The notes under the pieces were generated by a model. That model had not been told where the DNA came from and did not search any database. It worked only from the letters and a program-made list of their open reading frames with translations. Shown here piece by piece: positions 1-64,000 of a DNA stretch of 64,000 nt (position 1 is its first letter; every line of letters begins with the position of its first letter). Both the position numbers and the translations under genes were made by a program. This stretch comes from Pyropia yezoensis (Eukaryota > Rhodophyta > Bangiophyceae > Bangiales > Bangiaceae), in contig CM020620.1 in assembly GCA_009829735.1 (NCBI GenBank), positions 16,217,186 through 16,281,185 on the forward strand, given 5' to 3'.

Positions 1-181
1 TCCGTGCGCCTCCCCACTTTATTTGCCGTCCGATGAAAGGGCAGACGCACTCGGGAGGGTGAGGAGGGGGGTGTCGGGCGCCCACAGGGGTTCAGCTGCA
101 GCAACACCGGCAGCGCGTTGACCGGGGGTCCGCGCGTCCTGGCTGGCGGGGGTGGCCGGCACAAGGGGGTCAGCGGCGGCA

Positions 182-221
<40 letters not shown>

Positions 222-1137
222 CCCCCTCCCACATGCGGAAACAAGATTGGCCTGGCCGCTTTGCGTGACGGCCAGCGTGACCGGGGGGTCTGGGGCTCGC
301 GTCCGTGTGGACGACGCGGCCGTGCGGCGCGGCACCGATAAAGGGTACGGTGTGATGGCCCACAGCTGCAATTTTGTGGGTGCTGGCGCAGTGAAGTGGC
401 TGGCGAGGGGCCGGAAGCCCACCGAGCTCCTCCCCCCGACACCATACACGGCCCTGCATGGCCTTCCACGTATACCCTCTCCCCCCCCCCCCCCCCCCCC
501 CCCCCGTTCTTTGTGGGGCGCCGGCGCGTCGCGCATATGTGGCTGAGCGGTTTTCAGCTGGCGCCCCCCCCCCCCCCCAGCCTCATCCATGCGATCGGCC
601 CGTCGAGGGGGGCCATGCGAGAGGTGTCTGAGCGCCCCGCATCTTCCCTTGGCACGATCTCCCACCCACCCGGCTCCCACCCTCCCCGTGGGGCTCTGTG
701 CCTGGCTGTCCAGTCAATGCCAATCACCGGCCGGGGCACCCAGCAGCCCCCCCTCCCTATCTGGATGGCGGTATTTGCCGGGACATTGGACAACCTTGTT
801 GGGTGCCCTTTACTTTCGTATTTGAATATCCCAGTACGATATGGAGGGTACACGCTGCGCCTCTGCCATGGGCGTGGAGTGTCCAGGAGAAGGGCGGCCT
901 GACCCCAAACCCTATGCCATCGCGTGTGCTCGTGCGGTGGCCTCGCTCTTGTCCCCCCGAACTCTTCGTACACCTGCGACAGCACACGGACCGTTTTTTC
1001 AGACCAAGACGCGCACCTTTCCCGGCACTCCGTTCCCCCTACACCGTCCCGCCCACCCACCCGCCCACCCACCATCCTCACCCTCACCCCGTCCCTCAAC
1101 CCGCTCCCGTCCACCCCACACCTCCCACCGACTGACC
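1..1137. other. Homopolymer-rich leader region, no supported gene
   Basis: This stretch holds long pure C runs (about 187-218, 481-505 and 564-578) separated by G+C-rich unique sequence. The open frames over it owe their length to Pro or Gly codons made by the C runs and carry no recognisable domain. The last few hundred bases are pyrimidine-rich and lead into the ATG at 1138, so they may hold the 5' UTR or promoter of the next gene. No TATA box is obvious. Confidence 0.5.
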
Positions 1138-3081
1138 ATGCCTGGGGAGGCCCGACCTGGCGGCGGCGCGGCCGGCAGGCCACGTTCCCCGCCGGATGGG
1201 GGCGTGGAGCGGGCGGCTGGTCCACCAAGAGCGCCCGCCCTTGCGGGCTTGCCACCGGGCGGGTCGGCAATCGCGCCGCCCGCCCACTCTACTACTGACG
1301 CCGCTACCGTCAGAGACGCCTGCGCCCCCCCCGGCGGTACCCGTAAAGCGCCTGGGCGCAAGCGCAGGCAGACGAGCGACCCCGCCGAGGAGGCCAGGCT
1401 GTTGGCTGCCCGTAAAAACTGCTGGGCGTCGCGGGTGAGGCGCCCGGCGCGGGAGCGTGTCTCCCAGGCGGTGTTGGCCGCGGGAGGCACCCCCTCTCAA
1501 GCGCACCAGGCGGGGGAGATTGCCGGGACGGCCGCGGCAGCCGCCGCGGTGGCCGCCTGTGTTGCCGGCCAAACGGCAGCCGAGGCAACACGGGCGGGCC
1601 ACGATGCCATGGCACAGGTGGAGGTCAAGCACACGCTCGGTTGCATGGCACATCGTGACGCCCGTGATCGGGTCACACGGGCAGAGTTGGTCGCCAGTGG
1701 CACGCGCGCACAGGCGGAAGGGGCGAGCGACGTGGCCGCACAGGCTGCCCTGGCCGCGGGCCTTGCCGGCCGGCCGGTAGCAGAGGCAGTGGCGGCGGGC
1801 GTAGCTTTCTGGGCGTCTCTCGGATCCGCCGCGTTGGCGCAACCCAGCACGACACGTCCTTCGCCGACGGCGGTTGTTTTGATGGCCACTTCCCTACCGA
1901 CGGCGGCTGTGCCCACGCCGGCGGCTGTGCCCAAGCCGGCGGCTGTGACCGAGCCGGCGGCTGTGCCCCCCCCCCCACCGACGGCGGCTGTGCCCCCCCC
2001 ACCGACGGCGGCCGTGTCCTCCCCGCCACCAGCTCTGGTGTGGTCACCAACCGCCCGGCCGCCCTCCCCCGTCCCCGCCCCGACGGCCGTACCTCGCTCG
2101 GCGACAGCGTCGACTGCGGAGCCCGTACTCACGACCGCACTGGCTGTAGTTTCCCTGCCGTCGGCAACTGTATCCGCCCCGCCGGCTACGCCCGGCCGGG
2201 TGACTGTATGGACTGTGGTGCCCCTGCCGTCGACGGCCGTGTCCACCCCACCGGCAACGCGCCGTCGTACCACTGCTACGGCTGGCGGTGATTCACCAGA
2301 CGTCCCACCAACGTCAATGGCCGTCTTGCGGGCCACGTTTCCGTCTGAATTTACGGCGCTAGAGTCACTGTTGACAACCGCCTTGCTGCTCGAGGCCCAC
2401 GCGTGCTGTGACGCCGTCAAGGAAGACGGGCAGATGGAAGCCCTGGACGCCGCAGAGGCGCTGCTGGACAGGGTTGTCAAGGAGCTACCACCCACCCGCT
2501 ACTCGGGTGCAGTCGCCGCCACCGTGGCCGAATGGTCGAGCAGCAAAAGCTCCCGTGCGAGGCACCTGGCCGCTCGTGAGCTCATCCAGATGGTTGTCGC
2601 GGACAATGCTGCCCTGTCCCAGGTGGCCCATGACAGCCATTATGGCCTTGGCCTCCCGTGTACCGTCTGCCACGACACGGACGCGGGTGCAGACGCGGAC
2701 ACGGACGGCGGGGCAGCAACCAGAGGTCAAGACGCGCCAGTGCCACGGCCACCTGCGCCGAGCACCAGCGATGTCCTCCCCAAGCACAGTTTGGAGGCAT
2801 TTGGCGTCTACGCCGCGCCCGCGCCTGCGGCCGCGCCTGCGCCTGCGGCCGCGGCCGCGGCCGTGGCCGCGCCCGCGCCTGCGCCTGCGCCCGCGCCCGC
2901 GCCTGCGCCTGCGCCTGCGCCCGCGCCCGCCCGTGTCGGTACCGCCCGCGCCCGCGCCCGCCCCGGTGGTGGTGGCATCCGCGCCCGTCCCGGCCAAGCC
3001 ATCCGCCCCAACCTAGCCCGGCCCGTGGCGCCTGCGGCCGCGCCTGCGGCGGCGCCTGCGCAGGCACCGCCACCGCCCGTG

Positions 3082-3116
<35 letters not shown>

Positions 3117-3408
3117 CGCGCCCGCGCCTGCGCCTGTGCCTGCGCCTGCGCCCGCGCCGGTGCCTGCACCGCCCACCCCCCCAGGCGCGACAGTAACCAG
3201 TGCACTCACGCTGTGGACGCGCGGGCTCAACCGTAATTTTCTCTTGGACGAGTCACAACGGAGCACCCCGCTGCCGTCGCCCGTGTTGACCTCCCCACCC
3301 ACACCTCCTCCCGATGCGGTAGGGGCACACGACGACACTGGCGGAGTTTGGGAAGGAGGGCCCCTGGCGGACCACCATCGCGACTGGACTTTCGCCCGTC
3401 GCCGGTAA
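1138..3408 (+). CDS. Ala/Pro-rich repetitive protein with an internal two-copy repeat
   Basis: The protein has 756 residues if the ATG at 1138 is used; the same frame is open back to an ATG at 841, but that 99-residue extension is low-complexity. Residues near 105-225 hold two diverged copies of a roughly 60-residue helical unit, starting with RERVSQAVLAAGGT (codon at 1450) and RDRVTRAELVASGT (codon at 1663), 71 codons apart. A Pro/Val/Thr/Ala linker follows, with repeated TAAV and PAAV motifs. Next comes a globular helical segment containing an HACCDAV motif and ending in LPCTVCHD. The C-terminal third is a long Pro-Ala dipeptide tract (2810-3175) made from alternating gcg/gcc-cct/ccc codons. 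No family is recognised. The diverged internal duplication argues for real coding sequence. The function is unknown. Confidence 0.55.
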
Positions 3409-3419
3409 CTTGTGCGGCC

Positions 3420-4335
3420 CCCCCTCTCAAAGCCGTCCCTGGTGTCGTCCAGTGGTCGTGGACGCCTAAACTTCGGGACGCACTTTACTCGTCCCCTTCC
3501 CTCTCAAACCCTCCCTGGTGTCGTCCAGTGATCGTGGTCGCCTAAATTTTGGGACGCATTTCACTCGGGCCCCCCTCTGAGACCGTTCCTGATGTCGTCC
3601 AGTGATCGTGGTCGCCTAAAGTTCGGGACGCATTTCACTCGGCCCCCCCTCTGAGACCGTCCCTGGTGTCGTCATGTGATCGTGGTCGCCTAATTTTCGG
3701 GACGCATTTTAATCGGCCGGCCCCCCCTCACCAAGCCTCCCTGGTGTCGTCCAGTGATCGTGGACGCCCAAACTTCGGGACGCACTTTAGTCGGCCCCCC
3801 CTCTGAGACCATCCCTGGTGTCGTCCAGTGATCGTGGTCGCCTAAATTTCGGGACGCATTTCACTCGGCCCCCCCTCTGAGACCGTCCCTGGTGTCGTCA
3901 AGTGATCGTGGACGCCTGAAGATCGGGACGCATTTTACTCGGCCCCCCCTCTGAGACCGTCCCTTGTGTCGTCCAGTGGTCGTGGTCGCCTGAGTTTCGG
4001 GACGCATTTCACTCGGCCCCTCCTCTGAGACATTCCCTGGTGTCGTCCAGTGATCGTGGTCGCCTAAATTTCGGGACGCATTTCACTCGGCCGGCCCCCC
4101 CTCTCCAAGCCTCCCTGGTGTCGTCCAGTGATCGTGGACGCCCAAACTTCGGGACGCACTTTAGTCGGCCCCCCCTCTGAGACCGTCCCTGGTGTCGTCC
4201 AGTGATCGTGGTCGCCTAAATTTCGGGACGCATTTCACTCGGCCCCCCCTCTGAGACCGTCCCTGGTGTCGTCCAGTGATCGTGGTCGCCTAAATTTCGA
4301 GACGCATTTCACTTGGCCGGACCCCCCTCTCCAAG
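3420..4335 (+). repeat. 74-bp tandem satellite array, about 12 copies
   Basis: The core TGTCGTCCAGTGATCGTGG recurs at 3443, 3519, 3593, 3667, 3745, 3819, 3893, 3967, 4041, 4119, 4193 and 4267, mostly every 74 bp. Two copies (3745 and 4119) share private changes: an extra ccgg step giving 78-bp spacing, ctccaagcc-type sequence before the core, and gtggacgccc after it. They lie 374 bp apart, which is five units, so the array carries a higher-order repeat. The core is a partial inverted repeat (GTCGTCCA/TGGACGC). The last unit runs directly into the next array. It does not look protein-coding. Confidence 0.93.
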
Positions 4336-4336
4336 C

Positions 4337-5836
4337 CTGCGCACGTCAGCAGAACAGGGGCGGGGGGGAAAAGGGGGAGGCCCCGCGACGGCTTTAAGCA
4401 CGTCAGCAGAACAGGGGGGGGGAAAAAGGGGGAGGCCCCGCGACGGCTTTAAGCACGTCAGCAGAACAGGGGGGGGGGAAAAAGGGGGAGGCCCCGCGAC
4501 GGCATTAAGCACGTCAACAGAACAGGTGGGATGCGGAGGAAAGGGGGAGGCCCCGCGACGGCTTGAAGCACGTCAGCAGAATAGGGGGGAGGCGGAGGAA
4601 CGGGGGAGGCCCCCAGACGGCTTTAAGCACGTCAGCAGAACAGGGGGGGGGGAAAAAGGGGGAGGCCCCGCGACGGCATTAAGCACGTCAACAGAACAGG
4701 TGGGAGGCGGAGGAAAGGGGGAGGCCCCGCGACGGCTTTAAGCACGTCAGCAGAACAGGGGGGAGGTGGACGAAAGGGTGAGGCCCCGCGACGGCTTCAA
4801 GCACGTCAGCAGAACAGGGGGGGGAGAAAAGGGGGGAGACCCCGCGACGGCTTTACGCACGTCAGCAGAACAGAGGGGGGAGAAACGGGGGAGGGCCCGC
4901 GACGGCTTCAAGCACGTCAGCAGAACAGGGGGGGGGAAAAAGGGGGAGGCCCCGCGACGGCTTTAAGCACGTCAGCAGAACAGGGGGGAGGAAAAAGGGG
5001 GAGGCCCCGCGACGGCTTTAAGCACGTCAACAGAACAGGTGGGAGGCGGAGGAAAGGGGGAGGCCCCGCGACGGCTTTAAGCACGTCAGCAGAGCAGGGG
5101 GGAGGCGGAAGAAAGGGGGAGGCCCCGCGACGGCTTCAAGCACGTCAGGAGAACAGGAGGGGGGAAAAAGGGGGAGGCCCCGCGACGGCTTTCAGCACGT
5201 CAGCAGAACAGGGGGGGGAGAAAAGGGGGGAGACCCCGCGACGGCTTGAAGCACGTCAGCAGAACAGGGTGGCGAAAAATGGGGAGGCCCCGCGACAGCT
5301 TTAAGCACGTCAACAGAACAGGTGGGAGGCGGAGGAAAGGGGGAGGCCCCGCGACGGCTTGAAGCACGTCAGCAGAACAGGGGGGAGGCGGAAGAAAGGG
5401 GGAGGCCCCGCGACGGCTTCAAGCACGTCAGCAGAACAGGGGGGGGGAAAAAGGGGGAGGCCCCGCGACGGATTTCAGCACGTCAGCAGAACAGGGGGGG
5501 GAGAAAAGGGGGGAGACCCCGCGACGGCTTGAAGCACGTCAGCAGAACAGGGGGGGCGAAAAAGGGGGAGGCCCCGCGACGGCTTTAAGCACGTCAACAG
5601 AACAGGTGGGAGGCGGGAAAAGGGGGAGGCCCCGCGACGGCTTTAAGCACATCAGCAGAACAGGGGGGAGGCGGAGGAAAGGGGGAGGCCCCGCGACGGC
5701 TTCAAGCACGTCAGCAGAACAGGGGGGGGGGAAAAAGGGGGAGGCCCCGCGACGGCTTCAAGCACATCAGCAGAACAGGGGGGGGGAAAAAGGGGGAGGT
5801 CCCGCGACGGCCCTCAAGCACGTCAGCAGAACAGTG
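4337..5836 (+). repeat. 57-bp tandem array, about 27 copies
   Basis: A unit of about 55-59 bp built on GCACGTCAGCAGAACAGG, a purine-rich G/A block, then GGCCCCGCGACGGCTTTAA repeats from 4341 (next copies at 4399, 4454, 4510, 4569) to 5836. Variants such as CGTCAACAG with GTGGGAGGCGG recur every few units, so this array also has a mixed higher-order order. It begins exactly where the 74-bp array ends, sharing the sequence ctccaagcct at the junction. Reading frames across it are repeat translations, not genes. Confidence 0.93.
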
Positions 5837-6138
5837 GGGGGGAAATGGGGAAAGATGGGGAGGGGGGGGGGGGGGGGGGGGGGGGGGGTGGGAGGGTGGG
5901 GGGGAGAAGGGGAGCGGAGATGAGTTGTTTGGCGACGACTGCGCACGCTGGCTCGGGGCCCAGTCGCACTCCACACGCACGATGCGCACGACGCGCACCA
6001 AGGCAAGCACGCATCCATGCACGCATGCGCGCATGCATGCGTGCTTGCGTGCGGAGATGCCTGAAGCCCGAATCCCACTCAAAGTAAACTCGTAGTGTAT
6101 TGGGCTACATGAGTTTTGAGTGCATTCCGATATCTGTA
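5837..6138. other. Poly-G tract and GCAT-type simple sequence
   Basis: A run of about 28 G (from 5861) and a G-rich tail follow the tandem array. A GCATGCGC/GCATGCATGC alternating stretch follows at 6010-6050. The segment ends in unremarkable sequence up to the TA that flanks the next mobile element. No gene is visible. Confidence 0.6.
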
Positions 6139-6354
6139 CAGTGCGACCCCTCACTTGCCCTGGGGTAGACCAAGGAGGTGGCCCCCCTTCCAGTGTCCGA
6201 CAGTTGTCCTGAGATGTTCAGATTTCAGCGATCTGGACGGTATGAGCCAATCAGCGCCCGTCAATCGCCCGAATATGAGCCGCCCGGCCGGGCCACTTCA
6301 CGCGTACCCCCCCCTCGGCACAACTGCGGGGCGGCCAAGTGAGGGGTCGCACTG
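6139..6354 (-). mobile_element. 216-bp MITE with TA target duplication, copy 1
   Basis: The element begins CAGTGCGACCCCTCACTTG and ends with its exact reverse complement, giving a 19-bp perfect terminal inverted repeat. It is flanked on both sides by TA (6137-6138 and 6355-6356), the signature of Tc1/mariner-type insertion. It has no coding capacity. A second copy lies at 38257-38485 in the opposite orientation. A MITE mobilised in trans by a mariner- or pogo-type transposase is the natural reading. The Tc1 element at 58992-60333 starts with CAGT too but has different TIRs, so it is not an obvious partner. Confidence 0.9.
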
Positions 6355-6366
6355 TATTACTACGGG

Positions 6367-9300
6367 TCAGGGAGGGTGTTGCACATGCCCGCCAGACATT
6401 TTGCGACCACAGCCGGCCCCCCCTCCACGCCGCCCCCCCCCCCCACAAGCGCTGATAGCCGCGCCGTCGCGGCGGCGGCGGCTGCCCCGCCCCCCTCTGC
6501 GACAACGCCAGCCCACACTGCCTGCGAGGCGCAGCGGCAGCGGCAGTGACGTCGGTGGCGTCGGTGGCGTCGGTGGCACGGGTGACGTCTGGGGCGTCCC
6601 CGCCCCCCACCCCAGCCACCCCCCCCCCCCCGCACCCGCGGCGGCAGCGGCGGGGATGGCAAACGAGGGACCGGCCAGCGCCACGGCCGTTGCCGCGGCG
6701 ACCGCCGCAACCGCGACGGGCGGGGGGCCCAGGGCGGCCACCCACACCGCTGCCGTGGCGGGGGTGCGGCCAACCGTCGCCCAGGGGGTGGTCAAGAGCC
6801 CCAGGGCGGCCGTCGCAGCCGCCGCGCCTTCCCGCGTGGCGGCCAACGCGGGACCACCACCGCCGGCACCGCCGCCGCCGCCGCGAGTTGGGGGGTCACC
6901 CGCTGGGGGGGGGTGCGGGGCGGCGCCCGCCGCGCCTCCACCACCCCCACCACCCCCACCACCCCCCCTGCCGCCCCTGCCTGTGACGACGGCCGCGGCG
7001 GTCACCGCCGCCACCTCCGCCTGGGCGGCGAGGCCGCTGCCGTCCCCCCCCCCCTCCCCCATCGCCGCCGCCTCTGCCGCCAGCAGCCCCCCCTGCCCCG
7101 CCGTCAGCGCGCACGCGGCGGCCGACAGCGCACCGACAACGACCACCGCGAAGGCGGGGGGCAGCCCGCCATGCGCCAGCGCGCCGAGGCCCGCCGCAGC
7201 GTTCCACCACGCCTTGGCGGGCTCGGCGGCGCTGGCGGCGAGCACGGAGAGGCCGGCAAGGCCGGGCGTAGTGCCGCCGCTACCTCCGCCGCACCCCGCG
7301 TCGGGGGGGGGGTACCGGCATTGCTCCCCAGGTGGCGGAGGGGGGGGGGCACAGCTGCCGGGGAGTGCCTGCGAGCGCGCCCAGCGCGCGCGCCACCGCC
7401 ACCCGCAGCGCCACCGCGTCGCGGGAGGTTGTGGGGGGCGCGGCGGCGGCAGCGGCGACAGCGGCGCCCCCACTCCCCGGAACTCCAACAGCGGCCAGCA
7501 GTTCGGAAAGCGCGGCGGCGCCAGCTGCGCTCGGCGCGGCGCGGCGGCGATTGGCGAGCACCACCAGCGGCGCGGCGGTCGCCGTCGCTGCCGCCCCACC
7601 CACCGCGGAGGCGGTGGCGGTGGTGGCAGAGGCGGCGGCGGCAAGGGCGGCCATTGCCGTCGCGACGGCGCCCGCAGCGGCTGGGGCAACGGCCGAGGCG
7701 GCCGCCGCGGCCACGGTGGCGGCGGCTGCGCGCACGCCCGCCGCGGGGTCCCGCGCGAGGAGCCGGGCGAGCGCGTCGGTGGCGGCGGGTGGTGGCGGTC
7801 GGGATGGCGGTGGGGGTAGGGGGGACGGAGAGGGCGGCGATATTCGCGCCGGTGCTGTTACTGACGGCACCGTCGCTGGGGGCGGCAGTAGTGGCGGTGA
7901 TGGCCGCCGCTCAACGGTCCCCTCTCCCGGCGGTGGAAGCAGCGGGTAGGGGGCGACAACAACGCCTTCCGCGGCAGCACGCACCAGATGAGAAGGCGTC
8001 GGAGGTGGCGGGGAGGACGAGACGGCTCAGTACGGACGCTGCCCAGGCGTCCACGTCCTCAATCCCATCGTCATCGGCACCGGGGCCGTCATCGTCACAA
8101 TCACGGTCCCCCGGGCCACCGTCCTCTGCGCCACCGCTGCCCACAGGAGCTACGGTCACCGCACCCGACACCGCCGTGGCACCCACGCCCGCCGCCCACT
8201 GCCGCCACCTGGCGGCCGTGGCGGCCGCCGCGACCGCCCGCACGCCGTTTAGGCAGTCCAGGTCCGCCACCCGCCCTACCCTCCCACTGCCACCTCCCAC
8301 GGCGGCGGCCACCCCCCCAGCAGCGCCCACCGCACCCGCCCCGCCGTCACGGCGGCCTCGCCCACAAACGTCCACCCACCGGCACCGCAGGCGCGTAGCG
8401 CGGCGGCCACCCACCCTTGCTCAACGGCCAACCGGCGCCTCTGCCTCCGGCAGTCGCGGCAGTGACGGCGGTGGAGCGGCCGCCTCGGCGCCCGTGGCAA
8501 GTAAGGCACCCACCAGACGGGCCATGGGGGCGGCCGCCACGCCGCGGACGCCCGTCAGGGACGCCGTCGCCGCCGTCGCGTCCGCAAGCGCCGCGGACCA
8601 CCCCCCCCCGCCGCCGCTCCCGCCGCCGCCGCCGTCGCCGCCACAGTCACTGCCGCCGTCGCCGCAGCCGCCATCACTGACCTTACTGCCGATGCCGCTG
8701 GCGCGCGCGGCCGGGTGCGGAGGCACCAGCACCGACGACAAGACCACCGCAAGGGAGGGGGTGATGGCCGCCGCGGCGGCCGCCACAACTCTTCCACGCC
8801 GCCGGGGGGGGGCGCCGCCGCGGCAGCTGTCGCTCCCGTTGCTGCCATGGCCACCGCCGCCGACCGCCACCACCCCCCCCCCCCCGCGCAGGGGTGATTA
8901 AACCGTGGTTCAGGACTAGGGCCCGCAACCGCCTTCACGTTTTGCGGATCCGATTGTGGACCCCTCTCACGGTAACGTACGCCCAACTTTCGCCCTGTTT
9001 TTTTGCGGGCCAGCTGTGGCCATGACCTCGGGCGACAACCACCACGCTGCTCAACATGATCTTGTAGCGCAGGGCGTGACGCTTCACGTGGTCGTCGCAC
9101 GCATCGCCGCCAGCAAGCGACGCTGGCAGGCGGCGGCTGCGCTCCCGAATACCCATGGGCGGTGGGGGGAAGGCAATGGACGACGCAGAGCGCGGCGCAC
9201 CCGCCTCCCGCCGTGACCCGCCCCGCCGTCGCCGGTTGCCGCCACTCGCGGCAGACACGGACGGGTCCAGCGCCCACCCATCGACCGCCGCAAACACTGG

Positions 9301-9930
9301 CGATGGCTCTCCGGCAGCGGAAATCCCCCCCCCTCCCACGACGGCGGTGGTGACAGCGGCGGCGGCGGCAGCTTCCCGCCGCCGTCGTACCGACAATGAC
9401 GTGGGGGGCCGAAACAGTGGCCGCGTGGCGGCCTCAGCAGCTACGGCCGCGGCGGCGGCGGCGGCGGCCAGGTCCGCACTGCTGCCACCGCCGCCGCCGC
9501 CACAGCTTCCACCTGGGCCAGACCCTTCCCGAGAGCGCCCCCGCCCACGGCGCGCCGCCCGTCCGCGGCTGGTCGACCGGGGGCGGGGCGGCTCTCCCAC
9601 CTCCCCCAGGCCGTCCGTCCCTGTCGCCAACGGTATGTCCCCGGCAGTCACATAACGGGCACCCTCATCTTCCAAGCTGCTGCCCACCGCCAAGGCTGTC
9701 CCACCGCCGCCGCCGCCACCACGGCCGCTGCCGCCACGACCAACGCTGCCACCACGCCGTAGCGGACGGGGGCGGCTCGAGCCGCTGGCATTGCTGGAAT
9801 AGCCGCCGCACCGCACCGACGTGCTGCCGTCACTGGGACCGTCGTCGTCGGCGGGCCAGCCGCCGCCGCTGCCGCCGGCTCGGCCGCCAAGCCCGCGCGA
9901 GGAGCCACTCGCGCGGACGCGGCGGCTCAT
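6367..9930 (-). CDS. Probable HEAT/ARM-repeat protein gene (exon structure unresolved)
   Basis: Several minus-strand frames give Ala/Leu/Val-rich helical segments, while the opposite strand mostly reads as Arg/Pro. An N-terminal piece (about 9930-8935) is Ser/Gly/Arg-rich. Downstream, blocks such as ALARLLARDPAAGVRAAAAT (within 7280-7984), AVALRVAVARALGALAG, GLAGLSVLAASAAEPAKAWW (6367-7689 frame) and MARLVGALLATGAE (8421-8873) look like repeated amphipathic helix pairs of the HEAT or armadillo kind. The frame changes at least three times, from introns or from homopolymer length errors; I could not place splice sites. No specific family is identified. Overlapping plus-strand frames remain an alternative. 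Confidence 0.4.
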
Positions 9931-12324
9931 GGCCGCCGCCGACGGGCGGGCGGCGTCAACGTCACCGCCGCTATGTCACTGTCCACCCGGGGATGGGCGA
10001 GCACTCACCGAGTGCAACAAAGAGAAAGAAAAGATGAGAAGCACACAACCGCAGCGTTCGCGCCACGGCCTGCAGGCCGGTGCTACTGACTGGACCTCCC
10101 AACCCCCCACCCCTCCACCCCACCCCACTTCACCACACCCCACCCCACCCCACCCCACCTCCCTCCCCCCAAAGAGAAAAACTCCGGCACCGGCTCCAAG
10201 GCGACCACCAGCGCGTTGCCTCTTAGGAGGAAACGTGGCAGCTGTTCGATCGAGTACCACAGTCTAAGTAAAGGGACTTGACGGCCAGTGGCCCGCTCCC
10301 ATCTATATTACTAGAGAGTTTTTGCAACCCGTTCGTGGGATCAAAAGTGGGCAACGTGGCGAGACACGTATGCCACGTAGTGCCAAGTGGCATCACGATC
10401 CCACGATTGCTTTACCATTTATCGGTACATGGACCCTCCCACGTCGACATCGGGGGATCGATACGCTCAACGTGTCATAAAACGTGCCACAAGCCCTCCC
10501 TCGGATGCCGTCGCATGGGGCGTGGGGCCCCCTTTCCCGGCGACGGCCCCTATAACCTATGATGACAGACAACCTCTCGTCACCACCTGACAACTACGAT
10601 AGGGGAAGAAGGCGGAGGTGGAAGACCAGTGGCTGGGTGGACTGCCACCGCTTGTTGATGGAGAGGGTGTGAACGACCGAATAGGCAAGTTGACCGGCGG
10701 GCGGCCGGGATACAGCCAGACGGACGATAGAGCCCGTCTCCCTAGCCAGTAGGTGCCACCCTTTGGCGCAGACGCGGGGAAGGGGGGTCGGATGTGTGAG
10801 AGAAGACTTTACTTTATTGTTTCTCTAGTTCCCTCGATTCCCCTCGTCTTTCCTCGCCTGCCCATGTACTGAGGTCGCCCCCTCCAGACTGCCGTCCCGT
10901 CCCCCCAGGTGGCGCCTCACTTTTTCTGTCTCTACCCCTCCTGGGTGCTTCACCCCAGCGGAAGTCAACTGGCGGTACCCCGGGCGGTCCCTGGTCTGCA
11001 CTTGATGCGGGAGAGTGGTTCAGGGTGCGCTTCGGGGGGAGTCGGGTAGTCTTGAAGCCCGACCCCACGAAGTCGACGGTGTGCAAAAACTCACGATCCA
11101 GCTCACCGTTGCAATTGATTTATCGTTAGCTATTCCCACGAATTAGCCACGAATGCTTCCCACGACCTGGTTGCAAAAACTCTCTACTGTGCGCGGTCTC
11201 GGCGCCGTCGCGTTAGATAGGCGTGAACTCTGCCACGTGGTCGACTCTCGTCGGATCTGGCCGGGACTGGCCTGGAAACCATCCCTGCAGCGTCGCCTTC
11301 TCGACACTCACAACCGCGGCTCCACCGTTTGTCTGCGACTCCCCGCTCCCTGCCCCCTGCTCCCGTGCCCCGTGCGTGCCCCTCTACGCCTGTATCTATG
11401 TGGTGTGGCTGCGCAGGTACGTTGCTTGCCAGTGTGTCGAGTGGCGGCGCAGATACGTCGGCCTGCCCGCTCCCTGTTCTTTGTCTTGTTTGTCCACCCT
11501 CATTGAGTGGTGACCACCCTGCGCACACGCCGTGGCGGTTGACTTGACCACCTTGCCCCTCATTCTCCCCCCCCCCCCCCCTCGACTGCTGTCTCCCCGA
11601 GGATGCTTGAAAATTTGAATACCGAGCGAGCCGGCCGTTGTCGGTCGCGCCTCGGCTGCGGAGTACACAACCTGATGGGGAGCAGCGTGGAGATTATGAC
11701 GCGGCGGCGGTCGCCTCGTCGGCGGGCGTCGTGAGACTGTGAAGGGACGTGGTTGTGGTGGTGCTGGGTGGACAGGAGGTAGCAAGACTGGTCGACTAAC
11801 CGCGCCTTCTGTAGCTACTGCATCGGTCGATCCGACCGCTCTCTGCCATTCCTGCCTGTCCCGTACTGCACAGTTTTTCTTCCCGGTAGGCTAGCCGGCG
11901 CCCCCCCCCTTCGTCACTCAGTTTGACTGCTCTGTCGAGTTGGTGGACGGCACGTGTCGAACCAAGACTGTCGATGTGCCGTGCATCACCCACGCAACAG
12001 CACACAGGTGACCTTCTCCCGGTGTGTGCTCGAGACGACCGCTTCGGCCGCCTGTACGACAGAGACGGTGGAAAAGCGGAAGAGCGCTAAGGCGTGCCCG
12101 AGGCCGACGCCGTCGCCGCCGCCGTGCCTCGTTAAATACATTGCGTCAGCGCCAGCGCTGTCCGACGACCAAGACGGGGTAGGTGCCGGAGGGTCACCCG
12201 GGTGTGCACATGACATGAATATATCCACACTGTGTGCGGACGTTTTGTTGTGCTGCTGCACGCAGCATCCCTGCTGCACGCAGCATCCCCCCGTCTATTC
12301 GTTGCAGTCCCCCCCCCCGTCGAC
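9931..12324. other. Gene-poor stretch, lower G+C
   Basis: No reading frame here shows a recognisable domain. The stretch contains a short (ccccac)n tract near 10110-10160 and an imperfect hairpin TGCCAC/GTGGCA near 10370. Short open frames (for example 10814-11086 on the minus strand) have no features I can interpret. I see no tRNA or transposon ends. Confidence 0.4.
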
Positions 12325-14633
12325 CTACATGGCGCACGCGCTCTGAACGGCTGAGCAAACCCCTCTGCAGAGCGAATCTCCGCCCCCCCGCACCAACAAG
12401 GCGTAGCAGTCTCTTCGTCTGACGCCCGGGCGCAGCGGCGCGGCGAGTGCCGTTTCCGCTACCCCCGCTCCCCACCCCCGCCGGCTATGGCGGCTGCGAC
12501 CGGCAACCGCAACGGCGGCGGCTGCGGGGGAGGCGGTGACGGTTGAGGTGAGGGGCGGCGTGTGTGCGTGCAAGACCACACACAGCGTTTTGTTGGCCGA
12601 GGGGTGCGGCGGAGGGGGGGGCGACGCCACCTCAGCGAGCGCGGCGGGCAGGGAGGCCTCTACCGCTGCTGCCGCCGCGGCCAGCGTCCAGTGGCTGTGC
12701 CGGCCGTGGCGGCGGCCTTGGCGGTGGCGGCGCCGCCGTGTGGCCGAGCCCCCCGACGTTGGGTGTGCGAGCCGCCTGCACACCGCAACGGGCGGCGGCG
12801 CGGGCCACCGCGGGCCTCCCAGGTCGACACGCACCACCACCGTGATGGCGCCCATGGGTGTGGGTGTGCCTTGGCTCGCCACGCTCCGCAGCGGCGGCTC
12901 CCCCGGGTGGACTGTGGAGGGAGGGTGGCGGGGGTGGGTGGAAGAGTGGCTGGGGGGGGGGCGGGGGTCAGGTGAAGGGGGTGGAGATGAGGTGGGGAGT
13001 GGAGTTTGTAGCGTCCTGGCCCGGCTGACCCGCAGCTGTGCGCAGGTTGGCCGGGCGCGCCTGGCGCGCGCCCTCGGCCCTACGTATAGTTGACAGTGTG
13101 TACGCACCGCATGCCGTCGTGGGCGGGGGGGATTGTCAGGCGCCACCCCTTCCACGTCGGTCGTGGCGATGGCCCCCTCTCTCGCCTCCATTTCAGCAGT
13201 GTCACGAAGGTACGGCACTGTTACACACTGAGGACATATTCATACATGCAGTGCAGTCTTTCATACAGTTCAGCTAGGCGCCCGCTGAGCGTACTGGGGA
13301 GCCTGCCTGCGGGTGTCAGGCAGTGGTCGTAGTGCGCTGCGGGACGCCCACGTCAGACTGGCACCTCTGCACCCTCCCTGAGCATCGGGGCGGGGTCAGC
13401 AGCGTGGGGAAGAGGGGGAAACGGGCCACCCCTCAGGAGGTGAATCGGCCACCGCCTCTGTTGCCCGCCGTCGTGGCGGCGGCGGCGACGGGGAAGTACC
13501 CGCGGCGCAGTCAGCCGTCCAGCCCAGCGGCCGCTGGTTGTGTAAGGGGTCAAGCGCGCGCATGCCAGGCACGCCAGGGGGAAGCGACGCTATCCGCTGC
13601 GGGCACCAACACGGGGACGCGCAGTGGGGATGGGCTTTGGCAGAGGTCGTACGGGGGGGCGAGGGTGTGGGACGACTGTTTCCTCTGCTCGGCGGTCCAC
13701 CTGAAGCCGCTCCCGCGGGGTGGTCCCCATTGGGCGCGGGGGTGGGCAGCGGCGGCGTTGGTCGTAGTTTAAGGGCAGCGTTGGCGGGCGTGTGTGTGGC
13801 GGGACACGTTGCGTTCCTTGGCCTTGTTAAGGTGAGACTGCCGGCCCTTCACGCCCCGTTTCTCCCGCCTCTGCCGCCAGCGCAGCTGCTGCCCCCTGCG
13901 CCCCCGCAGCCACTGGTGGGGAGTGGGGGGAGAGGGACGGGGGCGCGTGCGGAAGGGGCTCCAATTGGCGGGAAGGCCTCCACGGCCCCCCGCTGTGCGG
14001 CGCGCAAAATACCTCACGCCGCTCATGGTACAGGCTGCATCAGCAGCCGCCCTCCGACGTCGTGAACCACTCGCCGCCGTCGCCATCGTCCCCGCCAGCC
14101 CTGCCCCCCCCCTGCCCACGAAAAAGTGGGCTGCCCACACTGTCTCACTTCCCCCGCCCCCCCAACCCCCGCACTCCCCAAGAGGGAGTGCCGTCGCCTC
14201 GACTCACCCGCTCGCCTTTCCAAATTGGTTGCCGCCCCTGCCCCTTGACTTCCCCCCTTTCTTTTTTAGAGTAGTAGTAGCGCGGTCGTCGCCGCCTCCC
14301 CCATCCCCCCCCCCCCCTTCTCCCGACAAGAAACAGCTGCCACACCCCTGCAGGGAGCTGCCGCTCTAGGCACCCTCCGCCCCCCTTCCCTCCGGGGCCT
14401 CAAGGGGACGACGCCCCGTAAGAAGGTCGGGCCATCACTGGAAATCCCTCCAGCGGTCCCCCGTCTGCCACAGTTAGGCAAGGGTCTCCCAGTCGCGAGA
14501 GCGGGGGGCGGGCGGGCAGCCGAAGCTCTCTTGAGTCCGAGAGCTGCAACACTCTGGCAGGCAGCGCTGCCTGCAGCTGCGTCACCCGTCAGAGAACAAC
14601 GCCACGCGCTCCCGCGCTTGTGAAGCGCGCTGC
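12325..14633. other. G+C-rich stretch, coding status undetermined
   Basis: Both strands carry moderately long open frames (minus 12325-13218; plus 12536-13093, 13538-14065 and 13923-14369). None has a domain, signal peptide or repeat that favours one strand. Part of the 13.3-14.1 kb sequence could be an Ala/Gly-rich exon on the plus strand, but I cannot support boundaries. Confidence 0.3.
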
Positions 14634-14722
14634 TCATCCGTTCCCCTCCCCCCCACATCCCGCCATTTCCCCTCCCCCCCACATCCCGCTATTTCCCCTC
14701 CCCCCCCACATCCCGCCACCCC
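14634..14722 (+). repeat. Short tandem repeat, 26-27 bp, three copies
   Basis: ACATCCCGC recurs at 14655, 14681 and 14708, each copy preceded by a run of C and followed by ATTTCCCCTCC or a C run. It lies just upstream of the inverted 74-bp satellite block. Confidence 0.8.
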
Positions 14723-14770
14723 CCCCCCCCAATTGCGGGTGAGTGCCGGAGCGGTGGCTACGCGGGGTGG

Positions 14771-15018
14771 GTGTAAAAAGCAAACTGTGAATTTGGTCGT
14801 CCACGATCACTGGACGACACCAGGGGGGGCGTGAGAGGGGGGGGGGTGTAAAAAGCAAACTGTGAATTTGGTCGTCCACGATCACTGGACGACACCAGGG
14901 GGGGCGTGAGAGGGGGTGGGTGTAAAAAGCAAACTGTGAATTTGGTCGTCCACGATCACTGGACGACACCAGGGGGGGCGTGAGAGGGGGTGGGTGTAAA
15001 AAGCAAACTGTGAATTTG
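14771..15018 (-). repeat. Second 74-bp satellite array, inverted
   Basis: Units start at GTGTAAAAAGC at 14771, 14846, 14920 and 14994 (75, 74, 74 bp); three are complete and the fourth breaks off at 15018. On the minus strand each complete unit contains CTGGTGTCGTCCAGTGATCG, the same core as the array at 3420-4335, with the same period and a similar C-rich lead. Here the core is a clean hairpin, GTCGTCCA/TGGACGAC with a 7-nt loop. The second half of the unit (AAATTCACAGTTTGC) has diverged from the first array. Confidence 0.92.
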
Positions 15019-15033
15019 GCGTGGTCGTTGGTC

Positions 15034-15061
15034 GTACACTACATATGTATCGGTAGTGTAC
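15034..15061. repeat. 9-bp perfect inverted repeat next to the satellite
   Basis: GTACACTAC (15034-15042) and GTAGTGTAC (15053-15061) are perfect complements around a 10-nt loop. The hairpin follows the broken fourth satellite unit and may mark the array boundary or a small insertion. Confidence 0.7.
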
Positions 15062-15954
15062 GGCCCAACTGTGGGGGCAGCCGGCTGTGGGTCTTGGCCG
15101 CGGGCGGCGGTTTGACCGAGGGCGCGGGAGAGCCGCGCCGGGTGACGAGCGGCGCGGCTGGGGGGGGGGCAGGGGAGGCTGGAAGGGGAGCGGAGGTGCT
15201 GGCGGCGAGGCCCACCTGGGGCCAGCGATGGCCGCGGGTCCCCGCGGCGCGGAAGCGGCGACGACGATGGCCGAGTGGTTGGGTGGGGACGAGCGCGCCC
15301 CCGCGGTGGAGCGGGACGGGGAGGCCGGGGCGGGGCGGGCACCGCCATTGGGCGGCGGCCAGTGGCAGCCGGATTTGACAAGGCGACGGGACGGCGCCGA
15401 CGCCGACGTCACCGCAGACAGCAGCGGGACGGGAAGGCTGTGGCCGACGCCCAACGCGGGGAGCGGGCCGAGCGGCGCGGTGGACCGGCACCAACGCTGC
15501 ATCAGCCCTGCACGGCGGAGAAGGCCCGGCCTTGGACCTGCCCCTGCACCACACGGGGAGCGGGACGAGCGGGGCGAGGGGAAGCGAATCGACTGTCGCA
15601 GGGACCGGGTGTGGGTGATGAGCAACGGGGAGGGCGCGCGAGTGTATGGGATGGATGAGGGTGGGTGTGTGGGGTGGACGAGGGTTGGTGTGTGGCATGT
15701 GGGTGGCGAGATGAGCGCGCGCGGGTGGAGCGCCCATCTTGCGTCGTATGGAGGGGCCAAGTGGGCCCCGGGTGGGAAGCGTGAGTGGAGGATTGGGGCG
15801 GAGGACCGCGGCTGCCTGCCGGTACACAACACCGGCAGGGGAGGGCGCGGGGGAGAGGCAGGAACAACACAGGGACTTTACTCTCACGTACTCGCCAACG
15901 TGGGGCACCACGCGCGCCTGCTCACAGCTACGCGGCGCGCAGTGGGTGGACTTT

Positions 15955-16227
15955 CCACATGACGCTGCTCAAGGGCCTGCGACTGGGGTCATTTGGGATC
16001 ACCATGGTGAACTGTGCCGACATGCTGGCCCTCATCAACGTTGCCGGGGGAGTGTGCGTGGACGACGGCGCTGCCAATGTCGATGTGGTTGTCATAGGCG
16101 GTGCAAAGGTGGATAAGAAGGGAGCGCGGGGTGGGGGGGGGGGCGAGGGGCGGCGGATTTCGCGGTGGTTCATGGTCAGGGGCGGGAGGCCCGTGTGAGT
16201 GACAAGTGGCTACCAGACTGTATCGCA
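15955..16227 (+). CDS. BRCT-domain fragment
   Basis: After a possible acceptor (gcgcgcag, ending at 15942) the frame reads LLKGLRLGSFGITM, MLALINVAGGVCVDDG, then VDVVVIGGAKVDKK. After a G-run interruption (about 16119-16185) it resumes as VSDKWLPDCIAKW, then LPFTAYLV, then stop. That order is the BRCT pattern: hydrophobic first strand, the I..aGG.v motif, a hydrophobic strand, and the W..DC helix. BRCT domains bind phosphopeptides in DNA-repair and checkpoint proteins. Only one domain is present; the rest of any parent gene is not visible. The G-run segment is probably an intron or an indel. Whether this is an exon or a relic is open. Confidence 0.45.
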
Positions 16228-16750
16228 AAGTGGGAGTGCTTGCCCTTCACGGCCTACCTGGTCTAGTACATCGTGCAATGTTGCATGTCCTTGTTGTCCG
16301 CATGGATGGGCGGACGGGTTTGGGATGGTCTCCAGTCCCGTCGCCGAACTCGGTTTGTGCCTCTGTACGGGGCGGCCGCTGCCCACCGACTGGAACGAAT
16401 TCGCCGTGAAGGGGCCTACAAGGCGTACTCTGTGTTCGAGGCAGAGCGGATTCCCCCTCCCTCCCCCCAGACCGGGCAGCCAAACCAGCCATGGAACCCG
16501 GTGACCTCGGGTGCTATTCTGTCGCCTCTGTGTCACGCCACTGGTGCAACGCATGAGGAGAGGACCGGCGGGGCAACCCTGAGGTTGGGTGGGATGGCGG
16601 CCAGTGGGTTGGCCCAGGGGCGTGTGGCTGGCAGTTCTACCGGCCACCAGTCGACAGCCCACAATAAACAGAGGGTGGCCCGTGTCGGTGAGTAGTGGCT
16701 CACAAACTGTATTGCAAAGTGGGAGAGCATGGCGTACACGGCCCACCTGG
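16190..16750 (+). repeat. Direct repeat of the BRCT tail (16190-16262 and 16677-16750)
   Basis: The roughly 74-bp segment encoding the last BRCT helix recurs 487 bp downstream with about 75-80% identity. Both copies begin GGCCCGTGT and end CACGGCC(T/C)ACCTGGT. The second copy has a stop (TAG) before WLTNCIAKWES. The sequence between has an open plus-strand frame without a recognised domain. Confidence 0.75.
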
Positions 16751-16863
16751 TAACGGGTGGAAAAAAATAGTAATAATGTGCTCCCCCACACCATAGTTTT
16801 TGTGTCTCTTCTCTCCCCTTCCTTAAAACGGTTCACCCACTACCGTGTCCGTCGACCAGACGA

Positions 16864-17415
16864 CTACGGTGGGGGTGGGGGCTGGGGTGTGTTGGGTGCT
16901 GCCCCCGCCCGCCCAACTCCTGCGCTTCCGACAGAGTCCGACTCGTCGCCAGAACCCCTGCATGTCTGTCGCCGGTTGCGGCTGCGGCTGCCACGGCCGC
17001 GCGGGGCGCCCTGGTGCTCGCCCACCGACGTCGTGGCCCCGGCGCTCCCCCCGTCTCGGTTGTCACGTTTGCGGCCGTCCCTTCTTGTCCGTCTGGCGAC
17101 CTTGCCGACGGGTACTGATTCCGATACTGCTTCTTCTCGGGCGCGCTTTTGGGCTTGACTCTGCTTCCTCTTGTTGACTCGGACAGTGGTCAGCCTTTTC
17201 ATTGCTGCGAGGGACACCCAGCCCGCCAGGACATCGTGCGTGACTCCGCGGCTTTCCAGCACGACAGCAACGTCTGGAGGCATGGTCCCGTTTCGCCAAC
17301 ACTCGAGAACGTACGGCAGCCTTGCACAAAGGTTCTCTGAGAGACGGTGGCGAGCAGTGTGGGGGTTCTTTTGTCGCATGGGCCGCCTTGGAGGCCATCC
17401 TTTGGGCTGGTCCCA
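16864..17415 (-). CDS. In-frame extension beyond the Ulp1/GIY-YIG stop codon
   Basis: Directly after the TAA at 17416-17418 the same frame stays open for 183 codons, beginning WDQPKGWPPRRP and then an ATG at 17379. The first hundred residues (LSENLCARLPYVLECWRNG, AGWVSLAAMKR) look like folded helical protein. The rest is basic and Ser/Gly/Arg-rich, ending in Pro. Options are a second gene, stop-codon readthrough, an unrecognised intron, or a degraded element whose single ORF acquired a TAA. The shared frame and zero gap favour one original ORF. Confidence 0.5.
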   Translation of the reverse strand, partial: WDQPKGWPPRRPMRQKNPHTARHRLSENLCARLPYVLECWRNGTMPPDVAVVLESRGVTHDVLAGWVSLAAMKRLTTVRVNKRKQSQAQKRAREEAVSESVPVGKVARRTRRDGRKRDNRDGGSAGATTSVGEHQGAPRGRGSRSRNRRQTCRGSGDESDSVGSAGVGRAGAAPNTPQPPPPP

Positions 17416-20400
17416 TTACTTCTTGAAGTCGGGTACGGCCGCTCGAAGTCGGGTCCGGCCTTGGAGAACAGCCCGGTCTGCTTCCCATAAAACGTCACAG
17501 TCTGTCAGGGCGTGCCTCAGGAACGTCTGTATCAGTGGGGCCCGCCACCTGCACCTTGTACGAACTCTCGCCAGTACCTTGCCAAGTTTTGCATGGCGTC
17601 CTGTCGTCGGCACGTCCGCGTGGTGGTACTGTGCGTGAAACTCCTTGATCTGGTGGACAAAGTCCGCGACCCGGCCCGCGACGCGCATGCGCTGGCGTTG
17701 GCGGGCCTCGGCGTGAAACGGCATGGACAGAAGAACAGAGTTGAAAGTCGGACGCTTCCCGTTTGCAGCGCCCTCCGCGTCGGTGGCCAGCCCACCGTTC
17801 CTCAGGACAAAGCTCAGCTCTGCGAGCGCTGCCCACTCCTCTGCAGCGTCTTGTGTGGGTGCGTCCTCCCACATCATGGCACAAAACACCAGAAAGGCGC
17901 TGGCACCGTGCTCCCTCAAAGCGGTGTGAAACGCGTCGGATGCCAAGTCGCGGAGGTGCTCGTCCGTGCGGTTCTTGAGCTCATCCGCCGCCCGACCAGA
18001 TCGAACGACACGCCCAATGTAGATCCTGCCGTCGTCAGGGTGACCTTCTTTTCTCAGTACCCATACGTAGAGCATGCCGACGGGGCCGCCCTGGCGGCCA
18101 GTGCCACCTTGCTTCCGCTGCGCAGGAGAGGCCCTGGATCCGAGGACATCAAGGCCCTCGGCATGTGCTTGGAGTGCCTGTTGCCGTAGGGTCTTTGCCA
18201 CGGCACGGTCCCCGTCGGTGACCACCCCGCCGATGCAAACGAGGTCAGGCCAAGACGAAGAGCACGCGGTAGCGGCATCATCTATGGGGGCGACGGCTTT
18301 GCCTTCAAGAACGCGAAGGATAGCGTTTGCATCCGCGTCACCTATGGGTATGGTGTCTTGATCCGGGGGGCTTGCTGTGGACGCGTTGTCTCTCGATGCG
18401 CGCGCGACGCTCGGCAAAGGTCCAGGAGAACTCGGGCGTCGGCCGTGACTCGAACGAGAGCTGGCGGACCCCTTGGACTGGTTACATTGCGCCGGTGACC
18501 TCCGGCGCCGGTAGGGTGAGCACGGAGACGTAGAGCGAGGCGCAGGTCGGCGCCGTGCCCCACCCCGGCATGGGGGGGGAGAACTGTTGCCCTCAACGGG
18601 CTTAGGTCGTTGCTTGGGCTGCCGCGCCGCAGGTGGTGGAGAGCGGGATGGAGGCGGGGTCGGGTAGAAAAAGGAAGAAGAAACCGCCGGCGATGGGGAG
18701 GGGGATGGGGGAGAGGTCGGGTAGAAAGAGGTGGCAGATGAAGATTGTGCAGCACTGGGTGCAGGCGGCGCGACTGGGATGAGGAGACGCCGCGTACGGA
18801 CTGACCGTCGTTGTACAGCAGGTGGTGACGACGATGGCGACCGTGACCGACACGGGGACGCAGCTGCCACAGGGGAAGACAGTCCACGGAGAGGTGCTCT
18901 CGTGGACATGTCTGTCAGTTGCCGCCCTTGATCAGCGTCTGTAGACGGCGGCGGGGTGGGTGACGAGCGGGGTGTTGGTCGTTGACGAAGGGGGTGAGGT
19001 CCCGGCGGTCCCCGTGACGGTACGTCCATCGGCGACTGTGTGCCCACATCTGGTTCGTTGGCTGGTGTGACGGGTGGTGGTGGCGGCACCGGGTCCGGGT
19101 GGGACGGGCTAGATAGGTGACAGGTAGAGGTGGATGCCGTGCGTGACAGCAGAGGCTGCGTCCCGGGGGGTGTCGGCCATGGCTGGGTAGACTCGGGCGC
19201 ACGGGCGGTGATTGTCATACCAGGGCCTTGCGGCGGCGGTTGAAGAGTCCCCACCAGAGGCGCGACTGGCGGCGGGAGAGGGCCCGCATGACAAGAGAGG
19301 ATGTACGGGAGAAGGGCAGTCGGGTCAGGCGGGACCGCGTGAGCAACCGCACAGAGAGGGCTGACCAGCCTCACAGCGGCCTCTGTAATGCCACCGTGGC
19401 TGGCTTGGCACGTCCCCCCGGCCACAACACCAGTCGCACAGAGGCCGGTGATGGCCTCGACTATGGTTGACCGGAACGACGTGGCCACCTCCAGCGACAG
19501 GGCGGAAGGGTCGAGCCCGAGCGCCAGACACGCCATACTGCACAGTGAGAAAGGCCCACAGCTGAAAGTGTCTTGCTGCTGGGGGGCAGGCGCAGTCTCT
19601 ACTTGGTGCCATGCGACCGTGCGATCTCCTTGTCGGGCAACGTCGTTTAGCCAGGTGATGACGTCATGGGTGGGGTGCGTGTGGGTTCCAACGACAGAGT
19701 TGGCAACCGACACTGCACCACTTGCCGTATCGGCAACAACGACCGACAAGTGGCCATCCGCGGCAATGGGAAGGACGAGCTTGTCAAAGGCAGAAACGTC
19801 CATATTCCGCGTCACATGCTCGACATTCTTCCAGATATAGGGCAGGCGCGTGTTCCCAACGGAAGGCCGTAGAGCGCCGTAGATGTAGCCATCAAAAATG
19901 TGGATGGGCCGAGCCCGTCGCTCGCTACACGCCCACCGGTTCACCACCATCAGCAGCACCTTGACCGCGTCCATCGCCACATCCGACAGCCACTGGGTTG
20001 GCTGGAGCAAAGTATCCAGCTCCGCTCGTCGCACTGTGACGCCCAGCACACGTAGGGATGGTGGCGGGCCACGGGCGGCAGAACCAATGGGGGGGGTGGG
20101 GACACTGTCGGTGGTGAACGACAGGAGGGTGGAGCAGCCGGTACCGCGGGCGGCAGCACGGGCAGTAGGCGACACGCCATCGGCGTCATGAGGGACGCCA
20201 CCACGCGCCGTCAGTGCCACGGCTGGAGGTGGTGGTGGTCGGGCCTCTCCCAACAACACGCCGGTTGAGGGAGACGGGTGCCACGCCGGGTGCCAAGCAG
20301 CACCAGCGGTGGTGCCTGCGCCACGAGCCGCATCAGAAACGCCGCCGGGGGTCACTAGAGAGGTAGCCAGTGTCTTGGGTGAGAGAGTCGGGGCGGGTAG

Positions 20401-20595
20401 GGTAGGGTATGGGGTGATCAGGTTGGCCTTGCCGAGGGGCGCCATTGGTTCCAATTGTTTACCGCCTGGCACATGACGTCCAGTAGTGGTCGCGGTCGCG
20501 GCGGCAGCAGCACGTCGGGCGGCCTTTCGTGCACGCCGCGTAAGGCGGTCCCTCTCCCTGACCCGCTGCTTTTCTTCTTCGGTGACAGCGCCCAT
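17416..20595 (-). CDS. Ulp1-type cysteine protease fused to GIY-YIG nuclease-like and HA-like domains
   Basis: The protein has 1059 residues from the ATG at 20595. A basic N-terminus (EEEKQRVRERDRLTRRARKA) precedes a C48/Ulp1-like peptidase at about 190-360: WLSD at 202, then ADGHLSVVVAD (His282), VANS (Asn299 at the Asp/Asn position) and QQQDTFSCGPF (Gln340/341, Cys346). A 450-residue Pro/Ser-rich linker follows. Residues 840-930 resemble a GIY-YIG nuclease: MLY at 841-843, YIG at 859-861, Arg and His near 876-880, and Glu926. Residues 975-1040 (ADFVHQIKEFHAQYHHADVP, LGK, VLWEA) resemble a helicase-associated domain. Ulp1 proteases and GIY-YIG nucleases both occur in mobile elements, so an element protein is likely, but no RT, transposase or TIR was found. 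The ORF is intact except for what follows its stop. Confidence 0.75.
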   Translation of the reverse strand: MGAVTEEEKQRVRERDRLTRRARKAARRAAAAATATTTGRHVPGGKQLEPMAPLGKANLITPYPTLPAPTLSPKTLATSLVTPGGVSDAARGAGTTAGAAWHPAWHPSPSTGVLLGEARPPPPPAVALTARGGVPHDADGVSPTARAAARGTGCSTLLSFTTDSVPTPPIGSAARGPPPSLRVLGVTVRRAELDTLLQPTQWLSDVAMDAVKVLLMVVNRWACSERRARPIHIFDGYIYGALRPSVGNTRLPYIWKNVEHVTRNMDVSAFDKLVLPIAADGHLSVVVADTASGAVSVANSVVGTHTHPTHDVITWLNDVARQGDRTVAWHQVETAPAPQQQDTFSCGPFSLCSMACLALGLDPSALSLEVATSFRSTIVEAITGLCATGVVAGGTCQASHGGITEAAVRLVSPLCAVAHAVPPDPTALLPYILSCHAGPLPPPVAPLVGTLQPPPQGPGMTITARAPESTQPWPTPPGTQPLLSRTASTSTCHLSSPSHPDPVPPPPPVTPANEPDVGTQSPMDVPSRGPPGPHPLRQRPTPRSSPTPPPSTDADQGRQLTDMSTRAPLRGLSSPVAAASPCRSRSPSSSPPAVQRRSVRTRRLLIPVAPPAPSAAQSSSATSFYPTSPPSPSPSPAVSSSFFYPTPPPSRSPPPAARQPKQRPKPVEGNSSPPPCRGGARRRPAPRSTSPCSPYRRRRSPAQCNQSKGSASSRSSHGRRPSSPGPLPSVARASRDNASTASPPDQDTIPIGDADANAILRVLEGKAVAPIDDAATACSSSWPDLVCIGGVVTDGDRAVAKTLRQQALQAHAEGLDVLGSRASPAQRKQGGTGRQGGPVGMLYVWVLRKEGHPDDGRIYIGRVVRSGRAADELKNRTDEHLRDLASDAFHTALREHGASAFLVFCAMMWEDAPTQDAAEEWAALAELSFVLRNGGLATDAEGAANGKRPTFNSVLLSMPFHAEARQRQRMRVAGRVADFVHQIKEFHAQYHHADVPTTGRHAKLGKVLARVRTRCRWRAPLIQTFLRHALTDCDVLWEADRAVLQGRTRLRAAVPDFKK

Positions 20596-21904
20596 CTCAG
20601 GTAGACGTGGCAAGAAGCACAAGTGGGGGGGGTTCTACCGGTCCCCGCCTCGTCTCCACACCCGGGCACGTGTGCGTGCGAGGTGACGTGGTGGAAGAAA
20701 AAAAAAGTACCCGTGGTGTCTCCAGTGGGTTGGTGTGTCCATGCAGCACATCTGTCTCGGCGTAGCATGTGGGAAACAAGGCCGGCGCCCTGTACGAATT
20801 TGTGATGAGGGCGAGAAGTGCGCCCGGACCACCTGATCGCACGCGTCTACCATGCGGACAAGCGCACCACCTCTCGCGTCTGTCGTCCGCCATTCCGACC
20901 AGCGCACCACGACGTCGCGTCGTCAGGGTCCTCCCGGTTCGCTCGACCACGCAAGGTGAGGCGGCGTATTGGAGGAAACGCGGTCGACATGAATGTGACA
21001 CCCGTGGCCGTTCGGTGACGCCAATCCAAATAACAGTGTATACACTTTCTATTCGGGAACACATCTCCCAGATATGGATTGTCGTGGTTTCCCTTTCGGG
21101 TGTGTGTGTCGGTGTCATCGGGTGAAAATAGACAAGTCAATTTGCGCGGTTTCGCTGATCTGATGGTCGTTCTCGGCTCAGTTCGTATATAGATATGGGG
21201 ATACCTAGACCGGTCAGATTTTCCAATCATCCAACGGCAGATTCGAAAATCTGCCAGGATTGAACCACCGACGTGCATGCAACTGAGATGGATGCTTCGG
21301 GCAATGGAGATTGTGTGTATGTGGCGTGGCAATCCGACGACGCACCCGATTGTCTGAGCCGGGCAATGGGGATTGTGAGCGTCAGGGCAGGGAACGACAT
21401 GTACATGCACAGAGAAGTACGACAGGCGGGCCCTCGGTGGGCCCTCGGTGAGGTGACTCGGGGGGGGAGTGGCGGGGGGGGGGATGGTGGCGCTCAGTGA
21501 CATCGGGGCAAGGGCAGCCGCCGAGGCGACCTGCTGCCGCTGCCGCCGCCACCGAAACCCGCCGCCACCGCCGCCGCCGCCACCGCCGCTACTGCCGTGC
21601 CCGCGGCGGTCTCGGAGGCGTGCGGGCCTTCTGGCGGGGACGCCCAGCGGCTCCACCCACCTACCCGACGAGTGTCCACATTCGCCGTGGCCAACGAAGC
21701 AGTGCACCACGAGACATACAAAAGGAACCCTTCAACATGCACGTACGGGAAAGCACTCTCTACGAGCTCTTTGTATAGGTGCAGCGAGTACTCAAGAACG
21801 ATGTGCGTCTGCACCTCCAGCCTAGAGCAAGCTATGGAGGTGGTCGACCGTCGCATGGTGCCCAACCAATGCAAAACTGTGGAGGAGGGTGCCGGCCGCA
21901 GCCA
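20596..21904. other. Intergenic region upstream of the fusion ORF
   Basis: This is the head-to-head interval between the minus-strand fusion gene and the plus-strand NAPE-PLD region. It has an A+T-richer part (21020-21300) containing the hairpin pair listed separately, then a (ccg)n tract at 21530-21600. No convincing coding frame was seen. Confidence 0.4.
21215..21255. other. Two mutually exclusive hairpins
   Basis: GGCAGATT (21236-21243) pairs with AATCTGCC (21248-21255) around CGAA. On the minus strand this is an 8-bp stem with a UUCG tetraloop. The same right arm can instead pair upstream: CAGATTTTC (21215-21223) with GAAAATCTG (21245-21253). The overlap means only one can form. No transcript is known for this site. 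Confidence 0.6.
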
Positions 21905-22120
21905 ATGGCGGATGACGCGCGGGCCACCCTCTTCCGCGTGTTTCGCCGCACGGCCGTGTGCCTCGGGGAGCCTCCCGACCGCCGCTTCTTCTTGTTCGAC
22001 GTGCCCGTCAACCCGCTCAACACGTCGGGGGTGGCGCCGGGCCACCTCGCGCGCTCTCGTCCCCCTACCTCTTTGTCCCCTTCTGCGTGGCCCTCCACCC
22101 TCTTCTTGGACGATACACAG
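21905..22120 (+). CDS. Possible short first exon or small ORF
   Basis: From the ATG at 21905 the frame reads MADDARATLFRVFRRT, then RRFFLFDVPVNPLNTSG, balanced in composition unlike the surrounding low-complexity frames. It reaches exactly 72 codons at ACACAG|GTACGG, a good splice donor at 22121. A possible acceptor, TTGACAG, ends at 22187. Joining there goes through a 15-C run and is one base out of frame with the NAPE-PLD start, so a homopolymer length error could hide a longer N-terminus. A separate small ORF is equally possible. Confidence 0.3.
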
Positions 22121-22233
22121 GTACGGGATGTGTGGCAGCCAATGCGATGCGTGTATTGTGCGCCAGAAGACTGACCGCTCTTGACAGCGCGTGCCCCCCC
22201 CCCCCCCCAACCGCCCTCTTCTGTAACCTCCCC

Positions 22234-24136
22234 ATGACCGCCGCCACCGCCGGCGGCTACGCTGCCGCCCGCGCCATGCGCGGGGCGGCGACGGCGGCGG
22301 CGCCCGCCCGCGCGCGGCGGCGGCGGCGGCGGCACGCCGTGCGCGCGGCGTCGTCTTTGGCTGGGGGCGGGGCGGGGGGCGTCGCGGCAGCCGCGGCCGC
22401 CGCGCCCTCCCCCCCCCCGCCATCCGCCGCCGCGGCGGCGGCGGCGGCGGCGGTGGGGGACCCCCCCGTCAAGGTGCTGCCGGACCGTCGGCGCGGCCGG
22501 TACGTCAACCCGTTTCCCACGTGGCCGGGCTACCCAACGGCGGGAGACGTGGTGAAGCTCCTCCTCGAATCGCGGGCGCTCCTCCGCCGAGGTCCCCCCG
22601 GTGGGGAGGGCGGGGGCATCCCCCCCCGCTGTACGCCGCGGCTGTACCCGCCGGCGGGTACGCCCGCCCGGCTCACCTGGCTCGGCCACGCGTCGGTGCT
22701 GGCGCAGCTGGGCGGCGCTGGTGGCGGCGGCAGGGGTCGCGGCGTGGCGGTGCTGTTTGACCCGGTCTTTGCGCACCGCGTGTCGCCCGTCCCATGGGCG
22801 GGCCCGGCTCGGATTGGGGGCCCCCCCCCCGTGGCGTGTGCCCGCCTCCCCCCCATTGACGCGGTGGCGATCAGCCACAACCACTATGACCACCTGTCGC
22901 GGCGGTGTGTCTTGGAGCTCGAGGCGAGTCGCCAGCCCGTCTGGGCGGTCCCCGCGGGGGTGGGCGGGTGGGTGCGGCGGCTGCTGCCGGCCGCCGCCGC
23001 CGCGGGACGCGTCCACGAGCTGTCTTGGTGGGAGGACCTGCAGCTGGTGGCGGGCGGGTCGGCGGCCGACGGCCAGCCGGGGGGGGCGGGGGGGGGGGAG
23101 GGGGCCCCGTATACGCTGTCCTTTTTGCCTGCCCAGCACTGGAGCAGCCGCACCCCGTGGGACCGGGGGGCCTCTTTGTGGGGCTCTTGGGGCCTGCGGG
23201 TGGCCAGGCCCGCCGACGGCGGTGGGGGCGGCGGCGGCGGCGGCGGTGATGGCGGTGGCGATTGCAGTGACTGTAGCGGAAGCAACGGTGGTGGTGGCGG
23301 CAGCAGCGGCGGCGGTGGTGGCAGTGGGGGCAGCGGTGGAGGCGGTGGTGGCAGCGGCAGCGGCAGCGGCAGCGGCGGCGCACCCCCTGTCACTGTCTGG
23401 TTTGCGGGGGACACGGGCTGGGCGGGCGCACCCCTCTACCACGCCATCCGGAACCACCTGGGCGGCGCCGTGGACGTGGCGGCCATCCCCATTGGCGCGT
23501 ACGCGCCGCGGTGGTTCATGAAAGCGCAGCACATCAACGTGCGCGAGGCGGTGCGGGTGTTCCAGGAGGTTGGCGCCGTCGAAGCCTTTGGCATCCACTG
23601 GGGTGCGTCCACGGGGGTGCCGGCGCTTGGGGGGTGGTGCGCGGCAAGCGCGGGGTGCAAGCGGGGGAGGGAATGGGCTGGGGTTGGGGCGGGGGAGGGG
23701 GAGGTGGGGGGGGCGGGCGGGAACAAGGTCCATTGACAGAGCCAGGAGGATTGTGTCATGGAGGCAGTGACGTTGTCACATCGGGTCTATGTGACGTGGG
23801 AGTGCCGCCGCGTCCGCGCTCACTGACGCCCGGTGCTGTGGATGCGTCGGAAGTGGTGTGGTCACTTTGCCCCCCTCTTCTCGGCTTCCCCTCCCCTCCC
23901 GCTCTCCCCTCTTCTCCTCTGCTCCTCCCTCTGCCCGTGCCCCTGCTCGTGCAGGAACCTTCCCACTCACGACTGAGCCGCTGATGGAACCCGCTGAGGA
24001 ACTGTCGCGCGTCGCCGACGCCGCGGGCATTGCCAACCGCTTCGTGACTCTCGGCATGGGAGAGAGCCGCGATTATGGATTGCGGAGAGAGGACAGTGGC
24101 GGGGAGGGGGGGGACGCACCTGGCGCTGCAGCCTAA
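22234..24136 (+). CDS. NAPE-PLD-like metallo-beta-lactamase-fold hydrolase, two exons
   Basis: The gene has exons 22234-23602 and 23955-24136 with a 352-bp GTGCGT..GTGCAG intron (516 residues). NAPE-PLD family enzymes are zinc hydrolases releasing N-acylethanolamines from N-acyl-phosphatidylethanolamine. Motifs seen: LTWLGHASVL (148-157), LFDPVFAHRVSPVPW, SHNHYDHL (214-221, the HxHxDH zinc site), AQHWSSRTPWD (300-310), WFAGDTGW (389-396), FMKAQHINVREA with His433, and GIHW split by the intron and resumed as GTFPLTTEPLMEP, typical of the family. The Ala/Arg-rich first 75 residues look like an organelle-targeting leader. Residues 328-382 are an inserted Gly/Ser tract between the catalytic motifs. 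Substrate is inferred from family only. Confidence 0.9.
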
Positions 24137-24389
24137 CCGGCCACCCACCCACTTCCAGCCTGCGGCTGGGGCGTGGTGCTGCGTTAGTTGTGAGCGAAGA
24201 GGAGGGGGGGTATGTATGTAGAGGCGGGGCCTAGCAACTCTCGCCCCGATTCGTCGACGGCCGCCAGCGACTACCTGGGTGGGCTGCCGGTCGCCCCTTT
24301 CCCCCCCTTTCCCCTTTCCCCGCCTCCCTTCCCCCCGCCACCAGGACCACAGGCCGAGCCAGCAGCATACCCCGATTGCGTGCCGGTTT

Positions 24390-26429
24390 TTATTTCCTCC
24401 CTACCACATCGTCTGGGGCAAACGACCAGGACTGAAGCTCCAGGTCGGGCGCGTCGGTGGCGAGCTGCGAAAGGTTCCACACGTTCTTAAAGAGGAGCAC
24501 CGGCCGCCCCCACCGGTCCTTGGCGTACATGACGTTGAAGAGGCGGCCGGCAGCGTCGAGCGCCTCCCACGGATCGTCGCCGGGGCCAACCACCCAGCGG
24601 GCGACCGAGTAGGAGAGCGGCTCGAGGCGCGTCTCCACCCCGTACTCGTCGCGGAGGCGCTGCTGGACAACGTCAAACTGGAGGGCGCCCACCGCCGCGA
24701 GGACGGGTTCCGTCTGGCCATCATCCCCCCGCGGGTAGAGCAGCTGCACGGCGCCCTCCTCGAGCAGCTGGGAGAGGCCCTTGTTAAAGTTCTTGTACTT
24801 TCCTGTATCGGCGTTCTTGATGTACGCGAACAGCTCGGGCGAAAAGGCGGGGATGCCCGGAAATACCACCCGCGTGCCGCCCGTGTAGACCGTGTCGCCA
24901 ATGGCAAACGTGCCGGGGTTGGTGAGGCCCACGATATCTCCCGGGTAGGCAACGTCGACGGTCTCACGCTCTGACGCAAACAACTGCGTCGGGCGGGTGA
25001 GGGCAAGCGTCTTGCCCGGCATCCGCGAGTGGTTCACCTTCATGCCCTTGACGAACGTGCCCGAGCAGACGCGCACAAACGCGACGCGGTCGCGGTGCTT
25101 GCGGTCCATGTTGGCCGAGATCTTGAAGCAAAAGGCGGAAAACTGCGCCGCACACGGGTCAATGGCGCCCACCGACGACTCGCGGGGCGTCGGCGGGAGG
25201 CCGAGCTCGATAAAGCGTTTCAGGAAGAGCTCCACCCCAAAGTTGGTCATCGCCGAGCCGAAAAACATGGGCGTCATGTCCCCGACCGCCACGGCGTCCG
25301 CGTCGTACGTGTGGCCGCACGAGTCCAGGATGTCAATCTCCTCGCGCAGCGTCGCGAGGGCCTCCTCCCCAATAATCTCCAGCACGCGCGGGTCGTCGAT
25401 GGGCAGCGCGCCCAGGTCGTCGGCCTTGCCCGTCCGGTCGGCGCGGCCAAACAGGTGCACCAGCTGGGTGGAGCGCTCGTACACCCCGCGGAAGCGGTCA
25501 CCATCTCCAATAGGCCACACAATGGGGAGGCAGGCCAGCCCAAACTCCGCCTCAATCTGGTCGCAAATCTCAAACGCACTCATCGCCGGCCGGTCCATCT
25601 TGTTGACAAACGTCATAGTGGGGAGCTTGCGCAGTCGGCACACCTCAAACAGCTTGCGGGTGCGGTCCTCCAGGCCTTTGGCCGCGTCAATGAGCATCAC
25701 AACATTGTCAGTGGCGGTGAGGGCGCGGAACGAGTCCTCGGCAAAGTCCTCGTGACCGGGCGTGTCGAGCAGCACCGCCAGGTTGTCCCCATACTCGAAT
25801 GTCATCACCGTCGACGCAACAGAGATGCCACGCTGCTGCTCAATCGCCATAAAGTCTGAGGTGGTCCGCCGCTGGTTGCCCCGCGCCCGCACCGCGCCCG
25901 CCTTTTGGATGGCCCCCGCGTACAACAGCAGCCGCTCGGTGAGGGTGGTCTTGCCCGCGTCGGGGTGGGAGATGATGGCCAGCGTGCGGCGGCGGTACAC
26001 CTCTGCCTCAAAGGAGCGGGCTGGCCCGGCCGCGCCGTCGGCAGCCGTCGCCACCCCACCGTCAGTCCCGCCCGTAGCAGCAGCAGCCGCGTCCGCCACC
26101 GGCGTCGCCCCTGGCGCATCCACCTCTGCGTCAGCGTCAGTGGCCGCAGACATGGTCGGTGGATGCCTTAATGGACGGTCGTCCGACCTGCCAGGGAGCG
26201 CCGCCGCGGCCGCCGCTCCCACTCCCGCCGCCGCCGTGCCAGCCCTCCCCCGCACCCCCCCCAAAGACCCACTAAACGCCGAGCCGCCCACGGCCACGCG
26301 CGGCTGCATGGAAGCACAGGACGCGGGCGCGGGGACGTGAGGACGCCCACCGCCCACTGCAGCCACCGTCGGGGGGGTGAACGCGGCCGGCGCGGCGGCC
26401 GGCCGACGAGCCGCCACTGGGCCGCCCAT
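24390..26429 (-). CDS. prfC: Peptide chain release factor 3 (bacterial type), probably plastid-targeted
   Basis: Bacterial-type RF3 is a GTPase that removes RF1/RF2 from ribosomes after termination. The GTPase core shows SHPDAGKTT (G1, about 154-162), RGISV (G2), DTPGHEDF (G3, from 222) and NKMD (G4, 276-279). The RF3 C-terminal regions follow (GSAMTNFGVELFLKRF; ALQFDVVQQRLRDEYG), ending close to the bacterial length once the leader is removed. About 140 N-terminal residues are Ala/Pro/Arg-rich and transit-peptide-like. The ATG at 26429 has a good context (GAGATGG); 26309 (MQPRVAVGGSAFSG) is an alternative start. The gene has no intron and is convergent with the NAPE-PLD gene, 253 bp apart. 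A plastid rather than mitochondrial destination is inferred from the bacterial type. Confidence 0.93.
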   Translation of the reverse strand: MGGPVAARRPAAAPAAFTPPTVAAVGGGRPHVPAPASCASMQPRVAVGGSAFSGSLGGVRGRAGTAAAGVGAAAAAALPGRSDDRPLRHPPTMSAATDADAEVDAPGATPVADAAAAATGGTDGGVATAADGAAGPARSFEAEVYRRRTLAIISHPDAGKTTLTERLLLYAGAIQKAGAVRARGNQRRTTSDFMAIEQQRGISVASTVMTFEYGDNLAVLLDTPGHEDFAEDSFRALTATDNVVMLIDAAKGLEDRTRKLFEVCRLRKLPTMTFVNKMDRPAMSAFEICDQIEAEFGLACLPIVWPIGDGDRFRGVYERSTQLVHLFGRADRTGKADDLGALPIDDPRVLEIIGEEALATLREEIDILDSCGHTYDADAVAVGDMTPMFFGSAMTNFGVELFLKRFIELGLPPTPRESSVGAIDPCAAQFSAFCFKISANMDRKHRDRVAFVRVCSGTFVKGMKVNHSRMPGKTLALTRPTQLFASERETVDVAYPGDIVGLTNPGTFAIGDTVYTGGTRVVFPGIPAFSPELFAYIKNADTGKYKNFNKGLSQLLEEGAVQLLYPRGDDGQTEPVLAAVGALQFDVVQQRLRDEYGVETRLEPLSYSVARWVVGPGDDPWEALDAAGRLFNVMYAKDRWGRPVLLFKNVWNLSQLATDAPDLELQSWSFAPDDVVGRK

Positions 26430-27823
26430 CTCGGCGGGCAGCAAGCGCGCAGGCGCCGCGCCAGGGACGCAGCAGCACCAGTGGACACGGTCAGTGGCTG
26501 TGACAAAATGGGATGATGATGGGGGTGGTAGAGGCTACGGGGAGGCCGCGCAACGACTGCACTGGGCAGCCGCCGAAGTGCTACATACAGCCGCCTTAAC
26601 CACTGCAACGGCCGTTCTTCTGTTGCCAAGCGAGGCTGACCACGCTCGGGCCTGTCTCGCGGCGGTCGTGCACGGAGATCCGCTCTTGGTGGCCCCCCCA
26701 CAGTGACCTGAGAGACGACTTTCGTCTGATTTTTCCATTGTGACGTACTTTCATGTTCCTCTTCTTACGAAAAGGTGACACATCTGGAGGAAGCGGTGTC
26801 CGGCCCTACGAGCCGCACCCCCCGACTGGAACAGCGCCACCCTTTTCCGTGGCGTGTCTCCGCCGTCTCCGTCCGGGATCCGCGGCGGGTCTGGCCATGT
26901 CAGGCGGCGAGAGGTGCCACCCCAATCACAAGGATGATCCATCCACGGCCCTCGTGGCCTTCGCGTAGAAACATCGGATACGTACAGTAGACGAATACCG
27001 CGTGGTCATTCGCTCCTCCCATCCCCGCGACCCCCCTGTCTCCCCATCAATGGGGATCCCGCTCCCGCCGTGGGTGGTCGCTACGTACGGGCGCTCCCAT
27101 CCGAAGGTGCCCGTACAAACGTATGCAGCGACGAACCGCGGCGGACTGGCCTCGGCGGAGCCGCCTACGCAAAGCGTTCATACGCGAAAACGACTGGGGC
27201 CCCGCCCCGAAGGTTGGGCCGCCATGGGGGAGCACGATCACGTCCACGGTACAGTAGTTGGAACATACAGTATCCAGGATATACGGGCGCCCATCCTCCT
27301 TTTGATGATGGGCGCCCCCGTGGTCACCAACGACCAGACCGAAGCAACGAGGCGGGCGCGGGCGTGGCGGCGCGAACGGGACGCGGTCGCCGGCACCTGG
27401 CCGCCGGCGACCGCCCTCGCTGGCGAGCGACCTCGCCAGCGAGCGACCTCGCCAGCGAGCAGGGGGCGCCGCCCGCGACGGGGCGGTGCCGTCGCGGTGC
27501 GCGCGGGCGGCGGCGCGTGCCGCCCCGCGTCGCAACACCGGTACAGTATACCTTCTGTACGGCCCCCCGCCCCCCCTCCCCCCCCCCCGGACCGCCTGCG
27601 GGGAGGGTCCCAGCAACGCTCAGCCCTCAAGAGGGTCGTCCGCGCTGTGCCTGTAGGGTCGAGTCCAAAGCCGGCATGGCCTGTCCAGCCGGGGCGCTTG
27701 TGCTCTCTGCATCGAACCGAAGCAGACCTTGACACCCGGCTGGCGCCCCCATTGTCCAGGGCGCCCGCTCACCCTCCCCGCCCCCCCCCCGCGTCCCGTC
27801 CCTCCCACCCAGCCATCGCTACC
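26430..27823. other. Intergenic region between RF3 and the M13 peptidase
   Basis: These two genes diverge from here. One plus-strand frame (about 26540-26706) gives a helical Ala/Leu-rich peptide ending at a stop, but it has no ATG and no domain. A strong hairpin lies at 27285-27317 and a short tandem motif (ctcgccagcgag) at 27415-27460. Promoters for both genes probably lie here, but no TATA box stands out. Confidence 0.4.
27285..27317. repeat. 11-bp perfect hairpin upstream of the M13 gene
   Basis: GGGCGCCCATC (27285-27295) and GATGGGCGCCC (27307-27317) are perfect complements around an 11-nt T-rich loop. The GGGCGCCC palindrome is itself repeated in each arm. Confidence 0.75.
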
Positions 27824-30297
27824 ATGGTGTCCGCTCGCCGGCGGGTTCCGTCCGTGGCGGCGGCGGCCGCCGTGACGGCGGCCGCCGCCGCAGCCACGGC
27901 GGCGCTGCTGGTGGTGCCTGCCCCCACGGCGGCGGCGGATCTCTCCCCCGCCGCTGGCGCCGACGCGGTCGCCGACGCGGTCCTCGGCCGCATGGACCGC
28001 ACCGCCGACCCGTGCGTGGACGCCGTCCAGTGGGCGTGTGGCGGGTGGGCGGCCACGGCCAAGATCCCCCCGTCCACGACGCGCGTCGGCCCTTACTTTT
28101 CCGACGTCCGCGACCGGGTGGTGGCGGGCCTGGACCGGGTGCTGTCCTCCCCCGCCGAGGCGGCCACCCCCGCGGGCGCTCTTTACGCTGCGTGCGCGCG
28201 GACCACCGCCAGCGGCGGGGGCGCTGCGGCAAGGGCGGCGGGGATGGCGATGCTCGGCCGCTTTGCGCCCGCACTGGCGGCCATCACCGTCGACGGCACC
28301 ATGGCGGCGGTGGTGGGGGCGGTCGCGACGCTCCACTCCAACGGGGGGGGCTTGCCGCTCGTCGACTGGGGCGTCAGCAACAGCCGCGTCAAGTACCCCG
28401 AGATGGTGCTCAAGGCGTACCGCCCCGACCTGGGCATGAGCACCGCGGGCTTCCGCGCCGACACGCCGGTCGGGCGTACCATCAACGCCGCCTACCGCAC
28501 GATGCTGGTGGAGCTGGTGACCCTTGCGGGTGAAGCGGGGCTGCTGCCCATTGGGCCGGACGCCCCGGCGGCCGGGGGGTGGGCGACCGCCAAGGAGGCG
28601 GCCGCGGCGGTGTACGCATTTGAGGAGCGTATCCAGACGTGGATGACGGCCGGCTACGAAGCTTGGCGCCGTGCGACCGACCAGCCGCGGTACAACTTTT
28701 TGGACGTTGCCACCCACCCCGACACCAAGCTCGTGGCGGACCTCCTCAACGCGTGGGGGGTGACCCCCCCCGGCGGCAAGGTGATTGTCAAGTACCCCGT
28801 CTACTTTCGCGAGGCGGCCGCGTGGCTGAACTCGGCGGTCGTGGCCGACGCCGCCGGCGACGGCCGCCGCTCCCTCCGCGCCTACCTGGCGCTCACCGCC
28901 ACCCGGTCGCTCGCGGCGGCGGACGTGCTCGGCCCCGACGCGGCCGCCGCCTACTGGCGGTACAAGCAGGAGGCCAAGGGCACCCGCGCGCCGCCCGACG
29001 TCAAGACCCGGTGCGTCAAGCGGGTGGGCGACCTCCTCCCGTGGGGCGTTGGCGACGCCTTTGTGCGCCACTTTTTTGACGACGCCCAGACAAAGGCCGC
29101 CACGCAGATGGTCGACGCCATCCAGGCGGCGTACCCCAAGCTCATCGCCGGCGCCAAGTGGCTCGACGCAGAGACGCGAGCGGCGGCGAGCGCCAAGTTT
29201 GCCGCCCTCACCTTTAACGTCGCGCACTTCCCGCGAAACCCGACCGACACGTACGACGACGTGGTCGCGTCGGCCGATGACTACCCGGGCTCGTGGGCGT
29301 CGGCCGCGCGCCACGCGTGGCGCGTCGACTGGGCGCGCCTGGTGGCGCCGCGCGCAGAGCGGGAGCCACACATGGCGTCGTGGGAGACGAACGCGCAGTA
29401 CAGCAGCAGGTACGGGGAGGGGGGGTGCGCACGCCGCGACGGGCGGCCGAGAGGGGGCCCCCCTTGTGCATCTGTTGAATTCATAGGTGGGGATGTCTGG
29501 GAGGGCAGGCTGGAAGGTGGCGCGGCCCCTTTCTCGGGTGTACCCGCGGGGAGCATTCCCCGGAAGAGATTACTGACTGGTCGACGCCCCGCTGACTTTC
29601 TCGCCTCGTCTTGAGGCCCATGTCTCACCCCCCGTCTGCTCTCCATGTTGGTGTGGCTCTTTTCTGCCTGGTCCCACGCAGCCGCAACGAGTACACCATC
29701 CCCGCCGGCCTGCTGCAGTCCCCCTTCTTCGACCTCGACGCCCCCGCGGCACTGTCGTACGGCTCGGCTGGCCACATCATCGGCCACGAGGTGACACACT
29801 CGTTTGACAACCGGAACCGCCGGTACGACGAGCGCGGGGAGCGTCGGGACTGGTGGAGCGCCGCGTCGGCGGCGGCGTACAAGAAGAAGACCGACTGCTT
29901 TTCGCGCCTCTACGACACGTACCGGCCGCCCAGCCTGGGCGGCAACGTGACCGTCGACGGGTCGTTGACGCTGCCCGAGAACCTGGCCGACGCCGGCGGC
30001 CTCGCGTCGGCGGCCATTGCGTGGGAGGCGGCGGTCGCGGCGGGGCGGACGGGCGCCGCGAATGCGCGGCTGGAGAAGGAGTTTACGCCGCAGCAGCTCT
30101 TCTACCTCGGCTACGCGCAGACCTACTGCCGCAAGCGGACGCCCCGGTCCCTGCGGGAGCGCCTGTCCACCAACCGCCACGCGCCGGGGCGGTTCCGCCT
30201 GCAGGGTGGGCTGTCCCAGCACCCGGGCTTTGCTGCCGCCTTTTCGTGCGCCCCGGGCACGCCGTACAATCCGCCCAAGCGGTGCTCGTTGTGGTGA
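27824..30297 (+). CDS. Secreted M13-family (neprilysin-like) zinc metallopeptidase, two exons
   Basis: The gene has exons 27824-29409 and 29682-30297 with a 272-bp GTACGG..CACGCAG intron (733 residues). The start ACCATGG has a strong Kozak context. The N-terminus MVSARRR followed by about 30 Ala/Val/Leu residues is a signal peptide or anchor. The M13 substrate-binding block is split by the intron and reads NAQY.SSSRNEYTIPAG after splicing (family NAYYxPxxNEIxFPAG). The zinc site GHEVTH has His564, Glu565 and His568. The third ligand is Glu628 in ENLADAGG. Conserved C-terminal elements RVDGPLxN-like and YNPP.RCSLW (family CxxW end) are present. M13 enzymes cleave peptides outside the cell. The substrate here is unknown. 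Confidence 0.93.
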
Positions 30298-30641
30298 GAG
30301 ATTGGAGGGGTAGGGGGGGGGGGGGGGGGCTTCCCCGGCACCAGGCACAGCCGCCGCTACTTTCGTCTACGCCAGACGCTACCGTCCTACTACTCGGGCC
30401 CCAACACGGGCGCTCGCAGAGGTGAGGTGGGGGGCAGGCTGCTACGGGGGCGTAGGGGGGTACGCGTTCTTCCTCGTTTTTTTCGAAAGCACCTGAAAGA
30501 GGACATCGTGTGCGACACAAGGTGTACGTCGAGGAAACCTTCTGCTTGCATTGCGTTCTTATTTTTTTTTTACCCGCCGCACCCAGCCGCCCCTCTCCTC
30601 GTCTGCCAGAGCCGCGGGTCGGTGCCAGTTCCGGTGCCCCT

Positions 30642-30673
<32 letters not shown>

Positions 30674-31376
30674 GTAGGTCGCCGTCCCCACCACAGCCGC
30701 GGTGGTGGTGCTGGCCGACCACGCGCCAGCCGCGCTGCGGGCGACACCCGCCCTCAGCAGCGGCACACCCTCGGGGTGGACCACCCGGTCGAGCCACCCG
30801 CCGGCGGTGGCGGCGGCACCTACGTGGAAGTTTGGGTTGGTGGCAGCGGCAGCGGCACCGCCCCCTGCCGCCCTCGGCGCAGACCGAAAGATCCTGCACC
30901 GGTCGGTCCTGGTGGGGGGGGGAGGGGAAAGAGCGCGGGGAAGAGGGGAGGGGGGGGGGGGGGGGGGGCGCCGCGGTGTCCAATATCACAAGCGGTATGG
31001 GCCTCGCAGCGGGGGGGGCCGGGGACCGGGCCAGTGTGCGCGCGGACGGTGGCAGCGACGCGGCTGGTGTGGGTGGCGGCGGCCGCCGCGGGCGGGGGGG
31101 GGTGCCCTACGCCCCCGCCCTGCGTGTGGCCCGCTTTGCGCCGCGTGCACTTCCCCAGCTGGCCAGAGGCCGTCGTACGTTCATGCGCTTGCAGCGGGTT
31201 TTCAGTTGCACCCCCCGCGTCCGTGCGCGGCCACCACCCCGCCCGTACTGTACTGTACTACCCCGTCCCCCGCCCCCGCCCCCCAACCCTCTCCCAACCC
31301 CGAACCCCACGTGGCGCCGCCAGTCAGATGGCCGCAGACGCCACCCTCCCCCCCCCACCACCACTACACGCCGCTC
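30298..31376. other. G+C-rich interval with homopolymers; possible minus-strand exon
   Basis: It contains G runs (30310-30328 and 30945-30968), a (gcc)n tract at 30640-30672, and tactgtactgta near 31246. On the minus strand about 30860-30560 reads NPNFHVGAAATAGGWLDRVV, then HPEGVPLLRAGVARSAAGAW, which looks protein-like but has no identified family or exon limits. Sequence at 31170-31376 is homologous to the region downstream of the second CHRD gene. Confidence 0.35.
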
Positions 31377-32657
31377 TTACATCCGCTCCACCCGCACCAC
31401 GTACGGCGTCGGCGTGGCGTTGGCGTCGGCCGCCACGGTCGGCGCCGCGGCCGGCCCGGTGGTGTCGTCATCCCCGCCTTCTGGCACGGGGGGGGTAGTC
31501 TGGCCGGCCACGACGTTACCGCCGACGGCGTCGTCGGCGCCGTCATCGCCGTCACTGTCGCCGCTCTCAAAGCCGTCACTGTCGCTCTCAAAGCCGTCGC
31601 TGCCGCTCTCAAAGCCGTCGTCGGTACTCTCAAAGCCGTCCGTGCTGTCGCCGAAGAAGCCGTCGTCGTCGCCGTCTGTGGCGATGGCGTCTCCACCATC
31701 GACGGGCGCAGACGCCTCTGGCACGCCGTCAGCCGGGAAGCCCACCGCCTCGTCATCCTCGCCGGCGGGCCCGTCGCTCGGACCCGCGAATCCGTCCTCG
31801 ACGTCGTCGTTGCCGACCGCGGGCGCGGAAGCATCCGGCTCGTCTACCACAGGGACGCCCACCGCCTCGTCGCCTCCCACCCACGGGCCGGCGCTGGGGC
31901 TCAAAAACGCACCCTCGTCGTCATCAAAGTCAGCCGCAGGCGCAGTCACCTCTGGTACGTCCACGGCAGGGAAGTTCGAAGCCTCGGGCTCGTCGACCGC
32001 GGGGAAGCCCACCGCCCCGCCGCCCTCCACAACTGGGCCGTCGCTCGGGCCCGCAAACCCGCCATCGACGTCGTCGCCGTCCGCCGATGCGGTCGCCTCT
32101 GGCACGTCGGCAGCCGGGAAGCCCACAGTGTCGTCGTCCTCCCCAAAGAAACCGTCATCGGGGTCTTTAGTCGGGCCGACAACAACCTCCCCATCGGCGG
32201 CGCTGCCACCGCTGATTGCCGGCCGCAGCTGCCCCCGCAGCGCCCCCGCGGGGTTACCCTTGGTGTGGACATTCAAGTAGAGGTTGCCGGCGACCAGGGC
32301 GTCTGCCTGAGCGGAATTTAGTGCAACCTGGGTCCACCCGCAGCCGCCCGTGCCGCCCGCCTTTAGTGCCACGTCGGCGGTCAGGGGGATGAGGACGGGC
32401 CCGTTGGACCCCGCGGGCGCCTCGTGGAGGTGGATGCCCACGTCCAGGTCCACGGGGGTGGGGAGGCCCGAAAAGGACCACGTCACGGACAGGTGGATGG
32501 CGTCAGAAAGGAGCGCCAACGCCACCCCCGTCGCCGCCGACGAGACGGGCGGCACTTCGGCGGCGCCCGACAGGGGCGCCTTGAACACCACCGCGCTGCC
32601 GGTGGAGCGGCCGGCGGAGGCGCTGACGGCGGCCGTCGCGGCCACCAGGGGGGTCAC
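31377..32657 (-). CDS. CHRD-domain protein, copy 1, lacking a signal peptide in frame
   Basis: Residues 15-150 form a CHRD-type domain: GSAVVFKAPLSGAAEVPPV, then VTWSFSGLPTPVD, GIHLHEAPAGSNGP, and LYLNVHTKGNPAGALRGQL. An acidic tail of more than 250 residues follows with repeated F.. .P.VDEPEAS and DGFES units, ending TPYVVRVERM. CHRD domains occur in extracellular proteins across bacteria and eukaryotes; ligands are poorly known. The paralogue at 54856 matches almost throughout. That copy has a signal peptide; here the frame opens at a GTG at 32657, and the nearest upstream ATG (32697) is one base out of frame across a G run. Either an indel or truncation at the adjoining GST exon explains this. 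Confidence 0.8.
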   Translation of the reverse strand: MTPLVAATAAVSASAGRSTGSAVVFKAPLSGAAEVPPVSSAATGVALALLSDAIHLSVTWSFSGLPTPVDLDVGIHLHEAPAGSNGPVLIPLTADVALKAGGTGGCGWTQVALNSAQADALVAGNLYLNVHTKGNPAGALRGQLRPAISGGSAADGEVVVGPTKDPDDGFFGEDDDTVGFPAADVPEATASADGDDVDGGFAGPSDGPVVEGGGAVGFPAVDEPEASNFPAVDVPEVTAPAADFDDDEGAFLSPSAGPWVGGDEAVGVPVVDEPDASAPAVGNDDVEDGFAGPSDGPAGEDDEAVGFPADGVPEASAPVDGGDAIATDGDDDGFFGDSTDGFESTDDGFESGSDGFESDSDGFESGDSDGDDGADDAVGGNVVAGQTTPPVPEGGDDDTTGPAAAPTVAADANATPTPYVVRVERM

Positions 32658-32668
32658 CCCCCGCGCAG

Positions 32669-32983
32669 GCGGACCGCGCCACCGCGCGGGCGCACATGGA
32701 CCGCCTGGCCGCGGTGGTGTCGGCTGGCGGCGGCGGCGGGCGCGGGGCGGCGCCCAATGGGTGCGTGTACCTGGTGGGCGGCACCTTCACCTACGCGGAC
32801 ATTGCCATGGTCATTGCGAGTGGGGTGGTGCGCCCGCTGGGCGAGCGCATCCTCAGCGACGCGCCGCTGGCTGGGGTCAAGGCGCTGGTCAAGGACAACC
32901 CCTTTGGGGAGGGCCTCGACGCCGTGCTGGTGTGGCGGGACGCCATCCTTGCCGCCCACTTTGTTGACGACGAGCGGTACTAA
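32669..32983 (+). CDS. Glutathione S-transferase C-terminal exon
   Basis: After an acceptor CCCCGCGCAG ending at 32668 the frame reads QADRATARAHMDRLAAVV, then VYLVGGTFTYADIAMVIASG, ending AILAAHFVDDERY and stop. The YLVGG.FTYADIA motif is the conserved N-capping box and helix of the GST C-terminal domain. No thioredoxin-fold exon is found upstream; that side is occupied by the opposing CHRD gene. The missing exons could lie 5' of the CHRD gene, which would then sit in a GST intron, or the GST copy may be a truncated relic. Confidence 0.6.
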   Translation, partial: ADRATARAHMDRLAAVVSAGGGGGRGAAPNGCVYLVGGTFTYADIAMVIASGVVRPLGERILSDAPLAGVKALVKDNPFGEGLDAVLVWRDAILAAHFVDDERY

Positions 32984-33237
32984 AAGTGGGGGCGGCTGGA
33001 CGGATGAGGAGGGGGGGCACGTCGGCACGATTTCCCGTGTCAAGAGGGAGAGAGCAGGGGGGGTCAAGCAAGGGGTGCCTACCGGGGGCGGGGGTGACGG
33101 GCTCTCGCCCGAGGGCGCGATGGCTCGTCATTTCCAAGCGAGCAGCGGCACGTTCCTGGAATCGGATATGGGGGCAGTGAGCGAAACTGTGCGCTCAACA
33201 CTAACGGCGGAGTTCACCCTCACGCCCCTCGCCCGCG

Positions 33238-34029
33238 TCACCGGTCATTTGCCCAAGAGCGGCCAAGTGCGGCCCACTCCTCCCGTGGCGGCGACGGCGG
33301 CGACGGGGTTTCACCCGAGTGGGAGGGTCGCCCCGCCAGAAACCCCACACCCAACGCCACCCCCGCCAGCAGCATTCCGCCAAGGCCGTCGAGCGCTACC
33401 CGCCGCGCGCGCGCCGCGGCGATAGCGGCCGCCCGCCGGTCGGCGGCCGCTGCCGCCGCCGTCGCGGCCGCCTCGGCGGCGGCGGTGGCGGCGGTGGCGG
33501 CCGCCTGCCGCCCCGCCGCGGCCTCCACCCGCGCGTCGGCGGCGGCAACAGCTGCGGCGGAGGCGGCAACAGCGGCCGCCCCGCGGGCGCCGGCGGCGGC
33601 GGTCGCTGCGGCGGCAGTCGCTTCCCGCTCGTCGGCGGCGGCCGAAGCGGCGTCGGCGGCCCCGTTGGCAGCCGCCACCGCGGCGGCTGTGGCTTTTTGG
33701 GCAGCTGCGGCGGCCGCGGCCGCGGCGGCGGTCGCTGCCGCCTCGCGGTCTGCGGCGGCAGCTACTGCGGCCACCGCGGCGGCCTCCCTCTCATCGGCGG
33801 CGGCCACCGCCGCGGCCTCCCTCTGGGCGGCGGCGGCCACCGTCGCGGCCTCCCTCTTGGCGGCGGCGGTTGCGTCGGCCACCGCGGCGGCCTCTCTACA
33901 CGCTGCTGTCCCCACGCACACGAGAAAGGCCGAGTCAGAATCTCGCTGGAAGCGCGATTCCCTGTAGAGGAGACGAGAACGGCACGGGCAACCCAACATG
34001 GTCGCTGCAGGTGAAACCCCGAGCAGCAT
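33238..34029 (-). CDS. Ala-rich coiled-coil protein with one membrane segment
   Basis: The protein has 263 residues from the ATG at 34029. Residues 45-210 are a highly regular helical repeat with the theme EREAAAVAAAA/DREAAATAAA, charged Glu-Arg pairs spaced every 11 or so residues in Ala. A single hydrophobic segment, LGGMLLAGVALGVGFLAG, follows near residue 225, then a short polar tail. The antisense frame is also open but reads as plain poly-Ala/Ser. No family is recognised. The gene overlaps the 3' side of the acetoacetyl-CoA synthetase relic on the same strand. Confidence 0.45.
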   Translation of the reverse strand: MLLGVSPAATMLGCPCRSRLLYRESRFQRDSDSAFLVCVGTAACREAAAVADATAAAKREAATVAAAAQREAAAVAAADEREAAAVAAVAAAADREAAATAAAAAAAAAAQKATAAAVAAANGAADAASAAADEREATAAAATAAAGARGAAAVAASAAAVAAADARVEAAAGRQAAATAATAAAEAAATAAAAAADRRAAAIAAARARRVALDGLGGMLLAGVALGVGFLAGRPSHSGETPSPPSPPREEWAALGRSWANDR

Positions 34030-34074
34030 CACACAGTGGAGAGCGACATCCCCTTCCCCCCCAGACAGACGTAC

Positions 34075-34585
34075 CCGGGTGACGAATAGAAAAAGAGGAC
34101 CGATGCAGGCGTCAGGTCACAGTGCAGCACGTGCTCCTTGGCGTGGTTGAGGAAAACCCCCGCCCCTTGGATGAGGCCCTTTGGAGCGCCCGTCGTGCCC
34201 GACGAAAACAGCATCAGAACTGGGGCGGAAAATGGCAATGGCGTAAACGCAAACGCCGCCACGGCCGCGGGGGACGCCAGCACTGTGACAGCTCCGCCAT
34301 GGTCAGCACCGCCCGCCTAAGGGCGCCGCCCCCCTTCCCACCACCCCTCACGCCCCCACCACTGTCGGCCGGCTGCCGTCGCCGTCGTAGTTGCGGTCGC
34401 CGGGCAGGGCCAGGAACACCCCCTCATTCTCCGTGCAGTCCCCTCCCACCGCGTCCGGGAGGACAAGGACGGTGCGGAGGCGGTCACCGGGGCGGCCCAG
34501 CAGTGGCGCCACCCCCCCTAGGCAGCCCCGCACTCGCCCACGGTACACGGTGGTGGCAGACACGACAAGCACGGACGGACCGCGA
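34075..34585 (-). pseudogene. Acetoacetyl-CoA synthetase fragment, two orphan exons
   Basis: The upstream exon (about 34585-34370) reads VLVVSATTVYRGRVRGCLGG, then LRTVLVLPDAVGG, like the YNGK..D segment of acetoacetyl-CoA synthetases. The second (34282-34075) reads FAFTPLPFSAPVLMLFSSGT, TGAPKGLIQGAGVFL, and HAKEHVLHCDLTPASVLFFY. It contains the SSGTTGxPK nucleotide-binding motif and the KEHVLHCD signature separating this family from other acyl-CoA ligases. It has an acceptor (TGTCACAG) and donor (GTACGT). The next expected exon (GWMMWNWL) is absent, as are the N-terminal exons. The gene appears truncated on both sides, by a coiled-coil ORF and by a minisatellite and poly-C tract. Confidence 0.65.
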
Positions 34586-34725
34586 GTGAATGCCGACTGG
34601 CCCGCGGGTGAGTGCCGACTGGCCCGCGGGTGAGTGCCGACTGGCCCGCGGGTGAGTGCCGACTGGCCCGCGGGTGAGTGCCGACTGGCCCGCTGGTGAG
34701 TGCCGACTGGCCCGCGGGTGAGTGC
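34585..34725 (+). repeat. 22-bp minisatellite, about 6.5 copies
   Basis: GTGAGTGCCGACTGGCCCGC plus GG repeats every 22 bp with few changes (one copy has gctggtgag). It lies directly 5' of the acetoacetyl-CoA synthetase relic on that gene's strand. Because 22 is not a multiple of 3, all three frames stay open and give repeated 22-residue peptides. Confidence 0.9.
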
Positions 34726-35144
34726 CCTTGGGACACCGTTGGCGGCGGAGAGGCCGCCGCCATCCCCATCGGCAAGAGGGGGTGTTTGGTGGTGGCGGGT
34801 GGGGGGAGGGGTACGGGAGCGGGAATGGGCGGCCTTGCGCTCCTCCCCTCCCCTTCCCGCTCCAACCCATTCCCTTTCTTTTTTTTTCTTTCTTTTTTTT
34901 TCCGGATCGACCCCCCCTCCCCCGCCTGTGCACTCATCTGGATGCGGTACAGTACCCCCACACGCCGATTGAGCGGGAGCACCGCGGATTGCCCCCACGC
35001 CCGCGAGGCTGCGCGCGTCACCCGACCCCCCTATCCACCCCCCGTGCCGCCGCGTCGCGCGGCGCCGGCGCGGCGGCGGGCGGCGGCGGGCGGCGGGTGG
35101 TCGGGCAGCAGCCACCGTGTCCCCGCACCCCCCCCCCTTTTCCC

Positions 35145-35145
<1 letters not shown>

Positions 35146-35197
<52 letters not shown>

Positions 35198-35198
35198 T

Positions 35199-35235
<37 letters not shown>
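35146..35235 (+). repeat. Poly-C tract: C52, TT, C36
   Basis: This is an almost pure 90-bp run of C, with another G run (35279-35299) close by and C runs near 35461-35480 and 35690-35700. The complementary G52 could form stacked G-quadruplexes. Frames through it read poly-Pro or poly-Gly and should be disregarded. Confidence 0.9.
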
Positions 35236-35569
35236 TGCCGCTGCTGCTGGACCCGCTGCCACGAGAAGAAGACGGGGGGCCGGGGGGGGGGGGGGGGGGT
35301 GGAGGGGGGGGGAGATGGCCGGCGGCGGCGGCGACGATCCGCCCCGTGCGCCCGCCGCCGCCGTGGACACCGCCGTGAGGGCTGTGGCCGTGGCGGCGCG
35401 GCCGCTTTTGTCCCCTCCCTTGTCCCTCTCGTTCCACCACGTTCCACCACGTTCCACCCTACCCCCCCCCCCCCCCCCCCCTCGCAACCCCCAGACCCGC
35501 TCCTTCCGCTCTCCCCCCCCCCCGCCCACCCCCCGCGCTGCCGCGGGTCACCCCCCATTGACCGCCACC

Positions 35570-36670
35570 ATGGCCCGCCCCCCCGCCCCGCCGGCGGGCG
35601 GCGGGCCGCCGCTCCCTCCCCCCCGCTGGGTCGCCTCCGCGGACCCCCCCCCCCTCCCCCTATGGCCGCCGCACGCGGCGACACCCCCCCCCCCCCCCCT
35701 CCCCGCTCGTGCCGTCCCCGCCTCCGCCTCCTCTCGTCCCCCCCCTACTTCCCATCCTCCCCCTCCCCTTCCCCGCCCCCTTCCTCCCCCCCCCGCCCGC
35801 GGCCCTTCTCCATCACAGCCGCCCCCCCCCCCCCCCCTCCCCCCCCGCCACCACCCCGCCGCCCGTCGACTCGGACCACGCCGCGGCGCACGCCGCTGCC
35901 ATTGCCGCCGCACTCGCAGCTGGGCCCACCCGCCCGCCGCCGACGGCGCCACGCTCGCCGCGGCCGCGGCCGCCCCCGCCCATGATGCCACGCACGCGGC
36001 GGCCGTTGCCGACGCGGTCGCCGCCGTCGCTGCCGGTGCCGCGTCGGACGCGCTGGAGGCGGCGCTCAAGTCGAACAACTTGGCGGCGGTGCTGGGCCGG
36101 GACGGCGGTGGCGGTGGCGGCGGCGGTGGCGCCGCTTCTGTGCTGCCACGTCCTCTGACGGGGCCGACGGGGCCGCCTTGGGAGGGCCAGCGGCCGACGC
36201 GGGGGGGGGGGGCGACGACGGCGGCTGCCTCTGCCGCTCCTGCGGGCGCGCCCCTGGCCACGACGGCGGCGGCGACAATACGCACCCTTAGCGGGGGAAA
36301 GCGACTGTCCAACGGGGACGCGGATGGCGGTGGAGGTGGTGAGGACGGGGCTGGTGGGGACGGGGTGGAGACTGGCAGTGGGGAAGGGGAGGACGTGAAG
36401 GACGACGACCGCGCGAATGGCGGCGGGGGGGGGGGGGGGGGGGGGCGGATGGCGACAGCAACGCAAGCGGATAAAGCGGCCAGTGGCTATGCAGCGGCGA
36501 TGGCGGACCCCATGCCCCCGCCAGGGTGGCGGTGGCCGCCACGGCCGCCACCACGGGGGCACACGCCTTCATTGCGGGAGGCGGGAGGGGAACGGGGGGG
36601 GGACGACGTCGGGGAAGGGCAAGGAGATAGGGGAGAGGAAGAGGGGGTGGAGCGGGAAGTGCGCGGCTGA
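35570..36670 (+). CDS. Hypothetical Pro/Ala-rich protein with a strong Kozak start
   Basis: The ATG sits in GCCACCATGG, an ideal eukaryotic context. The N-terminal half is Pro/Ala-rich. The middle is helical and Ala-rich (DATHAAAVADAVAAVAAGAA, then DALEAALKSNNLAAVLGR). The C-terminal part is Gly/Asp/Glu-rich. Another plus frame (35860-35930) reads DHAAAHAAAIAAALAAG, similar to the middle segment. So one or two C-run length errors may shift the frame and the true protein may contain two copies of the helical unit. No family is recognised. Confidence 0.4.
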   Translation: MARPPAPPAGGGPPLPPPRWVASADPPPLPLWPPHAATPPPPPLPARAVPASASSRPPPTSHPPPPLPRPLPPPPARGPSPSQPPPPPPLPPRHHPAARRLGPRRGARRCHCRRTRSWAHPPAADGATLAAAAAAPAHDATHAAAVADAVAAVAAGAASDALEAALKSNNLAAVLGRDGGGGGGGGGAASVLPRPLTGPTGPPWEGQRPTRGGGATTAAASAAPAGAPLATTAAATIRTLSGGKRLSNGDADGGGGGEDGAGGDGVETGSGEGEDVKDDDRANGGGGGGGGGRMATATQADKAASGYAAAMADPMPPPGWRWPPRPPPRGHTPSLREAGGERGGDDVGEGQGDRGEEEGVEREVRG

Positions 36671-38256
36671 TGGGCACCGAAGGGGATGTGCGGCTGCCGG
36701 ACACTGCTTCCCGTCTGCTCTCATCACCCCTCACCCAGGACGGCCGCTCTTGTACCCCCACCGCCGCCACCGTCACCGCCACCTCCGCATGTCCCGCGAA
36801 CGCCGCAGCCGCTGCTACTGCCGCTGCCGCCACCGCCGTCGCCGCCGCGTGGCACCGCCCCACGGGCGGGCAGGCAGGCGCGGGGTGGGCGCATCAGCGG
36901 CGGCGCTCGCGCCCCCCTCCCCTTCCCCCCGCTGCTCCGCCATCGGAGTGGGGGGGCACGGCGCGGGGAAGGGGGATGGCCATGATCACTGGCGCGCGCC
37001 CCCCACCCACCCCGGTGTCCCCCCCCCCTCTCCCGTCGTCGCATCACACTACCCACCCGCACAAGACGCACCGCTGTGCGGTGCGAGGGCATGGACAGGG
37101 GGTCAGGGGGGGATGAAACGGCGGCGGGGTGGCGAGGAGGGAGGGGAATGGCAGGGGAGGATGACAGAGAGTGGGAGGAGATCAGCAGAGTGGAGAACAC
37201 TCCCCCGCCACACCCGCCGCACCCCTCCCCCCCCCCCAACCCTCTGCCGACGTCCCCTCATCCCACCCAGGGGGACTCGCCACGAGCACGACGGCGCACA
37301 GCCAACAAGGGAAGGACTCGTGGGCGGGGGCAGGCGGGAGTCACGTAGGGAGGGGAGGCGCAGGCATGGGCATGGGCCGACCCCGCCCCACACCGACTCT
37401 GCTCCCCAACGCTGTTCTCTTCCTCCAGGGGCCCGCCTCACCCATGAATCCCGCCGCCTGCCCAGTATCTCCCCACCACACGCGCCTGTGCCGCACACAG
37501 CCGACGCTGCCGCCGCCGCCGCCGCCGCCACGACCACCGGCACTGTCGCTGCCGCATGGGTTGGTGCCGCCGCCGTCGCCGCGTCTTTCTCCCGAGTGGT
37601 GCCCGTCACCCTGCAATGGGATGCTCCGCCGCCACCGCGCAGGGTGGCCCCGCCACCAGTCCTCCGCCAGACAGAAGCCGCTGCGGGCTGCCACGTCGGC
37701 CCCCACGCAGTCGCCCCGCCTCGCTCCCCTCCCCCCCCCCCACGCCCCCCCCCAAAACGAAAACACTCCGGCTCATCACTCTCTCCAACCACCTACAGAC
37801 CCGCTCGCCGTGCACGACACCGCACGCTGCGAGGGGACAAGGGTGATGGTTGGGGTGGGGGGGGGAGGGAGGGACCGGGGAGGTAGACGGGGGAGGGGCG
37901 GGACCACGACCACCGCTGGCCCATGCATGAGCCGCCCATGACTGGCGGGGGTCGTGCGCACACAGTGGGGGGGGGGGAGGAACCCGCAGCCCGCACAGGC
38001 AGCCGGCCACCGCGCCAAGACCGCCGTCACGCCCACAGGGCGCCAGTGGCCGGCCTACTAGGCCGGGCCCCGACGACAGCGATGGCGTACGAGCGAGAGC
38101 CGACGCATCAGAGCGTAGGCAGCGTGACGCACCGTGGATGGCCAGCGAAGGCCCTTTGGCGTGTTCTCCTTCAAGACATCCACTATTTTCAGAAAGTCAA
38201 GCCACTTTTCAGAGTGAGCCCTATCCTCTTTCAGCAGAGTTCCGATCAGTACAGTA
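36671..38256. other. G+C-rich interval, no supported gene
   Basis: Open frames exist on both strands (for example minus 37103-37792, plus 37171-37941) but have no domain. The minus frame has a short Ala/Val segment that could be a signal or helix. The sequence becomes less extreme after about 38040 as it approaches the second MITE. Confidence 0.35.
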
Positions 38257-38485
38257 CAGTGCGACCCCTCACTTGGCCGCCCCGCAGTTGTGCCGATCGG
38301 CACAACTGAGGGGGGGGTACGCGTGAAGTGGCCCGGCCGGGCGGCTCATATTCGGGCGATTGACGGGCGCTGATTGGCTCATACCGTCCAGATCGCTGAA
38401 ATCCGAACATCCCAGGACAACTGTCGGACACTGGAAGGGGGGCCACCTCCTTGGTCTACCCCAGGGCAAGTGAGGGGTCGCACTG
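38257..38485 (+). mobile_element. 229-bp MITE with TA target duplication, copy 2
   Basis: It has the same 19-bp TIR as the 6139 copy and TA on both sides (38255-38256 and 38486-38487), in the opposite orientation. The body is nearly identical. The 13-bp length difference is one event: here GTTGTGCCGA is followed by its own reverse complement, making a perfect 24-bp palindrome at 38285-38308, where the other copy has a single arm. Confidence 0.92.
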
Positions 38486-39764
38486 TATGTAGGCCTGGGA
38501 GACCCCTGCCGATCTGATGGACGATGAGTCGTACTGTACTGTACAGTACACAGGCCAGTGCCTATTTATCCATGTAGCATTGCGGATGGCGCGTCTCCCA
38601 GCGCTCTTCCTATGAATAGCGGGGTGGTCGGCTGTCAGGAAGACCACCGCGTCAGCCTCTTGGGCATGCATACACATGACTTTGGCAGCGGCGCGTGTGC
38701 CAGACAGATGACCATCATGGATGGTCCGTCCGTGCGTATCCTATTCTGGGCGTCTCTCGCAAGAGCCTGCAGGATGCAGGCCTGCAATACATATGTATGC
38801 AGCAGCAGGGGCAGTGCGCGACGTGATATTGTAGGTGGGTGCTGCGTTTCTCTGTCCATAGCCGTCTCCGCCGCGCGCGCGCCCGCTCAACGAACGGCGA
38901 GTGGCTCTCGCCATTCCTCGGCCTGTCGCCAGCCCGCAGAGACCCACCGTGGTGACGCCTCGTGCGACGTACATGTATGTAACGACCAATGTGCACTCCG
39001 TCGAGAAGCAACTATGATTTCATAGCTGTCAGGGCCTGTCAGCAGCCCACTCCGCTCTCCTGGGAGCCCATCAGGCGAGGCACTTGATAATCGGTTCCTT
39101 TGCAAAGCCTCGGGCAAGCCGCTTCCCCTCCTTGCATGGCTTCTATAGGCGCCACTAGAGAATCCCTACGCTCCACTCGTCTATGCACATATATTCGATA
39201 CGTCAGAGGTTGCTGCGCCTACAGGAGAGGGGTCTACTGGCAATCACAACTGCAAGACGTGCCCATTGGAAGGGGGGTGCCCTCTCGCAGAAAAGGGCAG
39301 GTACCTACAGAACGTACGTACGCCCGTAGACAACAACGATGGCCGGCTCTCGCGGCCACTACCAGGGCCACTCCGGGGCACTTCGCCAGACAGCATGAAT
39401 TCAGGCCATTGGGACGGGCGAGGCAGACCAGGGGGGGGGGGCCTTGCCCTCGTCAGAGGGTGGGCCCCCTACTGTACCGGACACCATGGCTGCCACGCCT
39501 CTTTCTGCACGGTCAGGCCGCGAGCGGGCGCACGCCGTCGACACGTAATTCGCCTTAAGTCAAGCCCCCGAGGGAGGGATAAGAGGTGCCCTTCTGGCTT
39601 TCCCATCTCAGCTCTCTCTCCCCGCAACAAGGCTCCCACCGCACAATCGCCTGGCCATCACGCGTCAGCTCTCTTGAAACCCTTTCGACCCTTCTCCCTT
39701 TCCCCACCTTGGCCAGCCCACACGGCGAGCACACCGCCGGCGGTCTCTTCCACTAGCCATCACC
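38486..39764. other. Intergenic region, lower G+C
   Basis: It contains the palindromic tactgtactgtacagta at 38530-38546, next to the MITE end, and otherwise unique sequence. No frame has a recognisable domain. The last 100 bp form the pyrimidine-rich leader of the next gene. Confidence 0.4.
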
Positions 39765-40361
39765 ATGACGGGCGCCTGCCGCCGCGCTGCCGCCGTCGCC
39801 GTCGCGGCCGTCTTGTGTGTCGCGCTCGTGGCCACCGCCCCTGCTGGCACCGCCGCCGCGGCCACCCCTCTTGCCGTTGAAGCCAGTCCTGTCAATGAGC
39901 TGGCGGCCGCGGACGCGGACGGCGCCTCGACCATCCGCATCCCCTGCGACTACGCCTCGACCAACACGGTGACGGTGGAGGCGCCCTGCGCCGGCACCTG
40001 CGGCCTCGACCGACAGTACCGCGTGAAGCAGCGGGTCGACATGTGGACGCCGGGCACACCAAAGACCGAGGAGCCCCTCTTCTACTACATCGTCGAGTAC
40101 CTGTGCACGCCGACGCGGGCGCTGGCGGAGGACGCCCGGTCTGGCAGGGCCGGCCGCCATGCGCTGACGTGTCTGGACATGTTTGCGCCCGACTTTAAGA
40201 AGCTCTGCGTCCACGCGCCGGCCACCGCCGGCTGCGGCTGGAAGACGGCCCCGAGCCTCACCTGGGCGGCCGCTGCGGCGATCAAGGCGGCGGTGCCAAA
40301 GCCGCCCAAGCAGTTCATCGCCCAGTGCCGACGCTCGCAGCCGGTGCATGCCACGATCTGA
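39765..40361 (+). CDS. Small secreted cysteine-containing protein, function unknown
   Basis: The protein has 198 residues, starting in CACCATGACG. Residues 1-33 form a classic signal peptide (RRAAAVAVAAVLCVALVATAPAG, cleavage near AAA). The mature part has about ten cysteines (IPCDY, APCAGTCGLD, EYLCTP, LTCLDMF, KKLCVH, AGCGWK, AQCRRS), enough for several disulphides, and balanced composition. No family is recognised. Location outside the cell or in the secretory system is inferred from the leader. Confidence 0.75.
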   Translation: MTGACRRAAAVAVAAVLCVALVATAPAGTAAAATPLAVEASPVNELAAADADGASTIRIPCDYASTNTVTVEAPCAGTCGLDRQYRVKQRVDMWTPGTPKTEEPLFYYIVEYLCTPTRALAEDARSGRAGRHALTCLDMFAPDFKKLCVHAPATAGCGWKTAPSLTWAAAAAIKAAVPKPPKQFIAQCRRSQPVHATI

Positions 40362-41190
40362 TCTGCGGCGGTGTGTGGGTGGGGGGCGAGGAAGGGGTGT
40401 CACGGGTGAGGGACGCCTAGGGGGAAGGGAAAGGAACCGTGTGGTGCGCTCTTTGCGGTGCGCACAGAGAGAGGGGACGGGTCCCATGTGAGGGACCAGC
40501 TCACGTAGCAGAATGAAAAGACAACGACCGTTTCGCCCAGAGAAGTGCGGCACCAAGCAGAAAAGAATGACAATGGTCACAGAGAAGAAAAAAGAAAACC
40601 GCCGCCGTCTTCTCATCGCACAACCCCCTACAGACGCCCTGACGGTGTGAAGTCAGCAGGGAACGCTACGGGACGGGGGCGAGCGCCGCGGCGGCGGGTC
40701 GGTGGCGAGGCCCTCGCGCGACGTCGTTGGTGGCTGGACGGCGTGGGTGTTTCGGAAAGAGGGGGGGGGCGGGGGAGGGGGGGGAAGGAGGCGAGAGAAC
40801 GGCAGAAGCTGCCGGGCGTAGGCCGCGGCAATGTCGATTCGATGGCGACGATGGCGGCGACCTCCATGACGACGATGGCGGCAGCGGGCGCGTCGGCAGG
40901 TGGCGGGCCGGTGGCGGTGCCCGCGACCGCAGCCGACGGCCGACACGCGCGCGCGTGCCTGCGATACAGTAGAGTAGCACCGCGCGGGTATGAGAGGACG
41001 GGTGGACGGTGGGGGGACGGGGGGGTGGGCAGGCAAACGGGGCGAACGAGCACGTGATGCCGCTGCCGTGGGCGTCACGGGGGCACCCCTTGGTGGGAAG
41101 GAGGGGGGGGCGCCACGCGGCGGCCCCTGACAGAGACAAAACGAGTACAAGCGTGCAGCTCCCTTGACCTTCCGACCTCGCCGGCCGGGT
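40362..41190. other. Convergent intergenic region
   Basis: This is the 3' side of two converging genes (39765 plus and 41191 minus). It holds G runs and a short A+T-richer segment at 40500-40630. Overlapping frames have no domain. Nothing further is supported. Confidence 0.45.
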
Positions 41191-42738
41191 CTAGAGCTCC
41201 GACTTCCCCCCCCTCCCCTCTGCGCCCCCCTCCGCCTCTGCCGGTGCCGCCGCCTCGGTCGGCGGCACGTAGCGGCCGGCCAGCTTGGCCAGCGCCCGTG
41301 CCAGTACCTCCACACCCCCACGCAGGTGCTCCACCTCCACATACTCATCCGGCCGGTGGCTGACCCCCCCCCGGCAGGGCACAAACACCATCCCCGTGGG
41401 CGCCAGCCGCGCCATGAACAGGGCGTCATGGTAGGCCCGCGAGACAAGACGGGCGGACCCGAGGACCGCGTCGGCTGCCGCCGCCTCCACCGCCGCAACC
41501 ACCGCGGGCGCGGCGGTGGCGGGCGGGTCCGCCGCGGTTACAGACCAGTCGAGGGAGAGCCCCCTGGACGCTGCCGCGGCGGTGGCGGCGTCGTGCATCG
41601 CAGCCACCACCGCATCCCGCACTCCCCCGTCGGGGTCGCGGACGTCCCATGACAGCCCCGCCGCGGCGGGCACCGCGTTGACAGCCCCGGGAGACACGTC
41701 CCACAACCCCACTGTCGCGACGGTGCCGTCGCCGCCTGACCCAGTCGCTGCGGCCTCGGCGGCCAGCGCAAAGGTCGCCGCCGCCAGCGATGCGTCGGAG
41801 CGGGTGGCCATGGCCGCCCCGCCCGCGTGGCCGCCGCCACCCGAAAAGTTGGCCCACCCCGACGCCGGCGCCGCGATGGCCGTCACCACCCCTACAGGCG
41901 TGTCGGTGGCCTCGAGGTGGGGACCCTGCTCAATATGGAGCTCAAGAAAGGCCGAGTAGGCACCCGTCGGCAGGGCAACGTCCTCCAGCGCACCTGTGTA
42001 GCCGGCATCGGCGCGGGCGGTCGCCAGCGTCACCCCATCCGTACCAACGAGGCGGTCCGCAGCGGCGGGGGAGAGCGCCCCAGACAGCAGCCGGGAGCCG
42101 AGGCAGCTGACGCCAAACCGGGTCGGCTCCTCAGACGTAAACGCGACCACGTCAATGGGCTTGGCGGGGGTAAAGCCCGCATCGCGCAGGGCGGTCACTG
42201 CGGCCAGCGCGCCCAGCACGCCCAGCGTGCCGTCGTAGATGCCCGAGCCGGGGATGGCGTCGGTGTGGGAGCCCGTCGCCACCGCGCCCTCCCCGGCGGT
42301 CCGCAGCGGCGGGAGCTCCCCGTCGGCGTCCACGGCCGGGCGCCCCCCCCCCGGGTGCCAGCGGCCAAACAGGTTGCCCACCGCGTCGGCGCGGACGTCC
42401 AGGCCGGCGCGGCGAAACGAGACGATAAGGAAGGCCCGCGCCGACACGTCCGTCGCAGAAAAGACGATGCGTTGCATCGCCGGGGCGGGGGTGTCACTAA
42501 AGCGAGACAGGATGCGGAGCTGCTCGAGGACGGCCGCCCCGTCCACCGTCAAGTTGTCCAGGCCGGCCACGTCGGCAGCCGCGGCGGCCGCCGAGTCGGC
42601 CGTCGCGGGGGTGGGGGCGGTGGCGGCAGCCGCCACCGCCACCGCAACCGCCACCGCCGCCGCGATCCATGCCAAACGGCGGCAGCGACGGCGGGTGGCT
42701 GGGAAGCACGGCGCGCGGGCGCTCCCGCACAGGCCCAT
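41191..42738 (-). CDS. M20-family amidase (allantoate/ureidoglycolate amidohydrolase-like)
   Basis: The protein has 515 residues from the ATG at 42738. After a basic start, AWIAAAVAVAVAVAAAAT is a signal peptide, matching the endoplasmic-reticulum location of plant ureide amidohydrolases. Di-metal site residues are recognisable: His158 in GSHTD, Asp169 in GIYDGTLGVLG, Glu203/204 in FTSEEPTRFG, His268 in LELHIEQGP, and a C-terminal His in RAYHDA. YDGTLGV and SEEPTRFG are typical of the hydantoinase/carbamoylase subgroup that includes allantoate and ureidoglycolate amidohydrolases, which free ammonia from purine breakdown products. Which substrate is used cannot be decided by eye. The gene has no intron. 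Confidence 0.88.
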   Translation of the reverse strand: MGLCGSARAPCFPATRRRCRRLAWIAAAVAVAVAVAAAATAPTPATADSAAAAAADVAGLDNLTVDGAAVLEQLRILSRFSDTPAPAMQRIVFSATDVSARAFLIVSFRRAGLDVRADAVGNLFGRWHPGGGRPAVDADGELPPLRTAGEGAVATGSHTDAIPGSGIYDGTLGVLGALAAVTALRDAGFTPAKPIDVVAFTSEEPTRFGVSCLGSRLLSGALSPAAADRLVGTDGVTLATARADAGYTGALEDVALPTGAYSAFLELHIEQGPHLEATDTPVGVVTAIAAPASGWANFSGGGGHAGGAAMATRSDASLAAATFALAAEAAATGSGGDGTVATVGLWDVSPGAVNAVPAAAGLSWDVRDPDGGVRDAVVAAMHDAATAAAASRGLSLDWSVTAADPPATAAPAVVAAVEAAAADAVLGSARLVSRAYHDALFMARLAPTGMVFVPCRGGVSHRPDEYVEVEHLRGGVEVLARALAKLAGRYVPPTEAAAPAEAEGGAEGRGGKSEL

Positions 42739-43570
42739 CTCAGGGCTGGAACAGGGGAGAGGGGGAGGGCGACGGCCGGCAGATGCTACGAACTTCAGAC
42801 AGGGACGGGCGAGAGGCGACGTACTCACCTTGTCGGGAGGGGCGGAGAATGGGCGGATGATGATGAGGTGCGTCTCCTGGTGCCGGGCGAGCTCTGAGCA
42901 ATGTGATGCGACACCGCTTCGCAGAGTGCTGCTGTCTACGGCGGGAGCCCTGCGCCGGGAATGCCAGTGGCCGTTGTTGCTGTGGCAGCAGAGGTGCACC
43001 CGCGCAGATCATCCGCGTGCCGTGGGCATTGGTGTGGCTCTCGCCATAGGGCTATGATGGGCTGCCACGCTGTTCATTGTGATCCGTATACCACGTGTAA
43101 CATTGGCACTGAAAGATGAAAGAAAGTGGATCTGACTTTTCCTTTCTTGGGTCACCCGCCGACCGCGCGGAGGCTATCTCTTTCCAGGGGGGCGGGAAGA
43201 GAGCAGACAGCCCAGCCGCAGCGGTGGTCGCCCCCTAGCCTGGCACCCAGTGGACACGCCGCGGGCGGTCTGGTCGCTGGTGTCATCATCGTCATTCTGG
43301 TACTTGCAGGCAGAGGCACTGGCGTCGAGGTCGCTCGCTTTGGCCGGGTAGCCTCTCCTGGACTAAAGCTTGCGCAGCAGCGGCTACGGTCTCGTAGGAA
43401 CACACCATCTTTTTCAGATCGTCTGTGCCCCCCGGCCATGCTGCCCATACCGAGCTTTTGCGGCACGGCTGCTGATACATAGGTTGCGCTTCGTGCATGT
43501 GGGAGGCACGTCGACAGCGGCGAGGGGTGGGGGGAGGCGTAAGCACACGTTATTAAGCAAAATTGTTGAA
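42739..43570. other. Intergenic region between the amidase and the tRNA
   Basis: This is the 5' side of the amidase gene. It includes lower-G+C sequence near 43050-43140. On the minus strand just below 43571 there is a TTTT run (43554-43557) suitable as an RNA polymerase III terminator for the tRNA gene. No coding frame is supported. Confidence 0.45.
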
Positions 43571-43691
43571 CTCTCTCACCGGGACGGTCAGACAGTATTG
43601 AACCCGGGTCTTCCGCGTGACAGGCGGACATACTGGACGGGCGGCGGCAATCTGCGAGGAACGCGCGCACATACCACTATACTATGAAAGA
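43571..43691 (-). tRNA. tRNA-Asp (GTC) with insertions in the D-loop and T-loop
   Basis: Read on the minus strand, all four arms pair. Acceptor: TCTTTCA (43691-43685) with TGAGAGA (43578-43572), one T-G wobble. D-stem: GTAT/GTAT as usual in eukaryotic tRNA-Asp. Anticodon arm: TCCGC CTGTCAC GCGGA, with GTC at 43621-43619. T-stem: CCGGG (43607-43603) with CCCGG (43583-43579). The discriminator is G, as expected for Asp. The D-loop AGTGGT..CA is interrupted by 37 nt (43672-43636). The T-loop TTCAAT..T is interrupted by 12 nt (43596-43585). Removing both leaves exactly 72 nt, the standard size. Insertion edges are uncertain by a base or two. A TTTT terminator follows. The T-loop insert disrupts the B-box. 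Confidence 0.85.
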
Positions 43692-44562
43692 TTTCTTACA
43701 CGTCACCCGGGAGAGCATGCACATTTATGATCCTATTCATTTTAGACCAACCTGTTCAAAAGGGTATTTACCATCGCCACTGCTGCCGAGTGGCCGCCGC
43801 CGTCGACACCGCCGCCGGTACTTAGCGTACCGGCGGCGTCAACCTGCCGGCCAGACCTCGAGCGCGCGGACGCCAGTGCCGCTGCGGCGGATGCCGCGGC
43901 GGTTGCGACGCGGCCGTGTCAACTCAGTGGCTGCCCGCGTCCTCCCGCCCGCCTTTCTCTCCGCTTCGTGCACAGTCCACCGAGGCCGCTGGCGGGCGAC
44001 GGGCGTCACCGCGGCCAAGCCCCGGTCACCGCGGAGTGGCAAGTGGGGCTTAGGTTGCTCCCCAGGAGTTGCCGCCTGCGCAAGCCGATTGTGGTGCTGG
44101 AGCGGTGTGCCGCTCACCTGTGCGTCTCCCCCCACCAGTTTGCCCCAGTAGATGGTGCTCAAGGCGCAGCCGGCCGCGGCCCGCTGAGCAGACGCGCCCG
44201 TGTGGCCGTGCTGGCCAGGCGCAGGGACGCAACTACGATGAGCTGAACCAGGGCGGGCTTTCACAGCGCCCGCAGCCACCGGCCGCCGCCAATGCCGCCT
44301 TTGCCGTCGCCGCCCCAGACCCGCGGGCGCTGCCACCTGCCCCCCGCTAGACCTGACGGCCCCCTGGGCACGCTGTGTTTGCCAGACGACGTTGGGCCGT
44401 CGCCCCCCCCCTCAGCTTGGACGTCACGGCGCCAACTGTCCCTTGCACCCGCTGCACCCCCAACGACCACTTCTTGTACTTCAAGCCGTTCCGCCGCCGC
44501 AGCCTCCCTTCCCCTCCCCCCCCTGAGCTTCTACCACCTGGCAGCTCCCCTTTCGCCCTACA
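43692..44562. other. Region between the tRNA and the next gene
   Basis: Frames on both strands (plus 43684-44151, minus 43839-44336) are Arg/Ala-rich without domains. The minus frame contains CALSTIYWGKLVGGDAQVSG, which could be an exon, but no boundaries or family can be supported. Confidence 0.35.
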
Positions 44563-45477
44563 TCATACCGTCGCCACGCCCTCGACCAGCCAACACCCGC
44601 GGTAGGCGCCCTCGGCCTGGCGCACCATACCCACCCGCACAAGCACCGGCGGTGGCCTCGTCCCCCCCGGCGCCGCCGCAGGCCACACGCGCACCAACTG
44701 CACCAGCCGGTCTTCTTCCGCCCATGGCTCGCCGTCGGGGGCGGCGGCGGGGCCACCGCCCCTCGCGGCGGGCTCCCAAAATACGGGCGGCCCGTCCAGG
44801 GCCACGTGGGCGGCGTGGAGGAGCACCACCCCCGCGGGGGGCGGCGCCGCAGCCGCGGCGGGGGCGGCGCCCCCCAGCCCCCCCCCGTCCAGTGTGATTC
44901 CAAGCACCGCCGCCGCCCACGGGGCAACCCCCCCCCCGAGAAAGGTCACCCCGTCCCCCCCGGGGCGTGCGGTCCAGTCACTTCTCGCCCCCCGCGCCTC
45001 GGCAGCCTGCGCGCCCGGCGGGGGTGCGGTAAAGGCGTAGGCGGTGGGCACGTCCCCCGCCTGGAGGGCCTCGAGCGCGGCAGTCAGCGCCACGGGGGGG
45101 GGCACCAGCGCCGACGGCCGGGGGGGCGCCGCCGCGGGCGGCAGGCCCCGCCGCACCGCCTCGCGCGCAAAGCGCGTGGCGAGCGCGGCCGCGTCGTCGT
45201 CGTGGATGTCGCCGCCACGGGTGCTGCTGCTGCTGCCGCCGCCGCCGCCGCCGCCGCTGCTGCTGCTGTCGCCGCCGCCGCCACCGCCACCGCCGCGGGC
45301 ATCGCCGCTGAGGGCGACGCTCCCACCGGCGGCGGTTGTGCCTGAGCGGCTGGGGCCGGCAGGCCGAGTCGGCAGCGCCGTCGGCCGCCGCCGCCGGGTG
45401 GGCGCGCCACCCCCCCAGCCGCCGCCAATGACCAAAGAGAGGGGCCCCCGCAAGGGCGCCGTCGGCAGGAAGGCCAT
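44563..45477 (-). CDS. Putative organelle-targeted protein with a small alpha/beta domain
   Basis: The protein has 304 residues from ATG 45477 (context GGCCATGGC on the complementary strand). The first 40 residues are Arg/Pro/Thr-rich and transit-peptide-like. A Gly/Ser low-complexity linker follows (about 60-90). The remainder reads DDDAAALATRFAREAVRRGL, then AALEALQAGDVPTAYAFTAP, and after an Ala/Gly-rich middle VQLVRVWPA, VLVRVGMVRQAEGAYRGCWLVEG. The L.ALQ.GDV..A.AF segment followed by late beta strands resembles small alpha+beta (DUF4864-like) domains of plastid proteins. This is a tentative comparison; there are no catalytic residues to point to. Confidence 0.6.
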   Translation of the reverse strand: MAFLPTAPLRGPLSLVIGGGWGGGAPTRRRRPTALPTRPAGPSRSGTTAAGGSVALSGDARGGGGGGGGDSSSSGGGGGGGSSSSTRGGDIHDDDAAALATRFAREAVRRGLPPAAAPPRPSALVPPPVALTAALEALQAGDVPTAYAFTAPPPGAQAAEARGARSDWTARPGGDGVTFLGGGVAPWAAAVLGITLDGGGLGGAAPAAAAAPPPAGVVLLHAAHVALDGPPVFWEPAARGGGPAAAPDGEPWAEEDRLVQLVRVWPAAAPGGTRPPPVLVRVGMVRQAEGAYRGCWLVEGVATV

Positions 45478-46314
45478 GGCGTCGCGTCGGGTTCCGGGCT
45501 AGTGGAGGGGGCGAGGACGGGGTCGGGCGGGTGAGCGCGCGGGGGGGGGTGGGGGACAGGTTGGACACGACGAGGGAGTCGCTCACGGCCAAGCTGGCGG
45601 CGAAGACGCTCGCGGCGGACACGCGTGGTCAGTGTCGCTGGTCGACCGAGCCGCCACACGGCTCGGGTGCCATGCACGTACAGTACGAGATTCCCAATGG
45701 AGCCGGCCAATAGATTCTGACCTCTCTGTTAACGTGGGGACCTGGTGCCGAGCTCTCGACCTATCCTGGCCGGGCCTGTTAACGGATGGCCCGAAGCGCA
45801 GCAAGGTCGTCGGGCATCAGCCTATAGAATCCTTGGGATAACACTTTCACCTCATGACCTCGACCACCGTAAAAAATGACATGAAATATAAATATAGTAT
45901 CGACTTTTGGAACACATGTTGGCCTCGGGTAGGTTTCGAATAGCCGCCTCCCGTCACCGTCTTGCCACCTGGGCAACGCCCATCTGTCCGCCCCCCCGCA
46001 CCCGCCCCCTCTCTCACTGTCCATTCTCGCGCTCTTCATCGACAGGCACCCCAGTCGCCCCCCCGCATCACGCATGCGGGGAGGCCCCCGTTCTCCCGCC
46101 ACCCCTCCGAGAGGCGCTGGCACGTCCGCAGCTATGTGTACGTATGAGTTTAGACAGCCACCGACCAAGGCATACCCCGGCAGCGGCTGGTAGTCAGTCC
46201 CCTGACAACCAGCCCTCCGGGGACTCCCTCCGTCTCTTCCCCACTTTCGTCCCCTCTCACCCATCCCCCTTCCCCCCTCCACCAAGCTGTTCCCAAAAGT
46301 CATTTCTGCCCGCC
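45478..46314. other. Intergenic region with an A+T-rich patch
   Basis: 45860-45910 is A+T-rich (aaatataaatatag). The minus strand has a T6 run there. No gene is supported; a tRNA-like motif near 45930-45980 was examined and rejected. Confidence 0.4.
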
Positions 46315-46557
46315 CTACGCGCCGTAGGACAGCACCTTGCGGCCGTTGAACGGCTGCGTGGGCCGCTCCGTCAATACCACCACCCCCGATTTGAGGAGCG
46401 CGCGGCCGAGGCGAGCCAGCTGTGCCTGGCTCGCCGTGATGACCTTCCCCGGCAAAACCCAGGTGACGCCCTCGGAGCTCGGCGGCGTCGTCAGCGTGTG
46501 CCAGGCGGCGGGACGGCCGCGACCCACGCAACCACACCTCACTCCCCCGCTCCCCAC
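46315..46557 (-). CDS. Partial terminal exon, unidentified
   Basis: The frame ends in a stop at 46315 and reads WHTLTTPPSSEGVTWVLPGK, then VITASQAQLARLGRALLKSG, then VVVLTERPTQPFNGRKVLSY and GA. The composition is balanced and protein-like, with an alternating strand-helix-strand character, unlike its surroundings. There is no ATG in this frame (the track start is a GTG), so it should be a last exon of a minus-strand gene; no upstream exon was recognised before 46920. The family is not identified. Confidence 0.4.
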   Translation of the reverse strand: MGSGGVRCGCVGRGRPAAWHTLTTPPSSEGVTWVLPGKVITASQAQLARLGRALLKSGVVVLTERPTQPFNGRKVLSYGA

Positions 46558-48018
46558 AAAGCCTCACCAATTTCTACATTGAAAAGCACCCCCCCCCCCT
46601 CCCCTCGCCTTCCCTCTTCTCGCATCGTTCTCCTCGAGTCATACGCGAGAGCTGCCCGAGGAAGCCGCGTGCCGACGCCGCCATCAAACCCCGTTCATAA
46701 GATGGCGCCCCCTCCTCACCCACTTAGCGCTCCCTCTCCATCATTGAATATCTCCGCAAAAGAGCTCCTCATGGAGGTCGTCAGTCCTACATGCCGCTCG
46801 CTTCACTGCATGCCAGATAGATACATGGCGAGCAGGAAATATTCACGTATTTTAAACTTTTCAGATGCCACAGGAAGCTATAATCAAATATCAAAAGCGT
46901 CCCTCCTGTAATCAAAACACAAATCTCGAATGTGCATGGCGGTGCGCTAGCGTTGTGCAAATGTCAGCCACGTATGGTCCGTTGCAGAAAAAAGATACAT
47001 CGAGGTTTTTCTCTGCTCGGGCCCGGGCAGGACATCGGCCGTGACGGGGTCCACGGCCGCTATGCTGACAGAAGGATCATAGAGGTCCTTGCGAACTAAT
47101 GAGGTCCTTGGGTCTCCTGGTTTGTGTACCGCTCTGAGGGACACCCTGAGTGGACCAGATGCTGACGAACCTGAAATGGGGCCTTTCTTTTCGCATTGAT
47201 TTGCACTGCTCGGGGGCTGATTCGGGCCCATGTGCTAACTGAGGCTTGGAAGGGGGGTAGTCGAGATAGGGGAGCTTCGCGGGGACAGCTGGAGGGCACT
47301 TTTTTCAGATTATTTTTTCGCTCGCGAGACCTCGTGTATAAAATCGTCTCGCGAGAGGAAATAGTTCCAACCAATGCGCTCGTGTGATTGGTCGATGAGC
47401 AAGACTGGTGCTCATGCGTTAGTCATGCTTCGAGACCGTTAGCGTGCGCCCCGACGGTCCCCGATGAGGAAGCGGAGAGCGCCTCTCTCGCCTTCTGGTT
47501 CCCTCTCATCGTCCTGCCCCTCCCGCCAGCCAGTGCCAAGCAACCCCTTCCACCCTTTCCTCCCGCCTGGCACGACAGGTCCATTGTTGGCGACTTAGGT
47601 GGTGCCAGCCTCGGTGCATCCAACGTGGCTCGGGGGATGGGGGGACGGGGTAACCAGGGAGAAGGTGCCGCCAGCCTCAACGTTAGATGAGCTGTGGTGG
47701 GCGTGCCAGGGTGAGGAAAACGCACCCCGGGCGTGTGGGCGAGGCGGGGGGAGGGGGATGATAATGGGAGGCAGACGGGAGGGAAAAAAAAAAAAAGCGG
47801 AACGCGACGGTCTGCATGGCTCTTGTGGTCTAGGGCCGGGGCGCAAAAGAAAACAGGGAAAAGAAGCGCCTGTTCTCTTTTGCGCGGGGGTGCGAGAGAG
47901 GGGGTAGTCTGCATGCATTGTGCGTTGCTCCGCCGCGCCCCACACTCCCGCCACCGATTTCCAGCACGAGACATTCTGGGATACCTTGCCTGGCTATGAC
48001 ATCGTCGACAAGGCACCC
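46558..48018. other. Intergenic, lower G+C
   Basis: A+T-rich at 46740-46940, with a candidate promoter at 47321-47395 listed separately and a pure A run (47781-47793). Open frames are short. No gene is supported. Confidence 0.4.
47321..47355 (+). promoter_or_regulatory. TATA box flanked by a TCTCGCGAGA-type inverted repeat
   Basis: TATAAAA (47337-47343) lies inside a perfect 10-bp inverted repeat, CTCGCGAGAC (47321-47330) and GTCTCGCGAG (47346-47355). Downstream are CCAAT (47371) and ATTGG (47387). The right arm contains TCTCGCGAGA, a palindrome known as a core promoter element in animals; its relevance in this organism is unknown. No clear gene starts immediately downstream. Confidence 0.35.
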
Positions 48019-48669
48019 ATGACCGCCCTCCTTTACTATAAAAAAACAATCGTGCCGACGCCGGCGATTCACCCAGCGCTGGCGGAATCACCGCCCCTAA
48101 CAACCCCACCAGCAACACCGCCACCACCTACGCTTCCCATCCCGTCACTTAAATCACACCGCCCACGACCCCCCCCCCCCGCATACTGCCAACCTCTCCC
48201 TCCCTCTCCCAAACACGTGGCCGACCCCACCGTCAGAAAAAGCTCTCCATCTCCACCGCCACCAACGCAAGCCCCCCACTCCACATCCAAAGCTACCAAC
48301 ACCCCCGTCGCCACGGATAACCCCGTCGCCACGGCCACCCCCGTCGCCACGGCCACCCCCGTCGCCCCCACCACCGCGTCGCCACCGCCGTCGCCACCGC
48401 CACGGCCGTCGCCCCCGCCACCGCGTCGCCACGGCCGTCGCCACCGGCACGGCCGTCGCCCCCGCCACCGCGTCGCCTGCGCCACCCTAGTCACTACAAT
48501 CGCCACCCCCCCGGCCGTCGTCACCGACGCCGCCGCCGTCACTGCCACCCCCGTCGCCACCGTCGCCACCGTCGCCGCCGTCGCCGACGCCGACCGCAGC
48601 ACCGGCGACACCCCTGGCGTGGCCACCGCGGCGGCCGTCAAAACCCTGCACACTTTCCCAAAAGCCTGA
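48019..48669 (+). CDS. Hypothetical Pro/Thr/Val-rich repeat protein
   Basis: From the ATG at 48019 the frame begins MTALLYYKKTIVPTPAIHPA and continues as Pro-rich sequence with VATATP and VATVATVAAV repeats encoded by an 18-bp DNA repeat (cccgtcgccacggccacc, 48300-48370 and later). The reverse strand across the repeat is also open as a Gly/Val repeat. The repeat could be non-coding; only the unique start supports a gene. Confidence 0.25.
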   Translation: MTALLYYKKTIVPTPAIHPALAESPPLTTPPATPPPPTLPIPSLKSHRPRPPPPAYCQPLPPSPKHVADPTVRKSSPSPPPPTQAPHSTSKATNTPVATDNPVATATPVATATPVAPTTASPPPSPPPRPSPPPPRRHGRRHRHGRRPRHRVACATLVTTIATPPAVVTDAAAVTATPVATVATVAAVADADRSTGDTPGVATAAAVKTLHTFPKA

Positions 48670-49565
48670 CTAATGAGCGTGCACACCACACCCGAAAGGA
48701 GCCCACCATCAAGCAGGACCAGTCCATTACACCGGGGCAAATTCCCGAGGCACCTGATTGGCCGAGGGGTGTGGCCCGAACAACGCCGGAGAAGAAAGAA
48801 AATAATGCTCAATGTATCTTTTTTGTGCAACGTACCATAGGACATCTTTCCGGACATGTCACGACCCCTCTCCATGTCGTCTTCCTGCGCGATTTCCGGA
48901 CAGGAAACTTCCTGCGACATCTTTCTGAAACGTGGCGATCTGGAGCCAATGAGATAGAGAACCAGCCCAGGTGCTGCCAAGTCCTCGCGACTTACCGGCG
49001 ACTCCTCACGTCGACCGTCCTGACGTGAGACTCGTCGCCGCCCTTCATTGCATGTGCGACACCATCGTGCCCCGTCGCGCTGTTACATATCCCCCCCTCC
49101 AACCCGTCTCTCCTCTCCACTCAAACCACCTATCGCCATGCCCCCCGACCGCCCCGAGCCCCGCGCGGCAAGCGGGCCGTGTGGAGCTTTGTCCGGGTCT
49201 CTGTCCGCGACGGGAACAAAACATTGTCCTGTATGGCCGACAACTGCACGTTCAGCGGCGGTAGAGATTGAGAGGGGGGGGAGGGGGAAGGGGAGGGTGC
49301 GGTGCGGAGGCGGTCCGGAATGAGGAGGGGGGGCAGTCGGACGCAGTCGGACGGCAACAAAGGTCGCGCGCGGGTGGAGCGGGGGTGATGACACAGAGGA
49401 GTATTGCAACTGAAGGGAATTAAACCGAGATGTTCACGCAATGCCTCCACAAGAGCCGGCGGCAACCCCCCTTCTTTCTCTCTGTCGGGCGTCTGTCCGG
49501 TTCTTCCCGGCGACGGAAATCTCCCCGGTCGTTCTGCACAACGATATCGCAGTTTTCCGAATTTC

Positions 49566-49969
49566 GTCCCATGTGGACAAGAGCAAGAGCAAGTGTACAA
49601 GAGCAAGGGCCAATCGCATGCTGGCAGCAGAGGGCTTACCAATGGCGTGCTGCAACACGTCTGTCGGAAGAACCTGATGATTGGCTAGGGCTCTCGCAAC
49701 GAACGCGGGTTGGTCGAAACACTCTTGTTTTTTCATCGGATCTCGCCGGTTGGCCCTTTATCTCAGGTCATCTCTGTCAAGAACAGTGCGAAGCGCTCAG
49801 CCGGTGCTTGTTCTACCCTCGAAGTGGTCAGAAATCCCGCGAGAATCCCCGATCACACTGTTCGTACAACAACGGACCCTCATGCAGAGCATTCATTGGC
49901 CAGAGAGGCAGCATCTGAGTCCTATAATTGGTCAAACACAGTTTGCTCTTGCTCTTGTCCACATGGGAC
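49566..49969. repeat. 27-bp perfect inverted repeats 350 bp apart
   Basis: The arm 49566-49592 (GTCCCATGTGG..AGAGCAA) is the exact reverse complement of 49943-49969. Similarity extends outward with mismatches (CAGTTTTCCGAATTTC at 49550 against CAGTTCTCCCAATTTT on the other side), making arms of about 43 bp. They may be the ends of a small non-autonomous element. No target duplication was found. Confidence 0.8.
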
Positions 49970-50157
49970 AAAATTGGGAGAACTGCAATGCATGGCACCC
50001 GAGCCGCCCACACTATCGGCGAAATCCCCCCTCCGCGGATCCGCTGGCCATAAGGTTTCCACGTGGCGCGAATACTTACATTTTTGATGATTTCACAAGC
50101 GTATCCAGAAGACGTGTCAATGACGCCCCCGTCAAAAGGCCTCTGCAGTGGCCTCTT

Positions 50158-50225
50158 GGCGCCGACGCAGTGAGAGCACACTTACGTGAGAGCACACGTA
50201 CGTGCGCTCTCACTGCGTTGGTGCC
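50158..50225. repeat. 20-bp imperfect hairpin with an internal direct repeat
   Basis: The arm 50158-50177 pairs with 50206-50225 (20 bp, two mismatches: GCAGTGAGAGC/GCTCTCACTGC is perfect). The 28-nt loop holds a second copy of GTGAGAGCACAC, so alternative foldings exist. Confidence 0.8.
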
Positions 50226-50533
50226 ACGCGTGGGTGACACCTACACCCATCGTCCGATGCCTTCCTCCGCAGTTGCCCCCCAAAACTGCATTGATCGTCT
50301 GCTGGATGGTCGGGAGACAAGCGCCACGTGCAATGAGGAGGGTCAGGGAGCATGCCCAGTCACGTGGCTTGCCTCTTGCCCCTCCCCGACCTAACGTGGC
50401 CGAGCACGTCCCGGCGGCGGCCTCGGGGCACTCCCCGGCAACCGTGAACAGTTAGGGTGGTCAAAGTGCCCCGCTTGCTCCCGCCTCCCCCGCCGACGTC
50501 GTGGGCGTTCACAAATTCTGCCAGTGCCAACAT

Positions 50534-51048
50534 TCAAACGGCCGTCCACGACAAGACCAAAGTGGTCAACACGCGGAGCGCAGCACCCGCGGCCACCCAG
50601 GCCGCTGTGTCCCTCTCGCCGCGGCCGCTGCTGCCCAGGCGCGCAGCGTGCGTCCGGGGCAGGTCAATCAGCGTCACGCCAGCGCGCACCGTTACTGCAC
50701 TCAACGCGGCCTCGTCGGCGCCCATGCCTCGAACGTAGAGCACGGCCAGCGGGGCGGCGGGGTGAAGGGCAGCGACGAGGCCTGCCAGCCGATTCGCCGT
50801 CGGGCCCGCCCCGAGACGGACAGGCGGCGCAGAGCCGTCATCGAACTCTCTCATGGCAAATGCAGTCAGCCGGGGGGCACCGCACAGGAGAGGTAGCAAC
50901 CCCCGCACGCCGGCATGCGTCGACCCAGTGGCCGGCAAAGTGACGAGAGCGGGGAAAGCCACTGCGGCGCCCGCAGCGTCCCTACTACCGCCGCCGCCCG
51001 GCACAACCACCACGGATGGCACGGGAGCCGCGTCATTAGTGTGCGGTA
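50534..51048 (-). CDS. Hypothetical exon, balanced composition
   Basis: After a possible acceptor (CCCCTCCACAG, ending at 51049) one frame reads PHTNDAAPVPSVVVVPGGGG, then AFPALVTLPATGSTHAGVRG, AMREFDDGSAPPVRLGAGPT, LAVLYVRGMGADEAALSAVT, ending LTTLVLSWTAV and stop. It has the alternating strand and helix pattern of an alpha/beta fold, but no family is recognised. There is no ATG in frame near the start, so earlier exons are expected. Minus-strand 51418-51209 (NAAGAALVDSFARLQRRG) may be one. The LPATG string is coincidental. Confidence 0.45.
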
Positions 51049-51553
51049 CTGTGGAGGGGGGGGAGGGCGGTAAGTGGAGGGTGGAAAATTGTGACTGTCG
51101 ACCGCCATGACTCCGGTGGACGGGTCTGCAGCGTTGAACTCTTCTTTACCCGAACAAGATAGAGGGAGGGAGGGCGGGGAGGGGAAGGGGGGACTGTCCT
51201 GCCGGCGGTCACCCATACTGGCGTTGTGCGGCCGCCCGCAACGGCGGCTCGGTTACCAGGCGCCGCGCTTGGGTAGCCTGGCCACACGTTCGGCCGCCGC
51301 GGAGGGAGCGATCAGTGGCCGTGGCCGTGGCCTGTGTGTCATGGCGGCGGATCCTCCCCGTCCCCCTCCGCTGCAGCCGGGCAAAACTGTCCACGAGTGC
51401 CGCACCCGCGGCATTCACATATGCAGGCGTAAGCAGTCAACACGGGTATGGGAGCCGCCTCGTCGCCGCCGTGTGGCTACCGTCGGCTTTGCAGATAGGA
51501 GCGGCCGCTGAAGGGAGAGGGGGGAGGCGTTGACGTAGGGGTGGGGTGAGCTA

Positions 51554-51890
51554 GTGTCTATTCTACCGGAAAAGAGGATTAATTAATCCGGTCCTGAGGA
51601 TTATTTAATCCTCAGTGAACATGCGTTTCTGACACAGTGGAGGCCCGACGAATGGCCCAAATCCATGGTGATCCTGGTCGTTGATTGGGTGTCGCCGGCG
51701 GAGCGGCCCTACGAAGCGCTCCTGGCCGCTCACAGCTGCGCCGTTCATCCCGGGGTTCACAAAATGCGCTGATTCCAATGCTGTTTTCAGAATGAGCAGG
51801 CGATCTCGGGAAGCATCCAGAAAGAAGCATTCAAAACCCGGATTAATTAGTTCGAAAAGGATTAATTAATCCGGTCAGTAGAATAGACAC
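51554..51890. mobile_element. 337-bp non-autonomous TIR element with nested palindromes
   Basis: It has 13-bp perfect terminal inverted repeats, GTGTCTATTCTAC (51554-51566) and its complement (51878-51890). Just inside each end is GGATTAATTAATCC, itself a perfect palindrome joined to CCGG. A further stem CTGAGGATTA/TAATCCTCAG (around 51594-51615) lies near the left end. It has no coding capacity and no clear target-site duplication. Confidence 0.75.
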
Positions 51891-52533
51891 AAGAGTTTCG
51901 TAGGAGTGGCTCAAGTGCTGGCTGGGGTTCGTGTTCACCGTTGGCTGGACAGCGCTATCAGCTGCTTGACAACTCGATCATGTGGTCGTATGCCGGGCCA
52001 GAAAGGGCCGCACCTGTTTCTCACTATTTCGTCTCAGAAGCTTGAGGTCTGCTACTGTCAGGAGCACCTTGCCAGGAGATCTTGCCAAAACCAGTTGTTT
52101 GCCCGGAGATGTGAAGAAAAGTAGAAGCCATTGCAGCCTGTGAGGGCACATCGACCTGGAATCGGTCCCAGCGGCGTATCTTATTGGCTGAGAGCCCGTC
52201 TGAGAGAGTCAGGCTCGGTCTACCAGGACAGAATTCAGAAATCAGCAATATCTGTGTAACGTCCCGCAGATTGCCATTCATAAACTGAACGACGATAGCA
52301 ACAGGGGAAATACATGGTCAGTCACATTTATCGCTCTTCTTGCCGGGAATCGTGAGCTCCGGCGTGATGCGGCGGGGGAGACGGGACTAGGTTGTGAATT
52401 TTTCGGTCATTATCGAAAGAGTTAACTGGCGATCGATGGTTACGTTTTACGTGTTTTGAGACATAACTACCCTGACTCAGGCACAAACCCGCTTGTCATC
52501 TTGGAGTCCAAGACTTGGCCAGCCCTCAAGCTT

Positions 52534-53281
52534 TATGGTGCTTTTCCAAAAAATGGCCACATCGGTGTGGAACGCAATCTTTGACGGGACCTCGACACCG
52601 CCCCTGGATGGTCTTCCAGGCGTGTCACACGTCCGCCAGACTTTCGGGGAGCTCGATTGTGTTGGTAAGTAGTGCTGGTTGTGGGGGTCACGTGCTCGGC
52701 GATGGCCAGTTTGCGGGCTTCCGGGGACCACTGCGCAAACCGTGTCACAGGTTGCCGTGGGTTGCTGTGGACCGGTGAAATGGGCGAGGTGGTTTCAGTC
52801 TGGTGGGCTAATGCGGGCCTCGGGTTGTTAACTATGTGGCCTCACGACCCCCTCAAGCCTTCATGGTTACTGGCCGTTTGAATCTCAGAGGCGGACCCAA
52901 GTCGTTCCGTGAAACCAGGCCGGGTCTTCCAGTCCGGGTTGCGGCCTGCGAGTGCTGGTTGCGGACGCTTCCGGCAACCTGCGAAAACGTGTCGAGCATG
53001 CGATTGGTCAATGTAATCACGAGGCTTGTCTTGCAACGTGTGCTGATTTGATTGCTCAGCATGCGTTGGCAGATGGCCCAAATGACGTGCCCAACCGTCA
53101 CATTCTCTGGAGGTACATGCATCTCAGCCTGTGGCCGGTGCGATCTGCGCGCTCCGTGCCCTACTATTGGCTGCACGTAATGTGGACCAGTCCCGCGATC
53201 AAGTGGGCCAGATACTGTTGCTGTTTGCATCGAAGGTTGCGTTCCCACACCGAGGTGGCCATTTTTGGAAAAAGCACCATA
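52534..53281. repeat. About 50-bp inverted repeats 645 bp apart
   Basis: 52534-52584 and 53230-53281 are inverted copies (TATGGTGCTTTTCCAAAA.. against its complement) with about seven differences. The interior has no intact transposase frame. This could be the shell of a decayed element. Confidence 0.75.
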
Positions 53282-53372
53282 GGCAGTTCACGTGGCGCCC
53301 TGGTCGTGGCGCCACAACCTCGGCGCCACAAACTCGCCACATGTCTTGGACCGCCGCACATTTTGGCACATA

Positions 53373-53491
53373 TTGTGCGTCCCGTAAAAAGTGGACGTGC
53401 ACAGGTCGTGCAGTGTGCGTTTGATTGGTCCAGTGGCCGATATTTGACATGATCACGACCCGAGCGCGTCCACTCTTTACGGGACGCACTG
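53373..53491. mobile_element. 119-bp foldback element with TA flanks
   Basis: 36-bp arms 53375-53410 and 53454-53489 are complementary with a few mismatches (GTGCGTCCCGTAAA..). TA lies on each side (53371-53372 and 53492-53493). The right end reads CAGTGCGTCCCG inward, similar to the first bases of the CAGTGCGACCCC MITE TIRs. The two outermost bases of the left end differ. Confidence 0.65.
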
Positions 53492-54855
53492 TATGTACAG
53501 TATGTAGTGGCTTTCTGCTTCTGCAGTGTGTCGACGCCCCCCCCCCCCCCCCCCCCCCTTCCTTGCGCCCCTGCCATTCCCTCCTTTGCCGACGCCCCCC
53601 TCCCTCGGGTGACTAGGTACCCCCCCCCCCCTACCCGTCTTCCAAGCTTCTCCCCCCCCCCCCCCCTTGCCCCGGTGTGCCACCCCCCCTCGCCCCGGTG
53701 TGCCACCCCCCCCTTGCCCTGGTTTGCCACCCTCCCTTTCCGCATCTGCCAAACAACAACCTCCCTCCGCCGCAGGCACCGGTGGCAAGGGTATCAGCCG
53801 TCGGCCGTCGGGGGTCGTGGCGGGTCCGCCCCCCCCCCCCCCCCCCCTTCCCCTGCACAGTCGACTTTGAGGGTGGGGGGGAGAAACGTTTTGCCTCCCC
53901 ACCTGTCGTTGCAAAGCGACCGTGGGGGGGGGGGGGGGGTGTGTGTGGAGAGGGGCGCCCCGCTGCGCACACGACCGCGTGAAGCGCGTGAGGGCCGCTA
54001 CGAGCTGCACATGCACACCCCCCTCGCACCCTGAGCGGCGGGAGGATGAGGGAGGGGGGGGGGGGGGGCGGGGCGGCGGCGGGTCGATGCCGTTGGCGGC
54101 GGCGGTGAGCGAGAAACCGCCAGAGCGTCAGTCCCCTCCCATGGCCGCCACCGGCTGCCACCTGTCTTCCCCCCCCGCCCCCCCATCCCCCCCCCCCCGC
54201 CCCCCACCCCCCACCTCCCTCTTGCCACAGCTGCCGCGGTGCGCCACGCGCCGATGACGGCACGGCCGCCGCCGCGTGCGCGTGGGCACCGCCGCGTGCG
54301 TGGCCGCGGCGCCGGGGAAGGGGTGGGGCGGGGTGGGGTGGGGAGGGGTGGGGTGGGGGGGGGGGGGGGTGGGCGGCCCGCGGCGGCAGCGCGCGCCGCC
54401 CCCACCCGGCCGGCCAGGCGGCTGCGTGGCCGGCCGCCCGCGCGACCGCGTCGCCGCCTCCCGCGGCAGCGGCGGCGGCGGCGGCGGCGGTGGCGGTGGC
54501 GGTGGCGGTGGCGGTGGCGGTGGCCAGCGGCGACGGCGGCGGCGGCAGGCGGCAGGCGGCGGCGGCAGGCGGCAGGCGGCAGGCGGCAGGCGGTAGCAGT
54601 GGCAGGCGGTGGGTACAAGAGCGCCGCCGTGGGGGGGGGGGAATGACGGGAGGGGGGTGGCCACCCAACCCGCACGCCTCCACCGGCACCCGTACCGCTA
54701 CGCACCCCTCCCCGGCCGCACCGCCAACACCCCCCCACCACCGCGGGGCTGCTCTGTGGGAAGCGATTGCCCCCGCCCTCCCTCCCCGGCCTCAACCACC
54801 CCCTTGCTCCTTCCTCTGTTGACGTACCCCCCCCCTCCCCCCCCCTCTTCCAACC
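53492..54855. other. Homopolymer and microsatellite region upstream of CHRD copy 2
   Basis: C runs at 53538-53558, 53620-53665 and 53829-53847, G runs at 53925-53938 and 54054-54068, (ggcggt)n at 54470-54520, and a 7-bp ggcaggc repeat at 54545-54600. The long frames in all registers come from these. The promoter of the CHRD gene presumably lies in the last 200 bp. Confidence 0.55.
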
Positions 54856-55941
54856 ATGAAGGCGTATGCCCCCGTGGTCGCCGCCGCCGCCGCCGCCGCC
54901 GCCGTTGCGCTCACCGCCGTGGTGAGCGCCCCACTGGTGGCCGCCACCGACGCCGCCACCGCCGCCGCCGCCGCCGCGACCGGCCGCTCCACCGGCAGCG
55001 CGGTGGTGTTCAAGGCGCCCCTGTCGGGTGCCGCCGAGGTGCCGCCCGTCGAGTCGGCCGCCGCCGGGGTGGTGCTGGCGCTCCTCTCCGACGCCGTCCA
55101 CCTGTCCGTGGCGTGGTCCTTTTCGGGCCTCCCCACCCCCGTGGACCTGGGCGTGGGCATCCACCTCCACGAGGCCCCCGCGGGGGCCAACGGGCCCATC
55201 CTCGTGCCGCTCACCGACGACGCGATGCTCACGGCGGGTGGCACGGGCGGCTGCGGGTGGGCCAAGGTTGCGCTCAACGCGAGCCAGGCAGAGGCGCTCG
55301 TCGCGGGCAACCTCTACCTGAACGTCCACACCGAGGGCAACCCGGGGGGGGCCCTGCGGGGGCAGCTGCGGCAGGCCGTTTCTGCCGCCATTGAGGCGGC
55401 CGGCCCCGCCGCCGCCGGCGCCGACCTGCCCGAGGTGACCGCCCCCGCTGCGGACGTTGACGACGACGGCGGCGTGGCTGTGGGCGCCACCGACGGCCCG
55501 TCGGTGGGGGGCGACGAGCCGGCCGGCTTCTTCCCCTCGGCGGAGGAGCCCGACGCGTCGCCCGCGCCCGCGGCCGCCGACGGGGGCGACGAGGATGCCG
55601 GCTTTGAGGGCAACGACGAGGGCGACGACTTTGGCGGCGGCGCCCCGGACGGTGGCGCCGACGGCGGCGACGGCCTGGACGATGATGCCGTCGCCGGGGG
55701 GGGCAACCTGGCGGGCGGCCAGACGGCGCCCCCCGTGGCGGCCGACGGTGGCGACGACGACGACAATGACGACGATGATGACGATGACGACACCGCCGCG
55801 CCGACCGTGTCGCCGACCGTGGCGGCCGACGCGGAGGGGGCTGACGCGGGTGGGGCGGCGGGGGGGGACGGCGCGTCGGGGCCCTACCCGGACGCTGACG
55901 CCGCGCCGACGCCGTACGTGGTGCGGGTGGAGCGGGCGTAA
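54856..55941 (+). CDS. Secreted CHRD-domain protein with an acidic tail, copy 2
   Basis: The protein has 361 residues, start ACCATGAAG. Residues 1-35 are a signal peptide (MKAYAPVVAAAAAAAAVALT). The CHRD domain runs about 45-175: GSAVVFKAPLSGAAEVPPV, VAWSFSGLPTPVD, GIHLHEAPAGANGP, and LYLNVHTEGNPGGALRGQL. The rest is acidic and Gly/Ala-rich, with an Asp run (DDDDNDDDDDDDD), ending TPYVVRVERA. The tail could bind cations or remain disordered outside the cell; this is inference. It is the intact paralogue of the gene at 31377-32657. Homology continues past the stop to at least 56150 (CGCCGCAAGCGCATGAACG matches the complement of 31172-31190). Confidence 0.88.
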   Translation: MKAYAPVVAAAAAAAAVALTAVVSAPLVAATDAATAAAAAATGRSTGSAVVFKAPLSGAAEVPPVESAAAGVVLALLSDAVHLSVAWSFSGLPTPVDLGVGIHLHEAPAGANGPILVPLTDDAMLTAGGTGGCGWAKVALNASQAEALVAGNLYLNVHTEGNPGGALRGQLRQAVSAAIEAAGPAAAGADLPEVTAPAADVDDDGGVAVGATDGPSVGGDEPAGFFPSAEEPDASPAPAAADGGDEDAGFEGNDEGDDFGGGAPDGGADGGDGLDDDAVAGGGNLAGGQTAPPVAADGGDDDDNDDDDDDDDTAAPTVSPTVAADAEGADAGGAAGGDGASGPYPDADAAPTPYVVRVERA

Positions 55942-56886
55942 AGCGGCTACGGGTTGGGGCGGGGGGGGGAGGATTGGGGGGGGGGAGTGGCTGTGGCCGT
56001 CTGACGGCTACGTCATGGGATGAGCTGCGTGGGGAGGGGGGGAGGGGTGTGGGGGAGAGGGGTGAGTGCGGCCGCCGGCTGGTGGCCGTCCACGACCAGA
56101 GTGGAAAGAAAACGACACGCCGCAAGCGCATGAACGCCACGGGCCCCCCTTCTCGCTGCGGAGCTCCACAGCGCGCCGCGGTACAGCGCTCAGCAAACAT
56201 GAGGGGCGTCGCGGTCGCCACTCTTGGCATGGCGACGTGGGCGGGCGGCCCCCCCTGGCACCGCTGCCACCCTCCCCCCCCCTCCCCACCAGCAGCGGCA
56301 GCAGTGCCCGCCCCCCCCCCCCACCACCTCGACAGCGTTGGCGCCAAGAAGCCCATTCTTCCCTGCCGCCCTCGGCCGCGCCAACCGTGGCGGTGTGTGG
56401 ATGGGGGAAGGACCCTGCCATGGGTAACCGCAACCCCCCCCTCCGCCTATTGCCATGGAGGCAGTTGAAAACATCACATGACACGTCTTGACCTTGCACC
56501 ACAAACGCACGCTGAACTGTCATGGACCCTCCCACCGCGGGGTGCACACGCGGCGCACACGCGCCGCCGCGGCGCTGCCGCCCGCCACGGTGGATGTCGC
56601 GCGCACTCTTCACGCCCCCGTCTTTACAACAGCCACCACGGCCAATCACCTCCACGGTGGGTGTGTGGCCGCCCGCCGTCGTACGACAGCGCCGCACGCA
56701 CCCCCCCCCCCCCCCCCCCCCAGCCCGGCGCCCTATTCCCTCCTTACCGCACCATATATACTGCGCGCGCCGGCCACGCGCGCGCGCGCGCCCACGCCCA
56801 TCCTATCCCCGCCCACCCCCCTTCTGAGGACGGGCTGGACTACCGCCTCGCACCCCCCCCGCCGCCACCCAATCCCCGGCAGGCAT
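55942..56886. other. 3' flank of CHRD copy 2, convergent with the next gene
   Basis: The first 200 bp are homologous to the CHRD copy 1 flank. The remainder has C runs (56270-56285, 56701-56720) and a (gc)n/cgcgcg tract near 56780. No gene is supported. Confidence 0.5.
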
Positions 56887-57011
56887 TCAAAACTTAACCC
56901 ACAGCGACGGCGTCGTCAGCAGCTGCAGGGCGCCCAGCTTGGGCACCCCCACCCACGGGAAGCGGCGGACGAGGACGTCCGCGTCGAGGGCGGCGAGGCC
57001 CGCCTCGCGGT

Positions 57012-57055
<44 letters not shown>

Positions 57056-57813
57056 TCCCCGCCTCCCCCCCCCCCCTCCCCGTCGTGCGGGGCGGTAGCG
57101 GCGAGGACGGCGGCGACGGCGGTAAAGTGGATGAGGCGGATGCCGCCAATGACGTTGAGGCCCGGCAGGAGGGCCCACCACCAGGTCAGCGACGGCGGCG
57201 CGCCCGCCCCCCGCAGCACCCCATTGACCGCCGTGTACAGCCGCAGCTGGGCGCCCACAATCCACGCCAGCCCCGCGGCGGCGGCGGCGGCGGCGAGCGC
57301 GTCGCCGCCCACCAGGCCGTCAATGCCGCCGCCGAGGCCCACCGCCGGCAGCCAGCCGGGGGCGGTGACGCCCACCACAAACGGGCCAAGCGACAGGGCG
57401 CCGCCGGGGCCGCCGCCCGTCGACGACACCAGCTCCTCCTCCGTGCAATACTTGTACCAGCCGTACCAGGCGAGACCCGTCGCGAGCGACCACACCGCCA
57501 CGGTGGACAGGGGGCGCGCGCGGAGGCCACCCCCCGACGGCGTCGTTGTCAGCGCCGTGTCCACCACCGCCGGCGGCGGGGGCGAGCGCGGGGGGGGGGG
57601 GGCGGCGGTTGCCACCACCGGCGCCCCCACCGCCCCCTGTCCCACCGCCGGTCGCCGCCGGCGGGGGGTGGCCACCCCCACCCCGCCACGGCCGTGGCGG
57701 GGGTGGAGGCGGAGGGGGAGGCGGGGACGAGGGCAGGGCGCCGCGGGGGAGGGGCCGCCCAGCAGCCGCCGGGTGGCCGCCGCGGGCACGGCAAACGCCG
57801 TGGCGCCCATCAT
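56887..57813 (-). CDS. Probable plastid multipass membrane protein, unknown function
   Basis: The protein has 308 residues from the ATG at 57813 (MMGATAFAVPAAATRRLLGG), whose Ser/Arg/Pro-rich first 80 residues look like a transit peptide; the frame is open further upstream without support. About four hydrophobic segments follow: LSTVAVWSLATGLAWYGWYK (then YCTEEEL), LGPFVVGVTAPGWLPAVGLG, AGLAWIVGAQLRLYTAVNGVL, and LTWWWALLPGLNVIGGIRLI running into FTAVAAVLA. A poly-Ala tract precedes a conserved-looking C-terminus (FPWVGVPKLGALQLLTTPS). No family is recognised. Plastid envelope or thylakoid location is inferred. Confidence 0.65.
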
Positions 57814-58991
57814 GGCGCGCTGCCGCCGGCTGTGGGCCCAGCAGGGAAGCGGGACGGGGTGGCGGGGTGGCGGGCCGGCGGGGGCCGCGCAGAGGAGCCC
57901 CCACACTGCCGAGCGGGATGGGGATGCCGGTTGCCGGCTCGGGAGGGTTTGCCGGGGAAGAGCGCCGCCGGGGCAATGCGGTCTGTGGGGGAGGGCTCTG
58001 CGGAGCGGGAGGGGGAGCCCCAGCTGCGAGGTGCGGCTGCGGCAGCTGGCAGCGGAGTGGCCGTGTGTGGCTGTCGGCGTGCCTACCAACTGTGTGTGGC
58101 GGACGGCGGCCGAGAGTGGCCTTGACCATGATGAAAACTTGGCAGGCTGGAGGATGGTTGAAAATATTCTCGAAAGCGGGTGAGACACGTGCAGTACATT
58201 GAGTCACGGGCATACATTCTCAAAATCGGGCATGAGTTGTCAACTTTCTGACACAGAAGAACAGAAAGCTCATCGATACAAGGCGATTTTCTCAGAACGT
58301 GCGCATAGTACCTACGCTAAAAGAATACGCGCGTAATACGCTTGTTTTAAGTACGCTTGGCAACCCCTGATACCTACGTGGCGGTTTACTATAGAAGACT
58401 CATTTTTTTGCGCAACCAAGTTTCTCGTTTTCTCATAACAGTCGATGCAGCTCGACGAGCTCGTGCTGTTCATGCTCTTTGCTCTCCACCTCCTCGTCTT
58501 GGCTGTCTCTCACTGCCGCTTCTGTGAGAAAAAAGAAAGTCACGTACGTTCCAACGGACAACAGGAAAGTGCCGAGTACTATAGGGTTCAGGAAGGCTAC
58601 TTCCGAAGACATCGGTTGAATTCACGGTACAGTACTGGCGTGCGCGCCATACACATCAGTCTACAACTTTGCCATCTGCTCTGTGCTTTCTCTGTGCAGA
58701 GAGTGTTTCTTTCTGCGACGAACAGCACCCAGGCGGCCCCATGTTCGTCGTCGTCCGACACTCAGCATCATTGATTCGCTCACAGTGCACCGCTGGCCCA
58801 GCTTAATCGCGGTCCAGGTGTTTCCATTGGCTCCATGAGCTGGTCGACTTTACAAGCTCTTTCCTTACAGTCTATTGGGCTTTTGTCGTTCGTAGCTCCA
58901 AGAGAATAGACGCACACAGAAAAAAAAAACGGACCCTCTTACTCCCCTCGGTCTCCTCTGCAAGCACGCATGTCGTGCATGTCTTGTAGTA
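57814..58991. other. Intergenic, falling G+C; one small ORF
   Basis: Low-G+C sequence borders the Tc1 element. A 109-codon plus frame (58445-58774) starts MQLDELVLFMLFALHLLVLA, a hydrophobic signal- or anchor-like start, then polar sequence without a domain; it may be chance. Two imperfect copies of a 22-bp motif (attctcgaaagcgggtgag and attctcaaaatcgggcatgag) lie at 58167 and 58215. Confidence 0.35.
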
Positions 58992-60333
58992 CAGTCACCT
59001 AGCAATTTTATCCGCACACCTGAAAAGTCTAATCCGTACAAATCCAATTGCCCCAGCAGCACCATCGTTTCCCAGTGATGTGCTCGTCAGTACTTGGTGC
59101 TGGCACCATCCGCCGCCAACACGCCCTGCACTCGGCGAGGCATCGACTCCACGAGCTCCTTGAAGAAGGACTCAGGGATCGCCTCCCACTCCTCGCAGAG
59201 CGCTGAGAAGAGCTCGTCCTTGGTCTTGGGTGCGCTCGTGCGCAGTCGCAGGCGGCGCTCCAGCTCTGCCCACGCGTTCTCAATCGGGTTCAGGTCCGGG
59301 CTCTGCCCCACCCAAGGAAGAACGCGCAGACCAAGCGCCTCCTTGACGTCCTTAGACACCTTCGCCGTGTGGCACGGCGCCAGGTCCTCCTGCAACCACG
59401 CCGCCTCTGGCGCGCCATAGTCGGCGCATATCTGGTGGGCCACACGGTTTTCCAGGACAGCAGCATAGGAAGAAGCGTTCATGGAACCGACGCAGCGCAC
59501 CAGGGGGGTTCGGCCTCGCGCCGAGAAGCCTCCCCAGACCATCACGCTCTGGCGCCCGCTCTTAAACGTAGGGCGCAGACGACGGCTGTCGTAGCGCTCG
59601 CCATTGCGCCGCCAAACGCGCGATGCGCTGACGTCCCGCACGACGAAGGAGCTCTCGTCGGTGAAAAGCACTGAAGCCCACTCCACAGTCCAGCCCTTCC
59701 TCTCGGTGGCCCACACCAGACGCTTGGCCTTGTTCGCGTTCGAGAGGAAGGGTTTCTTGGCGGCCACACGCGAGTTGAAACCCATGGCTTTGACGGCTCT
59801 GCGGACCGTCCAGATGGACACAGGCCCCTTGTTGGGACCCCCAGCGGCGCGGGTGCGCGTGTTGTTGACCTTTTCCGTCAGGGAGGCCAAACAAGAGAAA
59901 CCGTCTGTGTCGACCGCCCGCCTGAGCGTACGGAGCTCCCGGTCGGACAGGGCTTTGGGACGCCCTCGCTTGTCTGGACGAGCACGGGTGGCCGCCGTGC
60001 GAGCAGCTTGAGCCGCGTAGGCGATGGTGCTTCTGGAACGCCCCAGCGCTGTACCGACGGTGGCCAGGGACTTGCCCTGTTTCAGCATGCGCTGGATGAC
60101 CTCGCGCTCGGCGACGGACAGCGGACGACGCTTTGAGCCCGCCATGGTGCTTGGTGCCCTCAGTCTCAACCTGGGGGACGAGCTGGGCGCCGCTGAAGTA
60201 GGAGCACGCCGTAGCGCTGTGGCACCAAGTCGGGCCGAATGCGGCAATCTGGTGCCACGAGAGGGGTTCGGGCACCAGATTGGGGACCGTCGAACGGTGG
60301 CACAATTGTGCGGATAAAATTGCTAGGTGACTG
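58992..60333 (-). mobile_element. Apparently intact Tc1/mariner transposon, 1342 bp
   Basis: 27-bp perfect terminal inverted repeats (beginning CAGTCACCTAGC; 58992-59018 and 60307-60333) are flanked by TA on both sides (58990-58991 and 60334-60335). A single transposase ORF fills most of the interior. Perfect ends, clean target duplication and an unbroken ORF suggest a recent insertion. Its G+C is closer to a typical gene than the surrounding low-G+C sequence. Confidence 0.95.
59087..60145 (-). CDS. Tc1-type DD34E transposase
   Basis: The protein has 352 residues from the ATG at 60145 (MAGSKRRPLS); an upstream in-frame GTG start would add 34 residues. A helix-turn-helix region, SVAEREVIQRMLKQGKSLAT followed by GTALGRSRSTIAYAAQAA, binds the TIR ends. 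A second DNA-binding part and the RNase-H-like catalytic domain follow. The three acidic residues are Asp in LFTDESSF, Asp in LQEDLAPCHTAK and Glu in QSPDLNPIENAW, with exactly 34 residues between the second Asp and the Glu, the Tc1 spacing. No frameshift or stop interrupts it, so activity is plausible. Confidence 0.95.
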   Translation of the reverse strand: MAGSKRRPLSVAEREVIQRMLKQGKSLATVGTALGRSRSTIAYAAQAARTAATRARPDKRGRPKALSDRELRTLRRAVDTDGFSCLASLTEKVNNTRTRAAGGPNKGPVSIWTVRRAVKAMGFNSRVAAKKPFLSNANKAKRLVWATERKGWTVEWASVLFTDESSFVVRDVSASRVWRRNGERYDSRRLRPTFKSGRQSVMVWGGFSARGRTPLVRCVGSMNASSYAAVLENRVAHQICADYGAPEAAWLQEDLAPCHTAKVSKDVKEALGLRVLPWVGQSPDLNPIENAWAELERRLRLRTSAPKTKDELFSALCEEWEAIPESFFKELVESMPRRVQGVLAADGASTKY

Positions 60334-60494
60334 TACACAAGCACCTTGAATGTCATCGAGAATGGTCGACATTTAGCCCAGGCTAGCTAACAAGTCAAGG
60401 TCAAGGCTGTGAGAATGCCTGGATGTCACGCAACAGAGACTCTCCTGCCCTTGTGCAGCATACACCTACGCCCTCACTGGTAGCCAGGCGCCGT

Positions 60495-61835
60495 CTACAA
60501 GAACACGCCCGACACCCACGGCGACGCCCCTCCCCCCGTCCAGGGATTGATCACCGGCGCGCGCGGGCTGGCGCTCCGCTTCAGCCAGCACTCCCCCGCC
60601 CGCGCGGAGCCGCCGTCAAAGCCAAACACGTACACATTGCACCCGTCTGTGGCACGGCAGGCCGCCGCGCACGCGCTGCAGTCGGACACGCGGGCGGCCG
60701 CGGCGTCGCCGCGCACCAGCACCGCCCCGTCCAGGTCGACACCCGCTCCCGCGGTGACCGTCGCCGCGGGACACCGCGCCGCCGCCGGGAGCACCCCCGA
60801 CACCCACCCCCCCGCCGACGGGGGCTTGACGTATGATCCCCCCACCCCGACGACGTGGCGGCGGAGCCAGCACTCCCGGTGCCGCCGCGGCACCGCCGCG
60901 TCGGCGGCGTACGCCCACGTGTCGCACAGCGGCGTCGCCGCGCACGCGGCCGCGCAGTCGCCACACGAGGGGAGGTGGTGCCCGTCGCCCCGCATGAGGT
61001 CGGCGCCCCCATACTCGGCCGCCTGCGCGTCGAGGCCCGCCGGGCACGCCGCGGGGTGCACTCGCAGCGTTGTCACGGCGGTCTTGGCGTTTTCCGAGTA
61101 CAGGTCCCCGCCGCACGTGACAAAGTAGTTGGCGACAAAGCGGCGGCCATCGTCCGCCGCGGTCACGGACGGCAGCATCAGCGTTGACGTGCCCGCCCGG
61201 AGGCCAGACCCGCTCTCCTGCTCCACCTTGTACCCGTCGGGCAGGGACTTGCGGTTGTGGAGCTCGGCGGCGACGACGCTCGTGCCGGGCGCCGACCACG
61301 GCCGGCTCACCACCCACGCCAGGCGGAGGGGGGCGCCAAGGGGCACCCACACAACCGCGGCTGGTGCTTTGGTGACGGTGCCTGCGTCCAGGTACGACTC
61401 CCACACGCTGTCCCGGGAGACCACCCCCGCAGACGCCGCGTCGCCGCGCACAATGACCTGGTAGCGGCAGCGGAGGTCGGCCGCGATAAACACGCCGTTG
61501 CCCTTTGTCGTGCACTCGTGGGTGGCGGTAAAGGTGGGCGTCGACGGCGCGTCGGGGACGTCTGCCTACGCCCACGACGGCGCGTTCACGACCGCCGACT
61601 GCCACACGTACGTGAGCGCCGACCCCGACGCCGAGACGGCCTCGACGGTGAGGGTGGAGGCGGTGCCGGCGGGCGCGCGCACCCACCCGTCGGGCTGGCG
61701 GGTGATGGTCACGTCGGCGGCGGCGGCACCGGCGGTGGCCGCAGCGTCGGCGGCACCGGCGGTGGCCACGGCGACGGCAACGGCGGCGGCGGCAGCGGCG
61801 GCGGCGATGGCCGCCCACCCCACCGGCCGGGTCAT
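60495..61835 (-). pseudogene. Secreted Ig-like/two-PAN-domain protein interrupted by one TAG
   Basis: A continuous 446-codon frame from the ATG at 61835 is broken only at codon 90 (TAG, 61566-61568). Before it: a signal peptide (AAIAAAAAAAAVAVAVATAG) and an Ig/PKD-like start, DVTITRQPDGWVRAPAG then TLTVEAVSASGSALTYVWQS. After it: ADVPDAPSTPTFTATHECTT, an Ig-like segment, then two tandem cysteine-rich PAN/apple-like repeats, each with C.DC.AAC...CD-type spacing, ECWL(R/K)R and a final W.SGV(L/F). PAN domains mediate protein or carbohydrate binding outside cells. The TAG could be a real nonsense change, an assembly error (for example CAG), or readthrough. Protein-like sequence on both sides argues for a recent event. 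Confidence 0.7.
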
Positions 61836-64000
61836 GGCGGTGGAGGGGTGGGGCGTGGGGGGGGAGGGGGGGGTGCGCGGAAGGAAGGGAGTCGGTCCAC
61901 ACCCGCCGAGCCGCCGCGGCCGCCGTCGCGCCACCGCTCGCCAGCCGCTATCTCGACGCTGCTGGTGAACGGCCGGTAGCGGGGGGGGTGGGCGTCCCGT
62001 CCTCCCCTAGTCCGCGGGCGGCGCGCCGCTATTTGACCCCTCGCCCCCCCCGCAGCAGCGCCGCGTCATCTTGCCGCGGTGGCATCCACCCCCACCTCCA
62101 GGAGAGGGGCAAAAGGGGGGGGGGTGCGGGGGGTTGGAGGAAGAGGCGACGAAGGGAAGACGGGGGCGGGAGGAAGGCGCGGCGCGCCCCCGGGGGGGGT
62201 GGGCGCTCGCCCTTGGGGGCAAGGACGAGCGGGCGCGCAGGCACGCGGGCGGGCGGGCGGGCGCCGCGGCGCTGTCAGGCCTGACGCGGCCACTGCCGGC
62301 CGGTCGGCCAGTGGCCCCCGGCGGGGGGTGCGCTCGAAGGCGCGCCCGCCGCCCCCTCCACGCCCATGCTCGTCAGCGCGGGGCGCGGCGTCCGCCCGGC
62401 CGCGGCGGTGGCGGCCCCGCCGGGTGCGGGCGCGCAGGCGTCAGCCGCAGGCAGGTACCCCGCCACCCTCCGCGGTGTCGACCGGCGGGGTGCCGCGGGG
62501 GGGGCGCCACCACCCCCCCTCCCGCGGCCGCGGGCGCTACCCCCTCGCGCGCCAGCGCGGCGACGGCGGCAGGGGGGGGGGCGCAGCCGCGGCCGCCCGA
62601 CCCGCATAGGGGCGCGGGGGGCGGCGCAGCGCCCGCGCCGCGCCGCCCCCTGCCGCTGGCAATCTAAAAACCGCGGCTGCCGCCCCGCTCCCCGCAGCCA
62701 CCCTGGTCGCCCGCCGGCGGCGCGGCGGCACAGCAGCGGCAGCCGCCGCTCCTGCCGGCAGCCGGCACCGCCGCTCCGGGGGGGGGCCTGGCGGGGGGGG
62801 GGGGGGGGGCGCAGGCCCCACCGCCACCGCCTCCCCGTGCCCCGTGCGCCGTCCATCCGCGGCCGCCTCGGCGGCCAACGCGCGGTGTGCGACGGCGGGA
62901 GGCGCCGGGGCCGGGAGGGGTGGGGGGGACCAGCCCGCCCGGGACGGTGGTGGTCGCAGCGGTGGCGGCGGTGGCGGCGGTGGCGGCGGCAGCAGCAGCA
63001 GTGGCGGTGGGTGGGGTGGTGGTGATTGTGGCAGTGGTGGCGCCTGGGGAGGGGTGTCACCGACGGCTGGGGGCTCATCGCCCTCCTGGGCGGCCGCCGC
63101 GTCCTTTCCATTTGACGTCGCCGCCGTGGTGGCGCCAGCGAGCGGCGGTGGCTGTGGCGGTGGTGGTGGCGTCGGCAGCGGCAGCGTCGTCTGCCGGAAC
63201 GCTGCAGCTCGGGGGTAGGGAGGGGGTGAGAGGGAGGCCCGCGGGGGCGCGGGTTGGTGGCTGCGGGTGCCGAGGCGGCTCAGAAGGGGTGCGAACTGGT
63301 CTGCGGCAGCAGCAGCGGCAGCGGCAGCAGCAGCGGCAGCGGCAGCGGCGGCGGCACGACCAGCGGCCGGTCATGGCTGCGTACCGTCTGTGACGGGCTG
63401 CTGGGCTGCAATGAGAACCCATCCCGTCCTGCCCAAACGACGACGTCTCCTGTCCGCTTCCTCCCGCGCCACGGAGGCGTCCGCGTCGGCCGCCAACCCC
63501 CGCCACCGGTATGACCAGGCCGCCTCTGGGCGGGAGGCAGCGATGCGGGTGGCGGCGCCGACGGCTGCCGCTGCGGCCGCGCCGTAGATCTATGTACTCG
63601 TCCGAGGGGTTGGCGGCGGGGGGGGGGGTGTGGGGGGGGGGGGTAGGAGCGGGGGGGACTCGCCGGACGCCGGCCCGGCCGCCGCTGCTGCCAGTCTTGC
63701 GGTGGCGACGGCGGCGGACGCGAAGAGATGGGGCGCCGCCGCCGATGCCAGTGGTGGGCCATCGGGAGAGGGGGGGGGGGGGGCGTTTGGTGAGAGGACA
63801 CCAAGCCGGTCGGACGCCACCGACGACGCAGGCAGCTGCTCGCCGCTCGGCGGCGCGACCACCCCCGTCGTCGCCGCAGCAGCGCACGGCTGGCCGGCAG
63901 TGCACACACTCGGCGTCGTTGCCCCCCTGTGACACCCGCCGTCACCGCCCCGTCTGTAGCCGCCGTCGCCGCCGTTGCCACCCCCGCCGCAGTCTCCGCG
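61836..64000. other. Extremely G+C-rich end of the window, coding undetermined
   Basis: Both strands carry open frames throughout because stops are rare at this base composition. Trinucleotide repeats (gcagcg at 63300-63360, ggc at 62955-63010) and G runs (62790-62808, 63770-63784) dominate. A few Ala-rich minus segments (about 62880-62540, 63900-63600) could be exons of a gene that continues past the edge, but nothing supports boundaries or a family. Confidence 0.35.

Follow-up and report, generated by a model that had tools for sequence, protein, structure and literature searches.

Within a window of 64,000 nucleotides of the Pyropia yezoensis genome (C3:16217186-16281185), one long open frame, P0001, appears to join a Ulp1-type protease, a nuclease-like domain and an HA-like segment. 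Does this frame belong to a selfish element, or is it a gene of the host? The window was compared with the whole genome (107.5 Mb in 11 contigs) and with protein, domain and virus collections. The features observed are listed in Table 1.

Table 1. Features of the long frame P0001 and of the repeat surrounding it, in window coordinates unless a genome locus is given
Feature	Position	Strand	Basis or remark
P0001 (C48 + GIY-YIG-like + HA-like)	17416..20595	-	1059 codons, reads 20595 -> 17416
Peptidase_C48 domain, residues 201-377	19465..19995	-	Pfam; alignment to PDB 6dg4
Pro/Ser/Arg-rich linker, residues 420-745	18361..19338	-	sequence; second-position GC 0.72; dN/dS 0.72 (pooled point estimate)
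GIY-YIG-like nuclease domain, residues 841-952	17740..18075	-	hhalign; distant paralogue
HA-like segment, residues 982-1018	17542..17652	-	below Pfam cut-off
Separate 171-aa frame	16864..17379	-	corresponds to basic C-terminal tail of long frame in sibling copies
Upstream shared region	20596..22048	-	common to C1:40.09 and C2:26.36 Mb to ~22045; other copies only to ~21450
Downstream shared region	15020..17415	-	three copies share only down to 16486, then 74-bp array
74-bp tandem array, 3.4 units	14764..15019		
74-bp tandem array, 12 units	3415..4318		faces opposite way to array at 14764-15019
Region common to C2:32.66 Mb, with gaps	3415..14763		parts of 7007-14519 also at C1:40.08 Mb
Region common to C1:31.55 Mb	1..2885		match runs on left of window
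Fused open frame loci	window; C2:32.66, C1:40.08, C3:20.69, C2:26.36 and C1:15.60 Mb		

The long frame and its domains

The earlier note had described an uninterrupted frame of 1059 residues. Its coordinates and length are correct, and its strand is minus; the plus strand contains 21 stops in the frame of the same coordinates. The longest open run within positions 17001-21000 is 1072 codons, and no run in 300 first-order Markov simulations was longer than 463. This difference and the opening of the fused frame at six loci rule out a chance frame. The second-position GC of P0001 is 0.49-0.50 in the domain parts versus 0.72 in the linker, as expected if folded domains are connected through a low-complexity region. 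The linker is presumed to be disordered. The third-position GC, 0.64, is below that of most neighbouring ORFs measured.

P0001 is not the whole family protein, as it ends sooner than the longest sibling frames (1244 and 1239 residues). The frames at C2:32.66, C2:26.36 and C1:15.60 Mb extend into a basic tail, the frame at C1:40.08 Mb ends inside it, and those of the window and C3:20.69 Mb stop before it. The signature protein is ~1240 residues long in the longest copies and is composed of C48, a low-complexity linker, the GIY-YIG-like domain, the HA-like segment and the basic tail.

Sequence comparison firmly assigns the first domain to Peptidase_C48 (Ulp1), as had been proposed. The Pfam model matches the whole protein with an E-value of 8.7e-9 and 36 bits (cut-off 20.7) and the cut-out piece with an E-value of 3.4e-10. 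PDB 6dg4, a "Ulp1-like SUMO protease", matches the domain with an E-value of 1.1e-5. In the 6dg4 alignment, H282, Q340 and C346 are on the expected positions, and N299 occupies the position usually taken by Asp. Some C48 relatives with Asn instead of Asp are active.

The GIY-YIG-like nuclease was missed by curated models. The cut-out piece of residues 836-977 showed no match in Pfam or PHROGs, and a PDB sequence search with it returned nothing relevant. The motif order Y, YIG, R, E and N is nevertheless present (Y843, Y859-I-G861, R876, E926 and N952), together with H880. It is the same order as in the GIY-YIG superfamily, in the available part of its description (PMC1564403). In the hhalign comparison, residues 836-975 scored 21.0 against a viral GIY-YIG profile (13 sequences out of 36 loci, hand-picked after a motif filter and hence biased to the canonical motif), and 100 shuffles scored 13.6 or less. 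Among 16 tiles over P0001, only the two over the GIY-YIG region exceeded 13 (23.2 and 20.9; the next was 12.9), and none of the 33 decoy tiles, which came from seven further genes in the window, scored above 14.3. The corresponding domain of P0002, a second copy described below, scored 19.9. A broken paralogue at C1:8.39 Mb is 34% identical to the domain over 93 residues; it keeps the first Tyr, Y.G, Arg and Glu, but not the His and Asn. The structure prediction suggested in the earlier note, run in AlphaFold2 with the single sequence and no alignment, gave a pLDDT of 41.9 and no usable model, and thus counts neither for nor against the fold. Because the hhalign probability is only 6-16%, residues 836-975 are taken as a GIY-YIG-like nuclease domain that is supported, not proven; the motif order and the scores above all shuffles and decoys argue for it.

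The HA domain of the earlier note is retained only as a likeness. For the whole protein the Pfam E-value was 0.009; the cut-out piece gave 2.7e-4 and 21.6 bits, against the cut-off of 28.4. The match in P0002 is likewise under the cut-off. Residues 982-1018 are called HA-like only.

Copies of the gene and the larger repeat

The genome-wide search proposed in the earlier note revealed that the fusion is multi-copy, with one open frame containing both motifs at six loci on three chromosomes and broken copies elsewhere. As lower bounds, from searches that score the best candidates, 12 matches were found with the C-terminal piece and 19 with the C48 piece. Eight of the 12 extend over 312-313 of 313 residues with identities of 79-100% (the one at 100% is P0002), and seven of these eight have no internal stop. 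Among the 19, nine include the entire piece with 89-100% identity (a stop is present in one of them), another spans 220 of 246 residues with 80% identity, and two are fragments at 85-87%; the seven others, at 27-34% identity, are distant proteases. At C2:29.31 Mb, the C48 and GIY-YIG halves are in separate frames. A stretch of ~5 kb whose 469-bp ends are nearly identical, presumably an LTR element, interrupts the copy at C1:19.01 Mb.

The only protein-database relative is P0002, the P. yezoensis hypothetical protein I4F81_011859. It was the sole match of the C-terminal piece in a collection of 5.8 billion proteins, and two further protein-database searches returned no match; the candidates in these searches were proteins of limited length ranges. 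P0002 is 85% identical to P0001 over the whole C-terminal piece and 100% identical to C3:20.69 Mb. It is recorded as 313 aa without a Pfam domain, though its locus has an open frame of 1124 codons with both motifs.

Pooled Nei-Gojobori dN/dS values, which are point estimates over 15 pairs of six related copies (one copy without the N-terminal part), are 0.48 for C48, 0.49 for the GIY-YIG-like domain and 0.72 for the linker. In the other parts they are 0.22 (residues 745-838), 0.66 (HA-like) and 0.68 (residues 1-179).

Homology reaches far beyond the ORF. Positions 3415-21450 match, with gaps, C2:32.66 Mb on another chromosome, and positions 16333-22048 match C1:40.08 Mb at 98.2%. The latter locus also has 13222-14519 and 7007-9889 of the window, in order, with an insertion. 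At C1:31.55 Mb, a truncated C48-GIY region is followed within ~260 bp by the sequence from window position 2885 leftward to about -1211. Non-coding sequence is shared on both sides of the ORF and recurs at loci without the ORF.

A different downstream part is observed at three loci (C2:26.36, C1:15.60 and C2:29.30 Mb) and carries a second ORF, P0003. At C2:26.36 Mb, P0003 has 1280 codons on the opposite strand; it is repetitive, coiled-coil-like by eye, and has no Pfam match and no known family. The P0003 core has long matches at five loci. Three of them have the C48 ORF, and the other two have only non-coding repeat parts nearby, in one case 13 kb away. The copy at C1:15.60 Mb is a mosaic; its ORF matches the window copy at 98.5%, and its downstream part matches C2:26.36 Mb.

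The 5' edge of the repeat is at the identical place in two copies. One sequence that is continuous at C1:15.60 Mb borders on the repeat at C1:40.09 Mb, where 13 of 14 bases at the junction are alike. The other half of this sequence is to the left of the window, beside an inverted gene fragment, which leaves no basis for claiming a clean empty site. The loci compared for an insertion event showed neither clean ends nor a target-site duplication nor an empty site. The inverted fragment, ~1.5-2.2 kb left of the window, is 675 bp long and 87.7% identical to the 3' part (23424-24091) of a metallo-beta-lactamase-fold gene, which is located on the right side of the repeat.

Three relatives have a 74-bp array directly where the shared block ends. 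The 21-base core of the 74-bp unit, with one mismatch or less, is found at 177 genome sites, and its reversed control at 0. Among the sites listed, five repeat loci, as well as C1:10.80 and C1:30.81 Mb, have opposite-facing arrays ~8-50 kb apart. The pair at C1:10.80 Mb shows no match to either domain piece, and the pair at C1:30.80 Mb is accompanied by the downstream repeat part only. Arrays of one orientation only are observed, also among the sites listed, at C2:24.2, C3:5.4, C3:9.0 and C1:32.0 Mb. There is no array in the stretches examined at C1:40.08, C1:31.55 and C1:19.01 Mb. These single-orientation loci and array-free copies speak against a strict rule of paired arrays. Within the 74-bp unit, an inverted repeat of 8 bp was rejected as a universal site, as it is intact in three of the eight array consensuses listed. 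The units of these consensuses were picked by the core, so that core conservation there is partly built in. A minisatellite at 4341-5845 (26 units of ~56-59 bp) recurs at C2:32.66 Mb and, facing the other way, near C3:20.69 Mb.

Past the second array, the C2:26.36 and C1:15.60 Mb copies have a truncated gene with an AAA_12 helicase C-terminal region. It was rejected as a gene of the element, as it is beyond the second array and the downstream match of the third copy ends at the start of that array. The 3.7 kb beyond the second array are 99.4% alike between these two loci, possibly by recent duplication or transduction. The stretch C1:15.617-15.619 Mb has ~42% GC, while the window mostly has 60-79%; the frame neighbouring it is HSP70-like by eye.

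Mobility enzymes and comparison with known elements

The earlier note spoke of no polymerase and no transposase, and the Pfam searches bear this out in the frames tested. At 14.0-17.4 kb and at 20.5-22.0 kb, they recognised no polymerase, transposase or recombinase in any of the six frames. No mobility enzyme was found in the six frames of 0-3.4 kb, in three of the six frames of 6-14 kb plus single ORFs, or in the three plus frames of the downstream part at C2:26.36 Mb, P0003 and a third ORF. A Tc1/mariner-type DDE_3 transposase gene with helix-turn-helix domains is present at 59087-60247 on the minus strand. It was rejected as part of the repeat, being outside the shared region. Two CHRD-domain proteins are encoded at 31377-32657 (minus) and 54856-55941 (plus), and at the DNA level the two loci match each other in opposite orientations, with up to 86% identity over 425 bp. 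Scanning the window for Rfam families and tRNA genes gave 0 hits, and a prokaryote-genome scan with the C-terminal piece gave no result.

It is rather unlikely that the repeat is an element of a known kind (Penelope-like, Crypton, Ginger/Mutator or Helitron-like) in which C48-GIY is an accessory ORF and the main enzyme is elsewhere, lost or supplied in trans. The stretches examined stop short of some repeat ends, and both domain kinds have precedents. As far as the consulted parts of the papers go, several kinds of eukaryotic transposon have Ulp1 domains (PMC2836005, PMC3212892), and their possible role in transposition is already in print (PMC2836005). Cryptons resemble the present repeat as selfish elements encoding a C48 peptidase, which is an additional protein in CryptonS and in some (oomycete) CryptonF; they are defined by a tyrosine recombinase, which was not found here in the frames tested, and GIY-YIG is unmentioned in the portion available (PMC3212892). 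Ginger1 and Mutator, in the corresponding portion of their description, have Ulp1 in one protein with a DNA-cutting enzyme; this enzyme is a DDE transposase, whereas the present one is GIY-YIG-like and no DDE transposase was found in the tested frames of the shared region (PMC2836005). GIY-YIG is the endonuclease of Penelope-like elements, thus occurring in eukaryotic mobile elements, and it occurs separately in the large Terminons, which also have accessory ORFs; according to the part of the account at hand, these elements are defined by a reverse transcriptase, and none was found in the frames tested here (PMC6431247). The Helitron marks, Rep and a Pif1-type helicase, were likewise not found in the tested frames (three of six at 6-14 kb). 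Among the architectures given in the available text on the GIY-YIG superfamily there is no protease fusion, and the word "protease" has 0 occurrences (PMC1564403).

The literature search, covering titles and the starts of abstracts, with subscription papers thinly represented, returned no C48-GIY-YIG fusion in a eukaryotic element and no paper naming Pyropia together with Ulp1. A paper on Tn7 target selectors (PMC10293859) reportedly mentions both domain names, as does PMC3482391.

Possible nature of the repeat

The best reading, with a probability of about 0.5, is that the repeat in the window is one of the dispersed copies of a large selfish element of the nuclear genome, which uses the fusion protein. 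It is based on the fused frame at six loci on three chromosomes, the C48 piece whole at nine loci with 89-100% identity, and the non-coding flanks shared even at ORF-less loci. The five P0003-core loci, three with the ORF and two near non-coding repeat parts only, also support it, as do the dN/dS point estimates, lower in C48 (0.48) and GIY (0.49) than in the linker (0.72). No host-type family is named for the protein beyond its domains, and Ulp1 domains are recurrent in eukaryotic transposons in the parts of the papers available (PMC2836005, PMC3212892). The earlier note had offered a selfish element or a domesticated host factor; the multi-copy fusion with no polymerase or transposase in the frames tested fits the former over a single host factor, but no clean ends were found. 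Counted against a selfish element are the lack of a mobility enzyme in the tested frames and of clean ends or an empty site, the blocks of 5-18 kb common to several loci, as in segmental duplications, and the two kinds of downstream part differing between loci. The window copy is shorter than its longest siblings, the GIY-YIG domain is missed by curated models, and the long copies, fewer than 15, are few for an active element.

Long collinear shared blocks would also be seen if segmental duplication had spread a multigene family of the host, with the arrays and shared flanks as passengers. The truncated helicase-gene region, 99.4% alike at C2:26.36 and C1:15.60 Mb past the second array, the mosaic copy at C1:15.60 Mb and the inverted 675-bp fragment of a neighbouring gene left of the window point in the same direction. 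This explanation is unlikely, however, given that the copies are distributed over the three large contigs and differ in their outer flanks, that several are broken or interrupted, that non-coding parts recur without the ORF, and that the sole protein relative, from the C-terminal-piece query of the 5.8-billion-protein collection, is from the same species. Remnants of an endogenous large DNA virus are highly improbable: large viruses can carry both C48 and GIY-YIG domain kinds, and papers on them, reportedly including one on double jelly-roll viruses (PMC11071308), mention both domain names, but an IMG/VR exact-word scan and a tblastn search of phage records gave no match, and the tested frames contain no viral hallmark domain.

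If the repeat is a selfish element, the HA-like segment and the basic tail would hold the protein on DNA, and the GIY-YIG domain would nick or cut the target. The C48 protease may remove SUMO from host silencing or repair proteins at the target. DNA synthesis or joining would be supplied by the host, by P0003 at some loci, or by an unrecognised enzyme. A tentative and rather improbable extension is that these repeats represent a new class of giant element (at least 18 kb), having opposite-facing 74-bp arrays as bounds or punctuation and moving by GIY-YIG cleavage of the target. In such an element, the cleaving protein would also contain the SUMO protease, P0003 would be a second protein, and host DNA synthesis would take the place of any polymerase, transposase or recombinase encoded by the element.

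If the selfish-element reading is true, DNA cutting and SUMO removal would be coupled in one polypeptide. This would provide a direct handle on why Ulp1-type proteases are found in so many unrelated transposons. The repeats described for nori, a cultivated seaweed, would also gain a large family, one copy of which has so far been entered only under a short hypothetical protein.
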